In this document: positions 1 to 64,000 of the stretch, piece by piece | Layout: every line of letters begins with the position of its first letter | Position numbering within the stretch: the stretch's first letter is position 1 | Assembly (NCBI GenBank): GCA_022763185.1 | Contig: JALEGL010000015.1 | Span: forward strand, 124,001-188,000 | Length of the DNA stretch: 64,000 bases | Origin: a bacterium | Lineage (GTDB): Bacteria > Bdellovibrionota_G > JALEGL01 | Direction: 5' to 3' | The notes under the pieces: model-generated | Database searches by the model: none | What the model was told of the DNA's origin: nothing | What the model saw: only the letters and a program-made list of their open reading frames with translations | Made by a program: the position numbers and the translations under genes

Positions 1-2
1 AC

Positions 3-272
3 AAGCCCACCGATGTGCTGTCTTTTGAGCAAGATGAAAGTTTTGGTGAATACCATTGTTTAGGTGATATCATCATTTGTGTGCCCATAGCCCAAAAGCA
101 AGCTGTAGAAAAATCTGTAACTTTAGCGGATGAAATAAGACTTTTGCTCACACATGGCTTTTTGCATCTCTTAGGCTACGATCATGCTGAAGCGGAAGAA
201 GAAAAAATTATGTTTGCATTGCAAGATGAACTGGTGCAAAAACTCAAGCAAACTGCTATATCTTCTCAATAA
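3..272 (+). CDS. ybeY: Endoribonuclease YbeY, C-terminal part (5' end outside window)
   Basis: YbeY is a metal-dependent endoribonuclease involved in 16S rRNA maturation and ribosome quality control. The frame is open from base 3, so only about 89 C-terminal residues are present and the true start lies upstream. The conserved TDVLSF segment opens the visible part. The zinc-binding signature is complete: HGFLHLLGYDH gives the three histidines of H-x3-H-x5-H. The stop (TAA, 270-272) lies one base before the ATG of lnt. The ybeY-lnt neighbourhood is common in Gram-negative bacteria and supports both calls. Identity is secure from the motif; nothing looks abnormal in the part that is visible. Confidence 0.93.
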   Translation, partial: KPTDVLSFEQDESFGEYHCLGDIIICVPIAQKQAVEKSVTLADEIRLLLTHGFLHLLGYDHAEAEEEKIMFALQDELVQKLKQTAISSQ

Positions 273-273
273 A

Positions 274-1839
274 ATGAACTTCAATCTTTTCTGCAATTAT
301 AAACCTTACCTTATCTACGCTACATGCATTGTGTTATGGGTTTTTTCATTTCCGGCCACCTATGACGGTCAGTTGATCAGCCCACCCTGGCTCAATGCTT
401 TTTGTGTGACTTTTTATTTTTTATTTTTTTTAGCCAGCATACACAATAAAAAACCCAAAGCGGCTTTTAAAACTGCTTTTTTCCTAACCTTTATTGCTTA
501 CTGTTTTGTTCTCAATTGGATCAGGATTTCTATGCATGAGCATGCCGGTATGCCTTTATGGCAAGCACAAATTGCGCTTATTATGGCTTCTGCAATTGTT
601 GCTCTATATCCTGCTTTGGCTGCAACTGCATATGCTTACTGTTCATCTTGGACAATATCCAAAAGACAAAAAGTCTTACTGGGTATTCTTTGTTTTTCTA
701 GCATGGAGTGGCTCAGACAAGTGACACCCTTTGGTGGGTTTCCCTGGGTGATGCCCGGCTATGGCTTGCATGCCTTATCTGCCCTTTGTCAAATCAGCTC
801 GGTTTTGGGTGTCTTGGGTTTAACGGTGGCTTTGTATGTATTTCAATTTTATCTCTTTCAGGCCGTGCTTGATCGATCTTTACGTTTGGGGCTTGTAACG
901 ATTCTTTTACCCTCAATACTGTGGCTTGCAGGCTTGGCTCAAATTCACCAGGTTCAATCTTTAAAGGTTAAAACACTGAATATGGCTTGGATTCAGGGCA
1001 ATATTCCTCAAAGCTTAAAGTGGACAACCCAAGGAAAAACCATGGCCATGGAGGTTTACAACTCACTGTCCAAAGAACATGTAGCTCGTGGAGCAGAGAT
1101 TATTGTTTGGCCAGAAGCTGCTGTAACCCAAGTCTACAATCAAGAACGACAAAAAAATCTTAAATTTAGTGCGGATTATTTGGAAAACAGCTACTTGTTA
1201 TTTGGGGCACCTTCATACACTTACAAAAACAAAAAACGGTATTTCCAAAACTCAGTATTTGCGGTCAATAAAGACAACCGCCTTTTAGCCCGCAGTGATA
1301 AGTTTCACTTGGTTCCTTTTGGGGAATATGTTCCTTTTCCTTTTAGTTTCATAGAAAAATTAATACCTGCCGCCGCCGGTAGTTTTATCTCTGGATCTGA
1401 ACAAGTCATTATAAAGCTTCCTCAAGCAAACTTTGGTACCTTGATCTGTTATGAAAGTTTATTTTCATACTTATCACGTCATGCTGTGATCCAGGGAGCG
1501 GATATTCTCATTAACCTCACCAACGATGCCTGGTTCAATGAAAGCTCTGGTCCCTATCAACACAAAATTTTTGCTAAATTTAGAGCCATAGAAACCCGGC
1601 GTAGCCTAGTCAGAGCCGCCAATACCGGTATCTCAACTTGGTTTGATGCCACTGGCAAACAATACCAGCACCTTGACTTGTTCAAACGCGGAAGTTTACA
1701 GGCCCAGATCCCAATCTATACATCACGTTCTTTTTATGTACGTTTTCCTCAACTCATGCTGTATATCATTGTCTTGGCATGGTTCATATTGTTGCTAAAT
1801 CTACAAAAAGCTCGTAAAGATAAACTGTGGCCCTTTTAG
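274..1839 (+). CDS. lnt: Apolipoprotein N-acyltransferase
   Basis: Lnt is an inner-membrane enzyme that N-acylates the lipid-modified N-terminal cysteine of lipoproteins, the last step of their maturation. The ATG at 274 was chosen because it follows the ybeY stop by one base and gives about 521 residues, close to the usual ~510. An upstream in-frame start at 184 would overlap ybeY. The N-terminal ~230 residues are strongly hydrophobic (several membrane segments). The carbon-nitrogen hydrolase domain follows, with the Glu of WPEAA (around residue 279), the Lys of DKFHLVPFGEYVP (around 342) and the Cys of ICYESLF (around 391). These match the family's Glu-Lys-Cys triad. A last hydrophobic segment lies at the C-terminus. 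Many lipoproteins in this window would be its substrates. Confidence 0.95.
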   Translation: MNFNLFCNYKPYLIYATCIVLWVFSFPATYDGQLISPPWLNAFCVTFYFLFFLASIHNKKPKAAFKTAFFLTFIAYCFVLNWIRISMHEHAGMPLWQAQIALIMASAIVALYPALAATAYAYCSSWTISKRQKVLLGILCFSSMEWLRQVTPFGGFPWVMPGYGLHALSALCQISSVLGVLGLTVALYVFQFYLFQAVLDRSLRLGLVTILLPSILWLAGLAQIHQVQSLKVKTLNMAWIQGNIPQSLKWTTQGKTMAMEVYNSLSKEHVARGAEIIVWPEAAVTQVYNQERQKNLKFSADYLENSYLLFGAPSYTYKNKKRYFQNSVFAVNKDNRLLARSDKFHLVPFGEYVPFPFSFIEKLIPAAAGSFISGSEQVIIKLPQANFGTLICYESLFSYLSRHAVIQGADILINLTNDAWFNESSGPYQHKIFAKFRAIETRRSLVRAANTGISTWFDATGKQYQHLDLFKRGSLQAQIPIYTSRSFYVRFPQLMLYIIVLAWFILLLNLQKARKDKLWPF

Positions 1840-2879
1840 ATGCATATCCCAAACCGTATTGGTTGATTGTGTTGTGTTTATTGCTCAGCAGCGCCATTTT
1901 GTACGTTTTACCCCAGCGCTTTTGGCTACGTTTTTATGTTTCTGTTTCACAAGTCAATAGCGAAAACCTTGATGAAGAACGTTTTATTGCCTTAAAGAAA
2001 CAATTCTTGCCACAAAGCACGCAATGCAAAAAAAGCTCAGCCCAAAATACTTATTTTTGTACCCTAGACAGTACCTTGAAGTCTAAGCAAAAAAAGTATC
2101 TGAAACAAATTCAAAATAATCGCCGTTATGGTTTTTTGAGTAAGGCCGCGTTTTCTGACCTCTTAGAACAAAAGGTCTCCAAAATTCAGCAACTGCGGCA
2201 AAGCAATGTGGATCTTGAACTCAAGCTCATTGACTTGGATGAAAAGTTGTCTGAAGAGGATAAAAAAATAATCCAGACCTGGCAAAGTCAAATGCAAGCC
2301 ATTGAAAATGAATTAAACTATAATCAACAACGCTTAACCTTCTTTGAAAATGCCCAAAAGCAAGCAGAAGAATCAGACAGTAGCCCTTCACTTTATCAAG
2401 AAAAAGTCCAAGAGCTTCAAAACACAATTGCTGAGCTTGAGCTTGAAATGAGCAGCCTCAATACCCAAAAAGAAAACTTTAATGCCAATCAAATTGTTTA
2501 TCTTAAAACTCAAGAAAAACTCAATAGCAATAATGAAGAGCGTGAGACCCTGATTAAAAAAACCTCTTTTTTAGAAGACCTAAACAACAGCTACAGCAAT
2601 CAAAACCATGTTCCTGATCCAGAAAAAACCCAATGGCAAATCAAAAACTTAAGCCAAAAAACCCAGCGTTATAGCTTGGCCAAACTGTTTTACGTTATTC
2701 CACTGGCAGCGTTATTGTTTGGCCTGTGCATTCATGGTCAGCAACATTTAGTGCACACACGCAATCAATACAATTTAAACACGGATGACATGGCACAGAT
2801 AATCAATGCTCCTTTTTTAGGTGATCTAAACCCTTTTTTATTGGCAGGTGATGATCATCAAACAAGTGCTGATAATTAA
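1827..2879 (+). CDS. Coiled-coil inner-membrane protein, Wzz/GNVR-like
   Basis: A 350-residue protein with one membrane segment near the N-terminus (residues ~12-30), a long Glu/Gln/Lys-rich predicted coiled coil (~100-270) and a second membrane segment (~287-305). The C-terminal stretch after the second segment ends in NAPFLGDLNP. This resembles the proline-rich 'LPVLGxIP' tail that follows the last membrane helix in Wzz/GNVR polysaccharide co-polymerases. The topology (TM, periplasmic coiled coil, TM) also fits that family. The start is a GTG overlapping the end of lnt by 13 bases, which suggests translational coupling. No tyrosine-kinase domain and no polysaccharide genes are adjacent, so the family link is an inference from architecture. 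It could be an unrelated coiled-coil membrane protein. Confidence 0.6.
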   Translation: MALLDAYPKPYWLIVLCLLLSSAILYVLPQRFWLRFYVSVSQVNSENLDEERFIALKKQFLPQSTQCKKSSAQNTYFCTLDSTLKSKQKKYLKQIQNNRRYGFLSKAAFSDLLEQKVSKIQQLRQSNVDLELKLIDLDEKLSEEDKKIIQTWQSQMQAIENELNYNQQRLTFFENAQKQAEESDSSPSLYQEKVQELQNTIAELELEMSSLNTQKENFNANQIVYLKTQEKLNSNNEERETLIKKTSFLEDLNNSYSNQNHVPDPEKTQWQIKNLSQKTQRYSLAKLFYVIPLAALLFGLCIHGQQHLVHTRNQYNLNTDDMAQIINAPFLGDLNPFLLAGDDHQTSADN

Positions 2880-2911
2880 GCTCTTTTTTTCTTAATATTC
2901 AGGCAAGCTCA

Positions 2912-2992
2912 ATGATTGAAAAACGTAAAGCCCCCAGAATCCCGGTCTCCATGCGCGTTGATTGTGAAGGTATTGATCCTCTGTTTTCTTAG
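2912..2992 (+). pseudogene. Duplicated 5' fragment of the PilZ gene
   Basis: The ATG at 2912 opens a frame identical for 23 codons to the start of the PilZ gene at 3110. It then diverges and stops at TAG (2990-2992), giving a 26-residue peptide. The first 69 bases are an exact copy of 3110-3178. The fragment has an AGG about 9 bases before its ATG, whereas the intact copy has no visible ribosome binding site. This end may therefore be the original start context of the gene. It looks like debris of a local rearrangement rather than a functional gene. Confidence 0.7.
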
Positions 2993-3038
2993 GGGGAAAC
3001 GCTTCCCCCTCACTGACAAAAAACGTGGTTTTTGTCAG
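2991..3038. repeat. Two perfect hairpins within the PilZ insert
   Basis: Hairpin 1 is AGGGGGAA (2991-2998), loop ACGC, TTCCCCCT (3003-3010). Hairpin 2 is CTGACAAAAA (3013-3022), loop ACGTGG, TTTTTGTCAG (3029-3038). Both stems are perfect. They are only two bases apart. No U-run follows hairpin 2, so it is not a textbook terminator on the + strand. Tight paired palindromes of this kind resemble REP-like or small non-autonomous elements, but no second copy was noticed elsewhere in the window. Confidence 0.6.
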
Positions 3039-3109
3039 CTCACCCCCTGCGAACAAAACACTATAAAATTGCTTTGCCCATCCAAATAATGTTATGCACA
3101 TTCTTATCC

Positions 3110-3445
3110 ATGATTGAAAAACGTAAAGCCCCCAGAATCCCGGTCTCCATGCGCGTTGATTGTGAAGGTATTGATCCTATAGCTTTTGGTTATGCGCAAA
3201 ATTTTTCACTGCAGGGGATGGCCCTTTTGGTTCACTTCCAAAATCATAGCGATATTTCCCCCAATGAGTCGGTGATTTTAAAATTTATATTGCCTGGCAG
3301 TGCCACAGCTTTGAGTCTAAAAGCAAAAATAACTCGTATTACGCAAGCCAGTGACAAAGAAATGCTCATTGGTGTTCAGTTTTCTGATCTACCTGATATT
3401 GCTCAGAAAGAATTAAGCTTTTATATGGCCAGTCAAAATACTTAA
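3110..3445 (+). CDS. PilZ-domain c-di-GMP-binding protein
   Basis: A 111-residue single-domain PilZ protein. PilZ domains bind cyclic di-GMP and control motility, surface polysaccharide or secretion. The two binding motifs are visible: RKAPR near residues 5-9 (RxxxR) and NFSLQG around residue 32 (NxSxxG). The chosen start (ATG 3110) matches the ATG of the upstream duplicated fragment. A longer frame opens at a TTG (3032) and would add about 26 residues encoded by the insert, which is less likely. No ribosome binding site is obvious before 3110; the bases before it are TTATCC. Expression may have been altered by the rearrangement just upstream. The gene ends at the DnaA-box region. Confidence 0.85.
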   Translation: MIEKRKAPRIPVSMRVDCEGIDPIAFGYAQNFSLQGMALLVHFQNHSDISPNESVILKFILPGSATALSLKAKITRITQASDKEMLIGVQFSDLPDIAQKELSFYMASQNT

Positions 3446-3627
3446 CTTTGCGAAAAATTTTTTGAACTCCATTCTATGGACTGATTGAGATCGGTTCACA
3501 TGTTATTTTTTTATTCATTAAACAGCCCTGTTGCACCATGAAGGTCCATTCTTGATCTCTTCAATATGCATGCTTTATTGAGTCTTGATGGCAGTTATAA
3601 TCGATACTTTTTTATAGGGAAAGCGCG

Positions 3628-3723
3628 ATGATTATTTTTATTGTACTTGTTCTTTGCTGTCCACCCATCAATACCGAGAATAACTTTACACGATTCATGG
3701 TTTTACATGAAAAACATGTCTAA
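3628..3723 (+). CDS. Possible 31-residue hydrophobic peptide
   Basis: The ATG at 3628 follows an AGGGA about 8 bases upstream and opens a 31-codon frame starting MIIFIVLVLCC and ending at TAA 3721. The first 11 residues are hydrophobic, with two adjacent cysteines and a proline pair after them. The frame lies inside the AT-rich gene-free region just before the DnaA boxes. Short frames occur by chance in such sequence and no homolog is recognised. It is listed only because a plausible ribosome binding site is present. Confidence 0.12.
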   Translation: MIIFIVLVLCCPPINTENNFTRFMVLHEKHV

Positions 3724-3770
3724 TTTTTCTAGTATAAATACCATACATTGCCATACATTATATCAACACT

Positions 3771-3790
3771 TTATCCACAGCTGTGGATAA
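3771..3790. promoter_or_regulatory. Inverted pair of DnaA boxes
   Basis: TTATCCACA (3771-3779) and its reverse complement TGTGGATAA (3782-3790) are separated by two bases, giving a near-perfect 20-bp palindrome. Both match the consensus DnaA box exactly. Such a pair could bind two DnaA monomers head to head. Confidence 0.75.
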
Positions 3791-3940
3791 GTCTTAAACG
3801 TTTAAAAATTTTTAAAAAAATAAAAACAAAAATTTGACCTTTTTAAAATTAATAAATTCAGGTATTTAGAAAAGTAAATAAAATTAATCATTTTTTATTC
3901 TTGCCTTTAATTTTCAATACTTTTGGACTTTTACACAGAC

Positions 3941-3949
3941 TTATCCACA
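3941..3949 (+). promoter_or_regulatory. Third DnaA box
   Basis: A perfect TTATCCACA on the + strand, 150 bases to the right of the inverted pair, at the far edge of the AT-rich block. It shares the orientation of the first box. Confidence 0.7.
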
Positions 3950-4037
3950 GGCCTATACACACTCATGCGGCAGAACACGAGTTGTTTGTGTTTTATACAG
4001 CTTGCAAAAATTGACGGCATATAGCCAAGCGGCCTAA

Positions 4038-4463
4038 CTAACGGTATATCTTGATAAACAAAGCTTGGACAATTGCCATGATCAAAAGCACCAAATCTTC
4101 ATAAACTGTAGCCATGGTTAAAGGTCTCTGTAAAAACACACCAAAACAGCCGCAGTTATCAATCGCTATACCACGATATAGGGTAACAAGCGCCAAAACA
4201 AGATACATGGCCTGAACAGCCACTACAGCATAAGCAGTATGAAGCAATTTTTTTTGCGTTGCCAGTGCATAAGCCAAAAGCAGTTCAAACAAACTAAACG
4301 CCAGTGCAAAACTGAGAACAAAACCGTTCATCTGCTCTAAACCTGGTAATTGATAGGCTATTATGGCTTGCGCAAAACCACGGTTATCTAAAAGCTTACC
4401 CAAAGAGGTGGTTAAATAAATAAGGACAAAAAGATAACGAATGATCCATAAAACAATCTGCAT
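4038..4463 (-). CDS. MauE/DoxX-like four-helix membrane protein
   Basis: A 141-residue membrane protein with about four hydrophobic helices. The motif NCGCFG (around residues 103-108) is typical of the MauE branch of the DoxX/MauE superfamily, where such proteins take part in redox or disulfide chemistry at the membrane. It is the last gene of a tight operon; its ATG directly abuts the stop of the preceding gene with no spacing. That coupling implies a shared job with the secreted chalcone-isomerase-like and DUF547 proteins and the radical SAM enzyme. The substrate is unknown. The family call is good; the function is only inferred. Confidence 0.75.
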   Translation of the reverse strand: MQIVLWIIRYLFVLIYLTTSLGKLLDNRGFAQAIIAYQLPGLEQMNGFVLSFALAFSLFELLLAYALATQKKLLHTAYAVVAVQAMYLVLALVTLYRGIAIDNCGCFGVFLQRPLTMATVYEDLVLLIMAIVQALFIKIYR

Positions 4464-5021
4464 TTAATCTCCCAACAAAGCTTTTTTTAACTGTTTGGTG
4501 GGAGGGTTTTCACCAATAAAGGTGAGCAGAATCACTTGACTAAAAATAGGGTCATCCATATCGATCCACAATTTTTTATTTTTAAAAATTTTTAAACCCG
4601 TTTTTAAAAACTGATAGTCGTGCACCTCACTTTTTTCTATGGCTTGAACTTGCATGATAAATTTTTTTTGACTGTCTTTGATACCATCACAAAAGGTTTG
4701 GCAATTACTTTCTATGGACTTAAGCCAAGCTTCTTGCGTCGCTTTTAAATCAACTTTATGATTGTACTTTAAACGAATCAATACTGGATAAGCTTGTTTT
4801 AAAAGTTTACTCGTACTTACGGGCTTGAGCTGTTTATGACCATAAAGCGCTGCTTCATAGACACTGGCCCAATAATATTTTCGTTTACCTTGGCCTATTT
4901 TTATCAAGCTTTGCTGCTCAATCGTCAGCGTTTCTGGGAAAAGTTGCGTTTCTTTGGCCTCAAGCTGAAAAAAGCCAAAACTCAATGAAACCATAAAAAA
5001 AATAAATCTACTGTTGGCCAT
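4464..5021 (-). CDS. Secreted chalcone-isomerase-like protein
   Basis: A 185-residue protein with an N-terminal signal peptide (hydrophobic residues ~5-20, then AKE). The body matches the bacterial chalcone isomerase-like family. A WASVYEAALYG segment near residue 50 corresponds to the family's 'K-VYvAaLY' strand, and the C-terminus has LTFIGENPPTKQLKKALLG, like the family's closing 'GxxPpxxxLKxALLG'. Members share the fold of fatty-acid-binding plant CHI-like proteins and most are not true isomerases. Here it would act in the periplasm. Its start overlaps the end of the DUF547 gene by 14 bases. A lipid- or fatty-acid-binding role would fit the operon but is inference. Confidence 0.75.
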   Translation of the reverse strand: MANSRFIFFMVSLSFGFFQLEAKETQLFPETLTIEQQSLIKIGQGKRKYYWASVYEAALYGHKQLKPVSTSKLLKQAYPVLIRLKYNHKVDLKATQEAWLKSIESNCQTFCDGIKDSQKKFIMQVQAIEKSEVHDYQFLKTGLKIFKNKKLWIDMDDPIFSQVILLTFIGENPPTKQLKKALLGD

Positions 5022-5781
5022 GAATGGTCCAATCGTATGAAATGAATTTGACTTTATACTCCTTGGGAATAGTGTGCTCAGTGTGTTGATTAATGTAATC
5101 TATCAATGTCGGTGTTTGTTTATTAATAAAGTCATCTTTGTAAAAGCTCAAAATTTCTGAAACATAGACCGTCTTATTTTCTGAGTTGATCTGTAAATTG
5201 CGTTTTTCACTAAAAAAAATCTGTCTGGCTTCATTGAGTTCTTGTTCAATATGATCAGCAGTAAATGGTTTTTTGGGTAAGATGGGACAAGAAACAGACA
5301 TGCAGTTGAGTGCAAAATGAATCCGTTCATCAAATTTTTTACGGATGTATGTGTTTTCCAGCGTGTACAAAGACATCTTTTTTTTGGCAATGTGCAGCTT
5401 GGTTAAAAAGAAAAAGCGTATTTTACCAAAACCCTGGTTGGTTCTGGGAATAAAGCTCTCTAAAACATTGTACATGGACATGGCATTATACGTATTGATC
5501 ATGTGCGCCAACAATGCATTTTGTGTAGTAAATTCAGAAAAAGGGGTGTGCGCTATATAAGACACATAGAGGTTTAAATCATCCTGCTGTTGGGCCAAAT
5601 CCTTGAAATTGACTTGCCCTTGCTCATTGACATGTTCTTTTAAAACCCTGCTGTAAGCATTGATGGCTTGAGTATGACCATAATCAGTTTTGTTTTGAAG
5701 GCTCGGTATCTTGCGCACGCATGCTGATAAGCTTAAAAGAAGGGTGACAAGCATTATACTTTGTTGAGTATTTTTTTTCAT
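5008..5781 (-). CDS. DUF547 lipoprotein
   Basis: A 257-residue protein with a lipoprotein signal peptide: lipobox LSAC, Cys near residue 21. The DUF547 core is clear from MINTYNAMSMYNVLES (around residue 93), the SLYTLENTYIRKKF block (around 137) and the highly conserved RIHFALNCMSVSCPILP (around 153), with two cysteines and a histidine. The molecular function of DUF547 is not established. The gene overlaps the radical SAM gene by four bases (ATGA), so the two are translationally coupled. The protein is probably anchored on the outer face of the inner membrane or in the outer membrane. Confidence 0.85.
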   Translation of the reverse strand: MKKNTQQSIMLVTLLLSLSACVRKIPSLQNKTDYGHTQAINAYSRVLKEHVNEQGQVNFKDLAQQQDDLNLYVSYIAHTPFSEFTTQNALLAHMINTYNAMSMYNVLESFIPRTNQGFGKIRFFFLTKLHIAKKKMSLYTLENTYIRKKFDERIHFALNCMSVSCPILPKKPFTADHIEQELNEARQIFFSEKRNLQINSENKTVYVSEILSFYKDDFINKQTPTLIDYINQHTEHTIPKEYKVKFISYDWTIHGQQ

Positions 5782-7199
5782 ACTACGGGCAGCACTTCGC
5801 TATCTTCACCATTAATTTTCTTTTGTCGATAACGACCTTTAAGACGTTTCACAGGCAATTCATTCAGATCCAATTGATTTTTATTTGGATTTTGTTTGTT
5901 GTTGTCTACCGTTGTCCCTGTCAATGGATTCCATACTGCTTCTTGCTCACCCTTTTTAACGGTGAGGTTTTGCAAAATAAAGTCATCTCGCTTTGCATTG
6001 TGCACACACATTGAAATTGGACCCTGGGGGGTTGCGACCATAAATACACAGCTTTCACAACGCTCTTCATCCAAGTGTTTTTCATCCATGAAGTTATGAA
6101 TAAAATAGGTCATCTTTTGCACTTTTCCTTTTGACTGAAGTAAGGCACCTTTCATGGCCCATAATTTTCTCAACACATACGCCGTCAATGGCAGCCATAG
6201 CGATGGATTTGTTAATACAAGCTTGGCAAAATAATTTCCGGTGTTGGATTTTTCTTCACGATCAATATTAAACTCTGCTGATTGCTGAATGATGGTTTTA
6301 AATAATTTGGTTTTTTCCAAAAAATTAAATGCTTTATTACCGGCAACCAAGGCAATGCCATAACGATTACAGTCATGATGACCAATATTGGCAACGTCAA
6401 AATTAATTTTGCAACCTGCACCCGCATTGATTTTTTCACTAACTGTTTCTGGTGTGATCATAAAGTCACGTTCTCTAAGAACCCCACGTCCAGTATCCGC
6501 CTGTAATTGAAAGGAGGCTAAATCTACTTTATCAGCATGCGCATTAAAAAAACGCACCAAATCAGGAATTTCATGAAAATTGCCTTCATACACAGTGGTG
6601 TTAAAGAAAATATTTAAACCTGTGCCATGCGCAGCTTCAATGTACTTTTCACGAATACGATTCAACTCAATTTCTGTATTAAACCCTTTACGCTCCTGAG
6701 TTAAATCAACATGAAAAGCAACATCCACCAATCCGGCTTGCTTTAAGTCCAGCAACAAATCTCTTTTGGCCAGAATGCCGTTGGTAAACAGTGAAGTTTT
6801 GAACCGATATTGCGCTGCATACTCTACTATAGCAATCAGTTCCTCTCTTTTTCTTAAGGTAGGGTCTCCACCTGAGATTTGAATATCCGTTTCAGGACCA
6901 AAATGTTCATAAATATCATCTAAACGTTTGTACACTTCTGCAAGGGGAATATCTTTAACCGCTTCAGAAGCATCAGAGAGATAACACAAGGTACAGTCTA
7001 AATTGCAGCGCTGGGTAATTTCTAAAGACACACAGCCAATAGGCCAGCGTCGTCCTGCCATTTGATAATCATGCCATTGGCCATAATCCTGCATACGCTG
7101 CTTGGTTTGACGTTTATAAACGCCATCCTTGGGTGGGTGGGAGTAGGGCTTCCAGTTTTGAATTTGCTCATCAGACAGGTATTTGGGTGTTTTTTTCAT
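5778..7199 (-). CDS. Radical SAM enzyme, Tes/COG1964-like
   Basis: A 473-residue radical SAM protein. The [4Fe-4S] motif CNLDCTLC (Cys65, Cys69, Cys72) binds the cluster that cleaves S-adenosylmethionine, and ISGGDPT (around residue 110) is the SAM-binding GGE-like strand. Two further cysteine-bearing blocks stand out: GHHDCNRYG in the middle, and near residue 380 CESCVFMVATPQGPISMC followed by VHNAKRDD. These recall the 'CsHPdC' and 'HYatPDGriIPFC-YN' blocks of COG1964 enzymes, the group that includes the archaeal tetraether lipid synthase Tes. That link is from memory. The N-terminal CPYDCGLC-type motif of archaeal Tes is absent. A good SD (AAAGGCG) precedes the ATG. It is the first gene of the four-gene envelope operon. 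Confidence 0.85.
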   Translation of the reverse strand: MKKTPKYLSDEQIQNWKPYSHPPKDGVYKRQTKQRMQDYGQWHDYQMAGRRWPIGCVSLEITQRCNLDCTLCYLSDASEAVKDIPLAEVYKRLDDIYEHFGPETDIQISGGDPTLRKREELIAIVEYAAQYRFKTSLFTNGILAKRDLLLDLKQAGLVDVAFHVDLTQERKGFNTEIELNRIREKYIEAAHGTGLNIFFNTTVYEGNFHEIPDLVRFFNAHADKVDLASFQLQADTGRGVLRERDFMITPETVSEKINAGAGCKINFDVANIGHHDCNRYGIALVAGNKAFNFLEKTKLFKTIIQQSAEFNIDREEKSNTGNYFAKLVLTNPSLWLPLTAYVLRKLWAMKGALLQSKGKVQKMTYFIHNFMDEKHLDEERCESCVFMVATPQGPISMCVHNAKRDDFILQNLTVKKGEQEAVWNPLTGTTVDNNKQNPNKNQLDLNELPVKRLKGRYRQKKINGEDSEVLPVV

Positions 7200-7320
7200 G
7201 ATCGCCTTTGAAAAATTATAAGAATTATCTGTACGTCATCATACACAGATGCGTCAGAGAATAAAGCTCTATTTTTCTTCTGGGCAAGAAGTCTATCTAT
7301 ACCCTATGTTGAGTAAGTTT

Positions 7321-8097
7321 TTAGATGGCAATATCGTCTTTGTCTTGGTTTTCAACCCGTTTCTTCATCAAACTGATAAGATGAGAAAAACCTTTATCTT
7401 TTATGATTTTATTGAATTGGCTTTGATAGGTTCTAACCAAGTTGACATCATCTAATGTGATGTTGTAAATCATCCACTGTTTATTTTGCTGCAACAAGTC
7501 ATAACGAATATCAATGTTAGCATCTTCTTGTGAAACCGTTGATGTGACGCTGGCATTATCACCTTTTATTTTTTGATTCTTGAATGTGACTTCATAATCG
7601 CCAATAATATCACGTGAGCGTTTCAAATAAGAGCTTTCCACCAGCTGAATGAATAAGTCAGAAAACTGTTGTCGGTTTTTACTGCTTTGTGTGTTCCAGT
7701 GTCGACCCAAGCTTCTTTTGGCTAACTCTTGAAAATTAAAAAATTCTCTTACTTGTTGCGCAATACCATCTTCTCTATTTTTAGAATTGGGTTGATCTAC
7801 AAAACTGCGTAGTTTTTTTGTGTAGTTGGCAATCACTGCCAAGGGTTGATCTTGCTCTATATTTTTTTGCTCGGATTTAATTCTAATCCGTTCATTTTTA
7901 CTTTCCGCTGCCAGGGGCTTCTGAATACTTTTTACATCCTTGGTGCTTGCAACATTTTTTTCTTGCTTATTTTTGTCCAAAGCTTTTATTTCTGCATTTG
8001 CTTGTTTAACCTGTTCATTGCTCGCCTTAACTGCATTGCCTTTATTTGCACAGGAGGCCATCAAGCCCGTTAAAACCAAAACCATTAAATATTTCAT
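7321..8097 (-). CDS. MlaC-like (ABC transporter auxiliary) lipoprotein
   Basis: A 258-residue protein whose residues ~85-245 match the MlaC/Ttg2D family, which carries phospholipids between the inner-membrane Mla ABC complex and the outer membrane. Visible family blocks are FFNFQELAKRSLGRHW, the FSDLFIQLVESSYLKR helix and the YDLLQQNKQWMIYNITLDDVNLV strand pair. Unusually it has a lipobox (LMASC, Cys near residue 16) and a ~65-residue Lys/Glu/Gln-rich linker before the domain. MlaC proteins are normally soluble in the periplasm. A GGAG ribosome binding site precedes the ATG. The mlaD/E/F partners are not in this window. It follows the tolC-like gene and may be co-transcribed with it. Confidence 0.8.
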   Translation of the reverse strand: MKYLMVLVLTGLMASCANKGNAVKASNEQVKQANAEIKALDKNKQEKNVASTKDVKSIQKPLAAESKNERIRIKSEQKNIEQDQPLAVIANYTKKLRSFVDQPNSKNREDGIAQQVREFFNFQELAKRSLGRHWNTQSSKNRQQFSDLFIQLVESSYLKRSRDIIGDYEVTFKNQKIKGDNASVTSTVSQEDANIDIRYDLLQQNKQWMIYNITLDDVNLVRTYQSQFNKIIKDKGFSHLISLMKKRVENQDKDDIAI

Positions 8098-8186
8098 CTT
8101 ATTCTCCTCGCTGTTTAAGCGCTATCACCAATTGCTCGTTTGATTCTAGACAAGATAAGCTCTTTTGCCAAGCATGCAAGAGCAAA

Positions 8187-9578
8187 TCAATTGTTTTTTT
8201 CAATCAATAAATCTTCACCAATAGCCCGCCTTAAAGCAAAGCGTGCTTTATGATAATTGTAGAGTACATCAAAAAAGCTGGTTTTGACACTGGCATAGCC
8301 TACAAAAGACTCCAACAGCTCTCTTGCATCCATAAGACCCGCTCCAAAATTTAAAGTGGTGGATAAAACCCAACTTCTGGCAGATTTTAAGGCTTGTGTT
8401 GAACTATCATAAGCTTGTTTTTTAGCCTTTAGATTAAGATATTTGTCTCTTATCTCTAGCTCTATACCTTGTAAGGCTAGGTTTGCGCGACTTTGTGCGA
8501 GTTTAAGTTTTATTTTTTCTTCCTTGTATTCTGTTGCAATATTATGAAACGATAAGTTTTGCCGGATACCAAAACTAGCGCCAAAAATATTTCTGTTGAA
8601 GCCATCGTTAATATAGGGGTTAGAAAAGGCTGCTCTACCCGGTGCATCCGACAACTCCCATTGTCCAGCAATAAAAATATTGGGGAAAAACTCAGCTTTT
8701 TTAGACAACATTAAATGTTTTTGAGCCAAAACTGCTTTTTCAAGCTGCTGCATTTCTGGTCGTGCCACTTTTGCCCGAGCTAAATAATACTCACTGCTTT
8801 GTAAGTCTAGTTTTGGTTTGGGAAGTTTACTGTCTACAATTTTAATTTTTTGTTGGCTATCAAGTCCCATTAACAATTTTAGTGAATATTCAGCAACATC
8901 CAACCCTCTTTGAGCATCTGCAGCTCGTCGTTTGGTTTCATTAATGAATACTTTAATGCGCATTAAATCAATATCAGTTACTTCCCCTGAGCCGCTATCA
9001 AGACGCTCAATAACTCTATCCTTGGCTTGATTGGCTCGATCCAAAAGTTCTGCAATAAAGTCTTTTAAATTTTGCAAATAAACATGCGTCCAATAAACCG
9101 TTTGCACTTGTTCTATAATTTCATTTTGTTTGGCTTTTAAGCCTTCTTCAGCCGATAAAACACCGTTGCGGGCAGCTTTTTTTAGGTTATTCAAACGATT
9201 GAACAGATAAACTGGCTGAATAAAGGTTAACTTGCTGCGAATAAACGGTCCCAAACCTTTAAGATTGGCATTGTAATCCGGAAAGTCATTTTCAGGCCCA
9301 AAGCCTTCTGGTAAATCAGGAACAACCCCGGTCAGGATATTGATTTCAAATTCAGGTAAAATCATGTTGGACTTGGCTCTATTATGTTGCGCTTGTCGCA
9401 TGGCCAACTCCTGCTCAGAAATTTCTAGCTGTGGTGCGTTTTGCATCGCCGATTCAATGGCCGTATTCAAAGTAATTTTCTTTGCGCCTTGATCTGATTT
9501 GCTTTGTGTCTGTGCAAAAGTGTCTCCACTGATACAATAGACAAAAAGTACAAGGCTTATTTTTGCTAAATGTTTCAT
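8187..9578 (-). CDS. TolC-family outer-membrane efflux protein
   Basis: A 463-residue protein with a signal peptide (cleavage near FAQ, residue ~23) and two homologous halves rich in long amphipathic helices, as in TolC trimers that form the outer-membrane/periplasmic channel of type I secretion and efflux systems. Typical signs are LNTAIESAMQNAPQLEISEQEL at the start of the mature protein and the GLDSQQKIKI segment before the second half. No inner-membrane pump or adaptor sits beside it; the downstream neighbour is the MlaC-like lipoprotein. A terminator upstream separates it from pckA. It is distinct from the second TolC-type gene at 60.9 kb, which is tied to an RND pump. Confidence 0.85.
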   Translation of the reverse strand: MKHLAKISLVLFVYCISGDTFAQTQSKSDQGAKKITLNTAIESAMQNAPQLEISEQELAMRQAQHNRAKSNMILPEFEINILTGVVPDLPEGFGPENDFPDYNANLKGLGPFIRSKLTFIQPVYLFNRLNNLKKAARNGVLSAEEGLKAKQNEIIEQVQTVYWTHVYLQNLKDFIAELLDRANQAKDRVIERLDSGSGEVTDIDLMRIKVFINETKRRAADAQRGLDVAEYSLKLLMGLDSQQKIKIVDSKLPKPKLDLQSSEYYLARAKVARPEMQQLEKAVLAQKHLMLSKKAEFFPNIFIAGQWELSDAPGRAAFSNPYINDGFNRNIFGASFGIRQNLSFHNIATEYKEEKIKLKLAQSRANLALQGIELEIRDKYLNLKAKKQAYDSSTQALKSARSWVLSTTLNFGAGLMDARELLESFVGYASVKTSFFDVLYNYHKARFALRRAIGEDLLIEKNN

Positions 9579-9619
9579 TTTCTTCGCTTTTTACCTGTTT
9601 TAGTCATACTTGGCCAAGT

Positions 9620-9658
9620 AAAAAAGCCCTCAAAGCGAAAACTTTGTGGGCTTTTTTT
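9620..9658 (-). terminator. Rho-independent terminator after pckA
   Basis: Stem AGCCC-t-CAAAG (9625-9635) pairs with CTTTG-t-GGGCT (9642-9652), with one internal mismatch and loop CGAAAA. On the - strand it ends in a run of T. It sits just past the pckA stop and before the tolC-like gene. The + strand also has a T run, so it could work both ways. Confidence 0.85.
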
Positions 9659-9682
9659 ATTGTTCTTTAGTTGGGGATTCTT

Positions 9683-11248
9683 TTAATATAAAGCATTGCT
9701 GATAGATGCTTCCAATGCTGGAAACTGATCCAACCATTCTTTGCGTGCCTCTCTTAATTCCTTAAGCGCTGTAGAAAACTCTTCTTTGCTCCAAAAATTT
9801 TCTGCAGCAAAACGATTCATGTCAATGCCTTCAATATTGACTGGAATCTCTACATCTAAAGTCTCATCTTTAGCCCATTCAATGGCGTCTCTGCACACTG
9901 CTGTTAGCATGGCAATGGTATCCATAATCTTAATTTTTTCTGATTTTTCTTGGCTGCCAAATTTACCCGTATTAAGCAAGTAGCACTCAATTCTGGGGTT
10001 GTTCTTTAAAATCTCATAAAAACGATTGCCTTCTTCATCTTTGGAACCGACAATAAAAGGATTGGTACCCACTTCACGTACAGCTTCACCTTTAGCATTA
10101 GGGTCTGCCGCTGAAGTTTTAATGGACTCACCCAACATAAATGCAACAGCTGCTTGCTCTTGGCTTAATTTTGAAATAGGCGGACTCAACGGATTGCGAG
10201 TGATAAAAAAGATCTTATTGGCCAAAGGCATATCAATATCACCATCGGTGTTGATCACTTTGGATACCGGTACTACAGCACGGCCATTTTGAGAAATCTC
10301 ACAGTTATCAAAATCAACATTGCCAGCATCATCTACCCACACATTTTCAAAAATGGCTTCTTTGCAAGTGGCTGCTTGATACAATGCTTCTTGATCAACA
10401 GGACTTAAACCTTCTGTTTTGATGTAAAACCCTTCAATTTCTGTGCCTTTGGCTGAACCGTTACTTTGCAAAATCACAACATCATCTTGTCTGACCCTTA
10501 CTTTTTCACCAGCATCGGTATCAAGATTAAAGTCATGACAAGTTAAGCTGGTTTTACCCGTGCCTGATAAACCAAAGAACAAAATGCCTGAACGATCAAT
10601 TTCGCCTGTTTTTACATTTTTAGCCCACACTTCTTTTGATCCAGCGTGCAAACCCAAACCACCCTTTTGTTTACCATCGTACATGGCCATTCTTAAAAAG
10701 GCTTTTTTGATTTCTCCATAATAGTCAGAGCCCAGTACATAGGTAACACATGCATCAGGATCAACCAAAATACGTCTCTCTCCTGGATACTCCGGAACAT
10801 CAACCACAAACATATCTGGCTGATCAAAATTTTTGGTAATTTTACCCAAACTTGCGTGAAACATGTGCGCTAAACGGGCATATTTTTTAGTGACCCATAA
10901 ACGACAAGCATAAGCATTGTCACCTTGACAAAGTTGTCTGTCTACTTCAATCACGCTGGTGGTTTTTAGATATTCTTGAATCTCTTGAATAACTTTTCTA
11001 TCTTCGGCAGTCACTTGTTTATCGACTGTTGTACGGGTAAAGGCAGCACTTCTGGCTTTAAACTTGGCAACATAAGCTGCACTATAATATTCCGTGGTTT
11101 TTTCTTCTTGTTTTGCCATCATTCTTAGTTCTTCACGACTGCTATTTTTAATAACGTCGGCTGCTTGAGGTTGAACTGTAAACTCTGACGGTTGTTTTTT
11201 ACTGTTTTGGGTCACCATGCTGTTCTCTTTCACTTGTGTTTGTATCAT
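9683..11248 (-). CDS. pckA: Phosphoenolpyruvate carboxykinase (ATP)
   Basis: PckA interconverts oxaloacetate + ATP with phosphoenolpyruvate + CO2 + ADP, the first committed step of gluconeogenesis. The 521-residue length fits the ATP-type enzyme. The P-loop GLSGTGKTSL (around residue 227) is the PCK-specific kinase-1a motif. Further support comes from the DTDAGEKVRVRQDDVV and FITRNPLSPPISKLSQEQAA regions, the latter matching the adenine/metal-binding end of ATP-PCKs. The start at 11248 has AAAGGA six bases upstream. An internal Met at residue 11 is less likely because it lacks a site. The gene stands alone between a terminator and a 422-bp intergenic region. Confidence 0.93.
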   Translation of the reverse strand: MIQTQVKENSMVTQNSKKQPSEFTVQPQAADVIKNSSREELRMMAKQEEKTTEYYSAAYVAKFKARSAAFTRTTVDKQVTAEDRKVIQEIQEYLKTTSVIEVDRQLCQGDNAYACRLWVTKKYARLAHMFHASLGKITKNFDQPDMFVVDVPEYPGERRILVDPDACVTYVLGSDYYGEIKKAFLRMAMYDGKQKGGLGLHAGSKEVWAKNVKTGEIDRSGILFFGLSGTGKTSLTCHDFNLDTDAGEKVRVRQDDVVILQSNGSAKGTEIEGFYIKTEGLSPVDQEALYQAATCKEAIFENVWVDDAGNVDFDNCEISQNGRAVVPVSKVINTDGDIDMPLANKIFFITRNPLSPPISKLSQEQAAVAFMLGESIKTSAADPNAKGEAVREVGTNPFIVGSKDEEGNRFYEILKNNPRIECYLLNTGKFGSQEKSEKIKIMDTIAMLTAVCRDAIEWAKDETLDVEIPVNIEGIDMNRFAAENFWSKEEFSTALKELREARKEWLDQFPALEASISNALY

Positions 11249-11670
11249 TGTGCATCCTTTGAAAATTTTTTGCCACTATTACCATTTTTTTATATTTTTC
11301 TCAAATCTAATTGAAAAAGTCTTTTGATTTCAAATAATTATCAAAAAACCCAAGTCCAACCCCCTGACTTTGAAAACCCACTCATACGATACTTTCTAAG
11401 TAAATGCAAGAATTTTATGCTTTGCATCAATGCCTGGTTCTAACAGCTCTCTTAAAGATTCAGTCGTAAATCATTTATTATTTTGTATCTAGTGCAAGCA
11501 TAAAACAACTTTTTATTCAAAAAACTGTTCCACTGTATTGCTTACTCTACTAAAAGGTATAAAAGGTAGCTGAAGCTCTTGGTGCCTGATAAAATGTTTG
11601 CGAATAAACGAGTTAAGTTGCCTGCACATTATTTTAAAAAATATTCTGCTATGTTATAAATTTTTTGTTT
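11249..11670. other. 422-bp divergent intergenic region (pckA / UDG)
   Basis: No gene is seen. It must hold the promoters of pckA (leftward) and the uracil-DNA glycosylase (rightward). A weak sigma-70-like pair for the latter is TTGCCT (around 11615) and TATTCT about 18 bases later. A short inverted repeat ATGCAAG/CTTTGCAT lies near 11405-11430. Nothing else is convincing. Confidence 0.4.
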
Positions 11671-12354
11671 ATGCAAGCGCTTGATCAAATCAACAAAGCC
11701 ATCATCAACTGCCAGCAATGCCCACGCTTGCTGGATTGGCAAAAGCATATTAAAAGCCACAAACGCGCAGCATATAAAAATGAAGCTTATTGGTCTAAAC
11801 CAGTTCCTTCTTTTGGTGATCCTAAGGCGCAAATACTTGTTTTAGGCTTGGCCCCTGGTGCGCATGGTGCCAACAGGACGGGTCGTTTAATTACTGGTGA
11901 CAGTTCAGGTGATTGGTTATTTAGGTCTATGCACAAAGCAGGTTTATGCAATCAAGCATCTTCAAGACACAAAGATGACGGCTTACAATTAATCAATACT
12001 TGGATCAGCAATGTCGTTCACTGCGCACCGCCAGAGAATAAACCCAAAACAAATGAACGCGATAATTGTTTGCACTTTTTAACTCAAGAGCTTCAAGCTT
12101 TAAACCATTTAAAACTGATTGTTTGCTTGGGGCAGTACGCTTATGATGCTTTATTAAAAACACTGAAACACCATTCTCTTGCAAAGCTTCCTTCACCCAA
12201 ATTAAAATACAAACATGGTTTACAGCTAAAAGCAGAGCCCTATACTATAGTGTGCAGTTATCACCCCAGCCAACAAAACACCTTCACTAAAAAACTAACC
12301 CAAGCCATGTTGGATGATGTTTTTTTAAGTGCAAAAAATATTCTAAATCATTAA
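11671..12354 (+). CDS. Family 5 (UdgB-type) uracil-DNA glycosylase
   Basis: A 227-residue Fe-S uracil-DNA glycosylase that removes uracil (and in family 5 also other deaminated bases) from DNA to start base-excision repair. The active-site motif GLAPGAHGANRTGR and the TGDSSGDWLF continuation are diagnostic of family 5. Four cysteines that would ligate the 4Fe-4S cluster are visible: CQQC near residues 14-17, and HCAPPENKPKTNERDNC with two more. A late SYHPSQQN block carries the conserved histidine. The start is the ATG at 11671; a TTG two codons earlier is possible. No ribosome binding site is obvious. It is a single-gene unit. Confidence 0.92.
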   Translation: MQALDQINKAIINCQQCPRLLDWQKHIKSHKRAAYKNEAYWSKPVPSFGDPKAQILVLGLAPGAHGANRTGRLITGDSSGDWLFRSMHKAGLCNQASSRHKDDGLQLINTWISNVVHCAPPENKPKTNERDNCLHFLTQELQALNHLKLIVCLGQYAYDALLKTLKHHSLAKLPSPKLKYKHGLQLKAEPYTIVCSYHPSQQNTFTKKLTQAMLDDVFLSAKNILNH

Positions 12355-12682
12355 CAAACGATACATTGCTATTGAAAATGTAGGGCTTGATACACGCTCT
12401 CTAGTTCAAAGCTTGCCTTGAACTAATTTAGGATAAATATTTCTTCAAACATGTTTATAGTCATTGAATAAAGTATTTGTGCATGAAAGAAGATTTTTTT
12501 TATTAAAAGCGAAGACCTTATGGGCTTTATAGCCTGATTAGTCGAGTGTGCATAAAAAATAATTTGTCCTAAATCTTTTTTAAAGCACTCTAAAGATAAC
12601 CAGCTATTTAATGTCTTTCCATAAAAAAAAAGCCGTGCTCTTGCGAACACGGCTTTTTTATTTATTAAGCTAATAATTCAGC
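12355..12682. other. 328-bp convergent intergenic region
   Basis: No gene is supported. It contains the terminator of the leftward gene at its right edge (12630-12655). The rest is AT-rich without clear structure. Confidence 0.5.
12629..12660 (-). terminator. Bidirectional-looking terminator
   Basis: Stem AAGCCGTG (12630-12637) with CACGGCTT (12648-12655), loop of ten bases. A runs on the left and T runs on the right, so it can terminate the leftward gene ending at 12683 and possibly rightward transcripts from the glycosylase gene. Confidence 0.88.
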
Positions 12683-13198
12683 TTAGAAGTAGTAGTGGAT
12701 ACCTACACCAAAACCACCACCAACAGTTGTTAGTTGGCTTGTTTCAGCTTCTGTATCTAAGTCAATCGCTAAACCAGCTTCAGCACTGAATCCGATTTCT
12801 GGAAGACCTGCAAAGCTCCACTCTACACCTAGAGGAACAGAGATTCTGATTGCAGTTGCGTCGCCACCAGTAACAATGTTGTCACCTGTGCTGTACACTG
12901 CACCTGCACCTACGTAGAAGTCTGAGTTTTCTTGCTCAACTACGTCATAAAGTACGCGTGCACCTAAGTTTAGAGCTTCAGGAGCATCTTCCAATGCGTT
13001 GAAACCAACAATAGCTTGTACTGTTACGTTTGAAGAAACGCCGTACTTTACTGACCAGTTACCTAAACCAGTGTCAGCACCACCAGTAATACCTTCTGCT
13101 AAACCAGTTTGATAACCGATAGCGAATTTGTTAGCGTTGTCTTTTGCAAAAGCAACAGTTGTCAATAGGGCTAAGCCTAATACCAATAGTTTTTTCAT
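12683..13198 (-). CDS. Small secreted beta-barrel-like surface protein
   Basis: A 171-residue protein with a clean signal peptide (MKKLLVLGLALLTTVAFA, cleavage after Ala18). The mature part alternates Gly/Ala/Val/Thr-rich strands and ends in a C-terminal aromatic (GVGIHYYF), the pattern of small outer-membrane beta-barrels recognised by the Bam machinery. No specific family is recognised. A strong GGAGG ribosome binding site precedes the ATG, a terminator follows the stop, and the leader has an ACAAAG/CTTTGT palindrome (13229-13242). All this suggests an abundantly expressed gene. An outer-membrane location is inferred. Confidence 0.7.
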   Translation of the reverse strand: MKKLLVLGLALLTTVAFAKDNANKFAIGYQTGLAEGITGGADTGLGNWSVKYGVSSNVTVQAIVGFNALEDAPEALNLGARVLYDVVEQENSDFYVGAGAVYSTGDNIVTGGDATAIRISVPLGVEWSFAGLPEIGFSAEAGLAIDLDTEAETSQLTTVGGGFGVGIHYYF

Positions 13199-13381
13199 TT
13201 ATATTTTCCTCCGTTTAATTAAACTTCAACAAAGAACTTTGTTCTTAGTTGTGACATGTCTACCAATCACAAAAAAAAATGTAAAGAAAACAAGTGTTTT
13301 TTACAATTAAAAAACTTTAGTTTTCAACGCTGCTTTTCTTCTTTGCATTGCGTCGCTTAATTTTGTATAGGTCTGATATCA

Positions 13382-15223
13382 ATGTTTAGATCTTATCAAA
13401 CATACTTTTTTATCTGTGTCATTACTTTTTTGGCTTTTTTTCACAGCGGCTGTTCAAAAAAACACTCCCCTAAAGATTCAGATAAACATGGATCAACTCC
13501 TGAAAAAACAATACTCGATGTTATTGCTCCAGAAAAACAGGCCGGGCTTTTTACGACTAAACGGGAACAGATGTGTGGTCGTTTTCATAGCTTACTTAAT
13601 GAAACCTTAGATCAACATATTCTTAGAAATCATAATGACAAAAATACTTTGTTACAACATGCTTTGTCTTTTTTACAAAGCTATCCCGATAAAACTGAAA
13701 TTGACTTTAATGCATGGATTGAGCTTGAAGAAAACAACCTTTTGGTTGAGCTTCCTTCTACAGAAAAAGAACAGTGTGCCTTAATTGATGCTTTATCAAA
13801 CAAAGCTTCTTTTAATTTAAATTTAAGTGAAGACAATAATGCCAAATTGATTGAAACCTATTTAATTGTTTATCAATACTTCTTAAATTTTTCTGATGGC
13901 GGTTTATCTAAATTAAGTTATGGCAAAGACTCCTCTGTTCAACAAAAAATCCTGGGACTGGTTTTATTGAATCGCCCTGACTATTCTTACGCTTTAGCTA
14001 CCAATACAGACGGTGACTCTAAAGTTCGTAAGCCCAACTATTTATTTATTCAGGCGGTTCACCCAAGAAGCGTTTTAAATCAATACCGAAAAGATTTGGT
14101 TGGCAAGTACATTGTTGCGCTTTGTTTTTCTGAATCAGAAGAAAACTGCCTCAACATCAACCAACAAACACTGTCTAAAACTTTGCAAGAGCTGTCTAAA
14201 AATGAAGATGCCGATAAACTTTGGGTAAAACTTTACAAGCCAGATAGCCGTGAATATGAACTTTATGCTTTGCCTCTTGAGTCTTTACCCTCTTTATATG
14301 CATACAGTTATACTTACCCCAGTGCACATTATTCTATGCCAAGCTTCGTGATCAAAATAAGATCTTTTCGCTCAGAGCAATTAAAAGAAGATTTAAAACA
14401 TATTTTTACAAATGATATTCAATATTACATTGATGAATTTGGGACGTATCCAAAAAATATAGTTATTGACTTAAGAGAAAATCAAGGTGGATACCTTCAC
14501 TTGGCAACACATTTGGCTGAGTATTTCTTTCCTAAAAAAACACTCATCAGTAATGCTTTATCAACTGTTGGAAAAACCGCAGACAAAACTTCTCAATCTA
14601 TGCGTGCATCATGGCAAGGAAAAGACTTTATCTATCATACCCTTACTACTGAACAAGATCTGAGAAGCAATTACTTTATAAACAATCCTCCCAACATTAT
14701 CCTTTTGCTCAATCGCCGTTCAGCAAGCACATCCGAAATCTTTGCCGCTGCCATGAAAGACCACCAAGCTGCCATGATTATTGGTGAACAGTCTTTTGGA
14801 AAGTTTATCGGTCAAAGCTCTAAAGATGGACTATTTGCTGATATTCCAATGAATCGGTCACTGTTGCAAAATTACTACTTCTCTCCGGCAGGAGACTCCC
14901 ATTTTTTAAAGCCTCAGCTTTTGCACAAAGAACACAACAACCCCTTTGATCAAAGCAGTTTTGTTAATATTGCTGACTATCTCAGTTTGGTTAATTTTGA
15001 TGACCACAGCACCCCCATTGCAAGCAATCCAGGTAAGCTTGATTTAGAGAGTAACTTGGATACTACACCATTGATAAATAAAGCTTTGCTTGAAAATTTA
15101 CAACTTAATCAGCTGCCTGCTGGCTGCCAAGTTCCAAGCGACTTCACGCTTATTATTGAAGAGCAAGATTGCTTATTGGATATATCCGATGTTTATTTTT
15201 CTCAACTTATTGAGTTACAGTAA
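13382..15223 (+). CDS. S41-family (C-terminal-processing) peptidase lipoprotein
   Basis: A 613-residue protein with a lipoprotein signal (HSGC, Cys near residue 24). The S41 fold is shown by IVIDLRENQGG (around residue 360) and the serine/lysine dyad. The Ser in NRRSASTSEIFAAAMKD (near 447) and the Lys of GEQSFGKF (near 472) are 25 residues apart, the same spacing as in Prc/CtpA. No PDZ domain could be recognised before the protease core. The ~300-residue N-terminal part is of unknown type. It probably degrades or trims envelope proteins. It stands before the addBA cluster but has its own start context; an imperfect hairpin (15226-15241) follows. Confidence 0.85.
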   Translation: MFRSYQTYFFICVITFLAFFHSGCSKKHSPKDSDKHGSTPEKTILDVIAPEKQAGLFTTKREQMCGRFHSLLNETLDQHILRNHNDKNTLLQHALSFLQSYPDKTEIDFNAWIELEENNLLVELPSTEKEQCALIDALSNKASFNLNLSEDNNAKLIETYLIVYQYFLNFSDGGLSKLSYGKDSSVQQKILGLVLLNRPDYSYALATNTDGDSKVRKPNYLFIQAVHPRSVLNQYRKDLVGKYIVALCFSESEENCLNINQQTLSKTLQELSKNEDADKLWVKLYKPDSREYELYALPLESLPSLYAYSYTYPSAHYSMPSFVIKIRSFRSEQLKEDLKHIFTNDIQYYIDEFGTYPKNIVIDLRENQGGYLHLATHLAEYFFPKKTLISNALSTVGKTADKTSQSMRASWQGKDFIYHTLTTEQDLRSNYFINNPPNIILLLNRRSASTSEIFAAAMKDHQAAMIIGEQSFGKFIGQSSKDGLFADIPMNRSLLQNYYFSPAGDSHFLKPQLLHKEHNNPFDQSSFVNIADYLSLVNFDDHSTPIASNPGKLDLESNLDTTPLINKALLENLQLNQLPAGCQVPSDFTLIIEEQDCLLDISDVYFSQLIELQ

Positions 15224-15307
15224 AGCACCTTTAAAAAGGTGTTATGGAGCTTTTAAGGTAAAATTATAGCTCTTTACTTTAAGTTCAACTTTCAATACAT
15301 TGATAGC

Positions 15308-15814
15308 ATGAGCAGTTATTTTGATAAAAAAGAAAAGCAAATGAACCGTGACAACAAAGCTTCTTGGCGAGATATTGATGCAAAAAAAGATGGTAAAAAC
15401 CCTTACCGTTCTTCTGATCACGAACATAAAAAAACAAACAGCCACCAAGAAAAACAAAAACAAAGTCAGGCTAAAAAAGCTCTAGACGAATTGTTTAAAC
15501 CTAAAAAAAACCCTGCTCAAAGCAAAGCTTGGAAGAGCTTAGCCCAGGCAAAAGGACGTGAGTTTCAAAAACAAGCTTTATTGTATATTGAAAGTCATGG
15601 TCTACCCAGAGTTTGGGATGATCTTATAACTCTACTTGATATTGAAGATGAAGGTACTCTGCTTGATGTTCTTGCTCAAATACAAAACCAGGCATCAGAA
15701 CAAAACACAGCTGCAAAAACCTTGGCCTGTGCAAAACTGCGTATTGCCAAACTCAACCATGAAGACCCTGATATTCATGAAGCCATTGATGCTTTGATCA
15801 ACACTCTCTCTTAA
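15308..15814 (+). CDS. Hypothetical charged protein upstream of addB
   Basis: A 168-residue soluble protein, not recognised. Residues 1-75 are very rich in Lys, Gln, Asp and Ser and probably disordered. Residues ~75-168 look like a compact helical domain (SLAQAKGREFQKQALLYIE, then WDDLITLLDIEDEGTLLDVLAQIQ). It lies 9 bases before addB in the same direction, so it is probably co-transcribed with addBA. A role in DNA repair is only guilt by association. Confidence 0.6.
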   Translation: MSSYFDKKEKQMNRDNKASWRDIDAKKDGKNPYRSSDHEHKKTNSHQEKQKQSQAKKALDELFKPKKNPAQSKAWKSLAQAKGREFQKQALLYIESHGLPRVWDDLITLLDIEDEGTLLDVLAQIQNQASEQNTAAKTLACAKLRIAKLNHEDPDIHEAIDALINTLS

Positions 15815-15823
15815 CTTTATTTT

Positions 15824-18751
15824 ATGCAACAAGGTTTACTTTTTGATCAAGCTGGATCTAATGAAGAAGTTGATTCTGATCAGTTTAGTGTTTATCATCA
15901 CTTTAAAAGCACTCAACTGAAGCAAAATCTATACACTTATCTTTTAGAAAAAAACAAGAAATCTTCTAGCGACAACAAAACCTATGTGCTGGTTCACTCA
16001 AACCTTCTTGCCAATCACTTAAAACATCATTTAAGCCAAAAAGGTTTACTCACTTACCCTATTTACTTTATTACTTTTTTTGACCTAGCAAAAATGGTTT
16101 TATCTACTTTAGATATTGAGGTTGGCAAACCTATTTTGGATAAAAGCTTAAGCCAACTGAAACTGTATGAATTATGCTATGATTTTTTTAATTACGATGT
16201 ACCCAATTCAAACTTGAATTTTTTAAAAAGTAAAGCCGCCTTTATCAACACTCTAAACACAAGCTATGCTTACTTAGACAAAAATAACATCTCTACTTGG
16301 CCTAACCAACATGAAGATTTGCAGGCTTTGTATAAAAAATATCAGGAAAATTTTTCTCAACACTATAATACACAAGATTCTTTTTTAAAGTATGTTTCTT
16401 CTTGCTTAAGCAACAACCCTAATCACACTATTCCACATACACTTTTGGTTTATGGTTTTTATGACTTTTCACCCGTTCAATTTAATTTATTATCAAACAT
16501 AAAATTTAAAAAAAAATCTTTATGGCTCTTGAGTGACTCACCTGCTCAAAATTTATTTTCACACCTGAGCATGCAAGACCTCAATGATAAAAATTCCAGT
16601 GTTGAAAAAAAACCTATCACCATACATGCCTGTCTTAATGAAAAGAATGAGTTAGAAAAATTAACAACGCTTCTCGTCAAATATATCTATACTGAACCTA
16701 AGCAGCTAAACACCGTAAGTGTTTTGGTGCCCAACCAACACTATCTCAATATTTGTAAAACATTATTTAAGCAACAAGGCATCCCTTATTATTGCCCCAT
16801 CAACAAATCTATAGCTAAATCGCAAATGGGCAAAGTCTTAAGTCTATTAATCGATTATCATCAAAGTAAACAAGAGCAAGACGATATTATTAAATTAATT
16901 CTTGATTTTCCTGGAAAGAAGAAATTACTTATTAAAAATGAAGTGATCTCTTTACTGAAAAAAAATCGAATTTTTAATCAGGAGCTTCTTCAAAACAGTA
17001 AGCTAGAGCAATTTTCTTATTTAAAACAAATTTTAAAAGGCATCCATGATCTTTTTATAAATAATTCTTCATACAGTGGTTATATCAAGCAGCTTGTTGT
17101 TTTTTTAAATCACTTTATTGATGAAAACTGTTTGTCGCGTGAGCTTGAGCACTCACTCTTGTTTGATTTGCAGAAATATTTTAATACACTTGAAAGCCTC
17201 AATACTCAGTTTAAACCTAACCTTTTACTGTTTGCTTTAAAACAATTTTTATTGATGCCTTCTTCAGGTGAATCTGGAAAAAAAATGCACGAAAGTGGTG
17301 TATATTTGGCTCCTATTGACTACGCTGCTTTTTTTAGTTTTGACCATGTTTTTATTTTAGGTCTGAACCAACAAACTTTTCCCAAGCCAGATCAAGCTTT
17401 AAACTTACTCAGTATAGAAAAGCCAGATCTAGATACTGCTCCTATCATTGATCACTATGAAAAAGATATTGCAATATTCAAACAACTCGTTGCCTCATGC
17501 TCAAAGGTTGATCTTTTTCATAGTCAACATGACCACCTTAAAGATCAAGCCTTACAACAAAGCGTAGTATTTGATTATATTGATTATCCCGTGGTCAACG
17601 CACATTTAACGAATGAAAACTTTTCCTCTGTTCTTGAATATGAAAAAAACAATTTAAGTTTAGATTTACAATCTATGCATAAAGATCAAATAGAAAACTT
17701 TTCTCAAAAAAGCCCTTGGCTTAAACAAAATATTCACTGGATGCAATCTTATCTTAACCCAGAAACAACATTTGATGCCTACAGTGGGCACTTGAACATT
17801 TCAGATAAACCACGAGAAAACTATTCCGTTACAGCCTTACAACGCTATGCAACCTGTCCTTATCAATATTTTTTACATGATGTTTTAGCTTTACACACTG
17901 ATCATTGGCCACAAGATATCTATGGTTTACATCCTATGGAAAAAGGTGAGCTCTTGCATCATGTTCTTTTTTTATTTTATAAGCGTTGCTTAAAACAAAA
18001 AAAGAGTGACCTAGAACAAAAAACCATTTGGCTCAAAGAAATTTTTGATCACCTTAATCATAAGCAACAAACCTACAGTTTAAAAAAACCACAATTGTGG
18101 CCCTTAGAACATATTAACCTGTATCAAAGAATTAAAAGCTTTATTGCATATGAACATATGCGCAATGCCGACTACGTTCCTATAGCCTTGGAAATGCGTT
18201 TTGGTTCGTTTAAAAGCGGTGATGAAGATAAAACTTACTCTCGTGATGAACCCTTATGCATAGAGTACAAGGGGAAAAAACTTTATTTTAGAGGTAAGGT
18301 TGATCGGATTGATATTGATTCTTCTGGACACTACCTGCATGTCATTGATTACAAATCAGGAAAAGTTTCTGCCAAAAACAATGATTTTGCTCAAGGCAAG
18401 ACCATACAAATGGCCATTTATTTATTGCTTTGTCAAAAACAGTTTAAGCATATTCCTTTAAAAAATATGAAAGCCCGCATGGTTAGCGTTGACCCAAAAC
18501 AAAACTTTAATGAAAGATATTTAAGTGGAGAATATTTGGAACAGCATCTTGACGATTTTTATCAGTTGATTTTCTCTTTAGGTCAAGGCATTGATCACGG
18601 TATTTTTTTTCAAAACCCAGGCAACAATGCCCAACATTGTCAATTTTGTGATTATCAAATGATCTGCCAAAGCAATGTCCTTAAGCGTGCGCAGCAAATT
18701 CAAAACAGTTCAAAGCTAAAATCAATTCTGGAGGACCTATGGAACAATTAG
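15824..18751 (+). CDS. addB: AddB-like helicase/nuclease subunit
   Basis: The 975-residue partner of AddA in the AddAB helicase-nuclease, which resects double-strand breaks and loads RecA. The N-terminal two thirds look like a degenerate UvrD-type fold without a Walker A motif, as in AddB. The C-terminal PD-(D/E)XK nuclease domain has GELLHHVL (His), the KVDRID loop and VIDYKSGK (Asp and Lys). The four Fe-S cysteines are present: one in RYATCPYQYF (around residue 685) and three in HCQFCDYQMIC (C-x2-C-x5-C, around 945), an arrangement specific for AddB-type nucleases. The stop overlaps the addA start by 13 bases, giving translational coupling. Confidence 0.88.
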   Translation: MQQGLLFDQAGSNEEVDSDQFSVYHHFKSTQLKQNLYTYLLEKNKKSSSDNKTYVLVHSNLLANHLKHHLSQKGLLTYPIYFITFFDLAKMVLSTLDIEVGKPILDKSLSQLKLYELCYDFFNYDVPNSNLNFLKSKAAFINTLNTSYAYLDKNNISTWPNQHEDLQALYKKYQENFSQHYNTQDSFLKYVSSCLSNNPNHTIPHTLLVYGFYDFSPVQFNLLSNIKFKKKSLWLLSDSPAQNLFSHLSMQDLNDKNSSVEKKPITIHACLNEKNELEKLTTLLVKYIYTEPKQLNTVSVLVPNQHYLNICKTLFKQQGIPYYCPINKSIAKSQMGKVLSLLIDYHQSKQEQDDIIKLILDFPGKKKLLIKNEVISLLKKNRIFNQELLQNSKLEQFSYLKQILKGIHDLFINNSSYSGYIKQLVVFLNHFIDENCLSRELEHSLLFDLQKYFNTLESLNTQFKPNLLLFALKQFLLMPSSGESGKKMHESGVYLAPIDYAAFFSFDHVFILGLNQQTFPKPDQALNLLSIEKPDLDTAPIIDHYEKDIAIFKQLVASCSKVDLFHSQHDHLKDQALQQSVVFDYIDYPVVNAHLTNENFSSVLEYEKNNLSLDLQSMHKDQIENFSQKSPWLKQNIHWMQSYLNPETTFDAYSGHLNISDKPRENYSVTALQRYATCPYQYFLHDVLALHTDHWPQDIYGLHPMEKGELLHHVLFLFYKRCLKQKKSDLEQKTIWLKEIFDHLNHKQQTYSLKKPQLWPLEHINLYQRIKSFIAYEHMRNADYVPIALEMRFGSFKSGDEDKTYSRDEPLCIEYKGKKLYFRGKVDRIDIDSSGHYLHVIDYKSGKVSAKNNDFAQGKTIQMAIYLLLCQKQFKHIPLKNMKARMVSVDPKQNFNERYLSGEYLEQHLDDFYQLIFSLGQGIDHGIFFQNPGNNAQHCQFCDYQMICQSNVLKRAQQIQNSSKLKSILEDLWNN

Positions 18752-21700
18752 ATACCTTCACTCCTTTAGACCACGCTGTTCGCCAACTGGCCACAGAGCA
18801 AACTCAAAAAAACCTATCAATTGAGGCTGGAGCAGGAACTGGAAAAACAACGTTACTGTCTCATCGTTATGTTAATACTGTTTTAAATCATGCTGTTCCT
18901 TTGAGTCAATGTGTTGCTATTACCTTTACTGAAAAAGCTGCTCTAGAACTTAAACAAAGAATTCATGACTTGCTGCTCAAAAAACAACGTCCAGATTTAG
19001 CCAAAGACGTTTACAGTGCACCTATTTCTACCATCCATGCATTTTGTTCAAACCTACTTCATCAAAAACCTTTTGCTGCCGGTTTAGACCCTGGTTTTAC
19101 ACAGCTGGATCCCCTTCAGCAGCGCGCCTTTTTAGATCATTGCTTTAACCTCTTTTTAAATCATTGTTTGAGTGATTTAAATTCAGAAAAAAATCTAAAT
19201 TCTTCGGATTCCAGTCAGGTTTTATATCGCTTGAATGCCTATGATATTGATGTAAGAAAAGTTAAAACTTTATGCATGCAAGCTTACGATAATAGAGCTT
19301 TCTTCAAGCATACTCTTTTAAAAACCATACCTTGGCCTGATACAAAAAGCTTTATTGTTTCTTTATTCAATAGCTACAAAAAATTATCCGATCTGTCTCA
19401 TGCTTACTGTGATGATAAAGAAGACAAGGCTTATCAAGCTATTGAAAGCATGGTGATTAAACTTCAGTATTTAAGTGAACAAAATATTATTGAACACATC
19501 AACAGTATTATGTTTCAATTAAAAATTTCTTCTAGAGATGGCTCACAAAAAAAATGGAAGGATGAAAAAACTTTAAAATATATTAAAACAAGCTTTGCTC
19601 ACCTTAAACAACAACTTGAACAAATGCAAACACAACTGGGGCACTGCATAGCCAACGATACTTTGTTTTTACTTAAAGATTTTATTCGTTTTGTTGACCA
19701 GCAAAAAAAAGAAGATAGCCTACTTGATTTTGATGACCTTATTACTTTATCCTTACAGTTGGTTAAAGAAGATAGCTCTGTACGGCAATATTTTCAAAGT
19801 ATGTACCGTTGTTTTTTTGTTGATGAATTTCAAGACACTGACCCTATACAAAAAGAATTAATTTGGTTGCTCTGTGGCTTGCATCAAAGTGATGTGCACC
19901 ACAGCACTTTTATTGTCGGTGACCCTAAACAATCTATCTATCGTTTCCGTGGAGCAAGTTTAGAAACTTATGCCCAGGCCACAGAAGATTTTAAACATAA
20001 ACAACAACATAAGCCTATTGTACAAAATTTTAGATCCTCAGAAAAAATCATTGAATGGATTAATGTTGGTTTTTCTAAGCTTTTAAAAGAACATTATCAT
20101 GCTTTACAAGCTTTGCCTTCGCATAGCGGAAAAGATCCGGCAATTGTTACATTGGAACCCAAAGAAGACCATGCTCAGCTTAACACTCAACAATTATTAC
20201 AAGAAGAAGCTCAGTGCATTGCTCAATATATTGATCAACTTTTACAAAAAAAAGAACCCTTTATCTATGATAAGGCGTCCGGATCTTATAGACCTGCACA
20301 AGCAAAAGATATTGCTTTAATTTATCCTACCAGCACTGGACTGGACTACTTAGAAGAAAGTTTAAGAAAGCATGCTATTCCATTTTTATCTCAGGGTAGC
20401 CGCTCATTTTTTAAACGCTCAGAAATTGAAGGCCTTATTTATATTTTACATGCTCTAGCCAACCCAACAGATTCTATTGCTTTGGTTGCTGCCTTAAAGA
20501 GTTGTTATCTTGCCATTCATGATCAAGATATTTTTTCTTTGTATAAGCAAAAGAGGAGTGTCTGTATCTTAGATATCAATGATACATTGTTAGAACATTT
20601 AAATACTCCACTAAAACAAGCGTTATCAAGCTTACAAAAATGTTATCATGACTTACATAAAACGGTTCAATACAGTTTAAGTGATGTTTTAAGCTTTATT
20701 TTGAAAAATTTTTCTGTGTACCCAGCCTTGGCCTTAAGAAAGCATCATGCTCAAGCACAGGCAAACATTGAAAAATTTATTCTTTTAACTCAGTATTATG
20801 AAAACTCTGTATCTGGTCATTTGTATGACTTCACCCAGTGGTGCTTGTCCAATCAAGACAAAAGCCATGATCAACCCGAAGCCCCAATCAACACGCAAAA
20901 CATCAATGCCGTTCAATTGATGACCATGCATAAATCGAAGGGACTAGAATTTCCTGTGGTCATCATGGCCCAACTGGCCAGCAAATCTATGCCTTTTTCA
21001 AATTTTTTAAGCCATGCTCACTTACATCGTTATAGCTTTGGCTATAGCCATAGCGGTCAAAATATGCATACTCAAAACTACACTCAAATGTTAAACTATG
21101 AACGCAGTTCTATATTACAAGAAAAAAAGCGGCTCTTGTATGTTGCCTGCACACGGGCTAAAGATCGTTTAGTCATGAGTCGTTTTTCCAGCAATAACTA
21201 CAAAGACAGCTATCATGCTTTGTTAGAGCCTGTTTTACAAGAGACACAAACACTCTTAAGCCCTTTTAAAACAAGCACGAAGCTAGACATGAATAACAAA
21301 GCTAAAACAACACAGCCTGATGTTTCATCTATAGCTGCATTGGATGCAGATACGGTTTGGCAAAACTATCAACAAGCACAGTCAGCCATTAAAGATTTAC
21401 ACAGATCACTGGATGAGTACTTTTCTTTGCCTAAAAAAGAAAATAATGAGGAAAAAAATTTACACGCTTCTTTAGCTAAAATTGAAAAAAGTTATTTTGG
21501 TAGTGTGTTTCATAAAGTTATGCAAGACTTAGCCAACTTAAACTTTAATCCACAACATCTTGATACCGTCATACATCAACATGCAATCAATCAAAACCAT
21601 AAAAAAGAGCTTTTACTTTTGGTGCAACATTGTCTCAACCATCCTTTGATTCAACAGGCAAAAAAAGCACCTACCTGCCATGCAGAATACCCTTTATTGA

Positions 21701-21945
21701 TTAAAAACGCGAAGCAGCGTCTTGAGTCTTTGTACATTGATCTTCTATTCCATGATGGGCAGCACTGGACGCTAATCGATTATAAGACTGATGAACTTGA
21801 ACACAAAGACTTACACCAACAGACACAACTGTATTTGCCACAAATCAAACGTTATCAACAAGCTTTAAAAAGCCACAACATTGAATTAAATCAAGCCTAT
21901 GTTTTGTTTGTAAAACATCAACAAGCTATGAAAATCAATATTTAA
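18739..21945 (+). CDS. addA: AddA-like UvrD helicase-nuclease
   Basis: The 1068-residue SF1A helicase-nuclease subunit of AddAB. Helicase motifs in order are: Walker A EAGAGTGKTTLL (around residue 30), motif II FVDEFQDTDP (~360), motif III GDPKQSIYRFRG (~393), motif V LMTMHKSKGLEFPVV (~727) and motif VI YVACTRAKDRL (~800). The C-terminal nuclease domain has FGSVFHKVMQDL (His) and LIDYKTDE (Asp, Lys; ~1012). A perfect GGAGG lies five bases before the ATG, inside the end of addB. The presence of AddAB implies that RecBCD is not the main end-resection system. The gene ends 22 bases from convergent dnaJ with no obvious terminator between. Confidence 0.92.
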   Translation: MEQLDTFTPLDHAVRQLATEQTQKNLSIEAGAGTGKTTLLSHRYVNTVLNHAVPLSQCVAITFTEKAALELKQRIHDLLLKKQRPDLAKDVYSAPISTIHAFCSNLLHQKPFAAGLDPGFTQLDPLQQRAFLDHCFNLFLNHCLSDLNSEKNLNSSDSSQVLYRLNAYDIDVRKVKTLCMQAYDNRAFFKHTLLKTIPWPDTKSFIVSLFNSYKKLSDLSHAYCDDKEDKAYQAIESMVIKLQYLSEQNIIEHINSIMFQLKISSRDGSQKKWKDEKTLKYIKTSFAHLKQQLEQMQTQLGHCIANDTLFLLKDFIRFVDQQKKEDSLLDFDDLITLSLQLVKEDSSVRQYFQSMYRCFFVDEFQDTDPIQKELIWLLCGLHQSDVHHSTFIVGDPKQSIYRFRGASLETYAQATEDFKHKQQHKPIVQNFRSSEKIIEWINVGFSKLLKEHYHALQALPSHSGKDPAIVTLEPKEDHAQLNTQQLLQEEAQCIAQYIDQLLQKKEPFIYDKASGSYRPAQAKDIALIYPTSTGLDYLEESLRKHAIPFLSQGSRSFFKRSEIEGLIYILHALANPTDSIALVAALKSCYLAIHDQDIFSLYKQKRSVCILDINDTLLEHLNTPLKQALSSLQKCYHDLHKTVQYSLSDVLSFILKNFSVYPALALRKHHAQAQANIEKFILLTQYYENSVSGHLYDFTQWCLSNQDKSHDQPEAPINTQNINAVQLMTMHKSKGLEFPVVIMAQLASKSMPFSNFLSHAHLHRYSFGYSHSGQNMHTQNYTQMLNYERSSILQEKKRLLYVACTRAKDRLVMSRFSSNNYKDSYHALLEPVLQETQTLLSPFKTSTKLDMNNKAKTTQPDVSSIAALDADTVWQNYQQAQSAIKDLHRSLDEYFSLPKKENNEEKNLHASLAKIEKSYFGSVFHKVMQDLANLNFNPQHLDTVIHQHAINQNHKKELLLLVQHCLNHPLIQQAKKAPTCHAEYPLLIKNAKQRLESLYIDLLFHDGQHWTLIDYKTDELEHKDLHQQTQLYLPQIKRYQQALKSHNIELNQAYVLFVKHQQAMKINI

Positions 21946-21967
21946 TATTCGTTACACTTGAACACAA

Positions 21968-23080
21968 TCAAGAAAAGGTTTTTTTTATTTTATCTTTAAT
22001 GCTTTTGCTATCAGCAATTTTTTCACCGCTTTCTTTGGCAAATGCTTCTAGTAATTCTTTTTGTTTGCTGCTTAAACGCTCTGGTATTGTAACATTAAGC
22101 TGTACATAAAGGTTACCACGCCCTTTGCGTCTTAAATAAGGAACGCCCTTACCTTTAATGGTAATTAAGTCACCGGGCTGTGATGCTTTTGGGATGGTGA
22201 TATCTTCATGACCATCTAAAGTTTCTACCGTGCATGTGGTTCCTAGAGCAGCTTGCGCCATACCAATATCAAGTTTGCGGTAAAGATGCTCGTTTTGTCG
22301 TTTAAATAGATCATGCTCAGCAATGTCTAAAAAGACAAACAAGTCGCCGCTAGGGCCACCTTGACTACCCGCTTCACCTTCTCCACTGAGACGAACTTGC
22401 ATACCATTTTCTACGCCAGCAGGAATATCCACATTAACTGTTTTTCTTTCTGCATCTCTACCAGAGCCTGAACAGTCTTTGCATGGATGGGTAATGATCC
22501 TTCCTGCGCCTCTACACTGAGGACAGGTACGGGCAATAGAAATGAATCCTTGATTTTGTTGGACTTGTCCATAGCCTTGACATTGATCACAGGTGACGGG
22601 CTCATGCTCTTTATCATGGCCTTGGCCATCGCATGTTTGACATGTTACTTCACGTTCTATTTCAATTTCTTTTTCACAGCCAAAGACAGCTTCTTTGAAG
22701 CTTATGCTGCATTGAACTTGTAAATCATTGCCACGTCTAGGGCCTTGGCGCCTGGAACCTGATGAGAAGCCACCCCCAAAAAAACTATCAAAAATATCAC
22801 CAAAGGATGAAAACACATCATCCATATTGTTAAAGCCAGAAAACCCTTGCTGATTGAGACCTGCATGTCCATACTGATCATATATCGCTCGTTTTTTTTC
22901 GTCCCTCAACACTTCATAGGCTTCAGAACATTCTTTGAATTTGGTTTCTGCCTCTTGATTATCTGGATTAAGATCAGGATGATATTGACGAGCCAAAACT
23001 CGATAAGCTTTTTTTATTTCTATTGCTGTTGCCGTTTTTGAAACTGATAAAATTTCATAATAATCACGTTGCGTTGCCAT
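21968..23080 (-). CDS. dnaJ: Chaperone DnaJ
   Basis: The 370-residue type I Hsp40 co-chaperone that stimulates the DnaK ATPase and delivers unfolded substrates. Domains in order are: J domain with the HPD triad ([10 protein letters not shown], around residue 34), a Gly/Phe-rich linker (~70-115), the zinc domain with four CxxCxGxG-type repeats (~140-210) and the C-terminal substrate-binding domains. AAGGTAAG precedes the ATG. dnaK and grpE are not adjacent. A perfect 15-bp hairpin (23099-23131) lies in the leader, ending about 19 bases before the start codon, and could affect its expression. Confidence 0.95.
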
Positions 23081-23098
23081 ATCTTACCTTATTATAAA

Positions 23099-23131
23099 TT
23101 TCCCTCTAGGTACGCCGTACCTAGAGGGAAA
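23099..23131. repeat. Perfect 15-bp palindrome with GGTAC core
   Basis: TTTCCCTCTAGGTAC (23099-23113), loop GCC, then the exact reverse complement (23117-23131). A T run follows on the + strand. It sits in the dnaJ leader. Its core GGTACGCCGTACC resembles the cores of the hairpins at 43000-43036 and 55583-55612, so it may belong to a dispersed palindrome family. Confidence 0.85.
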
Positions 23132-23199
23132 CTGTTTTTTGTTCAGATGAAACAATATAGTGCATTTTCTTTAATATGCAAGAGCTTGAGAGCGTATAA

Positions 23200-23239
23200 A
23201 AAAACCACTTTTATTAATCAAAATAAAAGTGGTTTTTTA
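23200..23239 (-). terminator. Terminator after atpE
   Basis: A perfect 15-bp stem: AAAACCACTTTTATT (23201-23215) with its complement (23222-23236), loop AATCAA, followed by T-rich sequence in either direction. It lies just past the atpE stop. Confidence 0.88.
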
Positions 23240-23256
23240 TTATTATTTTAGAATGA

Positions 23257-23586
23257 TTACATTTTTTTAAGAATGCCGCTTGCAATCAAATATGAAAACA
23301 AAACAACTGTCTCGATAAAGGCAACACCCAAAATCATTGGAATAAACACTTTATTTTGCGCACCGGGGTTGCGAGCAATACCTTCTAATGCTGCTGCAAC
23401 TGCTCTGGACTGAGCTGAAGCTCCACCAAAAGAAGCAATGGCCATACCAAAGGCTGCTGCAATTGCATACCACATGGTACCATTAGAAGCTGCAGCAACT
23501 GTTTCTTGTGCACCTTCAGTATTTTCAGCAAATGCTGCACCTAAACCCAACACCAAAACCAAACCAAAAACATGTTTTAATGACAT
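23257..23586 (-). CDS. atpE: ATP synthase F0 subunit c
   Basis: Subunit c forms the membrane rotor ring of the F-type ATP synthase. The chosen ATG at 23586 has AAGGAG seven bases upstream; an in-frame start at 23619 has none. The 109-residue protein begins with a signal-like hydrophobic segment ending AFAE, longer than the ~80-residue minimal subunit. The two ring helices follow: a glycine-rich first helix, then the polar loop ARNPGAQ, then a second helix with the ion-binding Glu in GVAFIETVVLFSY. The gene is last in the atpI-atpB-atpE cluster, with ~240 bp between atpB and atpE. Confidence 0.92.
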   Translation of the reverse strand: MSLKHVFGLVLVLGLGAAFAENTEGAQETVAAASNGTMWYAIAAAFGMAIASFGGASAQSRAVAAALEGIARNPGAQNKVFIPMILGVAFIETVVLFSYLIASGILKKM

Positions 23587-23823
23587 TTTTTTCTCCTTAT
23601 TTTTTGACGTAAAAGTCATCGCTTTTACCCCTGCTTCAATTGCCTTTTAAAAGCATTTGTTGATTGCATAAAAATAAAAACCCATTTTTATTTTTATGTG
23701 AAAGCCTGAAGCTTGACTTTCAAGTCGACGATTTGCGTTTGGCAAATTGTCTCATGTGCTGTTTCACCAACACATCTAGCTGCGGGTTTTCCTTCGCAGC
23801 CAAACTTTTTTTTGCACACAAGT

Positions 23824-24573
23824 CTAATGGTCGTGCGATACCGCCATGGAGATATAAACCATGGATAATAACGTGAAAATAAAGGCCTGCATGAAGGACA
23901 CAAAGATTCCCAAAATCATGAATGGAATTGGAAGTCCCCATTCAAAAAGCTCAATAAATGATCCTAAAAGCTGGTGGTCTGCTGTGATGTTTGCAAACAA
24001 CCTTATCGATAACGTTATTGGCCTTAATACATTACCTATTAATTCAACTCCTATAAAAAACACCTGAAAACCAACAAGTAAAATGAACAAAATACCAAAT
24101 GCAAAAATATTTTTAACCCCTTTTAAGGATAGCGGTGCCATAAAATGTTTTACATACGCAGGCCCCTGCTCAGCAAAGCCAAAGTAATTGTAGGCAATAA
24201 ATGAAATAATGGCCACAGCTGCCCCGGTTGCCCAATTTTCTGTAGGGGGCAAAAAGCCCGGAATCATACCAATAAGATTGGAAAAGAAAATGAACATAAA
24301 AATGGTGCCAACAAAGGGCAGGTATTTATAGTGATTGGGACCAATCACGTCTTTGCTTAAACCGGCTAAAACTTCAACCAAAAGCTCAAAAAAAGTTTTT
24401 AAGTTGAACTTTTTATCTGGAATGAGGTTGGCTTGCGCTACTTTGAGACGCGGATATATAATTAAACTGCCGGCAACCAACATAAGCACAACAAAACTCG
24501 TTGTAATCATATGCACATTATGGTGATTAACCCCTGGAATAAAATGAAACCAAGTATGTGGATGATGTTCCAT
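23824..24573 (-). CDS. atpB: ATP synthase F0 subunit a
   Basis: Subunit a is the stator channel that passes ions to the c-ring. The 249-residue protein has five to six hydrophobic helices. The essential arginine lies in SIRLFANITADHQLL (around residue 190), and the last helix region has FIFTLLSMVYISMAVSHDH. A good AAAGGTAGA site precedes the ATG. It starts 10 bases after atpI. The F1 genes are not in the window, so the synthase operon is split, as in several deltaproteobacterial lineages. Confidence 0.95.
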   Translation of the reverse strand: MEHHPHTWFHFIPGVNHHNVHMITTSFVVLMLVAGSLIIYPRLKVAQANLIPDKKFNLKTFFELLVEVLAGLSKDVIGPNHYKYLPFVGTIFMFIFFSNLIGMIPGFLPPTENWATGAAVAIISFIAYNYFGFAEQGPAYVKHFMAPLSLKGVKNIFAFGILFILLVGFQVFFIGVELIGNVLRPITLSIRLFANITADHQLLGSFIELFEWGLPIPFMILGIFVSFMQAFIFTLLSMVYISMAVSHDH

Positions 24574-24583
24574 ATTTCTACCT

Positions 24584-24967
24584 TTAATATTTGTTTACTG
24601 TTTTTTCTATAGATTCACCTGAACCTAAAGACTGTTGCTCTTTAACTGTTAAAAAAGCAACCGTCAAGATCATTCCTGCCAAAGAAATACCAAACCAAAA
24701 TAAGTCTACAAACTCCGTAAGGGCATATGCCAGTCCAAATAAAACCAATAGTTTAGCAACAAACAGTACTCCCCCTTTGATTTGTTCTCCACTTTGCTTG
24801 GCCGTAAAAATCATTTTACCTATTTTAATCAATAATAAAAAATTCAAATACATGAGACCTGCACCAAAAATGACTGATATTGCTGCAATTTGGCCTGAAA
24901 CAAAAAAAGCCAACCCTGCTGTACAAACAGCAAAAACAATGGCGACACCGTGATTTAATTTACTCAT
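24584..24967 (-). CDS. atpI: ATP synthase subunit I-like assembly protein
   Basis: A 127-residue protein with four hydrophobic segments arranged as two hairpins, typical of the AtpI/subunit I family that helps assemble the c-ring. The FGAGLMYLNFLLLIKIGK segment and the polar C-terminus (EQQSLGSGESIEKTVNKY) fit. Direct position before atpB and the same strand give most of the support, since this family is poorly conserved. Confidence 0.75.
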   Translation of the reverse strand: MSKLNHGVAIVFAVCTAGLAFFVSGQIAAISVIFGAGLMYLNFLLLIKIGKMIFTAKQSGEQIKGGVLFVAKLLVLFGLAYALTEFVDLFWFGISLAGMILTVAFLTVKEQQSLGSGESIEKTVNKY

Positions 24968-25052
24968 TGTTGCTCTGGCATATTCATTATACGCTTATTC
25001 GTCAATGAAAATCTCAAAAGCACAAACGGGTAGCTTTGTAGTAACTGTCTTT

Positions 25053-26114
25053 TTATTGATTGAGCAGATATCCCAAAATTAATATTTGGGGCACAGTGAT
25101 AAGCGGTAAAAATAGTGCTATTTTCCAAGAGTGCGTGGTTTCTTTTAAGGCCATAATCTCTGTATAGTCTGTAGAAACACCGGCCATCAAAAAGGTAAAA
25201 CTGTTGCCCGGGGCTGCGGCTCTGTTGATAAAATCTGCCGCTACCGGAGCAGCTCCCTCTGAACAGACTTCAATCACAGTTGTTGCCAGCAGGGTAGCAC
25301 CCAAACCCAGCAAGCTGGGACCAAAATACTGCGTAAAAATATCTGTGGGTACATAAGTTTTTATGATGCTGGAAAGCAGCGCCCCAAAAATAATCCACTG
25401 AATAATCATCCTGGAATCTTTAAAACCGTTTTTAAGCATATGCCAAATATCCAGCCATTGAAACTGGTAAGTGCTCCAGTCCCGTTTTAGCTGCGTCCAA
25501 AGTTTAAAGTCTGGAGTCAACTCAACTTGATGTGGATTGGCTGGCAAAATTTTTTTATTTTCCAATAAATCAAAAATCATTCCAGACACAAACGCAATGA
25601 CCGCAGACAAAACCACAAACACCAGCATCCATTTAAAGCCCATCAATGCCCAAAGAATTAAGGTTAAAGAAAAAGAATTCCATGGGCTGGCAATTAAAAA
25701 AGCCATGGTTTGACCCAAACTGGCTCCCCGTTCATAAAGCTTCATCCCCACCATCAAAATACCGTGGTTGCATAAATCCAAAAGTAATCCGGCCAAAGTT
25801 GCACGGATCAAACCCACTTTGGTTCTTGGCTTGCCTAAAACAGAAATCACATACTCTCTAGGAACAAATGACAATAAACCCACAAACACAATACCCAAAG
25901 CAATACCCCAGGACATTAAATTCATCAGTTCATAAAAAGCATGCAGAAGGTGCGCATGTTTATTCTCAATGTTAAAGTACACACTGTTGAGCAGATGTCC
26001 TATGTACAGCACACTTGCACAAAGCAACATCAGTCTAAAAAAAGAATACCAAGACCGTTTGTTCTTTTGAGGGTGACAACTGTTTTGTTTTTCTTCTGGT
26101 GGACAACACTCCAT
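25053..26114 (-). CDS. Predicted permease (ArsP/DUF318-like)
   Basis: A 353-residue membrane protein with about eight to ten helices, in two halves. It matches the 'permease' family that includes ArsP organoarsenical exporters. Family signs are LLLDLCNHGILMVGMKLYERGASLGQTMAFLIASPWNS in the first half and VIEVCSEGAAPVAADFINRA with GNSFTFLMAGVSTDYTEI in the second. The N-terminus MECCPPEEKQNSCHP is cysteine-rich and could bind a soft metal, a hint that the cargo is a metal or metalloid. No ArsR-type regulator is nearby. The substrate is not known. Confidence 0.75.
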   Translation of the reverse strand: MECCPPEEKQNSCHPQKNKRSWYSFFRLMLLCASVLYIGHLLNSVYFNIENKHAHLLHAFYELMNLMSWGIALGIVFVGLLSFVPREYVISVLGKPRTKVGLIRATLAGLLLDLCNHGILMVGMKLYERGASLGQTMAFLIASPWNSFSLTLILWALMGFKWMLVFVVLSAVIAFVSGMIFDLLENKKILPANPHQVELTPDFKLWTQLKRDWSTYQFQWLDIWHMLKNGFKDSRMIIQWIIFGALLSSIIKTYVPTDIFTQYFGPSLLGLGATLLATTVIEVCSEGAAPVAADFINRAAAPGNSFTFLMAGVSTDYTEIMALKETTHSWKIALFLPLITVPQILILGYLLNQ

Positions 26115-26217
26115 ACACGGAACATACGCCGCAAGATCTCCCTTGTCAACGTGGAGCAGGGCTTTTTGCGCTTACTCTGAAACAATCTATTTAATAATTG
26201 TTGATTCATGAAGTTTT

Positions 26218-26706
26218 TTATCTTACATGCTTTAGTTGCCAATTTTTATTGGCTTGCTGAATTTGACGGGCATCATCTTTTTTATTCCATTTTTTTAAAG
26301 TGTTGCTCAGCCAGCTTTTGTAGAACAGGTATATCTTGCCATTGATGACCTTAAAACTTTTTGGATCTATCTCTACCAAGTCACCACTATCGGCCATGGC
26401 ATAAGCGCACCATCCTTTATATTGCGGTAAAAATACATCTGGATTGCTGAGAAATGCCTGCTGATTGGCTTTAGAGCTGAAATAAATAACTGTTCCTTCA
26501 TGGTGATGCTGAAATTTCTTTTGCCCTTTGATGGCTTTATTCTGTTTGATATAAGCCACTGGATCATAGCCATCAATAAAGATACCTTTGCTTTGATAAT
26601 AAGCCACAGACGCATTGGCATGTATTGCATTGAACAGCAAAGACAAAAAGAAAAGTACAAAGCCAATCTTTTTAGCGCATTTTAAAATTATTTTTTGTAC
26701 TTTCAC
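26218..26706 (-). CDS. Secreted YHS-domain protein
   Basis: A 162-residue protein with an N-terminal hydrophobic signal (residues ~14-32, ending ANA). The YHS-like core IDGYDPVAYIKQNKAIKGQKKF runs into YFSSKANQQAFLSNPDVFLPQYKGWCAYA, the signature of periplasmic YHS proteins thought to bind metals. The best start is a GTG at 26706, with AGGA about ten bases upstream. An overlapping ATG gives only MKK-stop. It begins 12 bases after hemL, so it is probably co-transcribed with hemL. Heme or metal metabolism is a possible shared theme, but this is inference. Confidence 0.75.
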   Translation of the reverse strand: MKVQKIILKCAKKIGFVLFFLSLLFNAIHANASVAYYQSKGIFIDGYDPVAYIKQNKAIKGQKKFQHHHEGTVIYFSSKANQQAFLSNPDVFLPQYKGWCAYAMADSGDLVEIDPKSFKVINGKIYLFYKSWLSNTLKKWNKKDDARQIQQANKNWQLKHVR

Positions 26707-26718
26707 TTTTTCATGTTC

Positions 26719-28008
26719 CTATATTTTTTGAAGCGCTTCTTTGTGAGCAGCTATGGTTTGTTGCAAAATGCTTTCATCATGGGCTGTAGAAATAAACCAG
26801 CACTCAAAGGCAGAGGGGGGCAAATAAACACCCTGCTCCAACATGGCTTGAAAATACTTGCTGAATTTTTCTTGATGGCTCTGTTTGCTGCTTTCAAAAT
26901 CATTGATATCATGCTCGGAAAAAAACAAGGTTAACATGGAACCGACGCGATTGACTTTGACTGCAACTCCAGCTTTCTGAGCTTCTTTTTCTAACTCTTC
27001 TTGCAGGTATCGGCTTCTGTGCTCCAAAGTTTCATAGGGACTTTCTTCTTTAAGCATTTTTAAAGTTTTAATCCCTGCTGCCATACACACAGGGTTACCA
27101 GACAAAGTTCCCGCCTGATAAACCGGACCCAAGGGCGCAATATAATCCATGATTTTCTTTTTTCCGCCATAGGCACCTACCGGCATACCACCGCCAATAA
27201 TTTTACCCAAACACGTCAAGTCAGGCTTAATATCATACAAACCCTGAGCACTATGTTTATGAACTCTAAACCCGGTCATCACTTCATCAAAAATACAAAC
27301 AATGCCATAATCATCACACAGTTTTCTAATAGCTTGTAAAAATCCGGGTTTGGGTTCAACCAAGCCCATGTTACCGGCAATCGGCTCTACAATTATGGCA
27401 GCATAATCTTTGGGTGATTGTTTTATGGTTTTCTCTAGCAAGTCAAGATCATTGTAAGAGATACTCATGGTATCTTGAACGGTTTCTTGTGGAACACCTG
27501 GTGAGCCAGGAATACCTAAGGTTGCTACACCTGATCCACCTTCAACCAAAAATGCATCTGCATGTCCGTGGTAGCAGCCATTAAATTTTAAGATTTTTTT
27601 ACGCCCTGTATAGCCACGAGCCAGGCGTATGGCGCTCATACAGGCTTCTGTTCCTGAATTAACAAAACGTACTTTTTCTACACTGGGAACACTTTGGGTA
27701 ACCAGTTTAGCCAACTCAATTTCAAAACCACTGCAAGCACCAAATGATGTACCGTTATGTAATGTTTTTTCTATTTTAGCCAATATGTCAGGGTGCGCAT
27801 GTCCAAAAATAAGAGGCCCCCAGCTCATGACATAATCTATATAGCTGTTACCATCGGCGTCGGTGATTTTGGCGCCTTTGCCTTTTTCTACATAAAAAGG
27901 GTGTCCACCCACAGATGCAAATGAACGCACGGGAGAGTTAACCCCACCTGGCATTATTTTTTGGGCGGTGATAAAAAGTTCTTCAGAAAGCGGTCTTTTC
28001 ATGGTCAT
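26719..28008 (-). CDS. hemL: Glutamate-1-semialdehyde 2,1-aminomutase
   Basis: HemL converts glutamate-1-semialdehyde to 5-aminolevulinate, the precursor of heme and other tetrapyrroles, by the C5 pathway. The 429-residue length is standard. Family motifs are PGGVNSPVRSF near the N-terminus, YIDYVMSWGPLIFGHAHP, FVNSGTEACMSAIRLARG, and the PLP lysine in CLGKIIGGGMPVGAYGG (around residue 268), followed by AGTLSGNPV. The gene is followed by the YHS-domain gene in the same transcript. Nothing is abnormal. Confidence 0.96.
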   Translation of the reverse strand: MTMKRPLSEELFITAQKIMPGGVNSPVRSFASVGGHPFYVEKGKGAKITDADGNSYIDYVMSWGPLIFGHAHPDILAKIEKTLHNGTSFGACSGFEIELAKLVTQSVPSVEKVRFVNSGTEACMSAIRLARGYTGRKKILKFNGCYHGHADAFLVEGGSGVATLGIPGSPGVPQETVQDTMSISYNDLDLLEKTIKQSPKDYAAIIVEPIAGNMGLVEPKPGFLQAIRKLCDDYGIVCIFDEVMTGFRVHKHSAQGLYDIKPDLTCLGKIIGGGMPVGAYGGKKKIMDYIAPLGPVYQAGTLSGNPVCMAAGIKTLKMLKEESPYETLEHRSRYLQEELEKEAQKAGVAVKVNRVGSMLTLFFSEHDINDFESSKQSHQEKFSKYFQAMLEQGVYLPPSAFECWFISTAHDESILQQTIAAHKEALQKI

Positions 28009-28071
28009 GATCAGACTATAAACAAAAGCAGGCAGCGTGACAACTAAGGGATTTTTTAAAGTTATATTTTT

Positions 28072-28401
28072 TCAATAAGAAAACATTTCTACAAGTAGGG
28101 TGCTGACTTTTTTTTGTACTCTTAAGTCTATGCGTCCTAATTTTTTAATCATGCGTTTCTGATCTATGGTTCTTATTTGATCCAAGACAATCTGGCCTTT
28201 TTTATTGCTAAAGCTGCACGCTATTCTTGTTGGATAACTACGGCCTTTTGTGGTCATTGGAGCAACGACTCTAGTTTGAATGTATTGATTCATTTCATCA
28301 GGTGAAATCACTAAACACGGTCTGGTTTTTTTAATTTCATGGCCTACTGTAGGATCTAAGTTGACCAAAATCACATCGAAGCGTTTTCCTACCACTGCCA
28401 T
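28072..28401 (-). CDS. mazF: MazF/PemK-family toxin endoribonuclease
   Basis: A 109-residue toxin of the MazF/PemK family, which cleaves mRNA when freed from its antitoxin. Diagnostic segments are FDVILVNLDPTVGHEIKKTRPCLVIS near the N-terminus and the VVAPMTTKGRSYPTRI strand. The arginine (KKTRP) and threonine (APMTT) of the active site are present. It overlaps the antitoxin gene by 13 bases, the usual order with the antitoxin first. The module sits between hemL and a gene-free region, with no other mobile signature. Confidence 0.9.
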   Translation of the reverse strand: MAVVGKRFDVILVNLDPTVGHEIKKTRPCLVISPDEMNQYIQTRVVAPMTTKGRSYPTRIACSFSNKKGQIVLDQIRTIDQKRMIKKLGRIDLRVQKKVSTLLVEMFSY

Positions 28402-28640
28402 TCGTTTTCATCCCAGTCACTCTGTGTATGATTTTCATCCAACAAGCTATCATCTTGCATGGAATGCATGCGATTGAACTCTTTTTTCCAACCAGATCTT
28501 TTATTTCCAGCTGCATAAATAACCATACGTTTATCTTTTACCTCTACAATAACTTCATCTTGCAATTCACACTGCTCTAACAAAGCTTTAGGAATACGAA
28601 TACCTTTTGAATTACCAATTTGTATAAGTTTTAATGTCAT
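28389..28640 (-). CDS. mazE: MazE/AbrB-type antitoxin
   Basis: An 83-residue protein starting MTLKLIQIGNSKGIRIPKALLEQC, a classical SpoVT/AbrB DNA-binding fold as in MazE. The acidic, tryptophan-containing C-terminus (QSDWDENEWQW) would wrap around and inhibit MazF. The ATG at 28640 was chosen because residues before it (down from 28688) do not fit the fold. No strong ribosome binding site was seen. MazE normally represses its own promoter, which would lie in the gene-free region to the right. Confidence 0.88.
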   Translation of the reverse strand: MTLKLIQIGNSKGIRIPKALLEQCELQDEVIVEVKDKRMVIYAAGNKRSGWKKEFNRMHSMQDDSLLDENHTQSDWDENEWQW

Positions 28641-28917
28641 GCTTTCATTGTAATTACTTTGTATATACTTGTCAATGGCTAAAAACATAGCCTGTAAACC
28701 AGCAAGCTTTATGGCTAATAAAAGCTACAGCACAGCTTTTAGTATTAACGAAAGATCTGTTTTAAAGTTGCTGTTATTTTATTAACACGCTTAGTGTATG
28801 CCTATGTAAAGAAGTTTGTTGACTATTTTGTTGATTTTTAATGTGTGTCCACTGCTTGCAGGAGCAAAACATTCTCCATCCAAAAAAAACGATTATTGCT
28901 TTTTAGTTTAATCTTAT

Positions 28918-28948
28918 AAGCAGACAACTTTGGCTATCTGCTTTTTTT
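28918..28948 (+). terminator. Orphan + strand terminator
   Basis: AAGCAGA (28918-28924) pairs with TCTGCTT (28937-28943), a 12-base loop, followed by seven Ts. It reads rightward, but no rightward gene ends before it; mazEF runs the other way. It could end a small RNA transcribed from 28641-28917. Confidence 0.65.
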
Positions 28949-28973
28949 ACTTTATTATGGATGTTTCAGTAAA

Positions 28974-29138
28974 AATTAGGACAATACCTTTAAGCAAGAA
29001 AAAATACTCCATGTACAGCGACAGACCTTTCATAGGAGCATAGCGACTTATAAAGTGCACCTTACGGGAGTTTTTGGTAGGCTTTATCTGTCAACTGTTT
29101 GAGCTGATAAAGTAGTATTTTTTTCTTGCGTCCTAATT
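28974..29138 (-). ncRNA. Candidate structured RNA (bulged inverted repeat)
   Basis: The ends AATTAGGAC (28974-28982) and GTCCTAATT (29130-29138) pair perfectly. Inside, GCAAGAAAAAATACT (28994-29008) pairs with AGTATTTTTTTCTTGC (29114-29129), with an 11-base bulge on one side only. The ~105-base interior contains a CTTTATC/GATAAAG hairpin (29082-29112) and alternative GACAGA/TCTGTC pairing. On the - strand the element ends in UUUUU and is preceded by a TTAAAAT -10-like box, so a ~165-nt transcript is plausible. Size and rod shape recall 6S RNA, but no conserved 6S sequence is recognised. A MITE-like element is the alternative. Confidence 0.3.
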
Positions 29139-29199
29139 CTATTTTAAACGACTCTATTAACGCTCATCATGATTCATGCACTAAGGTGCACCTGAATGC

Positions 29200-29985
29200 T
29201 TATTTTGCTCTAAATTTTTTACTTTGTCTTTTTCTTAATGCTTTGAGGCGAATATCAATAATCTCTGGGTTGGGATAAAAGTTTTTGGCTTGCAAATAAA
29301 AGCTTTTGGCTTTGGCAAAATTATCCATGTCTTCATAGGCGGCTGCAATGTTGAATAATGCTTCACCCTTTTTATGATCTTTAGGAGTTTGCTCTAAGAC
29401 TTTATGATAATATTCAATGGCTTTTTTTGGCTTGTTGCCAATATAAGCATTGTTAGCAATTGCAAAGAAGACTTCTTGGCTCTGGGCCTGGTTGGGAAAG
29501 TTTTTAATCAACTCCATGTACTCTATATCTGCTTGTTCATATTGGTTTAGCTTGGTGTAGCATTCTGCCATAGCTTTTTTTACCTGATACTTGTTGGGAT
29601 AATCTGGTGAAATATCCAGTAACTTTTCATATTCGATGATGGCTTGGTCATATTGTCTGAAAATATCTTTTTGTATGTGGGCAATTTCTTCTTGAGCCAA
29701 CAGGGTATAGTTGCCTACCGGAAATTTATCCACCAACATACTAAAGTTTTCATGGGCTTGTTTGATATCCAATAAAATATCTTGTTGAATTTTTGCAGCT
29801 CTATACACTGCTTGTGCTGCTTTTCTATGATCTGCATGTTTATGAGCAAATTTTAAATAGGATGCCACACTCTGATAATAGCGCTTATTGTGACGCTGTT
29901 TTTCTGCTTGATAAAAGGCATACTCTGCGCAACCCGTTAATATAAGCAAACCAATCAAGGATAGTATGGACATTGTTTTTTTCAT
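29200..29985 (-). CDS. TPR-repeat lipoprotein
   Basis: A 261-residue protein with a lipobox (LTGC, Cys near residue 19) followed by a chain of about five TPR-like helix pairs (residues ~35-250). Examples are YDQAIIEYEKLLDISPDYPNKYQ, YEQADIEYMELIKNFPNQ and PKKAIEYYHKVLEQTPKD. The spacing resembles BamD/YfiO-type outer-membrane lipoproteins, which act in beta-barrel assembly, but it may be a different TPR lipoprotein. It lies downstream of gyrA on the same strand after a 445-bp gap. Confidence 0.8.
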   Translation of the reverse strand: MKKTMSILSLIGLLILTGCAEYAFYQAEKQRHNKRYYQSVASYLKFAHKHADHRKAAQAVYRAAKIQQDILLDIKQAHENFSMLVDKFPVGNYTLLAQEEIAHIQKDIFRQYDQAIIEYEKLLDISPDYPNKYQVKKAMAECYTKLNQYEQADIEYMELIKNFPNQAQSQEVFFAIANNAYIGNKPKKAIEYYHKVLEQTPKDHKKGEALFNIAAAYEDMDNFAKAKSFYLQAKNFYPNPEIIDIRLKALRKRQSKKFRAK

Positions 29986-30430
29986 CTATAAAGCGTGAAT
30001 AACAAAAATTAATTGCACTGCCCATAAAAAAACCAGCAAATTCAATAATGCAATTTGCCTATCTTTTTAACCTGTCATTCAACAAGATTTCTAGACATAA
30101 GTTCATTTCCCTTTCAACAACTTGATGGCTCTTTATCATTATCCAGAGCCATCTCTTGTGAAACTTTGATCTAGAATTTGACTTTTATCCATACATGTCA
30201 TGTCCACCATAGTGGTCATGAAACATCAAGGCTTATATTAAATTGCTCACTTAATTGCCCAGTATCCCTTGGGTACTCTGCTAGGTAAAAAGTATTACTC
30301 AACTCAATAACTCAAGACATAAAACCTTGTTTTGACCATCGATAAGAATTTGTTCCTGCAAGAACCTTTTGCTAAAAAGACTGCTGTAACTGGTAAGACT
30401 TATCTATTGTATCCAAGCATACGTAAAAAC
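29986..30430. other. 445-bp gene-free region rich in hairpins
   Basis: It lies between gyrA and the TPR lipoprotein gene. Hairpins seen: GCAAATT/AATTTGC (30036-30058); GATGGCTCT/AGAGCCATC (30124-30153), extendable with imperfect outer pairing; CATG-t-CCAC/GTGG-t-CATG (30199-30220); AGTATCCC/GGGTACT (30261-30277); GTTC/GAAC (around 30352-30365). None has a clear T run. No protein gene or known RNA family was recognised. The number of stems suggests either a structured RNA or remnants of small repeats. Confidence 0.5.
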
Positions 30431-32896
30431 TTACTCATCCAAAGGCAAGTCTTCTTGTGCAGCTTCCTCATTGATGATTTTTGCTTGTGAGACCAGGCTT
30501 TCACCGGCTTTCACTTTCATCAAACGTACACCCTGCGTAGACCTTCCCATCACAGAGATACCGCTGGCTTTGGTTCTAATAATTTGACCTTGGTTGCTGA
30601 TCAACATGACATCATCCTCATCACTTACTTGTGAAATACCAATAACCGGTCCATTTTTATCGGTTACCTTAATGGTGATAATACCTTTGCCTGATCTGCT
30701 CTGTGATCTATACTCTTTTGTATCGGTACGCTTACCATAACCTTTTTCTGTTGTGGTTAAAATGGTACTTTCTTCAGTAAGAACATTCATACCTACAACT
30801 TCATCATCACCCTTAAGCGTTATCCCTCTAACACCTCCAGCTTGGCGGCCCATACTACGCACATCTTTTTCACCAAAGCGAATAGCCAAACCATTTTTAG
30901 TGGCCAAGAAGACATCATTTTTACCATCGGTAATTTCTGCACCAATCAAACGATCTCCATCACTGATATTGCAGGCAATGATACCGCTTGAACGGGGATT
31001 GGCAAATTGCATAAGGTCCGTTTTTTTAATGCTACCCTTTCGCGTGGCCATCATGATAAATTTATTTTCTGTAAACTCTCTGACCGGTAAAATGGCTGTA
31101 ATTTTTTCACTGCCTTTAAGTTGAACCAAGTTAACAATAGGCCTTCCTTTTGCCGTTCTTCCAGCTTGAGGAATCTCATGTACTTTTAACCAGTAAGCTC
31201 GACCACGGTCAGAAAAGACCATGATGTAAGAATGCGTACTGGCCACAAAGACATCGGTGACAAAATCTTCATCTTTAACGCCGGTACCCACTTTACCTTT
31301 ACCACCTCGACCCTGACTTTTGTACAAACTGACCGGATTGCGCTTGATGTAGCCAGCATGGGTTAAGGTGACCACCATTTCTTCTTCTTCAATCAAGTCT
31401 TCTTCATCAAACTCTTGAATCTCAGCTTTGATTTGACTGCGTCTGGGATTGGCAAACTGTTCTTTGATTTCACCCAACTCATTGCCCACAATTTCATAAA
31501 CCAAACGTTCATCGGCTAAAATAGTTTTAAGCTTTTCAATCAACTTTAAAATATCTTTATAGTCTTGAATGATCTTATCACGCTCTAGGTTGGTCAAGCG
31601 TTGCAAGCGCATTTCCAAAATAGCTGTAGCTTGTTTTTCACTGAGTTTAAAATTTTTACATAAGCCCGCTTTGGCTATGACTGGATCTTTAGATTTTCTG
31701 ATCAAAGCAATGACAGCATCTAAGTTGTCCAAAGCAATTTTTAAACCTTCTAAAATATGAGCTTTGGCTTGAGCTTTTTTTAATTCAAATAAGGTTCTTC
31801 GTGTTACCACTTGTTTGCGATGCGCAATAAACAAGCTTAAGGCTTCACGCAAACTCACCACTTTGGGCTTATTGTTGACCAAGGCCAACATGATGACACC
31901 AAAAGAGGTTTGCATTTGAGTATTGGCGTATAGTTTGTTTAAAACCACCGCCGGCGTTGCATCACGTTTAAGTTCAATCACCACACGCATGCCATCACGA
32001 TCAGACTCATCTCTTAAATCAGATATGCCTTCTATTTTTTTATCCCGCACCTGCTGGGCTATGGCTTCAAGCAATTTAGCTTTGTTGACTTGGTAAGGCA
32101 GCTCATTGACAATAATGGCTTGTTTATCGCCTTTTTTATTGATGGCTTCTATTGTGGTTTTTGCTCTGATTTTAAATTTACCGCGGCCGGTTTCATAGGC
32201 TTTTTTGATCCCACCTTTACCGTAGACTAAGCCAGCTGTTGGAAAATCTGGGCCTTTGACAATTTTAAATAAGTCTTTATCCTCCATTTTTGGATTGGCA
32301 ATCAAAGCATTGAGGGCATCACAAATTTCTCCCAAGTTATGCGGGGGAATATTGGTGGCCATCCCCACAGCAATACCACTGGCGCCATTCACTAAAAGGT
32401 TGGGGATTTTTGCCGGCAGTACTCTTGGCTCATTTAAGGTATCATCGTAGTTGCGTGCAAATTCAACGGTATCTTTATCTATATCTCCTAAAAACTCTTC
32501 AGCAATTTTATCCAAACGAATTTCAGTGTAACGCATGGCTGCTGCGGCATCACCATCGACAGATCCAAAGTTACCTTGTCCATCCACCAAAGGATGACGC
32601 ATGGAAAAATCTTGCGCCAAACGCACAATGGTATCATAAATAGCAGAATCACCGTGCGGGTGGTATTTACCCATCACATCCCCAACAATACGAGCCGACT
32701 TTTTATAGGGCTTATTATGGTAGTTGGACATTTCATACATGCCATACAAAACACGTCTGTGAACTGGCTTAAGCCCATCACGAATATCTGGCAAGGCCCG
32801 GCCCACAATGACGCTCATGGAATAATCCAAATAAGCGGCTTTCATTTCCTCCACAATGGATTTTGGTGTTTCTCTATCAACTGCAATTAAAGACAT
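30431..32896 (-). CDS. gyrA: DNA gyrase subunit A
   Basis: The 821-residue breakage-reunion subunit of DNA gyrase, which introduces negative supercoils. The catalytic tyrosine is Tyr123 in [10 protein letters not shown]. The quinolone-determining region reads [12 protein letters not shown], with Ser84 and the acidic Asp four residues later both present, as in sensitive enzymes. The C-terminal DNA-wrapping beta-pinwheel starts near residue 510 and has the GyrA box as QGRGGKG, supporting gyrase rather than topoisomerase IV. The acidic tail ends [12 protein letters not shown]. It follows gyrB by 167 bp on the same strand. Confidence 0.96.
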
Positions 32897-33063
32897 GACG
32901 ATTGCCCTTCCTTCATTTTATTTTCAAAATTTAAGCTCGAAACAAAAAATAAGTTTCGTGAGATCCTTTTCAAACCCAAGCCTTGGGTTGTTTGAGCTGG
33001 TAGAAACTGTTTTTTCTTTGCTGTATTCATTGTTAATTGTAATTTCCAATCAAGGCCCTGCTT

Positions 33064-35538
<2,475 letters not shown>

Positions 35539-35634
35539 TTATACACGTCTTAGTAAACAATGGCCAGCATAAATTTATCAAAATTATCACAAAAAACACT
35601 ATGAAATCAACAGGTTATATTGTTTCGCTTGATT

Positions 35635-36744
35635 TTATTTTTCACTTTTCCAAAGCTGTGATTTTACTGAATATTCAGGAAAGCTGGACTCAACAGACGC
35701 TTGTTTATAGATCGTTGCCCCCAAAGCTTGGCTTAAGCTTTCAATATTTTTATCCGCTGTCGTGATAAAGGTTTGATACTTTTGCTCATTTAAACGATCC
35801 AACAAAATTTTACGTCGCTGCTCATCCAAGGTGCCGCCAATATCATCCAACAATAGAATAATATTGTGTTGGATGTTTTGGATAAAGCTAAGCTCTGCAA
35901 ATTTAAGTGCTAATAGAGCAGAGGACTTTTCTCCTTGAGAGGCATAACTGGACAAAATTTTTTCATTTAACATTAAATGAACATCATCTTTGTGACAACC
36001 CAATAAAGTTCTGGTTAAAGCATGCTCCAAACCTGCTTTTTGCTCTAGACTCTGAGCAAAGTTATCTTCATTGGCTTGATAATGCAACGTCAACAAACCT
36101 TTACCATCACTGATACTTGTATAATAATCTTCTATCCAGGGTTTAATGTCCGCCAATAATGCCAAACGGTGTTTCCTGATCTGATCATTCAACTCAATCA
36201 TTTGTTGATGCCATGGGGCCACTTGATCCAGATAATTTTTTAGACTTAATTGAGCTTTGAGCAAACTGTTTTTTTGACTGAGCGCTTTTTTATAGTTTTG
36301 TAAGCAACTTGCGTGAGCTGCATCTTGGTAAAACAGCATATGGTCTAAGTAACTTCTTCTGTATTGTGATGAGCCGTTAATCATAGCAATGTCTTCTGGA
36401 ATTAGAGAAATACAGGCAATGTCTTTGCAAAAATCACTTAAACTTCTAACTTTGTTGGCGTTTTTTAACAATTCTTTGCTGCGCGCTTTAATTAAGACTT
36501 GACGGCTCTCATCTTCACTAAGATGGATCTGTATTTTACAGTAGTCTTTATCTTTTTGAATAAACTCTTTTAAACGACTGGTCTTAAAAGATTTTCCCGT
36601 CAAAGCAATGTAAATGGCTTCTAAAACGGTAGTTTTGCCGGTACCATTTTGGCCAACAATAACATTCAAATGCGACTGGGGCTGAATTTGACACAAATCA
36701 TAAGGACGCGCGTTTTCCAATTTCACTTTCTCAATACGAATCAT
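35635..36744 (-). CDS. recF: DNA replication/repair protein RecF
   Basis: A 369-residue SMC-like ATPase that helps load RecA at single-strand gaps. Walker A is VGQNGTGKTTVLEAI (around residue 30), the ABC signature is ASQGEKSSALLALK (around 280) and Walker B is NIILLLDDIGGTLDEQRR (around 310). The recF-gyrB-gyrA order is classical, but the usual upstream neighbours dnaA and dnaN are missing; the next gene upstream is a glycerophosphodiesterase. Confidence 0.94.
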   Translation of the reverse strand: MIRIEKVKLENARPYDLCQIQPQSHLNVIVGQNGTGKTTVLEAIYIALTGKSFKTSRLKEFIQKDKDYCKIQIHLSEDESRQVLIKARSKELLKNANKVRSLSDFCKDIACISLIPEDIAMINGSSQYRRSYLDHMLFYQDAAHASCLQNYKKALSQKNSLLKAQLSLKNYLDQVAPWHQQMIELNDQIRKHRLALLADIKPWIEDYYTSISDGKGLLTLHYQANEDNFAQSLEQKAGLEHALTRTLLGCHKDDVHLMLNEKILSSYASQGEKSSALLALKFAELSFIQNIQHNIILLLDDIGGTLDEQRRKILLDRLNEQKYQTFITTADKNIESLSQALGATIYKQASVESSFPEYSVKSQLWKSEK

Positions 36745-36850
36745 GCCTTGCCAAACCTACCTGCATCTGCACAACTGTTCAAGTTCAATGTGCCTCCACC
36801 TTTTTTGCCATATTTTGCAAATCGGCCGTATGTCAGATTAAACTTTATTT

Positions 36851-37720
36851 TTATTGACTTAAAATTGCACTAGGGTCATCGGTAAAAACAGCATCAACTT
36901 TCAACTTGATGGCTTGCTTGTATTGTTCACGTGTATTAATACCAAACAAAACAACTTTTGCTCCTTGGGTCATTTTTTTTGTACACTTTACTGCACCTCT
37001 GTCCCAAAGCTTGAACCAAAGGTCTGTTTGTGAGGAACCTAGAGCAAATTTTTCGAGCACCGTCATTTTTCTGGCTAGCTCAAACCCAACCCAAGACTCT
37101 TTGCCTTCGTCTATACATTGATTAGAGTTTTCATGATTAAGAAGGCGAGCCCTTGTTTCATCTCTGCTTTCAAACGTAATGGCTTCTGGCTTTTTTTCTT
37201 TGAGTAGCTGCAAATGTTTTGCATTGGTTGAGTAAAAAACCAAACGAGACCAATCTGTATCTGATATTGTTTTAATCAAAGCATTCACTAACACTTCTTC
37301 TGGTAGAGATTTCATATCTACAATCATTGTATCATCTGGAAACTCTTCTAAAACCTCTTGCAAAGTTGGAATTTTGAGATTCATTGATCGGAAAGGGAAC
37401 TCATTATTTTTTTCAAATTTGTACGCTGCATTTAGCGCTTTAATTTCACTTACCGTAAGATCGCTAATTTTTCCATTCCCATTGGTCCACTTGGATACAT
37501 TTCTTGCGTGATAGACAACTGGAACTTGATCTTTACTGACTTGTACATCCAGCTCTAAAGCTTCTGCTCCTGCATTCTTAGCTTGTTTAAAAGCGTAAAT
37601 GGTATTCTCGGGCCATATTTTTTTTGCACCTCGATGCGCAATAACCATTGGTTTAGCATAGACTTCATTAAACAAAAATGAAACCATAACAATACTCAAA
37701 CACTGAGCCACTTTAGACAT
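36851..37720 (-). CDS. Secreted glycerophosphodiester phosphodiesterase
   Basis: A 289-residue GDPD-family enzyme, which hydrolyses deacylated phospholipids (glycerophosphodiesters) to glycerol-3-phosphate and an alcohol. The ATG at 37720 was chosen because AAGGAAAGG lies seven bases upstream; a start at 37747 would precede that site. A signal peptide is present (ends VYAKP). Active-site motifs are IAHRGAKKIWPENTIYAF (His, Arg, Glu), ALELDVQVSKD (Glu, Asp) and VVYHA (second His). It is periplasmic by inference. It forms its own unit between the ompA-like gene and recF. Confidence 0.9.
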   Translation of the reverse strand: MSKVAQCLSIVMVSFLFNEVYAKPMVIAHRGAKKIWPENTIYAFKQAKNAGAEALELDVQVSKDQVPVVYHARNVSKWTNGNGKISDLTVSEIKALNAAYKFEKNNEFPFRSMNLKIPTLQEVLEEFPDDTMIVDMKSLPEEVLVNALIKTISDTDWSRLVFYSTNAKHLQLLKEKKPEAITFESRDETRARLLNHENSNQCIDEGKESWVGFELARKMTVLEKFALGSSQTDLWFKLWDRGAVKCTKKMTQGAKVVLFGINTREQYKQAIKLKVDAVFTDDPSAILSQ

Positions 37721-37877
37721 GAACAACCTTTCCTTAAAAATAAACACACCATCCTAAAACAACTTCATCGGTAATACTTATGATTTATTATGTCAATTGC
37801 TACTGTTAAAAACAAGCTTTTACCTTTTGTAGGATGAACTCAAAATTACTTAAGTCTGAATCATTGAAAGAACCCAA

Positions 37878-37910
37878 TAAAAAAGGGACCCCGCAGGGTC
37901 CCTTTTTTAA
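37878..37910 (-). terminator. Strong terminator after the ompA-like gene
   Basis: GGGACCC (37885-37891), loop CGCA, GGGTCCC (37896-37902), flanked by six As on the left and six Ts on the right. It would work in both directions and sits 24 bases past the stop of the ompA-like gene. Confidence 0.92.
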
Positions 37911-37934
37911 GCTTTCTTTGGATAAAAAATGAGC

Positions 37935-39362
37935 TTATTTACCTTCTTCATCAGCAGGCATGACTTCTTTTTGTACATCCAAATTTTTCTCTACAGTCAC
38001 TGTATCTTTAACAACAAACTCAACACGTCTGTTTAAACGTCTGTCTTCAGCAGTTTTTTCAGGGAAGACTTTTGGATTTTCTTCACCATGACCAACGGCT
38101 TTTAGTTTAGAAGCCTCAATACCTTTTCCAGCAAGGTATGCTGCTACCGCTTCAGCACGTTTTTGACTTAAAGATTTGTTCAAGGCTGCTCCACCAGTGG
38201 TGTCAGTGTGTCCATGAACAGTAATGGTAGAAATCTGATCCATAAATGGTGTTAGTTTCTCAGCAGCACTGTCTAAGATTGCATGACTTTCTGGTTTAAT
38301 TTGAGCACTACCACTGGCAAAGTTGATCTCACGAACAACACTCAACTCTTTTTTAACCACTTCAAGCTTTTCTTTGATAACTTCTTTCATTACCTTTGGC
38401 TCTGGAGTTGGCTCAGGTGTTGGCTCTGGAGCAGGAGCTGGCTCTGGGGCTGCAACTGGAGCTGCGCCACCTAAAGCAAGCTTAAGACCACCATAGTAAC
38501 TGAAGTCTTGACTTTCAGACTCGCCAATACCATCCCATGATGCACCACCAAATAGAACAGCTTTGCCTAATTTAGCTCTCAAACCACCACGAACAACAAT
38601 TGGATTTTGATCATCTTCATAATCAATGACATTGACAGATCCTAAACCTTCTAAGTTTAAACCTAAAACATCTAAAGAACCTTTGTCTTGTACCAAGTCT
38701 ATGCTAGCTGCAGCACCCCACTCAATACGGTTATCTCTATCAATGTTTTGAAAGTTTGCGTTACTGGCATGAGTGTAACCAGCATTAGCGTATAAACCAA
38801 CACGGTCCGCAACTCTGGTATCAACCAAAAATCTACCACCAAAAGCATAACTGTCATCTGACACAAAGTACTCTATGTCACCTGTTGGTAAAGTAGCATA
38901 AGGCATAACAGCAAAAGCCACTTTTGAATCATCACCGCTTAACCTTACTTTGGCATGAACTGTAACATCACCTACTGTCCAACTGTCTTGGTCAGAAGCT
39001 CCTGTTGCTGTTGCACCAACTGAAGTTAGATTAACATGGTGAACAGGTACATCAACACCTAGTAAAATTCTTGGGTTTATTAAGATACCAAAGCCAGCAT
39101 TGATGGTTTGAATATCATCAATCAATTGATCTACTTGGGTACCGCCTGATGAAATGGCCAGTGGATCATTTTGATAATCATAAGCAACACGAAAAATAAA
39201 ACGTGAACCATGCTCGGCAAGCTCACTGTTTGGATTAAGTGCACCGTGAACACTCACTGTTTCCAGTGTGTTAGAAAAATTAAATAAATGCGTATCTACT
39301 TGGTCAGCAAAGCTCGCGCCGGCTAACAAGAAGGACGCAATTAATAGTTTCAATTTTGACAT
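37935..39362 (-). CDS. OmpA-family outer-membrane protein
   Basis: A 475-residue protein with a signal peptide (cleavage near ASFA, residue ~19), a ~270-residue beta-barrel-like region, a Pro/Glu/Ala linker (APEPAPAPEPTPEPTPEPK, around 310) and a C-terminal OmpA peptidoglycan-binding domain. That domain has FASGSAQIKPES, VHGHTDTTGG and the RRLNRRVEF end block with the diaminopimelate-binding Asp/Arg. It should anchor the outer membrane to the cell wall. The barrel region resembles the one at the C-terminus of the giant protein at 43 kb (DPLA/NPLE block, then a 'LLGVDVPVHHV'-like strand), so the two are probably paralogues. Confidence 0.9.
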   Translation of the reverse strand: MSKLKLLIASFLLAGASFADQVDTHLFNFSNTLETVSVHGALNPNSELAEHGSRFIFRVAYDYQNDPLAISSGGTQVDQLIDDIQTINAGFGILINPRILLGVDVPVHHVNLTSVGATATGASDQDSWTVGDVTVHAKVRLSGDDSKVAFAVMPYATLPTGDIEYFVSDDSYAFGGRFLVDTRVADRVGLYANAGYTHASNANFQNIDRDNRIEWGAAASIDLVQDKGSLDVLGLNLEGLGSVNVIDYEDDQNPIVVRGGLRAKLGKAVLFGGASWDGIGESESQDFSYYGGLKLALGGAAPVAAPEPAPAPEPTPEPTPEPKVMKEVIKEKLEVVKKELSVVREINFASGSAQIKPESHAILDSAAEKLTPFMDQISTITVHGHTDTTGGAALNKSLSQKRAEAVAAYLAGKGIEASKLKAVGHGEENPKVFPEKTAEDRRLNRRVEFVVKDTVTVEKNLDVQKEVMPADEEGK

Positions 39363-39607
39363 TGTTTGTATACTCCTTCTTTTTATTAAACATTTAGCTT
39401 GATTTATTTAAGTCGTACTGCACAACAAAAACAAGCCTTGCATAACGTCTTGAAAGTCTCTTAAAAAAACCTAGTAAAAGCAAGCTTTTTTACTATTTTT
39501 TAGTTTTTGTTATTGAAATCATAGCTTTTTTTAATGCATTTGTTGTTTTTCATAAAATACAAATATGATTCTTGACCTCTTTAAAAAAAAAATGCAGTTT
39601 CTATCGT

Positions 39608-40333
39608 ATGAATCAATCATTACTATTAGGCAGTGGTGGCACCAACAAAATTCCAGAGCGAGTGAATGCCTGGAAAGAGGCTGTTAAGCAACACAGTCAA
39701 AAAGCTAAACAAGTTGTTTTTATTCCTTATGCCCTGGCTGATCATGATCTTTATGAACAAAAAATGCAGCAGTACCATGATGATCTTGATTGTGAACTTG
39801 TAGGGATTCATCAATTTGACTCACCAAGCAAAGCCATTGAGAAAGCCGAAGCCATTTATATCGGTGGCGGAAACACTTTTAGACTGCTGTACCGTTTGCA
39901 GGAATATAAATTGATTGAAGTCATACGTGAAAAAGTATTGTCCGGCATGCCATACATAGGCATCAGTGCTGGAACTAACGTAGCCTGTCCCACCATTGCC
40001 AACACCAATGATATGCCTATCATGTGTCCCCCCAATGGTTTTGGAGCATTAAGCTTAATTCCATTTCAAATCAATGCCCATTATACTGAAGGCAAACTGT
40101 ATTACGGCCCAGACCAAGACAACTTGCAAGCTTACGGCGGTGAAAGCCGTGATGACCGCTTGCGTGAATACCATGAAGAAAATGACACACCCGTCTTAGC
40201 CATGGCTGAAGGCGCTTATTTAAAAGTTGAAAATGGGCGCTATACTTTAGGCCCTGTGGGTTATGCCAAGTTATTAAAGCCAAAAAAAGATCCTGTTGTT
40301 TTTAAACAAAACTCTCTTGTCACCATACGTTAG
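39608..40333 (+). CDS. pepE: Peptidase E (alpha-aspartyl dipeptidase)
   Basis: A 241-residue S51-family peptidase that cleaves Asp-X dipeptides. The nucleophile elbow GISAGTNVACPTIANTNDMP holds the catalytic Ser and the Asp, and QINAHYTEG holds the His. The N-terminal LLLGSGGT and IYIGGGNTFRL blocks are typical of PepE. The ATG at 39608 is preferred; an upstream in-frame start at 39572 would add 12 atypical residues. It is divergent from the ompA-like gene and forms a single-gene unit. Confidence 0.93.
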   Translation: MNQSLLLGSGGTNKIPERVNAWKEAVKQHSQKAKQVVFIPYALADHDLYEQKMQQYHDDLDCELVGIHQFDSPSKAIEKAEAIYIGGGNTFRLLYRLQEYKLIEVIREKVLSGMPYIGISAGTNVACPTIANTNDMPIMCPPNGFGALSLIPFQINAHYTEGKLYYGPDQDNLQAYGGESRDDRLREYHEENDTPVLAMAEGAYLKVENGRYTLGPVGYAKLLKPKKDPVVFKQNSLVTIR

Positions 40334-40383
40334 GGTGACTCTAGGCTTTAAACTGATATCAAACGCTATCTAATTGTTTTACT

Positions 40384-41253
40384 CTATTGCGTAATATTTA
40401 AATCACCACTGGCGCTGCGCATGTATATGGTCCATGCAGCGGTAGTCTTTTGTGCAATATTGGTTTTAACCCGGCCACTGGCGGCTTTATGATCTATATT
40501 TATTTCTGATACATTTTTTGGAAAATGAACATGAGCATCGCCGCTACCAGATTTTATGGATACTTCACCCTTGTTTTGCATTCTTTGATTAAAGGATAAA
40601 TCAACACTACCGCTACCGGTAATAATATCAACGCTGCTTTTTAAGCCAGTGGCCTGTATGCTCCCACTGCCACTGCGGACAGTAAGCATTTCCGGCACTG
40701 CATGCTCAGCGTAATCAAGCTTTATTTCACCGCTGCCGGTCATAAGCTTTGCTTGTCCTGATATACCTTTAACCTCAATATCACCGCTACCTGATTGAAC
40801 ATCCAGTTCATCAATCCAAGACGACGTATAGTTTAAATCCCCACTGCCCACATTGATCTTGGCTTCTCCGTGTACGCCATCAGCCCTTATGTTGCCGGAA
40901 CCAACGTTTAGTTTTAAATCCAACTTTTTTGGGACTTGGATATTGAATTTAACTTTACAGCCGTCTCGCCAGCGTTTTTTAATTTTTTTAACTTCAATCA
41001 CCAGACGCTCAGATTTTTTTTCCATGGTCAGTTGACAATGCTCAGAAAATTTAAGTTTTTCATAGTCAACCGCCAGTTCACTAACTTTACCTGCTGTAAT
41101 AACTAAGTCACCCGATAGATTGTTGACGTGCAACTCTTTTAATCCCTCTGTGGAAAAGCTTTTACTTTGCGCATGAACTGCGTTGAGAATAAGCGAAACC
41201 AAAACAAACATGAATGTAATATCTTTTTTCATTAGGCTTAAAAGCTTAATCAT
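40384..41253 (-). CDS. Secreted DUF4097/DUF2807-like beta-helix protein
   Basis: A 289-residue protein with a signal peptide (ends VHAQ) and a repetitive beta-solenoid. Each turn carries a GSG motif, for example NVGSGNIRADGV, NVGSGDLNYTS, QSGSGDIEVKG, MTGSGEIKLD, RSGSGSIQATG, ITGSGSVDLSF, KSGSGDAHVHF and SASGDLNITQ. This is the pattern of putative 'adhesin head' and DUF4097 proteins. The exact role is unknown; an extracytoplasmic location is very likely. Starts at 41253 (ATG), 41232 (ATG) or 41271 (TTG) are all possible, none with a clear ribosome binding site. Confidence 0.75.
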   Translation of the reverse strand: MIKLLSLMKKDITFMFVLVSLILNAVHAQSKSFSTEGLKELHVNNLSGDLVITAGKVSELAVDYEKLKFSEHCQLTMEKKSERLVIEVKKIKKRWRDGCKVKFNIQVPKKLDLKLNVGSGNIRADGVHGEAKINVGSGDLNYTSSWIDELDVQSGSGDIEVKGISGQAKLMTGSGEIKLDYAEHAVPEMLTVRSGSGSIQATGLKSSVDIITGSGSVDLSFNQRMQNKGEVSIKSGSGDAHVHFPKNVSEINIDHKAASGRVKTNIAQKTTAAWTIYMRSASGDLNITQ

Positions 41254-41373
41254 TCTTTTTGCTTTTGACAAATTTTATAAAATCCAAGTGCTCTAGATTA
41301 TCTGAGTAGTTGACATAAATTAAAGCTATTTTGTTTTGATCAAACTATGTTCAAAGTAGATCTCACCCTCACT

Positions 41374-42123
41374 TTAATCTTTCACTATTGGTTTTCTCTT
41401 CAACAGTTTTTTGCTTGCGCGCAAAACAACCCCCAAAGGACCTGAGGCAATATAGGTTAGGACTAGAACATACAAAGTAAGTATGGGTTTAAGCCATAAA
41501 GCCATGGCAATAAAAACAAAGGGGATTAAGACAAACAATGGCTGCCTGCGGTTTAAACTCAAAGACTTACTGGATAAATAAGGAATTTGACTGACCATCA
41601 AAAATGGTACGGTAAACATACACATAATCATAAAGCCTTGACCTTGCATGAACCAAATATCTTGCGTGGGCTTAAACACCAGAGCACTGAGCACAAAAAA
41701 CATACCGCCCATGGGTATGGGGATACCCTGAAAATAACTTTTTTCTGTACTTTTATTTTGCACATTAAAGCGTGCTAAACGAATGGCACCACAAGCCAGA
41801 TGAAAAAAGCAGGCCACAACAGCCAATTCTTCTGCAAAGTAATGGCCCCAAGCAAAAACCATGGCCATAGGAGCTACGCCAAAAGAAACGACATCACACA
41901 AAGAATCATACTCTTCACCAAAGCGCGATCCGGTGTTGGTTTTACGGGCCACTTGTCCATCGAGCATATCCAAAACACCGGCCACCATGATGAACAAACC
42001 ACTTTTTAATAGGCTGTGCTGATAGCCTAAACTGTAATGCCAACTGTTTAGAATGGATAAAAATCCAAAAAACAAATTGCCTGTGGTGAACAAATTGGGA
42101 AGAATGTAAATGCCTTTTCTCAT
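41374..42123 (-). CDS. pssA: CDP-diacylglycerol-serine O-phosphatidyltransferase
   Basis: PssA makes phosphatidylserine from CDP-diacylglycerol and serine. The CDP-alcohol phosphotransferase signature is complete: DMLDGQVARKTNTGSRFG followed by EEYDSLCD (D-G-x2-A-R-x8-G-x3-D-x3-D). It has about eight hydrophobic helices and starts MRKGIYILPNLFTTGNL, typical of the PssA branch. The ATG at 42123 is preferred over a TTG at 42138. psd lies upstream on the same strand with a terminator hairpin between, so the two steps to phosphatidylethanolamine are neighbours but may be separately transcribed. Confidence 0.92.
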   Translation of the reverse strand: MRKGIYILPNLFTTGNLFFGFLSILNSWHYSLGYQHSLLKSGLFIMVAGVLDMLDGQVARKTNTGSRFGEEYDSLCDVVSFGVAPMAMVFAWGHYFAEELAVVACFFHLACGAIRLARFNVQNKSTEKSYFQGIPIPMGGMFFVLSALVFKPTQDIWFMQGQGFMIMCMFTVPFLMVSQIPYLSSKSLSLNRRQPLFVLIPFVFIAMALWLKPILTLYVLVLTYIASGPLGVVLRASKKLLKRKPIVKD

Positions 42124-42197
42124 AATCAGCTTTATCAAACACCAAGTACTCTTTTTTGACCAGCGTTTTTATTGAATCTTCTGGGTCAAATAAAACA

Positions 42198-42234
42198 GGG
42201 ACAGCTACCTTTTTATTAAAAAGGTAGCTGTCCC
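42198..42234 (-). terminator. 17-bp perfect hairpin between psd and pssA
   Basis: GGGACAGCTACCTTTTT (42198-42214), loop ATT, and its exact complement (42218-42234). On the - strand it follows the psd stop by ~37 bases and is followed by T-rich sequence. It probably ends the psd transcript or acts as an attenuator before pssA. Confidence 0.75.
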
Positions 42235-42271
42235 CTTTATTAAACGCACAGCTTAGTTTTGATCTGCCTTT

Positions 42272-42937
42272 TTAATCAATTTTAGCCAAGATACTTTGCC
42301 CAGCTTTGACTTTATCACCGAGTTTGACTTTGATTTTGGCTTCATGCTTGATGTAGATATCCATGCGTGAACCAAAACGAATCATGCCAAAGCGTTCGCC
42401 TTGCTGCATACTTTGACCTTCTTTAACAGCACAAACAATTCTTCTGGCCACAAGGCCTGCAATTTGGGCAAAAACAATACGGCCAAATTGTTTTGTCTGC
42501 ATTTCAAAGGCCAAACGTTCATTATCTGTGGAACTTTTATCCAAATTAGCGGCAAAAAATTTGCCTGGCCTGTATTGCATTTTATGGATTGTGCCTTCAA
42601 TGGGACTGCGATTAACATGGACATTGAACACCGACATAAAAATAGAAATTTTTTGCATTTCTTCTCCAGCAAACAAGTCTTGCGCTGGTTCTATTTTAAT
42701 CACGGTACCATCGGCCGGACACAGCAATGTAGATTCTTTTTCATTGTCTTTTATTGCAGCAACTCGCGTTGGATCTCTAAAAAACCAGATAACCCACACG
42801 GTTAATGCAAACATAATATAGGTTAAGATACAGCTGATGTTGCTTACAATGGCCGTTAATAATACGCTAAGACCAATAAACGGAAAGCCTTCAACACAAA
42901 TACCTAAAAAGCGTTCAAGTTTTTGTACCTGTTTCAT
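42272..42937 (-). CDS. psd: Phosphatidylserine decarboxylase
   Basis: Psd converts phosphatidylserine to phosphatidylethanolamine. The 221-residue length fits the short (PSD-A/'archaeal-type') form. Two membrane helices lie at the N-terminus. The FMSVFNVHVNRSPIEG block is the conserved core. The self-cleavage site is the Gly-Ser of MIRFGSRMDIY near residue 189, where the serine becomes the pyruvoyl cofactor. The C-terminal GDKVKAGQSILAKI is standard. It makes a metabolic pair with pssA. Confidence 0.93.
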   Translation of the reverse strand: MKQVQKLERFLGICVEGFPFIGLSVLLTAIVSNISCILTYIMFALTVWVIWFFRDPTRVAAIKDNEKESTLLCPADGTVIKIEPAQDLFAGEEMQKISIFMSVFNVHVNRSPIEGTIHKMQYRPGKFFAANLDKSSTDNERLAFEMQTKQFGRIVFAQIAGLVARRIVCAVKEGQSMQQGERFGMIRFGSRMDIYIKHEAKIKVKLGDKVKAGQSILAKID

Positions 42938-42999
42938 GCTTAGTCTTATAACAAAATGTTACGCTAAGCGCACATTATTGCGCAATAAATCTTCTCATT

Positions 43000-43036
43000 A
43001 AAGTACCCAAAGGTACCGGCTACCTTTGGGTACTTT
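43000..43036 (-). terminator. 16-bp perfect hairpin at the end of the giant gene
   Basis: AAAGTACCCAAAGGTA (43000-43015), loop CCGGC, and its complement (43021-43036), touching the stop codon of the giant gene. Only three to four Ts follow on the - strand, so it may be more a palindrome-family member than a simple terminator. Its centre GGTACCGGCTACC resembles those at 23.1 and 55.6 kb. Confidence 0.65.
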
Positions 43037-44607
43037 TACTGTACAAAAAACTCAACTCTTCGGTTGAGGGCTCTGCCATCTGCTGTTGTGTTGCTGGCAA
43101 TAGGATCTGTTTCACCTTTGCCTTTGGCTGACACCGCTCTTGGGTCCATACCCAATTCAATCAAGTATTGTCTTACTGCATTGGCGCGCTCTGTTGAGAG
43201 TTCAAGGTTTTTCTCAGCATCGCCCAAGCTGTCTGTATGTGCTTCAACATACAGTTTATTGACTTTGGCTTTTTGAATTTTCTCATAGGCATCCAGCAAA
43301 ATCGCTTTGGCTTGGACATTAAGCTGGTATTGTCCAGATGCAAAATAAATTTTTCCATTCAAATCTAACTTTTCACCTTTGCCTTGGTCATAAACGATGC
43401 TGTAATTATTGTCTTGATTGGGTTTAATTTGAAAAATTTTACGCAAAGGTTTTTCACCATCACCCACCATCACCATGACCACACCTTCGTTTACGGTTTT
43501 ATTCAATTCACTGATTTCACCTTCAAACAATGGCTGGCTTTGACTGTCTGACATCACTTTAATCTGGGTATTGATTTTTTCACCGTATTTATCAACAATT
43601 TTCAAGTTAAGCATACCCGTTTGCCTTTGAATGGGTTTGGGTGTTGGTTTAGGCGTAGGGGTAGGTATTGGCTTGGGTTTTGGTTTTGGAGGTGTTGGTT
43701 TTTTAGGAATACTTTTGTTGGTGTAACTGATTCCGGTATACAATCTTACTTCTGGTGCACCATAACCATTGTTGCCTCCTCGTGATGTTCCCATGGTCCA
43801 CTTCCAGCGTTGATTTTTTGAAATTTTTTGTAGACCCAAATACATTTCACCCGGTGAATTGACTTCTTTGGGTTCATGAAGAGACATAGACCCAGACAAC
43901 TCAGCAAAGACTTGCCAGCCATCAGAATTTAAAAAGCGATAAACGTAACCCAATTTACCCATGACTTCACTGCCAATTTCTAAAGCTCCAATATTTTCTA
44001 TGTTGGGACGGTAGCGCCCGCCAAGGTTCATGGTAATATAGTGACGTTTCATGCCTCCCCAACGGTCTAAAACAAAATAACCCCCGCCAGTGATATCCTG
44101 ATTACCAAAAAAACGATTTTCTTCTCCAACCGGAAAGGTGACAAAAGGGACAAAACCAAAACCCCAAGTACCGCCAACAGCATTCCAGTTTTTTCCTTGC
44201 AGCTGCAGCAAGCCTTGCAAAGTAATATCTCCAACATTAAATTCTTTTGTACTGGTAAATTGAGAAAAGTTTTCTACATTGTTGTAAACATGAAAGGGTG
44301 CATGCACTTGAAAGCTAAAACGATCACTCACCCCAAAGCCCATCAATACATCCTGCGTGAAAATCCATTTAACAATATCATCAAGACGTTCGCCATCTCC
44401 ACTTGGACCAAATTCCAATGGATTTTTGGTCCAAGTAAAATAAGCCCCCACCGCATATTTACCCGGTTCAAGTGTGGTTGAGCTTAGAGCCTGATGACCA
44501 TCCGGATTAAGAATCTTGGGCGTAACATAATGAATGTTGATGGCCTGTGCCGGTTGACTCACAAGAAAGATACAAAGTCCAATCAGCAAAAATAAATTTT
44601 TTCTCAT
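43036..44607 (-). other. Internal OmpA-family module with its own start and signal peptide
   Basis: An ATG at 44607, in frame with the giant gene, begins MRKNLFLLIGLCIFLV and continues to SQPAQA, a complete signal peptide. The next ~520 residues form a full OmpA-family protein: barrel-like region, Pro/Lys-rich linker (~20 residues around 43650) and OmpA domain. It resembles the 475-residue OmpA-type protein at 37.9 kb. A weak AGAG lies 8 bases before the ATG. It may be translated separately, as well as or instead of as the tail of the giant protein. Confidence 0.6.
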
Positions 44608-47600
44608 CTTTGCTCTATCTACTTTTCTCAATAAAGCCATCAATACTGCTAGCAACATCAACAAGACAATACTTGGGTTAGAAGCCCCCGAGTTACAGAG
44701 CCCCCAATCCAAGAAACCCACTGTTCCTGAACCTCTTGGTGTAGCGTCATTGGGGTCACTGGGGTCCAAACCAAGATCAATTTCTTCACAGTCGGTCAAA
44801 CCATCACCATCAGTATCACGCACTGTTGGGCAATCATCTGTTGGGTCCAATGGATTGCTGTTAAAAATATTAACCTCATCGCCATCGTTGATGCCGCCGT
44901 TATCGGTATCAGCATCATTTCTATCGGTGCCGTAGGTACCATCCTCTTCACAATCCGTTAAACCATCGTTATCTGAATCTGGGTCCGCCAAAGGATTGCT
45001 GCCGTAAGTATTGACCTCTACACCATCCAAACAACCGTCCATATCAGTATCATTGCTGGTTGGATCGGTGTTGAAGGTATTGAGCTCAGCTCCATCCAAC
45101 AAACCATCGCCGTCGGTGTCTGGGTTATTGGGGTCACTGCCGGCATTGTATTCTTGACAATCGTTGGCGCCATCACTGTCGGTATCCGCTACATTGGGAT
45201 TGGTAAACAGGGTAGTGGCTTCCAAACAATCGTTGCAGCCATCGCCATCACTGTCGGTCACCAAAGGATTGGTCACTGGGCTCATGATGGTGCCCATACC
45301 TGGGAACCAGGCACTGTTTTCTGGATCATCGTATGGACACATGGCCGTGGTTCCAAAAATTTCACAGCCATCGGTACAACCATCGCCATCGCTGTCTGGA
45401 TCATTGGGATCGGTTCCAGCTGTGGCTTCATCACCGTTGGTCACACCATCATTATCTGCATCTTCATCCAAAAACGGATCATCGTTTGGATTTCTTGGAT
45501 CACTGGGCTCATTAGCTTCATCGCAGTCGTTGGTTCCACCATCATCGGTGTCGGCATCGGTTGGATCAGAAATAGGGCTCATCACCGTACCCGGCGCACT
45601 AGGATGACCAATAAACGGACAGCTGGCTTCTGCTGGTGGGTTGGTCCCAAAAACCTCGCAGCTGTCGGTACAGCCATCCATATCCGTGTCTGCCAAGGTT
45701 GGGTCAGACATCAATGTGGCTTCATCCATGTCAAGCAAGCCATCATCATCGGCATCGGTATCTTGGAAGTTAGGAATACCATCCATATCGGTGTCAACAG
45801 GTATGGTGTTGCTCATAGCATCGCCTGCTTCATTGCTATCAAGAATGGTATCATTGTCTGAGTCTGTGTCTCTAAAGTCTGGAATGCCGTCCGGCACCGT
45901 CTCAGAGTCAAACAAGTTGGCGTAGAGCGTAACCAACGTACCGGCATTGTACATGGGATAGGTTTCTGTGGCATCACTCTCATGCAGATCCAAAATGTTG
46001 TCGTTATCCGAATCCAGATCAAAGTAATCTGGCGTAGCGTCTGGCACGGTTTCACTATCCGCTAGATCACTGATGATCATGCCGCTTGGATAAGCAGCTT
46101 GATATTCTGCTAGACTGATGCTGCCATTGGCATTACCATCAATGTCAGATACATGCCCCTCAATGATATCACCAATGCCATCGCCATCAGCGTCAATATC
46201 AACATAGTTGAAGAAGGTATCATTGTCTTGATCACCCAGAGGCAACTCATTGTTTTGCAAGAGGCCATCCATGTTGGTATCGCTTGCTGCAACACAGGCC
46301 ATAACTTCAGTTGTGGTCAAATTAGCATCTTCATTGGCATCACAGACAAAACGTGCGCCTTCAATCAAGTCTGGAATCCCGTCGCCATCTGAATCAATGT
46401 CCAAGTGGTTGGGCGTGCCGTCGTTGTCTGTATCTGACAAGTCGCTGTCTTCTAAGACACCATCGCCATCGCCTAGCAATGCATAGAGCGCAGCTTGTTC
46501 AGGACTTTCAATTTGACCGTTATCATTGGCATCCACCGTGGCCAATTGCGCCGGCGTCAACTGACCAAAGAAGTTGTCTTCTAGGTCACTGATGCCATCG
46601 TTGTCAGAATCCGTATCTTGATAATCTGGAGTTCCATCACCGTCAGCATCCGGCAAGACACCGCCTGGTAATTCAGATTCACTGATGGCGCCGTCATCAT
46701 TTGTATCAAAACAGTTCATATCATCTCTGATTTCCATGTCACTGAGTTGCCCGTCCATGTTGGTGTCACATACACCCAAGCCAATTTCAATCATGTCCAA
46801 GATGCCATCGTTATCCGAGTCATTGTCCAGACTGTCTTCTTGGCCATCGCCATCGGTATCAACGCCGTTGCCGCCATCTTCACCGTCAATGAAACCGTCA
46901 CCGTCAGAGTCTGGGTCCATGCTATCATCCATACCGTCACCATCCGTGTCTGTACCAGAGCCACCAATGGTGAGTTCTTCACTGTCACTCAGACCATCGT
47001 TGTCATCATCGGCATCAATGTAATCTGGCGTACCATCACTGTCGGCGTCGCCGGTGCTATCCAAACTGTCACTGACGCCGTTGTCATCTGAGTCGGTGTC
47101 CAAATAATTGGGGACACCATCACTGTCAGCATCGGCCGTACCTTCATCTCCAGTGAGTTGGCCATCGCCATCGTGATCAGTATCCAAGGCCACGCTGTTG
47201 GAATCAGCACTGCTGTAGACTGTTTCGTTGGGATCAAGGCCGGCGTAGGTTGAATAATCCAAGCCTGCAATCAAATTGCTGATGCTGGCCACGCCAGGCA
47301 TCACAGGATCGCTGCAGCCATTGACAATACCATCATTATCTGGGTGGACGCCAATGGGGAAGTCCAAACCAGAATTGTCTGCTGCGCTTTCACAGCTGAC
47401 CGCCGTGGGGATGCTTATGGCATAATAAGCATCAGGCGCAATTTCATTCATGCCCATGGTGTTGCGGACCACAAACTCTAGGTTTTGCCGTGAATCAGCG
47501 CCAAAAGGTGAGCTTTCTATGATTTCGCTGGCTGTGATGGCTGCTGAGATATTCACACAGTCAGGATCAGAACTGACATCATGGCCACAGCTGTCGGTAT

Positions 47601-50600
47601 CCGCACCTTGTGAACAATAAAAGACGCTGGCACTTGTGGCTGAATATTGAAGGCCTTGTGGAAGCACATCAACCAAATTGTCCACGTCATAGGCAGTGCG
47701 ATCGCCAATATTTTCAATGTGCACCGCATAATTGACATTGCCAGCCAAAGTCACCGGGTCTTGGGTCCCGGCAATTGCACATTTGCTAAGCACCAACTCT
47801 GGGCGGTTGAAGTTTTGAAAGTCTGGCTGAGCAGGATCGTCTATGGCCACGGGTATGGTGTTAAGATCAGCATCGCCGGCTTCATCAGCGTCAAGGAAAC
47901 TGTCGCCATCGGAGTCAAGGTCTCTAAAGTCTGGAATCCCATCGGGCACAGCTTCACTGTCAAACAAATTACTGTAAAGAATAACAACAGAGCTGGTGTC
48001 ATAGCTTGGATACATTTCTGAAGCATCGCTTTCATGCATGTCATAGATGGTGTCACCATCACTGTCTAAATCAAAGATATCCGGCGTGCCATCAGGCGTA
48101 TCTTCAGAGTCTGCCAATTCACTGAACAAGAGATCACCGCCACCGTTGGCTGCGCTGTACTCAGCGTCGCTGATGCTGCCATTGACATCGGTATCAATGT
48201 CACTGTTGTAAGCTTCTATCCAATCGGCAATACCATCACCATCGCTGTCTATGTCAATGTAGTCTGGATCTGTATCGCTGGTGTGCGCTCCTGGCGCTGC
48301 TGCGTCACTGTTTGGCGCTGCTGCTTCATCCAATTGCAATAAACCATCGCCATCACCGTCGGTCAATGCACCACAAGCTGTAACTTCTGTTGAAGTGATA
48401 AAGCCATTGTCATCGCTATCACACACATAACGGCCATTCTCAACAAAGTCATAGACTCCGTCGTTATCTGAGTCTCTGTCTAAGAAATTGAGCAGACCAT
48501 CGCCATCGCTGTCTGGGATTTCATCAAAGTTTAAAACACTGTTGTCGTCATTGGCTCCACCGCTGACGTCATCTCCGGCGCCATCGTCAATATCATTTCC
48601 TTCAGCTGTTGTGATCAAGTTGTCCGCATTGTCATCATAAACCGTTAAACCCGATTCATCCAAATCTGGAATACCGTCTCCATCAGCATCTAGGTCTAGA
48701 TAATTGGCCATGCCATCGCCATCAACGTCGTCAAACGCTCCGCCTGGCAGTTCCGTAACGCTGATAGCCCCATCCATATTGCTATCCAAACCACTGGCCG
48801 CAATTTCTGCAGTACTTAATAGGCCATTGCCATCGCTGTCATAGACATGGAACATGTGTTCTAATAAATCAGGAATACCATCATTATCTGAATCCAAATC
48901 CAAATAATCTGGCGTGCCATCACTGTCACTGTCTGTACCAGGACCACCTTCATCACCGTCCAAAATACCATCACCATCTGAGTCGTTATCCAAATAGTCT
49001 GGGGTACCGTCTCCATCTGAATCAATCATTGTTCCCATTGAGGTGGTGATTTCATCGGCATCAGTTACGCCATCATTATCATCATCGGTATCTTGGTAAT
49101 CTGGTGTGCCATCACCATCGGCATCGCCTGTGCCTTCAGTAGCATCATCGGTACCGTTGTCATCTGAGTCAGTATCCAAGTAATTGGGGACACCATCGCC
49201 ATCAGCATCGCCAGAGCCTTCATTGCCATTGGCAATGCCGTCACCGTCATGGTCAACATCTAAAGCAGGAGAGGTATCATCCGTTGCACCAAAGGTTGCT
49301 TCACCGGCAACAACGCCATCTAAACTGCTGTAACTGGCCAAAGATGCCGTATTGCTGATGCTACTGACATAAGGCATGACTGGATCTGTACAACCATTGA
49401 CTACACCATCATCATCCGGATGAGAACCAATGGGTGAGTTTACGCCGTCACTATCACTGGCGGATTCACAGGATACTTCGGTTTGAATTTGATACACCAC
49501 ATAGGCCTCTTCCCCTAAGTCATCGCCAGCAGCGGGGTCAACAAAAGGAAATGTTAAGTTTTGACGGCTGTCTCCACCAAACGGTGAGCTTTCAGCACTT
49601 TCACCACTTCTCACGCTGGCACTGATATCCGTAAGCATGGCCGTACAATCACTTTGCTCCCAAGCCGAACAGTTACCCGCATTAACAGAGCTGGCACCAG
49701 AAGAGCAATAATATGCGTTCACGGTATTGGCAGCGTATTGCAAACCTTGTGGTAAAACATCACTGATATCAGACAAATCAAATGCCGTACTTAAAAACGA
49801 CCCACTGTTTTTAACAACAATGTTATAGCCAAGCGTATCACTTAAATTAAACGGCTCTAAAGCTTCTGTACTTGCATCTGCACATTTAATAACAGTGATG
49901 TCGGGTTTGTTGAGGGTAAAGGTTTCGTTGTCTGAATCCACGGTGATATCGTCCGAACCGTCATTGAATCTGAATTGGCCCTCTAAATTTTTGTTATTCG
50001 CAGAAACATTGCGAGTTTGCGCTTGAAAAGAAAAGGTTGCAGTTCTCCCACTAAGGTCGGTGGCCGTGTTGGAGGCTGTCCCTAAATCGATGAATGCTTG
50101 AGTATTTGAACTGGCATCAAGCGAATTTTCAGGGTCATTGCCAAAACAAAGTTCTGTTCCTCCCAAAACGCAGTATGGCCCAGTGCCACTCACACCGCCA
50201 CTGACCGCAATGGTGTAATCCCCTGGAGTGTTTGATCCCCAAAAATTACCAGAAATCTCTCTTAAGATCGCTCGCGTCGATGCTGCTTGTCCCTGTGGAA
50301 AGTTGACCACAACATCAAAAGTCACAAAATCGCCTACGGTGCCACTGACCGGGCTAACGCCAACCGTACCCAGACTTGGCGCTTCAATTTGGGCTTCGCT
50401 TTCATCGTCTACTGGGGAAAACGTGGTACCCCCTAAAACCGATGCAAACACAGCTTGAGCACTGTTGGTGTAAGTGTTACCCCAAATGGCATCAGGCACC
50501 AAGCGTAAATCAAAGCGAATTTCACAGGTATCGCCAGATGCAATACTCATGTCAATGATTTCAATTGTGGTTTCATCAACATTGCTGGTGATGTCAGGCA

Positions 50601-53022
50601 CACTGCTGTTGGAGCATTCAGGGCTCAGACTAATATTATAGCCACAGGCAACATCCATACAGGCTGCCGATGTACTCGGAGCAACAAAGCCCGTGTTTAT
50701 CACATCTGTAAACACAACATCCAAAGCTTCTTGCTGACCACTGTTTTCTAGAGTAACCAAGTAAGATAAGACCGCATTGGCATCAACATCACTGATGTTG
50801 CCATCGGTGATGCTTGCATTGGGGTCATCTGTAGATTCAACCCCTTTATCAATATTTAAAAATGGGGCATCGCCAATAAACAGATAGGTTCCTGTGGCAC
50901 CCACCAATGCAGTGTTGGCACTGTTGTTGTATTGGGTCACCACCATGTTGTTTTGCAACAACCCATCCAGAAAAGGTTCGTTGGTCACTGTTTTGGTAAA
51001 AAACAACTCCACTGTGCCCGAACCGCCCCCTGCAATTTCAAAGTCTACAAAAGCAAAGTTGATGCTGTTGTTAGGATTACTGCACGTAAGCGTAATATCC
51101 CCACTGGCCAAAGCCGGATCATTGGTACCAAAACTCCACATATTGTTGGCTGGGATGGCGGCGCCATCGTAGGTGAGGCAAGGAGACTCATCAAACAAGG
51201 GGTTGGCCAAGTAGTTGGTTAAATTTAAATCTTCTACGTCTCCCCCTGGAATCAACACCGTAATTTTATACGTCACTTCATCACCGGCCTCAACATGAAC
51301 CGCACCCATGCCCACAGGACTGCCATTAACATGGGAAATTTCAACCTGAGTATCTTGTAAGGATACAATGCTTGGATTGTCTTGCTCAGTATTATCAGGA
51401 TAAGTATCATCATTGGCACTTTCCCCCATATTTCCACCAACAACATCGTAATTTGTTAGGGTGGCGTTGGGTAACGGAAAGACATCACCGGCATCAATGG
51501 ATACATCTGTGGTAGGAGGTAGAGTCTCAAAGTCTTCATCAACGATGGCTTGGTAGATGATCTGTATACCTGTGCTTGATCCTGAGCTGAACACACCATC
51601 CCCTGAGAGCGTAGTGTCCGCAAAAGAAAAATTGACCGTATCGGCCATAAGGCTACCTATATCTAAAGAAAAATCACTGCTGCCATCAGGGTACGTATTT
51701 TGTGTCAAATGACCAAAAGCCAGTAAATCTGCTTCATTGATGTTGGTGATAACACCGCCTTCGTTAACCACCACCATCATGCTACTGGTTGCATAACTCA
51801 GTCCATCTGGTAAAGCATCCCCTATCACCAAATTATTCACTTCATAATAGTCGCTAAGAGCCACATCCACTGTAAACTCAAGGCTGTCTAAAGGCGTTAA
51901 ACCAGATCCCCCCATGTCTGTTGCAAGACTCCAGCTTTTCTCTATATCCAAGCCATAGGCTCTATACGTTGCGGTATCTAAAACAGGTGAGCTTAGTTCA
52001 TCAGCATTGGCAACCACACCGGTTGTTTCTGCTGTAGCACTAAGTGTATTGGGGTCAACAATCTCTGAAGCATCATCTCTAAACTGTTTGTATACCCCCA
52101 TATAACTGATATTAAAATTTGCATTGATGCTGGCGTAGCTGATGCCAATGGTCCCTCCGGTGGCAGAAGAAATATCTGGCGTGTAGACACAGCTCGTTGG
52201 TGCTGGTGTAATGCTAAATGAACTACAATCTCCTGGATCGCTTACTTCTAAAATTTCTGGAATAGTCTCCTCAATGGTGACGTTATTTAAAGTGACAACA
52301 TTTGAAATTGAACCGGCAATATTCACCGTTTCTGGGTATGTTGGTCCTGCTCCCAAGGCAATGTTGGCACTTAAACTGCCATTGGTACTTGTCACGGTTT
52401 TATTTATTTTTAAAGCTTGGGCGGTAACATCATCGGTTTGCGCCAAAGAACAAAGGGTATCCGAAGCGCCGCAATCTCCAGGTGCACCATTGACCAAACC
52501 ACCAAGCACGTACATGGCTTGGGCTTGTCTGAATGTGTAAGGTGTTCCTGCAACGGCAATGGGTTGGCTCATGCCATCTAAGGTAAAATCAAAGCCTACG
52601 GTGCATCGTATTTCAGGTTGATCTGGAGCATGCGAACCCAAGTTGGGCTTTATCGCAACAAAGGTTTCTCCTGCTTGCAGGGTAAAAATTTCTCCAGTGA
52701 ACGGATTTTCTACATCCAGCGTATCCACTGCTGAGGGATTGTTTTGTACATCAATACTGGATACACCCAGATTTTGACAAGCATTACTGCCATTGTAGGT
52801 AAACTCTTTTGGAGCAATGAAGTGGAAGGCCGGAAAAAAACCAGAGTCTGTGGCGTCGGTATTATCCAATATCATCCTGACATCAAATGATTGGTTTAAC
52901 AATGGATCTGCATTATTGCTTGGGGCATTAAATGTTAAAGTTGGAACTGGCGCTGCATAGGCTGACAAAGCCCATAGACCAACAAACAGTAAAAAGACGA
53001 CTTGAATCAATTTATGTTTCAT
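43036..53022 (-). CDS. Giant surface protein: DUF11 + TSP3/EF-hand repeats fused to OmpA-type barrel
   Basis: A 3328-residue protein. Order: signal peptide (1-23, ends AYA); several DUF11-like beta-sandwich domains to ~1040; unit A, a DUF11-like domain (~1040-1245) plus a calcium-repeat block (~1250-1730); unit B, a second copy (~1740-2410); more Cys-containing TSP3 repeats to ~2750; a tail with a cysteine, a hydrophobic helix and basic residues (GLCNSGASNPSIVLLMLLA, then LLRK, ~2775-2805), like a MYXO-CTERM-type sorting signal. After this the frame continues at Met2806 into a second signal peptide, a beta-barrel region, a Pro/Lys linker and an OmpA peptidoglycan-binding domain (HTDSLG, LNRRVEF). 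Calcium loops are DSDGDGTPDYLD-like and EF-hand-like. Probably an adhesin or surface-layer protein. Whether it is made as one chain is uncertain. Confidence 0.88.
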   Translation of the reverse strand: MKHKLIQVVFLLFVGLWALSAYAAPVPTLTFNAPSNNADPLLNQSFDVRMILDNTDATDSGFFPAFHFIAPKEFTYNGSNACQNLGVSSIDVQNNPSAVDTLDVENPFTGEIFTLQAGETFVAIKPNLGSHAPDQPEIRCTVGFDFTLDGMSQPIAVAGTPYTFRQAQAMYVLGGLVNGAPGDCGASDTLCSLAQTDDVTAQALKINKTVTSTNGSLSANIALGAGPTYPETVNIAGSISNVVTLNNVTIEETIPEILEVSDPGDCSSFSITPAPTSCVYTPDISSATGGTIGISYASINANFNISYMGVYKQFRDDASEIVDPNTLSATAETTGVVANADELSSPVLDTATYRAYGLDIEKSWSLATDMGGSGLTPLDSLEFTVDVALSDYYEVNNLVIGDALPDGLSYATSSMMVVVNEGGVITNINEADLLAFGHLTQNTYPDGSSDFSLDIGSLMADTVNFSFADTTLSGDGVFSSGSSTGIQIIYQAIVDEDFETLPPTTDVSIDAGDVFPLPNATLTNYDVVGGNMGESANDDTYPDNTEQDNPSIVSLQDTQVEISHVNGSPVGMGAVHVEAGDEVTYKITVLIPGGDVEDLNLTNYLANPLFDESPCLTYDGAAIPANNMWSFGTNDPALASGDITLTCSNPNNSINFAFVDFEIAGGGSGTVELFFTKTVTNEPFLDGLLQNNMVVTQYNNSANTALVGATGTYLFIGDAPFLNIDKGVESTDDPNASITDGNISDVDANAVLSYLVTLENSGQQEALDVVFTDVINTGFVAPSTSAACMDVACGYNISLSPECSNSSVPDITSNVDETTIEIIDMSIASGDTCEIRFDLRLVPDAIWGNTYTNSAQAVFASVLGGTTFSPVDDESEAQIEAPSLGTVGVSPVSGTVGDFVTFDVVVNFPQGQAASTRAILREISGNFWGSNTPGDYTIAVSGGVSGTGPYCVLGGTELCFGNDPENSLDASSNTQAFIDLGTASNTATDLSGRTATFSFQAQTRNVSANNKNLEGQFRFNDGSDDITVDSDNETFTLNKPDITVIKCADASTEALEPFNLSDTLGYNIVVKNSGSFLSTAFDLSDISDVLPQGLQYAANTVNAYYCSSGASSVNAGNCSAWEQSDCTAMLTDISASVRSGESAESSPFGGDSRQNLTFPFVDPAAGDDLGEEAYVVYQIQTEVSCESASDSDGVNSPIGSHPDDDGVVNGCTDPVMPYVSSISNTASLASYSSLDGVVAGEATFGATDDTSPALDVDHDGDGIANGNEGSGDADGDGVPNYLDTDSDDNGTDDATEGTGDADGDGTPDYQDTDDDNDGVTDADEITTSMGTMIDSDGDGTPDYLDNDSDGDGILDGDEGGPGTDSDSDGTPDYLDLDSDNDGIPDLLEHMFHVYDSDGNGLLSTAEIAASGLDSNMDGAISVTELPGGAFDDVDGDGMANYLDLDADGDGIPDLDESGLTVYDDNADNLITTAEGNDIDDGAGDDVSGGANDDNSVLNFDEIPDSDGDGLLNFLDRDSDNDGVYDFVENGRYVCDSDDNGFITSTEVTACGALTDGDGDGLLQLDEAAAPNSDAAAPGAHTSDTDPDYIDIDSDGDGIADWIEAYNSDIDTDVNGSISDAEYSAANGGGDLLFSELADSEDTPDGTPDIFDLDSDGDTIYDMHESDASEMYPSYDTSSVVILYSNLFDSEAVPDGIPDFRDLDSDGDSFLDADEAGDADLNTIPVAIDDPAQPDFQNFNRPELVLSKCAIAGTQDPVTLAGNVNYAVHIENIGDRTAYDVDNLVDVLPQGLQYSATSASVFYCSQGADTDSCGHDVSSDPDCVNISAAITASEIIESSPFGADSRQNLEFVVRNTMGMNEIAPDAYYAISIPTAVSCESAADNSGLDFPIGVHPDNDGIVNGCSDPVMPGVASISNLIAGLDYSTYAGLDPNETVYSSADSNSVALDTDHDGDGQLTGDEGTADADSDGVPNYLDTDSDDNGVSDSLDSTGDADSDGTPDYIDADDDNDGLSDSEELTIGGSGTDTDGDGMDDSMDPDSDGDGFIDGEDGGNGVDTDGDGQEDSLDNDSDNDGILDMIEIGLGVCDTNMDGQLSDMEIRDDMNCFDTNDDGAISESELPGGVLPDADGDGTPDYQDTDSDNDGISDLEDNFFGQLTPAQLATVDANDNGQIESPEQAALYALLGDGDGVLEDSDLSDTDNDGTPNHLDIDSDGDGIPDLIEGARFVCDANEDANLTTTEVMACVAASDTNMDGLLQNNELPLGDQDNDTFFNYVDIDADGDGIGDIIEGHVSDIDGNANGSISLAEYQAAYPSGMIISDLADSETVPDATPDYFDLDSDNDNILDLHESDATETYPMYNAGTLVTLYANLFDSETVPDGIPDFRDTDSDNDTILDSNEAGDAMSNTIPVDTDMDGIPNFQDTDADDDGLLDMDEATLMSDPTLADTDMDGCTDSCEVFGTNPPAEASCPFIGHPSAPGTVMSPISDPTDADTDDGGTNDCDEANEPSDPRNPNDDPFLDEDADNDGVTNGDEATAGTDPNDPDSDGDGCTDGCEIFGTTAMCPYDDPENSAWFPGMGTIMSPVTNPLVTDSDGDGCNDCLEATTLFTNPNVADTDSDGANDCQEYNAGSDPNNPDTDGDGLLDGAELNTFNTDPTSNDTDMDGCLDGVEVNTYGSNPLADPDSDNDGLTDCEEDGTYGTDRNDADTDNGGINDGDEVNIFNSNPLDPTDDCPTVRDTDGDGLTDCEEIDLGLDPSDPNDATPRGSGTVGFLDWGLCNSGASNPSIVLLMLLAVLMALLRKVDRAKMRKNLFLLIGLCIFLVSQPAQAINIHYVTPKILNPDGHQALSSTTLEPGKYAVGAYFTWTKNPLEFGPSGDGERLDDIVKWIFTQDVLMGFGVSDRFSFQVHAPFHVYNNVENFSQFTSTKEFNVGDITLQGLLQLQGKNWNAVGGTWGFGFVPFVTFPVGEENRFFGNQDITGGGYFVLDRWGGMKRHYITMNLGGRYRPNIENIGALEIGSEVMGKLGYVYRFLNSDGWQVFAELSGSMSLHEPKEVNSPGEMYLGLQKISKNQRWKWTMGTSRGGNNGYGAPEVRLYTGISYTNKSIPKKPTPPKPKPKPIPTPTPKPTPKPIQRQTGMLNLKIVDKYGEKINTQIKVMSDSQSQPLFEGEISELNKTVNEGVVMVMVGDGEKPLRKIFQIKPNQDNNYSIVYDQGKGEKLDLNGKIYFASGQYQLNVQAKAILLDAYEKIQKAKVNKLYVEAHTDSLGDAEKNLELSTERANAVRQYLIELGMDPRAVSAKGKGETDPIASNTTADGRALNRRVEFFVQ
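44740..49265 (-). repeat. TSP3/EF-hand-coding repeat region, in two ~2-kb duplicated units
   Basis: Dozens of DxDxDG-type repeats occupy this stretch, interrupted at ~47205-47835 by a DUF11-like domain. EF-hand-like loops (DSDGNGLLSTAE, DTNMDGQLSDME and others) are interspersed. The order of elements in ~47835-49900 is repeated in ~45740-47800, including the distinctive ends DFRDLDSDGDSFLDADEAGDA and DFRDTDSDNDTILDSNEAGDA. Confidence 0.85.
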
Positions 53023-53292
53023 AACAAACTCTCTTAAGCTTAAATTTTAATGTAATCATCTCATCTTTGAGATTGATGTTTTTTGTCACGAGGCTTTAAA
53101 AACGTGCAACAACTTGAAATCGTGAATGAAAAGCTTTGTAATGGCAAGTTTTTTTACCAAAGAAGCAATATTGTCTCTTTAAGAAAACAGCGTTTACTTT
53201 TTATCCAGTAATTGTTTAAAATCATTACTCATTTTTTTATTTTTTCACCTTGCACAATGCGTTATTTTTGTTATATACCGTATACAGTGTGT

Positions 53293-53304
53293 GGCATGTA
53301 TGCC
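53293..53304. promoter_or_regulatory. Palindrome, candidate activator site
   Basis: GGCAT-GT-ATGCC, a perfect 5-bp inverted repeat with two-base spacer, about 75 bases upstream of the sigma-54 -24 element. That is where enhancer-binding activators usually bind. Activator identity is unknown. Confidence 0.35.
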
Positions 53305-53378
53305 GCGCTTGGCTGGAGTGTTCCAAAGGTCGATATGTTTAAGTTATTAATTTTATTGAACTAAAAAATTTGGAAACT

Positions 53379-53393
53379 TGGTACGGGCTTTGC
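53379..53393 (+). promoter_or_regulatory. Sigma-54 (-24/-12) promoter
   Basis: TGGTACGGGCTTTGC matches the RpoN consensus TGGCACG-N4-TTGC at all fixed positions but one (T for C). The GG and GC are correctly 12 bases apart. Transcription would start near 53405, about 50 bases before the lipoprotein ATG. Expression would then need an AAA+ enhancer-binding protein. Confidence 0.7.
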
Positions 53394-53455
53394 TTTAAAG
53401 TATTACACGGACAAAGGTTTTAAATACCTAGGAAGAATATAAAAAGGTTAGGTTT

Positions 53456-55507
53456 ATGAAATATATGCAAACATACAAACAAACATCTCTCTTGCTTTTA
53501 CTGACAGCTCTCAGTGTAGGCTTGACAGCCTGTTTTCCTGATAGCCGTCCTCAACAAGGGCTTATCGGCAACGGCACCTACAACGGCGGCCGTAACGTTG
53601 AAATTAGTGGAAACGGCGTAGATGGTAATGGTCGAGTTACAGGTCTTGGCGACCCTAATACAACAGGAAACACAACCATAACACCTGAAGATAAAGATAA
53701 AGATAAAGATAAAAACAATGGTTTACGTTTTACCAAAAGAACAGAAGAATTATGGGAGATTGCCTGTAGCCAAGCAACTTTAGGTGATCTTGGCATGACA
53801 ATTCCTGACCCAAATCACGTAGCAAGACAAATTCCTGACCCAGCTGACCCTTCAAAACAAATTTCTGACCCAAATCACAAACCAAAACAAATTCCTGATC
53901 CAAGAGCCATTGACCCTAGAGGAGAACCTGATACGGATAATGACGGTATTTCTGACAACTGTGAACTGTATCTATCGAACCATAAAGCTTTTGAAAGCAT
54001 GAACCCTCAGTTATACAACGGCTATGGTGTTGGTGTGGTAAGACTAAGCGCCTCCGTTTTAAGTGCAACGGCTATCAGTGCTGCAACCATCAATGGTAGT
54101 GAAGCACCAAAATACAAAGAAGCTTGGAAACAGTTGGCCACAGATTGGGCTGATCAAGCCAAAGGTACTGGTTTTATCAATAATATTACCAGCCGCTCAG
54201 AAAATGTCCGTTTATGGCTCGGTAGAGCCATGTGCGCCTTGAATGTTTCTGGCAAAGTTAATGCAAATGATCGCAAAAACACTTCTGACTCCGGTGGTGT
54301 TGTAGGCATGATTTACCGTGAACACATGAAAGATGAATCCTTGCATCAGCAGATGGAACCCTCTAAAACCTTTAGCAGTAAAATTTTAGGTGTTCCTGGT
54401 CACCCAGACGAAGAACCTTTTGCAATTATTTCAGGTGGCATTACCCAAGCTTTGATTCACAATGCTTTTTCTGATGGCAGTGACAAGTTTTTAAATGGAC
54501 CGGCTGATGATTATACGCGTGAAGACGTAGACATGATGTATGTTGCTGAAGCTTTGATTAATCCTAAAAAACCCCTAAAAGCTCAACTTGTACACTTGAA
54601 TAACCTTAACCAACCCACCACCGGTGAAGTAAAATCTGCGTTTTTGATGACCTATGATGGTGATACAGAAATTTCTTCTGTGAATGTCAAAGGCAGTTTT
54701 GATTTTTTAAATAACAAAATTCGCTTAAAAAATCTTGGTGTAACGGCGGATATTCACAAAATTCAACAAGAATGTGTATTTAATAAAAAAACCGGTAATA
54801 CCCAAACCGTTATTCCAGCCAGTAGCAAACCGGTTCACTTTATGTTGGCTTCTTTCTTCTTGGGTAAACACAGTAAAGACACGTTTTTTAGAGATAATTT
54901 GATGGTGCAATACATGAAGCCAGAACACTACAGCACCAGTAAAGAAGGCCCATCCGATGAAGAAAGCTATCATGGTCGTATGCAAGAGTATGAAAAATAT
55001 ACAGACCAAGAAACCGCTGCGGCTAAATCCATGAAAAACCTGGCTGAATCAACCTTTGAATTTATGCCACAAAACATTGCCACTTTAACCGATACACAAC
55101 CAAACTGGGGAGATCGCGACCCAGCTAAACACAGTAATAGAGTGTTGATGCCTTTCTACCCAAAGAAATCTGAACTGCGTAATATTGCTAAACATAGTGA
55201 ATATTCAGGCAATGAGTATTGGCAAAAATATAAAACTAGTGGTAAAAAATGGCCGGATTTGTTGACTGACCCTGTATCCATCAGTCCAAGTGATACACTA
55301 ACTTTTCCTCCTATTGCAGCTTTGGATAACCTCTTAAACCCTGATGGCATTGACTCTTATGAAGGATTGGTAGAAAACTCTGTGGAAATCGGTGATGGTG
55401 GTCATGATAATTCAATGGCAGGAGAACCAATGCGTGAAGCCGATTATGTGGACCCGGAAGAAACTGACTGGTTAGAAGAGGAAAGACGAGGTTTGGGGGA
55501 CGTTTAA
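53456..55507 (+). CDS. Large lipoprotein with tandem 10-residue repeats and a TSP3-like motif
   Basis: A 683-residue protein of unrecognised family. The signal peptide ends in a lipobox (LTAC, Cys near residue 26). A low-complexity linker follows, with DKDKDKDK (GATAAA x4). Then come tandem decapeptides IPDPNHVARQ, IPDPADPSKQ, ISDPNHKPKQ and IPDPRA, encoded by 30-bp units at 53801-53908. PDTDNDGISDNCELY (around residue 160) is a single thrombospondin type-3-like calcium motif, like those of the divergent giant protein. The remaining ~500 residues look globular, with no known motif. GGTTAGG precedes the ATG, a sigma-54 promoter lies upstream and a terminator follows. It may be a surface partner of the giant protein (inference). 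Confidence 0.75.
   Translation: MKYMQTYKQTSLLLLLTALSVGLTACFPDSRPQQGLIGNGTYNGGRNVEISGNGVDGNGRVTGLGDPNTTGNTTITPEDKDKDKDKNNGLRFTKRTEELWEIACSQATLGDLGMTIPDPNHVARQIPDPADPSKQISDPNHKPKQIPDPRAIDPRGEPDTDNDGISDNCELYLSNHKAFESMNPQLYNGYGVGVVRLSASVLSATAISAATINGSEAPKYKEAWKQLATDWADQAKGTGFINNITSRSENVRLWLGRAMCALNVSGKVNANDRKNTSDSGGVVGMIYREHMKDESLHQQMEPSKTFSSKILGVPGHPDEEPFAIISGGITQALIHNAFSDGSDKFLNGPADDYTREDVDMMYVAEALINPKKPLKAQLVHLNNLNQPTTGEVKSAFLMTYDGDTEISSVNVKGSFDFLNNKIRLKNLGVTADIHKIQQECVFNKKTGNTQTVIPASSKPVHFMLASFFLGKHSKDTFFRDNLMVQYMKPEHYSTSKEGPSDEESYHGRMQEYEKYTDQETAAAKSMKNLAESTFEFMPQNIATLTDTQPNWGDRDPAKHSNRVLMPFYPKKSELRNIAKHSEYSGNEYWQKYKTSGKKWPDLLTDPVSISPSDTLTFPPIAALDNLLNPDGIDSYEGLVENSVEIGDGGHDNSMAGEPMREADYVDPEETDWLEEERRGLGDV
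53801..53908 (+). repeat. 30-bp tandem repeats (3.6 copies) inside the lipoprotein gene
   Basis: Units 53801-53830, 53831-53860 and 53861-53890, plus a partial copy to 53908. Each begins ATTCCTGAYCCA or a one-base variant and encodes IPDP-x6. Because the unit is a multiple of three, copy-number changes would lengthen or shorten the linker without frameshift. Confidence 0.85.
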
Positions 55508-55540
55508 ACCCAAAAACATAAACCTAATGCTTAATTTTGA

Positions 55541-55577
55541 AAAAGGACATGTAACTAAAGTGCGTGTCCTTTTTTAT
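55541..55577 (+). terminator. Terminator of the large lipoprotein gene
   Basis: AAAAGGACA (55541-55549) pairs with TGTCCTTTT (55565-55573), loop of 15 bases, followed by Ts. It lies 34 bases after the stop. Confidence 0.88.
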
Positions 55578-55582
55578 TTTGG

Positions 55583-55612
55583 TTCTCCTAGGGTATGGCG
55601 TGCCTAGAGGAA
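55583..55612. repeat. Imperfect palindrome related to the one at 23.1 kb
   Basis: The right half GGCGTGCCTAGAGGAAA nearly repeats GCCGTACCTAGAGGGAAA of the dnaJ-leader palindrome. The left arm TTCTCCTAGGG pairs imperfectly with it. It lies between the terminator of the large lipoprotein gene and the end of the convergent gene at 55619. Confidence 0.55.
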
Positions 55613-55618
55613 AAGCTA

Positions 55619-56359
55619 CTACTGAATCAATTTCCAATCTTTGCCTTCCAAAGTAAACTTGAGGACCTGTGTGTCTGATTTTAAGCCATGATTCCAGGTG
55701 GCTTCTAAACTTGCCTGCGTACCTTGATAATAAACCTCCCCCAAAGTGAACAAAGTGTTTTTGCTCACTTCCTGCATTTCTTTGCGTTTGTTTTTGGGGA
55801 TTTTTTTAAGTTGCCGGCGCACCTGACTCTGTCTAAATTTGGCATAACACTTGACCATGGCTTTGATATCACCCTTGACGGAGGCCCGGCGCCAGGTTTC
55901 AAAAGTGTGCTTGGGGGTTACATAGGGACCTTGCTGCATGTCTTGATCACTTGGACCATTGAACAGTTGTTCAAACAACTCCTTATCCTGTGGGCTGGGT
56001 GGACTTAACAAGCCTTCTGTTTGTTGTTCAACAGCTGGTTTATCTACGGCTTTTTTTGTTTTTGATGGTTGATCAGTATGATCATTAAACAGAATTTGAC
56101 TGATGTGCTGCTTTAATACTTGGCTTTTTTCACCTTTGTCGTTTTCTATGCTGACGGTTTGTGCATCCATGGCAACAATTTTACCCACAATGGGCGCTTT
56201 GCCATTTTTTAAAATGAGGGTGGCCGTATTTGCATGCGCTAAGTGATGATTATTAAAAAAAATTATACTTGAAAAAATAAAAATGCCTACAGTTTTAAAG
56301 AACTTTACGTTATGAAACAGCGTGATGAAAAAATTGTATGTATGTTTAAGTCTTACCAT
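55619..56359 (-). CDS. Envelope protein of unknown function
   Basis: A 246-residue protein with an N-terminal hydrophobic segment ending AHANTA (signal peptide). Residues ~45-95 (TLILKNGKAPIVGKIVAMDAQTVSIEND) look like a small SH3-like beta-barrel with the 'LxxGxxxxGxI' pattern. A Pro/Lys/Gln linker and a C-terminal alpha+beta domain (FETWRRASVKGDIKAMVKCYAKF, then LGEVYYQGTQASLEATW and FTLEGKDWKLIQ) follow. The latter resembles NTF2-like 'DUF4878' folds, without certainty. The ATG at 56359 is preferred over a TTG at 56392. Either choice overlaps the divergent transporter gene by 35 bp or more. Confidence 0.6.
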   Translation of the reverse strand: MVRLKHTYNFFITLFHNVKFFKTVGIFIFSSIIFFNNHHLAHANTATLILKNGKAPIVGKIVAMDAQTVSIENDKGEKSQVLKQHISQILFNDHTDQPSKTKKAVDKPAVEQQTEGLLSPPSPQDKELFEQLFNGPSDQDMQQGPYVTPKHTFETWRRASVKGDIKAMVKCYAKFRQSQVRRQLKKIPKNKRKEMQEVSKNTLFTLGEVYYQGTQASLEATWNHGLKSDTQVLKFTLEGKDWKLIQ

Positions 56360-58130
56360 AACGCTTAGTTTACTCCAGACCGCGTGTATCAAAAAGAATA
56401 AAGCACCGGTCAGTCAAAAAAAAGTGCTCAATCATGCTTTAGAGTCAGAAATCAAAGGCTTTGATCCTTTGTTTTGTGATGACAAATACACCCATGAAGT
56501 CCAATCGCAAATCTTTGAAAAATTGTTTGAATACCATTACCTTAAACGCCCCTACCAGCTTCAACCTATGCTGGCCAAAAAAATGCCTGAAATCTCTGAC
56601 GATGGTTTAACCTACACCATCAAGTTGCGCAAGGATGTTTACTTCCAAAAAGACCCTGCTTTTGGCCAAGGTGAAGCGCAGAGCCAACGCAAATTCAATG
56701 CCCATGATGTGGTTTACACCTATACACGTTTTGCTGACCCGCATTTAAAACACACCAGCTGGTGGATTTTGCAAGATCAAATTGAAGGTTTGGATGAAGC
56801 CCATGAAAAAATGAAAACCATGACGCCTCCCATTGACTATAAAAAAATAAAGGTTGCTGGTTTAACAGCTTTGGATGACCGAACCGTGCAAATCAAACTC
56901 AAACGCAAAAACAAACAATTTTTGTACCTCTTGGCCATGCCCAACACCGGAATTGTGGCGCATGAAGTGGTCAATCAATACAAAGAAGACTTTATCAATC
57001 ATCCGGTGGGGACCGGCCCCTTTGTTTTAAAAAACTGGGTTCGCAATCAAAAGTTTGAGTTTGTTAAAAATCCTACGTATCGCAACGTATTTTATCCCAA
57101 ATATGGTGAACCTACAGATGAAGCACAAGGTTTGCTCAAAACCGCCAATCAAAAACTGCCCTTGGTAGATGAACTGGTGTTTTGGGTTTATACTGAGCGT
57201 CAGCCGATGTGGCTGAATTTTAGAAAAGGTAAGTTGGATTTTTCTGTGATTTCAAAAGACGCTTATCAAAGTGTGGTCAATAAAGATGGTTCATTAAAAC
57301 AAGAGTATGTCGATAAAAACATGGTTTTAAAAACCGGTGACAACTTAGATATAGTCATGAAAGTCTTTAACATGGCTGATCCAGTCATTGGTAAAAATAA
57401 ACCGTTGCGCAAAGCCATCAGTGCCTCAATGAACCGTGAAGAAAAAATTGATCTGTTTTACAATGGCAGAGCCTATGTTTCTCATGGCCCCATTCCCAAT
57501 GGTCTTGAAGGCTATGACCCTGATTTGAAAGACCCCAACGGCTACAATGTAGAAAATGCAAAAAAATGGTTCAAAGAAGCGCAGGCATTGCATAAAAAAA
57601 ATCATGGTACCGAGAACATCCCCCCTTTATTGCAAGACATCACAGCTCGCTCTTTTAGCCGACAAATGGCAGAAGCTATGGACTATGAACTCAAAGAAAT
57701 TGGCTACAGCAGCACCACGCGTGTGGGCACTTGGCCACAGTTTTCTGAGCGCATGAAAAAAAGCCAGGGTCAGTTTTATCCTTATGCCTGGAATGCCGAC
57801 TATCCTGATCCAGAAAACTTCCTACAATTATTATACGGAGGCAACAAAGCGCCCGGTCCTAATTCTGCCAACTTTGAAAATGCCGAGTATGACAAGCTGT
57901 ATCTGGAAATGAAAAACATGCCTGATGGGCAAGAACGCAATGCCATCATTGGCAAAATGGTGAAAATTATTCATGAAGAATGCCCTTGGGTTTTCTTTAT
58001 TCACCGCAAAAGAGGTATGCTGGCGCAAGGCTGGCTAAAAAACTACAAAGCCCATGCCATGAATACGGCACCCATGAAATACTTGGACATTGATTTAGAG
58101 GCCAAAAACAAAACCTTGTCTACTTTATAA
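56325..58130 (+). CDS. Oligopeptide-type ABC transporter substrate-binding lipoprotein
   Basis: A 601-residue family 5 solute-binding protein (OppA/DppA type), anchored through a lipobox (LLQTAC, Cys near residue 21). Family signs are ALESEIKGFDPLFCDDKYTHEV at the start of the mature part, PVGTGPFVLKNW (around residue 225), the RKAISASMNREEKIDLFYNGRA block (around 360) and NADYPDPENFLQLLYGG (around 490). The ATG at 56325 is used; a GTG one codon earlier is possible. It is followed by two permease genes. A strong hairpin (58141-58169) between them should let the binding protein be made in excess. Peptides are the likely cargo. Confidence 0.9.
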   Translation: MKKLYVCLSLTITLSLLQTACIKKNKAPVSQKKVLNHALESEIKGFDPLFCDDKYTHEVQSQIFEKLFEYHYLKRPYQLQPMLAKKMPEISDDGLTYTIKLRKDVYFQKDPAFGQGEAQSQRKFNAHDVVYTYTRFADPHLKHTSWWILQDQIEGLDEAHEKMKTMTPPIDYKKIKVAGLTALDDRTVQIKLKRKNKQFLYLLAMPNTGIVAHEVVNQYKEDFINHPVGTGPFVLKNWVRNQKFEFVKNPTYRNVFYPKYGEPTDEAQGLLKTANQKLPLVDELVFWVYTERQPMWLNFRKGKLDFSVISKDAYQSVVNKDGSLKQEYVDKNMVLKTGDNLDIVMKVFNMADPVIGKNKPLRKAISASMNREEKIDLFYNGRAYVSHGPIPNGLEGYDPDLKDPNGYNVENAKKWFKEAQALHKKNHGTENIPPLLQDITARSFSRQMAEAMDYELKEIGYSSTTRVGTWPQFSERMKKSQGQFYPYAWNADYPDPENFLQLLYGGNKAPGPNSANFENAEYDKLYLEMKNMPDGQERNAIIGKMVKIIHEECPWVFFIHRKRGMLAQGWLKNYKAHAMNTAPMKYLDIDLEAKNKTLSTL

Positions 58131-58140
58131 ACTACCGTAT

Positions 58141-58176
58141 AAGGCGCAAAAATCTAAATTTTGCGCCTTGTATTTT
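58141..58176 (+). terminator. Intra-operon terminator/attenuator
   Basis: AAGGCGCAAAA (58141-58151), loop ATCTAAA, TTTTGCGCCTT (58159-58169), followed by a T-rich run. It lies between the binding-protein and permease genes and could reduce permease expression. Confidence 0.85.
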
Positions 58177-58190
58177 TTGGGAAACACTGC

Positions 58191-59117
58191 ATGTGGAATT
58201 ATTTTTTTAGACGTTTGTTACAAACCATCCCCATTGTTTTTGGGGTGGCCCTTATTACCTTTACCTTGTTTCATTTTGTTGGCGGAGACCCTATTATTCA
58301 ACTTCTTGGACCGCATGCAACTGCCAGTGAAATAGCCCGTTTGCGTGAACAGTATGGACTCAATGATCCGATTTACATTCAGTTTTTTAGATACCTCAAA
58401 GAAATCATTACCTTTGATTTTGGTCGTTCTTTTCAAAGCCATCAAATGATTTCCACCATGATCAAGCAAGGGGCTTTGGTGTCTTTAAGTTTAACTTTGC
58501 CCGCTTTTTTCATGAGTTTGATCGTGGCCATTGTTTTTTCTATGCTCAGCGCATTTTATCGTGATACTTGGCTGGATAGGGCTTTGGTTATTTTTAGCAT
58601 TGCTGGCATGAGCATCAGTATCTTGGCCTTTATTTTATTTGGCCAATACATCCTCGCCTTTCAAATGAACTGGTTTCCCGTCTCGGGTTATGAGCCTGGA
58701 GAAATTAAATATTTGCTTTTACCTTGGTTGATTTGGATTATTGTAAGTAGCGGCGCTGATGTGCGGTTTTTTAGAACCGTGTTTTTAGAAGAGCTGTCCA
58801 AAGATTATATCCGTACTGCTTACTACAAAGGCGCCTCTACAAGCAGAGTGTTGATTAAGCATGCTTTGCCCAATGCTTTATTGCCCATCATCACCCGTGT
58901 GGTGATCAATATTCCATTTTTATTTTTAGGTTCACTGTTGTTGGAAAACTTTTTCAGTATCCCAGGTCTGGGCAGTATGACCGTGGATGCCTTTAACAAT
59001 GCCGATTGGCCTGTGATTAAAGCCATGACCGTTTTGGGTTCACTGCTTTATATTGCCGGTAATATTTTATCTGACTTACTCTACGCCAAAGTAGATCCAC
59101 GCGTGAGGTTGAATTGA
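58191..59117 (+). CDS. ABC transporter permease, OppB/DppB type
   Basis: A 308-residue inner-membrane permease with six helices. The N-terminus MWNYFFRRLLQTIPIVFGVALITF is characteristic of DppB/OppB proteins. The EAA loop that contacts the ATPase reads LSKDYIRTAYYKGASTSRVL, followed by KHALPNALLPIITR. The ATG at 58191 gives the usual start; an earlier in-frame start at 58161 is unlikely. Its TGA overlaps the ATG of the next gene by one base (TGATG). Confidence 0.92.
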   Translation: MWNYFFRRLLQTIPIVFGVALITFTLFHFVGGDPIIQLLGPHATASEIARLREQYGLNDPIYIQFFRYLKEIITFDFGRSFQSHQMISTMIKQGALVSLSLTLPAFFMSLIVAIVFSMLSAFYRDTWLDRALVIFSIAGMSISILAFILFGQYILAFQMNWFPVSGYEPGEIKYLLLPWLIWIIVSSGADVRFFRTVFLEELSKDYIRTAYYKGASTSRVLIKHALPNALLPIITRVVINIPFLFLGSLLLENFFSIPGLGSMTVDAFNNADWPVIKAMTVLGSLLYIAGNILSDLLYAKVDPRVRLN

Positions 59118-59965
59118 TGTTTGCCCAACATGTACAAACTTTTTTAAGTAGTCTTAAGCGTAAGCCTTGGGCTTTGGCAGCGTTCATCACCATTATTATT
59201 TATATTATGATTGCTGTTTTGGTTTTGGCTGGACTGATGCCTGCAGATCCTTTTGCAAGAGACGGCCAAGCCTTTATGCCTCCGGGTAAGGACTTTATTT
59301 TTGGTACCGATTATCTAGGCCGCAGTATAGCTGCTAAAGTACTGCATGGAACTTACATTGCTCTGTCTGTTGGCTTTATTGCTTCTTCTATTGCCATTCC
59401 TTTTGGGGCTGCGCTAGGCTTAGCAGCCGGCTACTTTGGTAAACGTGTGGATGATGTTGTGGTGTGGTTGTATTCCACGGTCAATTCTATTCCCTCTATT
59501 TTGTTGCTCTTGGCCATCAGCTTTGTCATGGGCAGGGGACTCAGCTCAATTTATTTGGCAGTAGCTTTGACCTCCTGGACCAGTATATGCCGTTTGGTTA
59601 GAGCAGAAACCTTTAAAATCAAACGCATGCCGTATGTAACGGCGGCTACAAGCTTGGGTGTTTCTCAATTTAACGTCATTTTTAAGCATATCTTACCCAA
59701 TGTGTTTCACTTGGTGGTGATTGATTTTTCACTTCGCTTTATTTATGCCATCAAGTCTGAAGCCATTCTCAGTTATTTGGGCTTGGGTGTGCAAGGTCAA
59801 CCCAGTTGGGGGATCATGATTGCTGACTCCAAAAACGAACTGCTCAACGGTTACTGGTGGCAATTGGCCGCCGCCACCGCTGCCATGTTTTTCTTGGTTT
59901 TGGCCCTGAACATTTTGGCCGATCATCTAAGAGATGTCTTAGATCCCAAAACCGAGTCTGATTAA
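59117..59965 (+). CDS. ABC transporter permease, OppC/DppC type
   Basis: A 282-residue permease partner of the preceding gene. The cytoplasmic N-terminus and first helix are followed by the conserved HPFGTDxLGRD-like segment, here KDFIFGTDYLGRSIAAKVLHG. The EAA loop reads IKRMPYVTAATSLGVSQFNV and is followed by KHILPNVFHLVVI, with ILSYLGLGVQGQPSWGIMI near the end. The ATPase genes (oppD/F) do not follow. They must be elsewhere in the genome if the system works. Confidence 0.92.
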   Translation: MFAQHVQTFLSSLKRKPWALAAFITIIIYIMIAVLVLAGLMPADPFARDGQAFMPPGKDFIFGTDYLGRSIAAKVLHGTYIALSVGFIASSIAIPFGAALGLAAGYFGKRVDDVVVWLYSTVNSIPSILLLLAISFVMGRGLSSIYLAVALTSWTSICRLVRAETFKIKRMPYVTAATSLGVSQFNVIFKHILPNVFHLVVIDFSLRFIYAIKSEAILSYLGLGVQGQPSWGIMIADSKNELLNGYWWQLAAATAAMFFLVLALNILADHLRDVLDPKTESD

Positions 59966-60041
59966 GTTGCCCTTTAATTGTTTTTTTAACTTTAGTGTTT
60001 AGTAGTTTTCCTATTTCGACTTTGCTATAATTGACTTACTG

Positions 60042-60884
60042 ATGAAAATTAAAAAACATAAGTCTCAACCGGGCTTTACCTTACTGGAATTGATGATTTC
60101 TATTGCCATCATTGGTTTATTGGCCGCTGTAGCCAGTGTTGCCTATCAAAACTATATTAAAAAATCGATGAAGTCTGAGGGATATACACAAATTCGCAAA
60201 ATTTATGATGGCGCCCTCGTTTTTGCCCAAAATGAAGATATTGTGGTCAACAGCGTGCAAGACAGTTCACTCACCCATGTCAGTTGTAAAAAAAGAGATC
60301 CCTTTGGTTGGTTCTATACCATCAACACTGATAGTGATAGACATGCCATTGCTGGAAGACGCAAAGGCAGTTCAGCAATCGCTGCTAATATTGATAGCGA
60401 CCCACAAGAAAGACTTGGAAGTCTTAACCCAGATGGAACCTGCACAACAGCTGTTTATCCGGTCAGCGCTTATTCTATTTTTGGTTTTTCTGTTCAAGGC
60501 GCTCGTGATCCTATGACTTGGGCATACCCATTAACGGGGCAGTATTATTTTTCCTATGCAAGCTTACCCAGCCAACCTTTGGCCAATACTCTTATTGCAG
60601 AAGGCAAAAACGTAGTTTATGAAAATGACAATAATATCATGCTGGTCAACGGTATTTATGCTGTTGCTGATTTGGATGGTGACTTTAGTCCTGATAATCA
60701 TGGAAGTCCTAATGGAGAACTTCCGCCTTTTTTTGATGGCGACCCTGAAGGTCCCGCTTATTTTGCCTCTGAGGGAATTTTTTATTCAACTTTGACTTAC
60801 TTAATGCGTGGCATATACAAAAATTTAGACAATGGTGAAATTGAAGGAACGCCAAATATTTTTGTGATTAATCCCAATGAATAG
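60042..60884 (+). CDS. Type IV pilin-like protein
   Basis: A 280-residue protein beginning [11 protein letters not shown] then [13 protein letters not shown], a canonical class III signal: prepilin peptidase cuts after Gly11, and Glu5 of the mature protein is present. The N-terminal helix (to ~35) would pack in the pilus or pseudopilus core. The C-terminal ~235 residues are unusually long for a major pilin (normally ~120-160) and end in VINPNE. It could be a minor pilin or pseudopilin. No other pilus gene is adjacent. A perfect TATAAT (60026-60031) lies only ~11 bases before the ATG and no ribosome binding site is visible, so the message may be leaderless. Confidence 0.85.
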
Positions 60885-60895
60885 CATGCACCGAT

Positions 60896-62287
60896 TTAAA
60901 AAACCTTATCTACCAATTTATCATGCAAACTGAGCCAGGCAATCATCTGCTGAGCATAGGTTAATTGCGCTTGTTGGTTGTCGTTGTTGTATTGAGAAAA
61001 GTCTTTTCTTAACTCAATCAAGTCCGTTAAACTGCGCGAGCCTATTTTGTAACGTTTCTCTTCATCTTTAATAATATCTTGTTGCAAATCTACTTTCTGC
61101 TGACTGATGTCTTTGGCTTGTTGTGCTTGCTTAAGCTCAATATACAAGCTGTCTCTATTGTTTTTTAAATCCAGGATGATTTTTCTTTTGTCTTCCATAG
61201 ATTTTAAAAAATCAATCCTGGCCAAAGCTGCTGCAGCTTTAGCTTGTCTGTCTCCGATGGGAACAGATAAATTTAAACCAAAAACGGTTTCTTGCCGTTC
61301 AATGGCTGTGTTAAACCTAACCGAATCATCAATGGTATAGCCTAAAACAAACTGCAAATCTGGAAGGAGCTGATTTTTGAACAAGCGAGCATTTTTTTTA
61401 GCTGCCTGCTGTTGCAACAAGGCTATTTGCACTTGCCTTAAATTGTCTAAGTCGTCGCTGTCTTTTGTACTTAAGGCAAGAACTTTTTGCTCAAGCTTTG
61501 CAAACAAACGGGCTCTTTCTTGATCATTCATGGCAATATCTTGCGTCCCCAGACGATTGCTTAAGATGGCTCGCATTTGATCTAAGGTATTTTGTTTTGC
61601 AATGTAATCTTCGTAGCTTAAGAGGCTGGCCAATTTAGCTCGAGATAAATCTGTTTTGCTTGCAATGCGTAAATCATACTTGGCTTTGACCTGTTGCTCC
61701 AGGTTTTGTGTGGCTTGGTAAAGCTCTTGTGATAAAGCAAAACTTTCTTTGGCAAGGTGATAATTAAAAAAGTCATTGAGCACTTGCTCAACGTATTGTT
61801 CATAGCTCTCTTGCAATTGCAACAATTGTAATTTCACTTCATCTTGCAAGGATGATTTTTTTAATCTGGCATTGCGACCAAAAATATTTCTTAACAAAGC
61901 CTGTTGAACCCTAATACTGGTTACCTTTTCTTCTCTATCCGGTCTTTGTGTTTGCGTGTAAGACACTGATGCCGATGTACCACTTTCTACAAAAGACTTG
62001 CTCAGCTCTCCAGTAACACTTAAAGTATCTTGATTGCTTTCTGAGCTAAAACCTTTTTGTGCGGACACATCTAGGTTGATTGCATTGGATAACATTTCCT
62101 GGTCAAAATAATGGCTTACCTTACTTTTTTCATGTTCTATCAGTTTATAATTGGGGTCATGTTGTTTTGCTTGCTCTAAAAGCTGTTCAAAACCTTGTGC
62201 TTTTAACTTTGGCCATAAAAAAACAGTCAACAGTATGCACAATGACTTTAAAAGTCTCTTGTCTATATCCTTGGTATAAAAGCTCAT
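60896..62287 (-). CDS. TolC-family outer-membrane efflux protein of an RND system
   Basis: A 463-residue protein with a signal-like N-terminus (hydrophobic residues ~14-30) and the two-repeat helical coiled-coil pattern of TolC/OprM channels. Examples are EQLLEQAKQHDPNYKLIEHEKSK at the start and the RYKIGSRSLTDLIELRKDF block near the end, which is typical of the family's last helix. The ATG overlaps the RND gene's stop by four bases (ATGA), with AGGAGA upstream inside that gene, so pump and channel are translationally coupled. A membrane-fusion adaptor may lie outside the window. It converges with the pilin-like gene, with 11 bp between. Confidence 0.87.
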   Translation of the reverse strand: MSFYTKDIDKRLLKSLCILLTVFLWPKLKAQGFEQLLEQAKQHDPNYKLIEHEKSKVSHYFDQEMLSNAINLDVSAQKGFSSESNQDTLSVTGELSKSFVESGTSASVSYTQTQRPDREEKVTSIRVQQALLRNIFGRNARLKKSSLQDEVKLQLLQLQESYEQYVEQVLNDFFNYHLAKESFALSQELYQATQNLEQQVKAKYDLRIASKTDLSRAKLASLLSYEDYIAKQNTLDQMRAILSNRLGTQDIAMNDQERARLFAKLEQKVLALSTKDSDDLDNLRQVQIALLQQQAAKKNARLFKNQLLPDLQFVLGYTIDDSVRFNTAIERQETVFGLNLSVPIGDRQAKAAAALARIDFLKSMEDKRKIILDLKNNRDSLYIELKQAQQAKDISQQKVDLQQDIIKDEEKRYKIGSRSLTDLIELRKDFSQYNNDNQQAQLTYAQQMIAWLSLHDKLVDKVF

Positions 62288-64000
62288 GCTTTACTTTCTC
62301 CTGTAACGATATAACGAAAATCTTGATAGTAGGAATACAAGCAGGGCACTAAAAATAAAGTAATCAACATACCAAACAACAAACCCCAGCCCATGGCCAA
62401 CATCATCTCTGCCAACATGGAGTCATAGCCTCCCAAGCCATAGGCGGTAGGAAAAAGGCCAGCAACTGTTGTAATGGTGGTCATGACAATCGCTCTTAAG
62501 CGTGAGGATGAAATGATGGCGATGTTAAGCAGTTTTTTTTGCTTGGCTATCTTTGCTTGCTTGAGTTTATCAATCAAAACAATGGCATCATTGATCACCA
62601 CGCCCATCATCCCCAAGGTTCCAACAATGGCAAAAAAACCATACTGGGCATAACCATGTAAATAAAAGGCCAGGGTTGTGCCCACGATACCAAAAGGAAT
62701 AATCATGGCAATCACTATTGGTGTTAAAAACGAATCAAACAGCCAAATCAACAATAAGTAAATCAAGGTGAGTGCCATCAAAACTGAAATTAAAAAATCA
62801 GCTTGTGACTCTCTGGATTCTTCTACTTCTCCCCTAAAAACAATGTTTGTTGAGGGATTGTTGTTAAGAACTTTAGGGATTAACTTTGTTTCAATCTGCC
62901 TTGCTATTTCTAAAGGCGTTACCGTGCTTTGTGCTTTGATGTCTGCATAAATCTTGCTTGCTCTTTTGTAATTTACCCTTTCAATGGAAGAGGGTTTTTT
63001 TTCTGCTTTAAAATCTAAAATACTGGCTATGGGCACCAGATAGTTTTCCCGGTTGGCCACGGTTAAGCGTGAAATTTTTTTAATATCATCTTTACTTTTG
63101 TCTTGTCCTGTTAAGCGGACATCCACCTCTTCATCACCATTGTTTAAGGTGTATAAAATATCACCTTCAACATAGGTTCTTAACGTACTGGCTATGTCTT
63201 GATAGGCAATCCCCAAGCGATCAATGCGTTTTTTATTTAAGAGCAGTTGATATCGATCTTTTTGCAATGGTTCTTCTATCTCTACGTTTTCAATGGCAGG
63301 CAATTCTTGCATGGCTTTTTTCAGTTCTTGCGCTACCTTTTCTCGCAGTTCATCATTGTTTTCCTGAATTTCAAGTGCAATGGGGCTGCCACTGTCAAAA
63401 CCAAACCTGGATTTCATAAATCTAATTTCTTTAAAGCCCTTAAGTTTATCCGTTTGCTGTTGCCATTGATCAATCATGGCATTGAGCGACACATTTCTTT
63501 CTGAAGGGGGCACAATTTCTACAATGACGGTTGCTTCATTTTCTCTGACCTCGCCACCTCGCCAACTTTGGCCAATGTATGTTCTGACCGAAGTCACACC
63601 GTTGTCAGGTTCATCCAAAAAAATCTTTTCAACTTGCGTCACATGCTTGGCCATTTGCATGCGCTTGAGCGGTTCACTGGCTACAACCTTAACCCTAAAA
63701 TCCTTGGACTCTTCTCTTGGAAACATCACATAACGTAAATGCTGCTTAAAAATATAGCCGGATAAAAACAACAATCCCAAAAAGACAAGCAAAAGCAAAA
63801 ACCGAAACTTCAAGGCTGTGTACAAAATTTTTGTGTAACTGGATTCTATGCGTTTTAAAAAAATTTGCCGCCAATGTTTGGCCTTAGCCGGTTTTAATTT
63901 TTTTAATACACTCCCAAGTTTACTCTTGTGAGCAATATGGCCGGGCAAAATAAAAAATGATTCAATCAAACTGGCAGTCAGCATTAAAATAATGATGGTG
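62284..64000 (-). CDS. RND efflux pump (HAE1/AcrB type), 5' end outside window
   Basis: The reading frame is open through the window's right edge, so only about the C-terminal 570 residues are present. They contain a membrane segment leading to SLIESFFILPGHI (typical of the first half's last helix), a second porter domain, and the last helix bundle with IAMIIPFGIVGTTLAFY, GFFAIVGTLGMMGVVINDAIVLID and a late LFGMLITLFLVPCLYSYY. These match HAE-type proton-driven multidrug exporters. The protein works with the TolC-type channel encoded immediately downstream. Substrate is unknown. A Met at 63984 is internal, not the start. Confidence 0.93.
   Translation of the reverse strand, partial: TIIILMLTASLIESFFILPGHIAHKSKLGSVLKKLKPAKAKHWRQIFLKRIESSYTKILYTALKFRFLLLLVFLGLLFLSGYIFKQHLRYVMFPREESKDFRVKVVASEPLKRMQMAKHVTQVEKIFLDEPDNGVTSVRTYIGQSWRGGEVRENEATVIVEIVPPSERNVSLNAMIDQWQQQTDKLKGFKEIRFMKSRFGFDSGSPIALEIQENNDELREKVAQELKKAMQELPAIENVEIEEPLQKDRYQLLLNKKRIDRLGIAYQDIASTLRTYVEGDILYTLNNGDEEVDVRLTGQDKSKDDIKKISRLTVANRENYLVPIASILDFKAEKKPSSIERVNYKRASKIYADIKAQSTVTPLEIARQIETKLIPKVLNNNPSTNIVFRGEVEESRESQADFLISVLMALTLIYLLLIWLFDSFLTPIVIAMIIPFGIVGTTLAFYLHGYAQYGFFAIVGTLGMMGVVINDAIVLIDKLKQAKIAKQKKLLNIAIISSSRLRAIVMTTITTVAGLFPTAYGLGGYDSMLAEMMLAMGWGLLFGMLITLFLVPCLYSYYQDFRYIVTGESKA

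Follow-up and report, generated by a model that had tools for sequence, protein, structure and literature searches.

Four adjoining genes lie on the minus strand of the 64,000-nucleotide stretch of bacterial DNA analyzed here (hereafter, the window). The first, rSAM1 (5778..7199), encodes a radical SAM protein of 473 amino acids (Pfam Radical_SAM, 56.8 bits). It is followed by genes for a putative DUF547 lipoprotein (5008..5781; 257 aa; PF04784, 64.1 bits), a predicted secreted CHI-like protein of the Chalcone_3 family (4464..5021; 185 aa; PF16036, 65.4 bits) and a MauE/DoxX-like membrane protein (4038..4463; 141 aa; PF07291, 58.7 bits). The rSAM1 and DUF547 genes overlap by 4 bases (5778-5781), the DUF547 and CHI-like genes overlap by 14 bases (5008-5021), and the spacing between the CHI-like and MauE genes is zero (4463/4464). 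The original prediction had described these four genes with their coordinates, overlaps and lack of spacing, and had assigned the proteins to these families; the former description agrees with the ORF coordinates, and the latter is borne out by Pfam, as each protein scores above the gathering threshold (27 bits each for MauE, DUF547 and Chalcone_3). In the genome to which the window belongs, rSAM1 is present in a single copy. A scan for promoters and terminators gave no signal that clearly exceeded those of shuffled sequences, and an Rfam search of the window gave no match.

Neighborhoods were compared in 84 loci that carry an rSAM1 relative, the window included (L-numbers are used below as locus labels). 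DUF547 genes are found near rSAM1 in 72 loci, MauE genes in about 21 and CHI-like genes in 14; these counts derive from crude gene calls and from seed HMMs refined by iteration over these very loci, under score cut-offs of our own choice, and absences are weak because short contigs make up much of the set. That the four families occur together elsewhere, on which the original prediction depended, was confirmed by a hand tally that detected the full set in 12 of the 84 loci: the window, L034, L037, L039, L040, L041, L044, L045, L050, L074, L092 and L114. The MauE and CHI-like genes are fused into one in L045; the CHI gene of L041 is on the opposite strand, and rSAM1 is interrupted there by a frame break; in L114 the DUF547, CHI and MauE genes are separated from rSAM1 by about 6 kb, run on the opposite strand and adjoin a second DUF547 gene. 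As rSAM1 pairs or larger sets are met again in Pseudomonadota, Bdellovibrionales, SAR324, Nitrospinaceae and other groups, the arrangement is, on comparative grounds, a recurrent unit and not a product of chance. Strict linkage to rSAM1 is argued against by CHI-like genes found on two further plasmids outside the operon, either amid transposases or with porin and efflux genes. An MlaC-family gene on the same strand (7321..8097), located 121 bases upstream of rSAM1, is probably a mere neighbor because no MlaC gene adjoins rSAM1 in the remaining 83 loci, and MlaC/TolC was dropped as a component of the system.

The CX3CX2C motif of rSAM1 (C65/C69/C72), which marks the SAM-cleaving cluster, is conserved in all 84 aligned relatives. 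Four extra cysteines (C56, C277, C384 and C398) are conserved in 56 of 56 aligned relatives, and in 82-84 of 84 rows of a larger alignment, two of which lack the C-terminal cysteines owing to incomplete sequence. The AF2 model of rSAM1 has a pLDDT of 91.5, and fold comparison placed 7tol first (Z 29.7 over 358 residues) and viperin next (Z 18.6). The former structure is that of the archaeal tetraether lipid synthase Tes/GDGT-MAS (M. jannaschii MJ0619, PDB 7TOL/7TOM), an enzyme that joins lipid tails and with which rSAM1 shares the fold, the CX3CX2C motif, and HxxC and C-terminal Cys blocks that align. The C-terminal domain of rSAM1 is of the Tes type, and its putative auxiliary-cluster cysteines C277, C384 and C398 are aligned with cysteines of 7tol; together with C56, they could be ligands of one auxiliary [4Fe-4S] cluster.

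Resemblance to Tes does not extend to identity. The Tes profile NF045702 gives rSAM1 80 bits, under a cut-off of 450. The N-terminal ligands of Tes are C9..C33 and C73/C77/C80, which belong to the rubredoxin and [Fe4S4]N domains, and Met439 and Tyr459 are invariant across 1000 archaeal homologues, according to the Tes report (PMC9433317). In contrast, rSAM1 has no Cys before C56, so that both N-terminal metal domains are absent; the position of Met439 is occupied by His in 49 of 56 relatives, that of Tyr459 by Val, Ala or Thr in all 56, and C56 is an additional invariant residue. Hence, the original prediction of a Tes-like enzyme, later Cys blocks included, is supported by profile and fold, while a classification of rSAM1 as a Tes was rejected on the basis of score, domains and residues. 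Segment 313-357 of rSAM1 is helical, with a net charge of +4 to +12 in 56 of 56 relatives and a mean of 49% hydrophobic residues. From the fold and from this basic, half-hydrophobic segment we infer that rSAM1 may modify a membrane lipid.

An observation that was absent from the first reading is the proximity of rSAM1 to organoarsenic genes. Using ArsS, TIGR04282, TIGR04283, TIGR04169, ArsM and rSAM2 (an ArsS-like radical SAM enzyme) as core genes, at least one was detected at 18 of the 84 loci, a recurrent adjacency of the kind expected for an arsenosugar-type pathway; the other 66, many of them short, show none in the sequence covered. ArsM adjoins rSAM1 in 7 loci (L047, L049, L051, L054, L070, L072 and L084), ArsS is nearby in 5 and rSAM2 in 4. 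The ArsM cluster was found without prior selection, all 7 of its loci are within 1.5 kb of rSAM1, and its members score 155-188 bits, under the NCBIfam cut-off of 263. In L040, a single strand carries TIGR04169 (164 bits, cut-off 120), rSAM1, DUF547, MauE, CHI and ArsS (405 bits, cut-off 300), in this order. The Bdellovibrionales locus L041 harbors TIGR04283, TIGR04282, ArsS, an AhpD-like gene, a nucleoside hydrolase gene, rSAM1, DUF547, CHI, MauE and ArsC. Further rSAM1 loci with organoarsenic neighbors are L079 and the L114/L115 plasmids.

The distribution of ArsS and rSAM2 was examined in 50 rSAM1 genomes of our own selection (L034-L064 without interruption and 19 more, several of them, L079, L092, L112 and L113, already known at selection to have arsenic neighbors). 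Either gene was present in 35: ArsS above cut-off in 24, rSAM2 in 11, both in none and neither in 15. The chance of zero overlap is 2e-4 if kinship is ignored. In the unbroken series of 31, the figures are 16, 6, 0 and 9, respectively. Near kin in the rSAM1 tree have different partners: ArsS in L087 and rSAM2 in L089, with similar switches between L034 and L037, and between L053 and L055 on one side and L079 on the other. In two Nitrosospira loci (L160 and L162), the order TIGR04282-TIGR04283-ArsM-rSAM2-VTT-FAD oxidoreductase has rSAM2 in the place of ArsS. To judge from these patterns, rSAM2 is a probable substitute for ArsS.

A family-matched sample of 200 genomes, here called Comamonadaceae-type after L040, contained ArsS in 3 of 6 genomes with rSAM1 vs 22 of 194 without it (Fisher p 0.027); the latter figure implies that rSAM1 is not required for the ArsS step. 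The other 3 rSAM1 genomes of this sample had neither ArsS nor rSAM2. A search for rSAM2, made without a positive control, gave 0 of 200, and therefore rSAM2 does not account for these three.

In the genome of the window, nothing exceeds the ArsS cut-off, TIGR04282 is missing, and ArsM is not found at E 1e-30; the pair of ArsM and ArsS expected of an arsenosugar-type pathway is lacking, and rSAM2 is the only representative. It is located on a different contig, with no recognized arsenic neighbor. A link of the gene that follows it with DUF3047 was considered because a DUF3047 gene (209.6 bits) lies directly after ArsS in L166; it was dropped, as Pfam and BLAST show no such similarity.

Since rSAM1 relatives lie beside organic-arsenic genes, rSAM1 may be a missing step toward arsenic-containing lipids or sugars. 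Our tentative proposal, which we hold at slightly less than even chances, is that the operon serves organoarsenical metabolism of the arsenosugar type as an accessory branch, in which rSAM1 would act on a hydrophobic, probably lipid-linked substrate; its fold and composition are what suggest a lipid. As(III) would be methylated by ArsM, and a 5'-deoxyadenosyl group would be added to dimethylarsenic by ArsS or, as proposed here, by rSAM2, whose activity we infer. Then rSAM1 would abstract hydrogen from a C-H bond of a pathway partner or product that is hydrophobic and probably linked to a lipid, and the resulting substrate radical would be held, as in Tes, by its auxiliary cluster. Reduction and handling of the product on the outward side of the membrane would fall to the DUF547 lipoprotein, the CHI-like protein, whose fold is known to bind fatty acids, and the MauE thiol-redox membrane protein. 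In the organism of the window, rSAM2 would stand in for ArsS. The proposal draws on the neighborhoods, on the exclusion and exchange of ArsS and rSAM2, on the Tes fold and on segment 313-357; against it count the lack of ArsS, TIGR04282 and ArsM in the window's genome and of arsenic neighbors beside its rSAM2, the rSAM1 genomes with neither ArsS nor rSAM2, the 66 loci without a core gene, the ArsS genomes devoid of rSAM1, and the ArsM scores under the cut-off. A more specific version is quite improbable as a whole: that rSAM1 forms arsenolipids by activating an unreactive acyl-chain C-H and coupling it to methylated arsenic (or arsenosugar), with the carbon radical parked on the auxiliary cluster, and that rSAM2 is a second, so far overlooked 5'-deoxyadenosyl-arsenic synthase that replaces ArsS in organisms like that of the window.

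The same enzyme features admit an explanation without arsenic. In line with the original prediction, a Tes-like rSAM1 might couple, crosslink or otherwise alter acyl chains, the arsenic genes of some relatives being incidental or sharing an island. The Tes fold with its auxiliary-cluster Cys pattern and the basic amphipathic segment would fit, and so would the CHI-like partner, the 15 of 50 genomes devoid of both ArsS and rSAM2 and the lack of ArsM in the window's genome. We consider this reading somewhat unlikely, however, in view of the ArsM, ArsS and rSAM2 genes counted at the 84 loci, the mutual exclusion of ArsS and rSAM2, and the switch of partner between close rSAM1 relatives.

The partner proteins bear on another possibility. 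The DUF547 protein has a lipobox-like LSAC (by eye) and two cysteines, C160 and C165, present in every one of 54 sequences. Its AF2 model has a pLDDT of 92.7; of the 446 chains in the fold comparison, none exceeded Z 4.0, a result that speaks for neither a known fold nor a new one. The MauE protein contains an NCGCFG motif, with C104 and C106 in 22 of 22 sequences, and the CHI-like protein, which has a hydrophobic N-terminus, keeps C107 in 12 of 14 and C111 in 9 of 14. Such Cys pairs, partial in CHI, would be in keeping with periplasmic thiol-redox helpers of a detoxification system without a lipid product, in which rSAM1 would cleave or alter the C-As bond of an organoarsenical (or act on another thiol-reactive metalloid) or repair damage. 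The organoarsenic neighborhood, the presence of ArsC nearby in 2 of 84 loci, the MIP channel gene after ArsM (PF00230 in L051; MIP-like by similarity in L047), and the thioredoxin-like and CcdA genes among rSAM1 neighbors point the same way. Even so, detoxification is unlikely: the biosynthetic TIGR04282/04283 and ArsS genes suggest making rather than breaking, and a lyase would not usually have a C-terminal domain of the Tes type.

Other radical SAM families were also considered. The best NCBIfam match of rSAM1 is TrsS (NF045646), a radical SAM (seleno)protein that aligns with residues 56-402 and gives 96 bits, far under the cut-off of 490; in the available portion of PMC13188914, TrsS appears in a table only. 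ArsS shares neighborhoods and genomes with rSAM1 but is a separate radical SAM family, as its profile (TIGR04167) gives rSAM1 19 bits. ArsL, of arsinothricin biosynthesis, is like rSAM1 in being the radical SAM partner of an ArsM; its cysteines are limited to the three of the CX3CX2C motif, and it moves the 3-amino-3-carboxypropyl group from SAM (PMC8552651). It is not among the best 25 of 59 family matches of rSAM1. PADLOC detected only a weak viperin similarity, which a radical SAM domain would lead one to expect. In agreement with the original prediction, rSAM1 received no SPASM family call and no peptide substrate. That rSAM1 is an ordinary radical SAM maturase with an auxiliary cluster, acting on a peptide (RiPP), a protein or a cofactor, would fit its low-scoring matches to SPASM/Twitch maturase profiles but is very improbable, since these scores all fall far under their cut-offs, Tes is the nearest fold by 11 Z units, and all-against-all clustering of neighbors (ORFs of at least 60 aa) gave no precursor-like family.

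Literature on DUF547 with radical SAM or arsenic, on arsenolipids with radical SAM, and on arsenosugar clusters suggests that the link is apparently undescribed, within a largely open-access coverage. The tetraether synthase family has members in bacteria whose role is not known (PMC9433317), and several arsenic-cycling pathways are still unknown according to a 2024 study on algal arsenolipids (PMC11009773). A bacterial Tes-like branch tied to ArsM/ArsS clusters, as in the organoarsenical branch proposed above, would be a testable candidate for both questions, and the same link marks rSAM2 as a probable ArsS substitute.

The operon at window positions 4038-7199 comprises four reverse-strand genes, encoding a radical SAM enzyme (rSAM1, 7199-5778), a DUF547 protein (5781-5008), a chalcone isomerase-like (CHI-like) protein (5021-4464) and a MauE protein (4463-4038), each with a Pfam match above threshold. 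ORF positions and Pfam matches thus confirm the four genes of the original prediction, with their coordinates, their families and their overlaps of 4 and 14 bases followed by a zero gap. As judged by eye from their signals, the DUF547, MauE and CHI-like proteins are located in or outside the membrane. Two cysteines are invariant in DUF547 (54/54), the NCGCFG motif of MauE is kept in 22/22, and a Cys pair of the CHI-like protein is kept in part of the aligned relatives. The genome carries one copy of rSAM1; its phylum is thinly sampled (five genomes). Immediately upstream, on the same strand, lie MlaC-family and OEP/TolC-like genes (7321-9578); MlaC was not seen beside rSAM1 at other loci. The window also contains a giant ORF of 3328 aa (43036-53022, reverse strand) with, by eye, many Asp-rich repeats and an OmpA-like C-terminal end.

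A likeness of rSAM1 to Tes, the archaeal tetraether lipid synthase (GDGT-MAS), had also been proposed. When a profile of 56 relatives was searched against solved structures, Tes (PDB 7TOL) ranked first (E 1.3e-27), and a second, weak stretch of the match aligned the HxxC and C-terminal Cys blocks. Built from the 56-row alignment, an AlphaFold2 model of rSAM1 (mean pLDDT 91.5, pTM 0.91) matched 7TOL with a Z of 29.7 (358 residues, rmsd 4.0), while the next unrelated row, viperin, had a Z of 18.6. Hence, the likeness holds at the level of the fold. Membership in Tes itself was rejected: the top NCBIfam models, TrsS and Tes, gave 96 bits (cut-off 490) and 80 bits (cut-off 450); rSAM1, whose first cysteine is C56, lacks the rubredoxin and [Fe4S4]N domains that Tes carries at its N-terminus (PMC9433317); and His replaces Met439 of Tes in 49/56 relatives, with Val, Ala or Thr in the place of Tyr459.

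Seven cysteines of rSAM1 are conserved: C56, C65, C69, C72 and C277 in 84/84 sequences, and C384 and C398 in 82/84, the remaining two rows lacking that region. C56, C277, C384 and C398 could be the ligands of one auxiliary cluster. Residues 313-357 are largely helical in the model, with a net charge of +4 to +12 in all 56 rows and a mean hydrophobic share of 49%; such a basic, half-hydrophobic segment would suit a membrane surface. At one locus (L004), a TrsS-like radical SAM gene adjoins a putative prolipoprotein diacylglyceryl transferase gene, the latter named by eye.

Recurrence of the gene set was examined in 84 loci: 80 fetched of 201 relatives from one scan of genome contigs, the window, two plasmid loci and G009, a distant relative (47% identity) with the order rSAM1-DUF547-MauE and upstream thioredoxin-like and VTT-domain genes. 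DUF547 neighbours rSAM1 at 72 loci, MauE at about 21 and a CHI-like gene at 14, so that rSAM1 and DUF547 are the core, and MauE and CHI-like genes are frequent additions. By our own tally, 12/84 loci hold the complete four-gene set. In L045, scored as CHI, a single ORF (10177-11343) fuses MauE and CHI-like domains, which suggests that both proteins work together. Just upstream of rSAM1, a rhodanese-like gene (by eye) is found in L037, L039, L044 and L048, on the opposite strand in the latter.

When neighbours were clustered without prior choice, the largest rSAM1-only family after DUF547 and MauE/CHI was an ArsM-type arsenite methyltransferase, found within 1.5 kb of rSAM1 at 7/7 of its loci. 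Three members scored 155-188 bits with the best model, NF008823, short of its 263-bit cut-off. A MIP channel gene follows the ArsM-type gene in L051, and L047 has a similar gene. Seed HMM searches for core organoarsenic genes detected at least one in 18/84 loci (ArsM 7, ArsS 5, rSAM2 4, TIGR04283 4, TIGR04282 3, TIGR04169-like 2). In the formation of oxo-arsenosugars, ArsS is described as the enzyme that attaches the adenosyl group to arsenic (PMC12159101). The order TIGR04169-rSAM1-DUF547-MauE-CHI-ArsS occupies a single strand in L040, with TIGR04169 and ArsS exceeding their cut-offs. L041 also has TIGR04282 and TIGR04283 (163 bits, just below 182), together with genes for a nucleoside hydrolase (PF01156) and for an ArsC-like protein that scores 115 of 174 bits. 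On annotated plasmids, rSAM1 adjoins ArsS in Burkholderia glumae, and in Roseomonas it sits with TIGR04282, another radical SAM gene and the genes of a PhnD-type transporter and a metallophosphoesterase.

A further radical SAM family, rSAM2, was first found adjoining rSAM1 in L114, L050, L052 and L092; it matches the ArsS model TIGR04167 weakly, and by eye it has the same C-terminal C...G.SC pattern as ArsS. In two Nitrosospira genomes, it lies in TIGR04282-TIGR04283-ArsM-rSAM2-VTT-FAD oxidoreductase-Pst clusters, in which VTT, the oxidoreductase and Pst were assigned by eye, and the identities of ArsM, TIGR04282 and TIGR04283 were verified for L160. Three further genomes (G098, G128, G139) also have an ArsM-like gene near rSAM2. 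Among 50 rSAM1-bearing genomes, 24 have ArsS above cut-off, 11 have rSAM2, none has both and 15 have neither; the chance of zero overlap is 2e-4 if genomes are independent, which they are not. Most simply, rSAM2 would take the place of ArsS. On a quick rSAM1 tree made without bootstrap, close relatives have different partners in several places (L087/L089; L034 versus L037, L039 and L044; L053 and L055 next to L079, L082 and L115). Therefore, the exchange took place more than once. Among 200 family-matched genomes, rSAM1 is rare (6 genomes), ArsS occurs in 25 (3/6 with rSAM1 versus 22/194 without) and rSAM2 in 0/200. Candidate selenocysteine forms, with one in-frame TGA each, were seen among ArsM-like ORFs and in one ArsS ORF (L155, L156, L157; G138:C594).

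The window's own genome has rSAM2 on a different contig from the operon (C1:3812-4735, reverse strand), with a weak match to TIGR04167 (72 bits); the gene that overlaps and follows it has no family match. Searches of this genome detected no ArsS above cut-off, no TIGR04282 and no ArsM at E 1e-30. An ArsP_1-family permease with a Cys-rich N-terminus lies 18 kb from the operon (25053-26114, reverse strand), adjoined by a weak YHS-domain gene (26218-26706); the ArsP_1 family is wider than arsenic export. The arsenic reading is, therefore, strong for the rSAM1 family and weaker for this organism.

In Tes, an intermediate with a C-S bond links an alkyl chain to the C-terminal cluster before two chains join (PMC9433317). 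By analogy, we infer that rSAM1 may activate a hydrophobic chain, and then join or alter it. A methylated or adenosylated arsenic partner would yield an arsenolipid or a modified arsenosugar, with DUF547, MauE and CHI-like proteins in putative redox and handling roles. The evidence bears directly on the fold, the cysteine pattern, the gene linkage and the co-occurrence, whereas the substrate, the reaction and the roles of the partner proteins are inferred. Altogether, the operon is real and recurrent, is built on an uncharacterised Tes-fold radical SAM family linked to organoarsenical genes, and is worth an experiment.

Follow-up and report, generated by a model that had tools for sequence, protein, structure and literature searches.

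The question raised by this locus is whether one bacterial reading frame encodes both a surface protein and its outer-membrane partner. In the 64,000-nucleotide stretch of DNA analysed here (the window), a surface protein with a C-terminal sorting-like tail runs in frame, through ATG 44607, into a signal peptide and a barrel-linker-OmpA protein. The original prediction had recognised this stop-free arrangement and had offered two explanations: either two genes became joined when a stop codon was lost, or a single precursor gives rise to two partners. The arrangement itself was borne out, as the 3,328 codons form one frame with no internal stop (Table 1). The predicted tail, with its cysteine, hydrophobic helix and basic residues, was likewise present and reads G2774-L-C2776-NSGASNPS-IVLLMLLAVLMALL-RKVDRAK2805. 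The second signal peptide, starting at M2806, reads MRKNLFLLIGLCIFLVSQPAQA with A-Q-A before the cut point and INIHY after it. Profile matches and repeat motifs confirmed the calcium-repeat character of the surface module.

Table 1. Features of the fused gene in the window (positions are those of the window).
Feature	Position	Strand	Basis and remarks
Whole fused gene	43036..53022	(-)	3,328 aa, single open frame
First signal peptide, residues 1-24, MKHKLIQVVFLLFVGLWALSAYAA	52951..53022	(-)	Direct sequence reading; cleavage position approximate
Surface module: DUF11/pilin-like domains and long TSP3-type calcium-repeat regions	44752..52950	(-)	Pfam DUF11, TSP3_bac; TIGR01451 repeats; 28 DxDxDGxxD motifs
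Internal sorting-like tail, residues 2774-2805: Cys2776, hydrophobic helix 2785-2798, basic RKVDRAK	44608..44703	(-)	Sequence reading; aligned to fused relatives and to the C-terminal tail of a second protein from this genome
Second, internal signal peptide, residues 2806-2827, A-Q-A site	44542..44607	(-)	ATG 44607 = M2806; sequence reading
TraB-like outer-membrane beta-barrel, residues 2828-3108	43699..44541	(-)	NF033763 TraB model positions 40-321, E 2e-14; strands predicted, low confidence
Proline-rich linker and beta-rich (Ig-like) segment	43348..43698	(-)	Sequence; model strands 309-384, pLDDT about 70-80
OmpA peptidoglycan-binding domain, residues 3226-3321	43060..43347	(-)	PF00691 E 9e-21; PDB relatives such as 6jfw, YfiB, Pal

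A large internal duplication was seen in the surface module (approximately 46000-50000, minus strand; residues about 1047-1560 and 1790-2330). The duplicated blocks are two similar DUF11-plus-TSP3 units, each with a motif like SCESA..IG.HPD.DG.VNGC.DPVMP.

The top-scoring curated model for the C-terminal half was TraB (NF033763). The whole protein scored 100 bits and the barrel alone, in a whole-genome search, 51 bits; neither reached the curated score of 700 bits. Model positions 385-498 were matched in addition to those of the barrel, and a homologous barrel followed by OmpA is therefore present. By sequence comparison, the C-terminal half is a TraB relative and not TraB under the curated rule. 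Our own barrel profile (A1), of which the window sequence is itself a part, scored the window barrel at 391.8 bits. An AlphaFold model of the barrel from a three-row alignment had a pLDDT of 52 and a pTM of 0.28, and only its strand/helix pattern was used. The same genome encodes two full-length stand-alone barrel paralogues and a third, more distant one in the window; a stand-alone paralogue matches TraB positions 47-501 with 167 bits. The copy in the window is an unfused barrel-OmpA gene (37935-39362, minus strand), distantly related to the fused one.

Profile A1 was run over 385 relatives, and a wider profile (A3) over 195 genomes of the G032 phylum and 46 genomes of the G272 phylum; the frames upstream of the barrels were then read. 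The order cysteine, helix, basic loop, second helix and barrel is shared by 41 loci from at least four phyla, counted as those of the window, G032, G272 and G291; G233, G131 and G267, absent from the phylum listings searched, may add others. The choice of loci rested on score and frame length, and the set includes some close relatives or nearly identical copies, so these counts are not frequencies. This hairpin was present in all 20 long-frame loci picked in the G032 phylum. The 15 long frames picked in the G272 phylum comprised 10 with the hairpin, four with a single helix and one that was rejected. In every one of the 41 loci the loop between the helices has 3-18 residues and a net charge of +2 to +7, and is common to the tail and the second signal peptide. 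An A-x-A site was found in 26 of the first 31 hairpin loci. The recurrence of the architecture in 41 loci is more than chance.

Four apparent long frames (L090, L093, L121 and L225) were rejected, the upstream part being low-complexity or apparently non-coding and the tail absent. L097 was not counted, its tail being a CFI-box-CTERM. At this locus (L097:1752-2513 and upstream, G265) a barrel of the family stands in frame after a recognised CFI-box-CTERM (100.9 bits), with no Cys-helix-basic tail.

The presence of ATG 44607 raises the possibility that the two halves are made as separate proteins, with translation of the barrel-OmpA part starting independently at this codon. The ATG is correctly placed in the window, and traA and traB of Myxococcus overlap by 4 bases (PMC3325183). 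However, the Shine-Dalgarno sequence ahead of it is weak (-2.1 kcal/mol, against a gene median of -3.9), and the frame is open through the tail. Moreover, the loop contains no ATG, GTG or TTG in 30 of the 41 loci, so that in those the second signal peptide is unlikely to have an initiation site of its own. The same holds for the same-phylum fused relative L041 (contig JANQFH010000021.1, an "Oligoflexia" MAG), whose two helices have no start codon between them and whose junction reads GIGCGRINQSESMTATCLLIVVLVAALLFI-RRGFKR-LSLVLLLTTGTLLTSQLALA-FNVQ. Separate translation is thus considered improbable. In the fused locus L084 the junction reads TSCSLNPTNDSSATPSIIIIICAMIVVPVFF-RKKK-VAITAVTLFGLLMIASPAKA-LDVQ.

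Whether relatives carry one gene or two at this site had been posed as a check, and both arrangements were found. Besides the fused hairpin loci, 8 of 57 unfused barrels lie directly adjacent to a gene ending in a Cys-helix-basic tail (seven upstream, one downstream). Such a tail occurred in 8 of 63 adjacent same-strand frames and in 8 of 1,148 other frames (p = 3e-7), a contrast somewhat flattered by the non-coding frames in the background. The same-phylum genome G004 combines both arrangements: one contig carries the fused form, other contigs two split pairs. Mapped on an 87-row barrel tree, the fused label requires a minimum of nine changes, five of them imposed by well-supported branches. 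The window barrel, L041 and L084, all fused, cluster together (support 94); barrel identity is 36% between L041 and the window and 32% between L084 and L041. These changes indicate that fusion or fission occurred repeatedly, and that the fused state of the window gene is common to two distant lineages.

An alternative is a sequencing or assembly error, or two genes that recently lost the stop codon separating them. In its favour, a frame with two complete signal peptides resembles two genes, and unfused pairs do exist. This reading, part of the original prediction, did not survive the comparison: fused homologues occur across several families and phyla, most of them without a start codon at the junction, and the cluster on the barrel tree is fused throughout. 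It is therefore regarded as very improbable. The fused design recurs across several bacterial phyla and is both real and repeatedly evolved.

How such a chain could be processed was considered from the tail and from the enzymes encoded in the genome. The tail had been described as MYXO-CTERM-like. This is correct for the layout, since the invariant cysteine, the helix and the basic cluster are all in place, and not for the curated MYXO-CTERM model TIGR03901 (20 bits), to which the tail gave no match. Its only sorting-domain match was to PEP-CTERM, at 12.6 bits and below the cut-off of 16. The tails of some relatives lie near or above the MYXO-CTERM cut-off (L088, 18.3 bits; L045, 27.6 bits). 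The window genome encodes the type II secretin GspD and two CPBP proteases, located at L125 1420-2106 and L126 1204-1785; both proteases fell below the cut-offs of all sorting-system models, and no cognate myxosortase was recognised among its proteins. A search of the genome with a tail profile (A4) returned one other tailed protein, L124. As A4 includes the tails of both the window protein and L124, their strong scores are circular, and the informative outcome is the lack of further matches. L124 (G000 contig C12, L124:793-1608, plus strand) is a 271-aa TSP3 protein that ends in an ordinary Cys-helix-RKRQNA tail.

The hairpin is not universal in the family. At L219, L220, L221 and L222 (genomes G610, G614, G612 and G611) a cysteine and one hydrophobic helix lead directly into the barrel, with neither a basic loop nor a second signal peptide (example segment GCSVAGGGGGFSMLFWWLFLIFSIGFVPKVWG). 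A barrel behind a single stop-transfer helix would stay in the cytoplasm, and this helix must therefore be translocated or handled differently. A model with two cuts in a hairpin cannot explain these junctions. They keep alive the alternative that the chain is uncut at the tail, the adhesin and barrel forming one mature protein in which the hydrophobic pair is a linker or an inner-membrane hairpin. The failure of the window tail against the MYXO-CTERM model is in line with this. An intact hairpin, however, would keep the adhesin in the inner membrane. The two helices around a basic loop in 41 loci, the frequent signal-peptidase-type A-x-A sites and the existence of split pairs with true terminal tails also argue against an uncut chain, which is considered unlikely.

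Taken together, the gene is probably a fused precursor of a TraA-TraB-like two-partner surface system, consisting of a calcium-repeat adhesin and an outer-membrane, peptidoglycan-bound base. In the proposed mechanism, the first signal peptide would direct the adhesin through Sec until the Cys-tail helix lodges in the inner membrane, its basic residues remaining in the cytoplasm. The same residues may also provide an n-region for the second signal peptide, which would restart export of the barrel. With the loop serving as cytoplasmic end of the tail and as start of the second signal peptide, both secreted halves would be periplasmic. Signal peptidase I would then cut at AQA, and the released barrel-OmpA part would pass to the BAM complex and peptidoglycan. 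The tail would retain the adhesin until cleavage by a membrane protease at or near Cys2776, a probable lipidation site; the adhesin would then reach the surface, plausibly via the type II system. Each chain would thus yield adhesin and anchor at exactly 1:1. For the myxobacterial pair the TraA:TraB ratio was measured as 1:1 (0.98), with TraA predicted to sit atop the TraB barrel (PMC12045341), and a fused precursor would guarantee such a ratio.

The precursor reading is favoured by the same-phylum fusion lacking a start codon, the 41 hairpin loci, the split pairs, the TraB homology, the published TraA-TraB and MXAN_5598 precedents, GspD, the two CPBP proteases and L124. The sub-threshold scores of the tail and of the CPBP proteases, the finding of one other tailed protein only and the single-helix relatives count against it. 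Of the two explanations first offered, one precursor giving two partners is the better fit, backed by the split pairs and the TraA-TraB stoichiometry; its cleavage is a predicted step.

In the window gene one frame runs from a signal peptide and adhesin through an internal Cys-helix-basic tag and a further signal peptide to the barrel and OmpA, the order known from MXAN_5598 of Myxococcus xanthus. In the 2025 description of this protein, an adhesin carrying an internal MYXO-CTERM continues into a barrel and OmpA, possibly through gene fusion (PMC11980579); the protein has been detected in vesicles (PMC4158809). The same report likens it to TraA-TraB, proposes processing and calls internal tags rare, with one example. 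The claim that either explanation would be novel was therefore too strong, the architecture and the proposal being already published. Two differences were noted. MXAN_5598 has a recognised MYXO-CTERM and belongs to a phylum with myxosortase, whereas the window gene is from another phylum and its tail fails the model. Also, MXAN_5598 lies beside ftsA/ftsZ, whereas the window gene is outside the fts cluster and its neighbours are phospholipid genes (phosphatidylserine decarboxylase and a PssA-like frame). The fts location fits L088, which adjoins ftsA and ftsQ. As MXAN_5598 is reported in a large cell division cluster, we infer that the G032 phylum is Myxococcota and L088 the likely orthologue.

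With the TraA-TraB outer membrane exchange pair, the window gene shares a tagged surface receptor and a barrel-OmpA partner with a homologous barrel. Unlike that pair, encoded by two overlapping genes, it is a single gene, and the score of its barrel falls well short of the TraB cut-off. The surface module here is of the DUF11/TSP3 type, in place of the PA14-like variable domain and Cys repeats of TraA. The tail resembles those of the MYXO-CTERM/myxosortase and GlyGly-CTERM/rhombosortase systems in its short Cys motif (Gly-rich in GlyGly-CTERM), helix and basic end; in contrast to both, the tag is internal, and no curated tail or sorting-enzyme model was reached at its cut-off. For MYXO-CTERM proteins a pathway has been modelled, and in part demonstrated, in which MrtX cuts the tag and the protein leaves by type II secretion (PMC11980579).

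With one published example of the architecture, several elements are new relative to the literature searched. The window gene is a member from outside Myxococcota whose tail is not recognised, fusions of this kind are widespread and arose repeatedly, and tail and second signal peptide share a positive loop that mostly lacks start codons. The statistical association with split pairs and the single-helix junction are likewise new. The survey suggests a common design, especially in Myxococcota, by which a surface protein is tied to an outer-membrane anchor in fixed ratio. It offers a testable route to the anchoring of large adhesins in Gram-negative bacteria, pairs unknown adhesins with partners and points to a Cys-tail sorting route beyond the known MYXO-CTERM range. 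A wider generalisation is offered only tentatively. There may be a cross-phylum class of surface precursors, gained or lost several times, that are split through a shared-loop hairpin into adhesin and peptidoglycan-bound base; outside Myxococcota they might be cut by an unrecognised Cys-tail protease, and in one clade the junction might have been reduced to one helix that follows a different processing logic.

Two further observations concern the family at large. A TraB-like barrel was found in 46 of 46 genomes (1.1-4.6 Mb) of the G272 phylum, often in several copies. In the fused member L115 (G291:C369) the frame stays open for some 8,000 codons, of which more than 5,700 aa were read upstream of the barrel.
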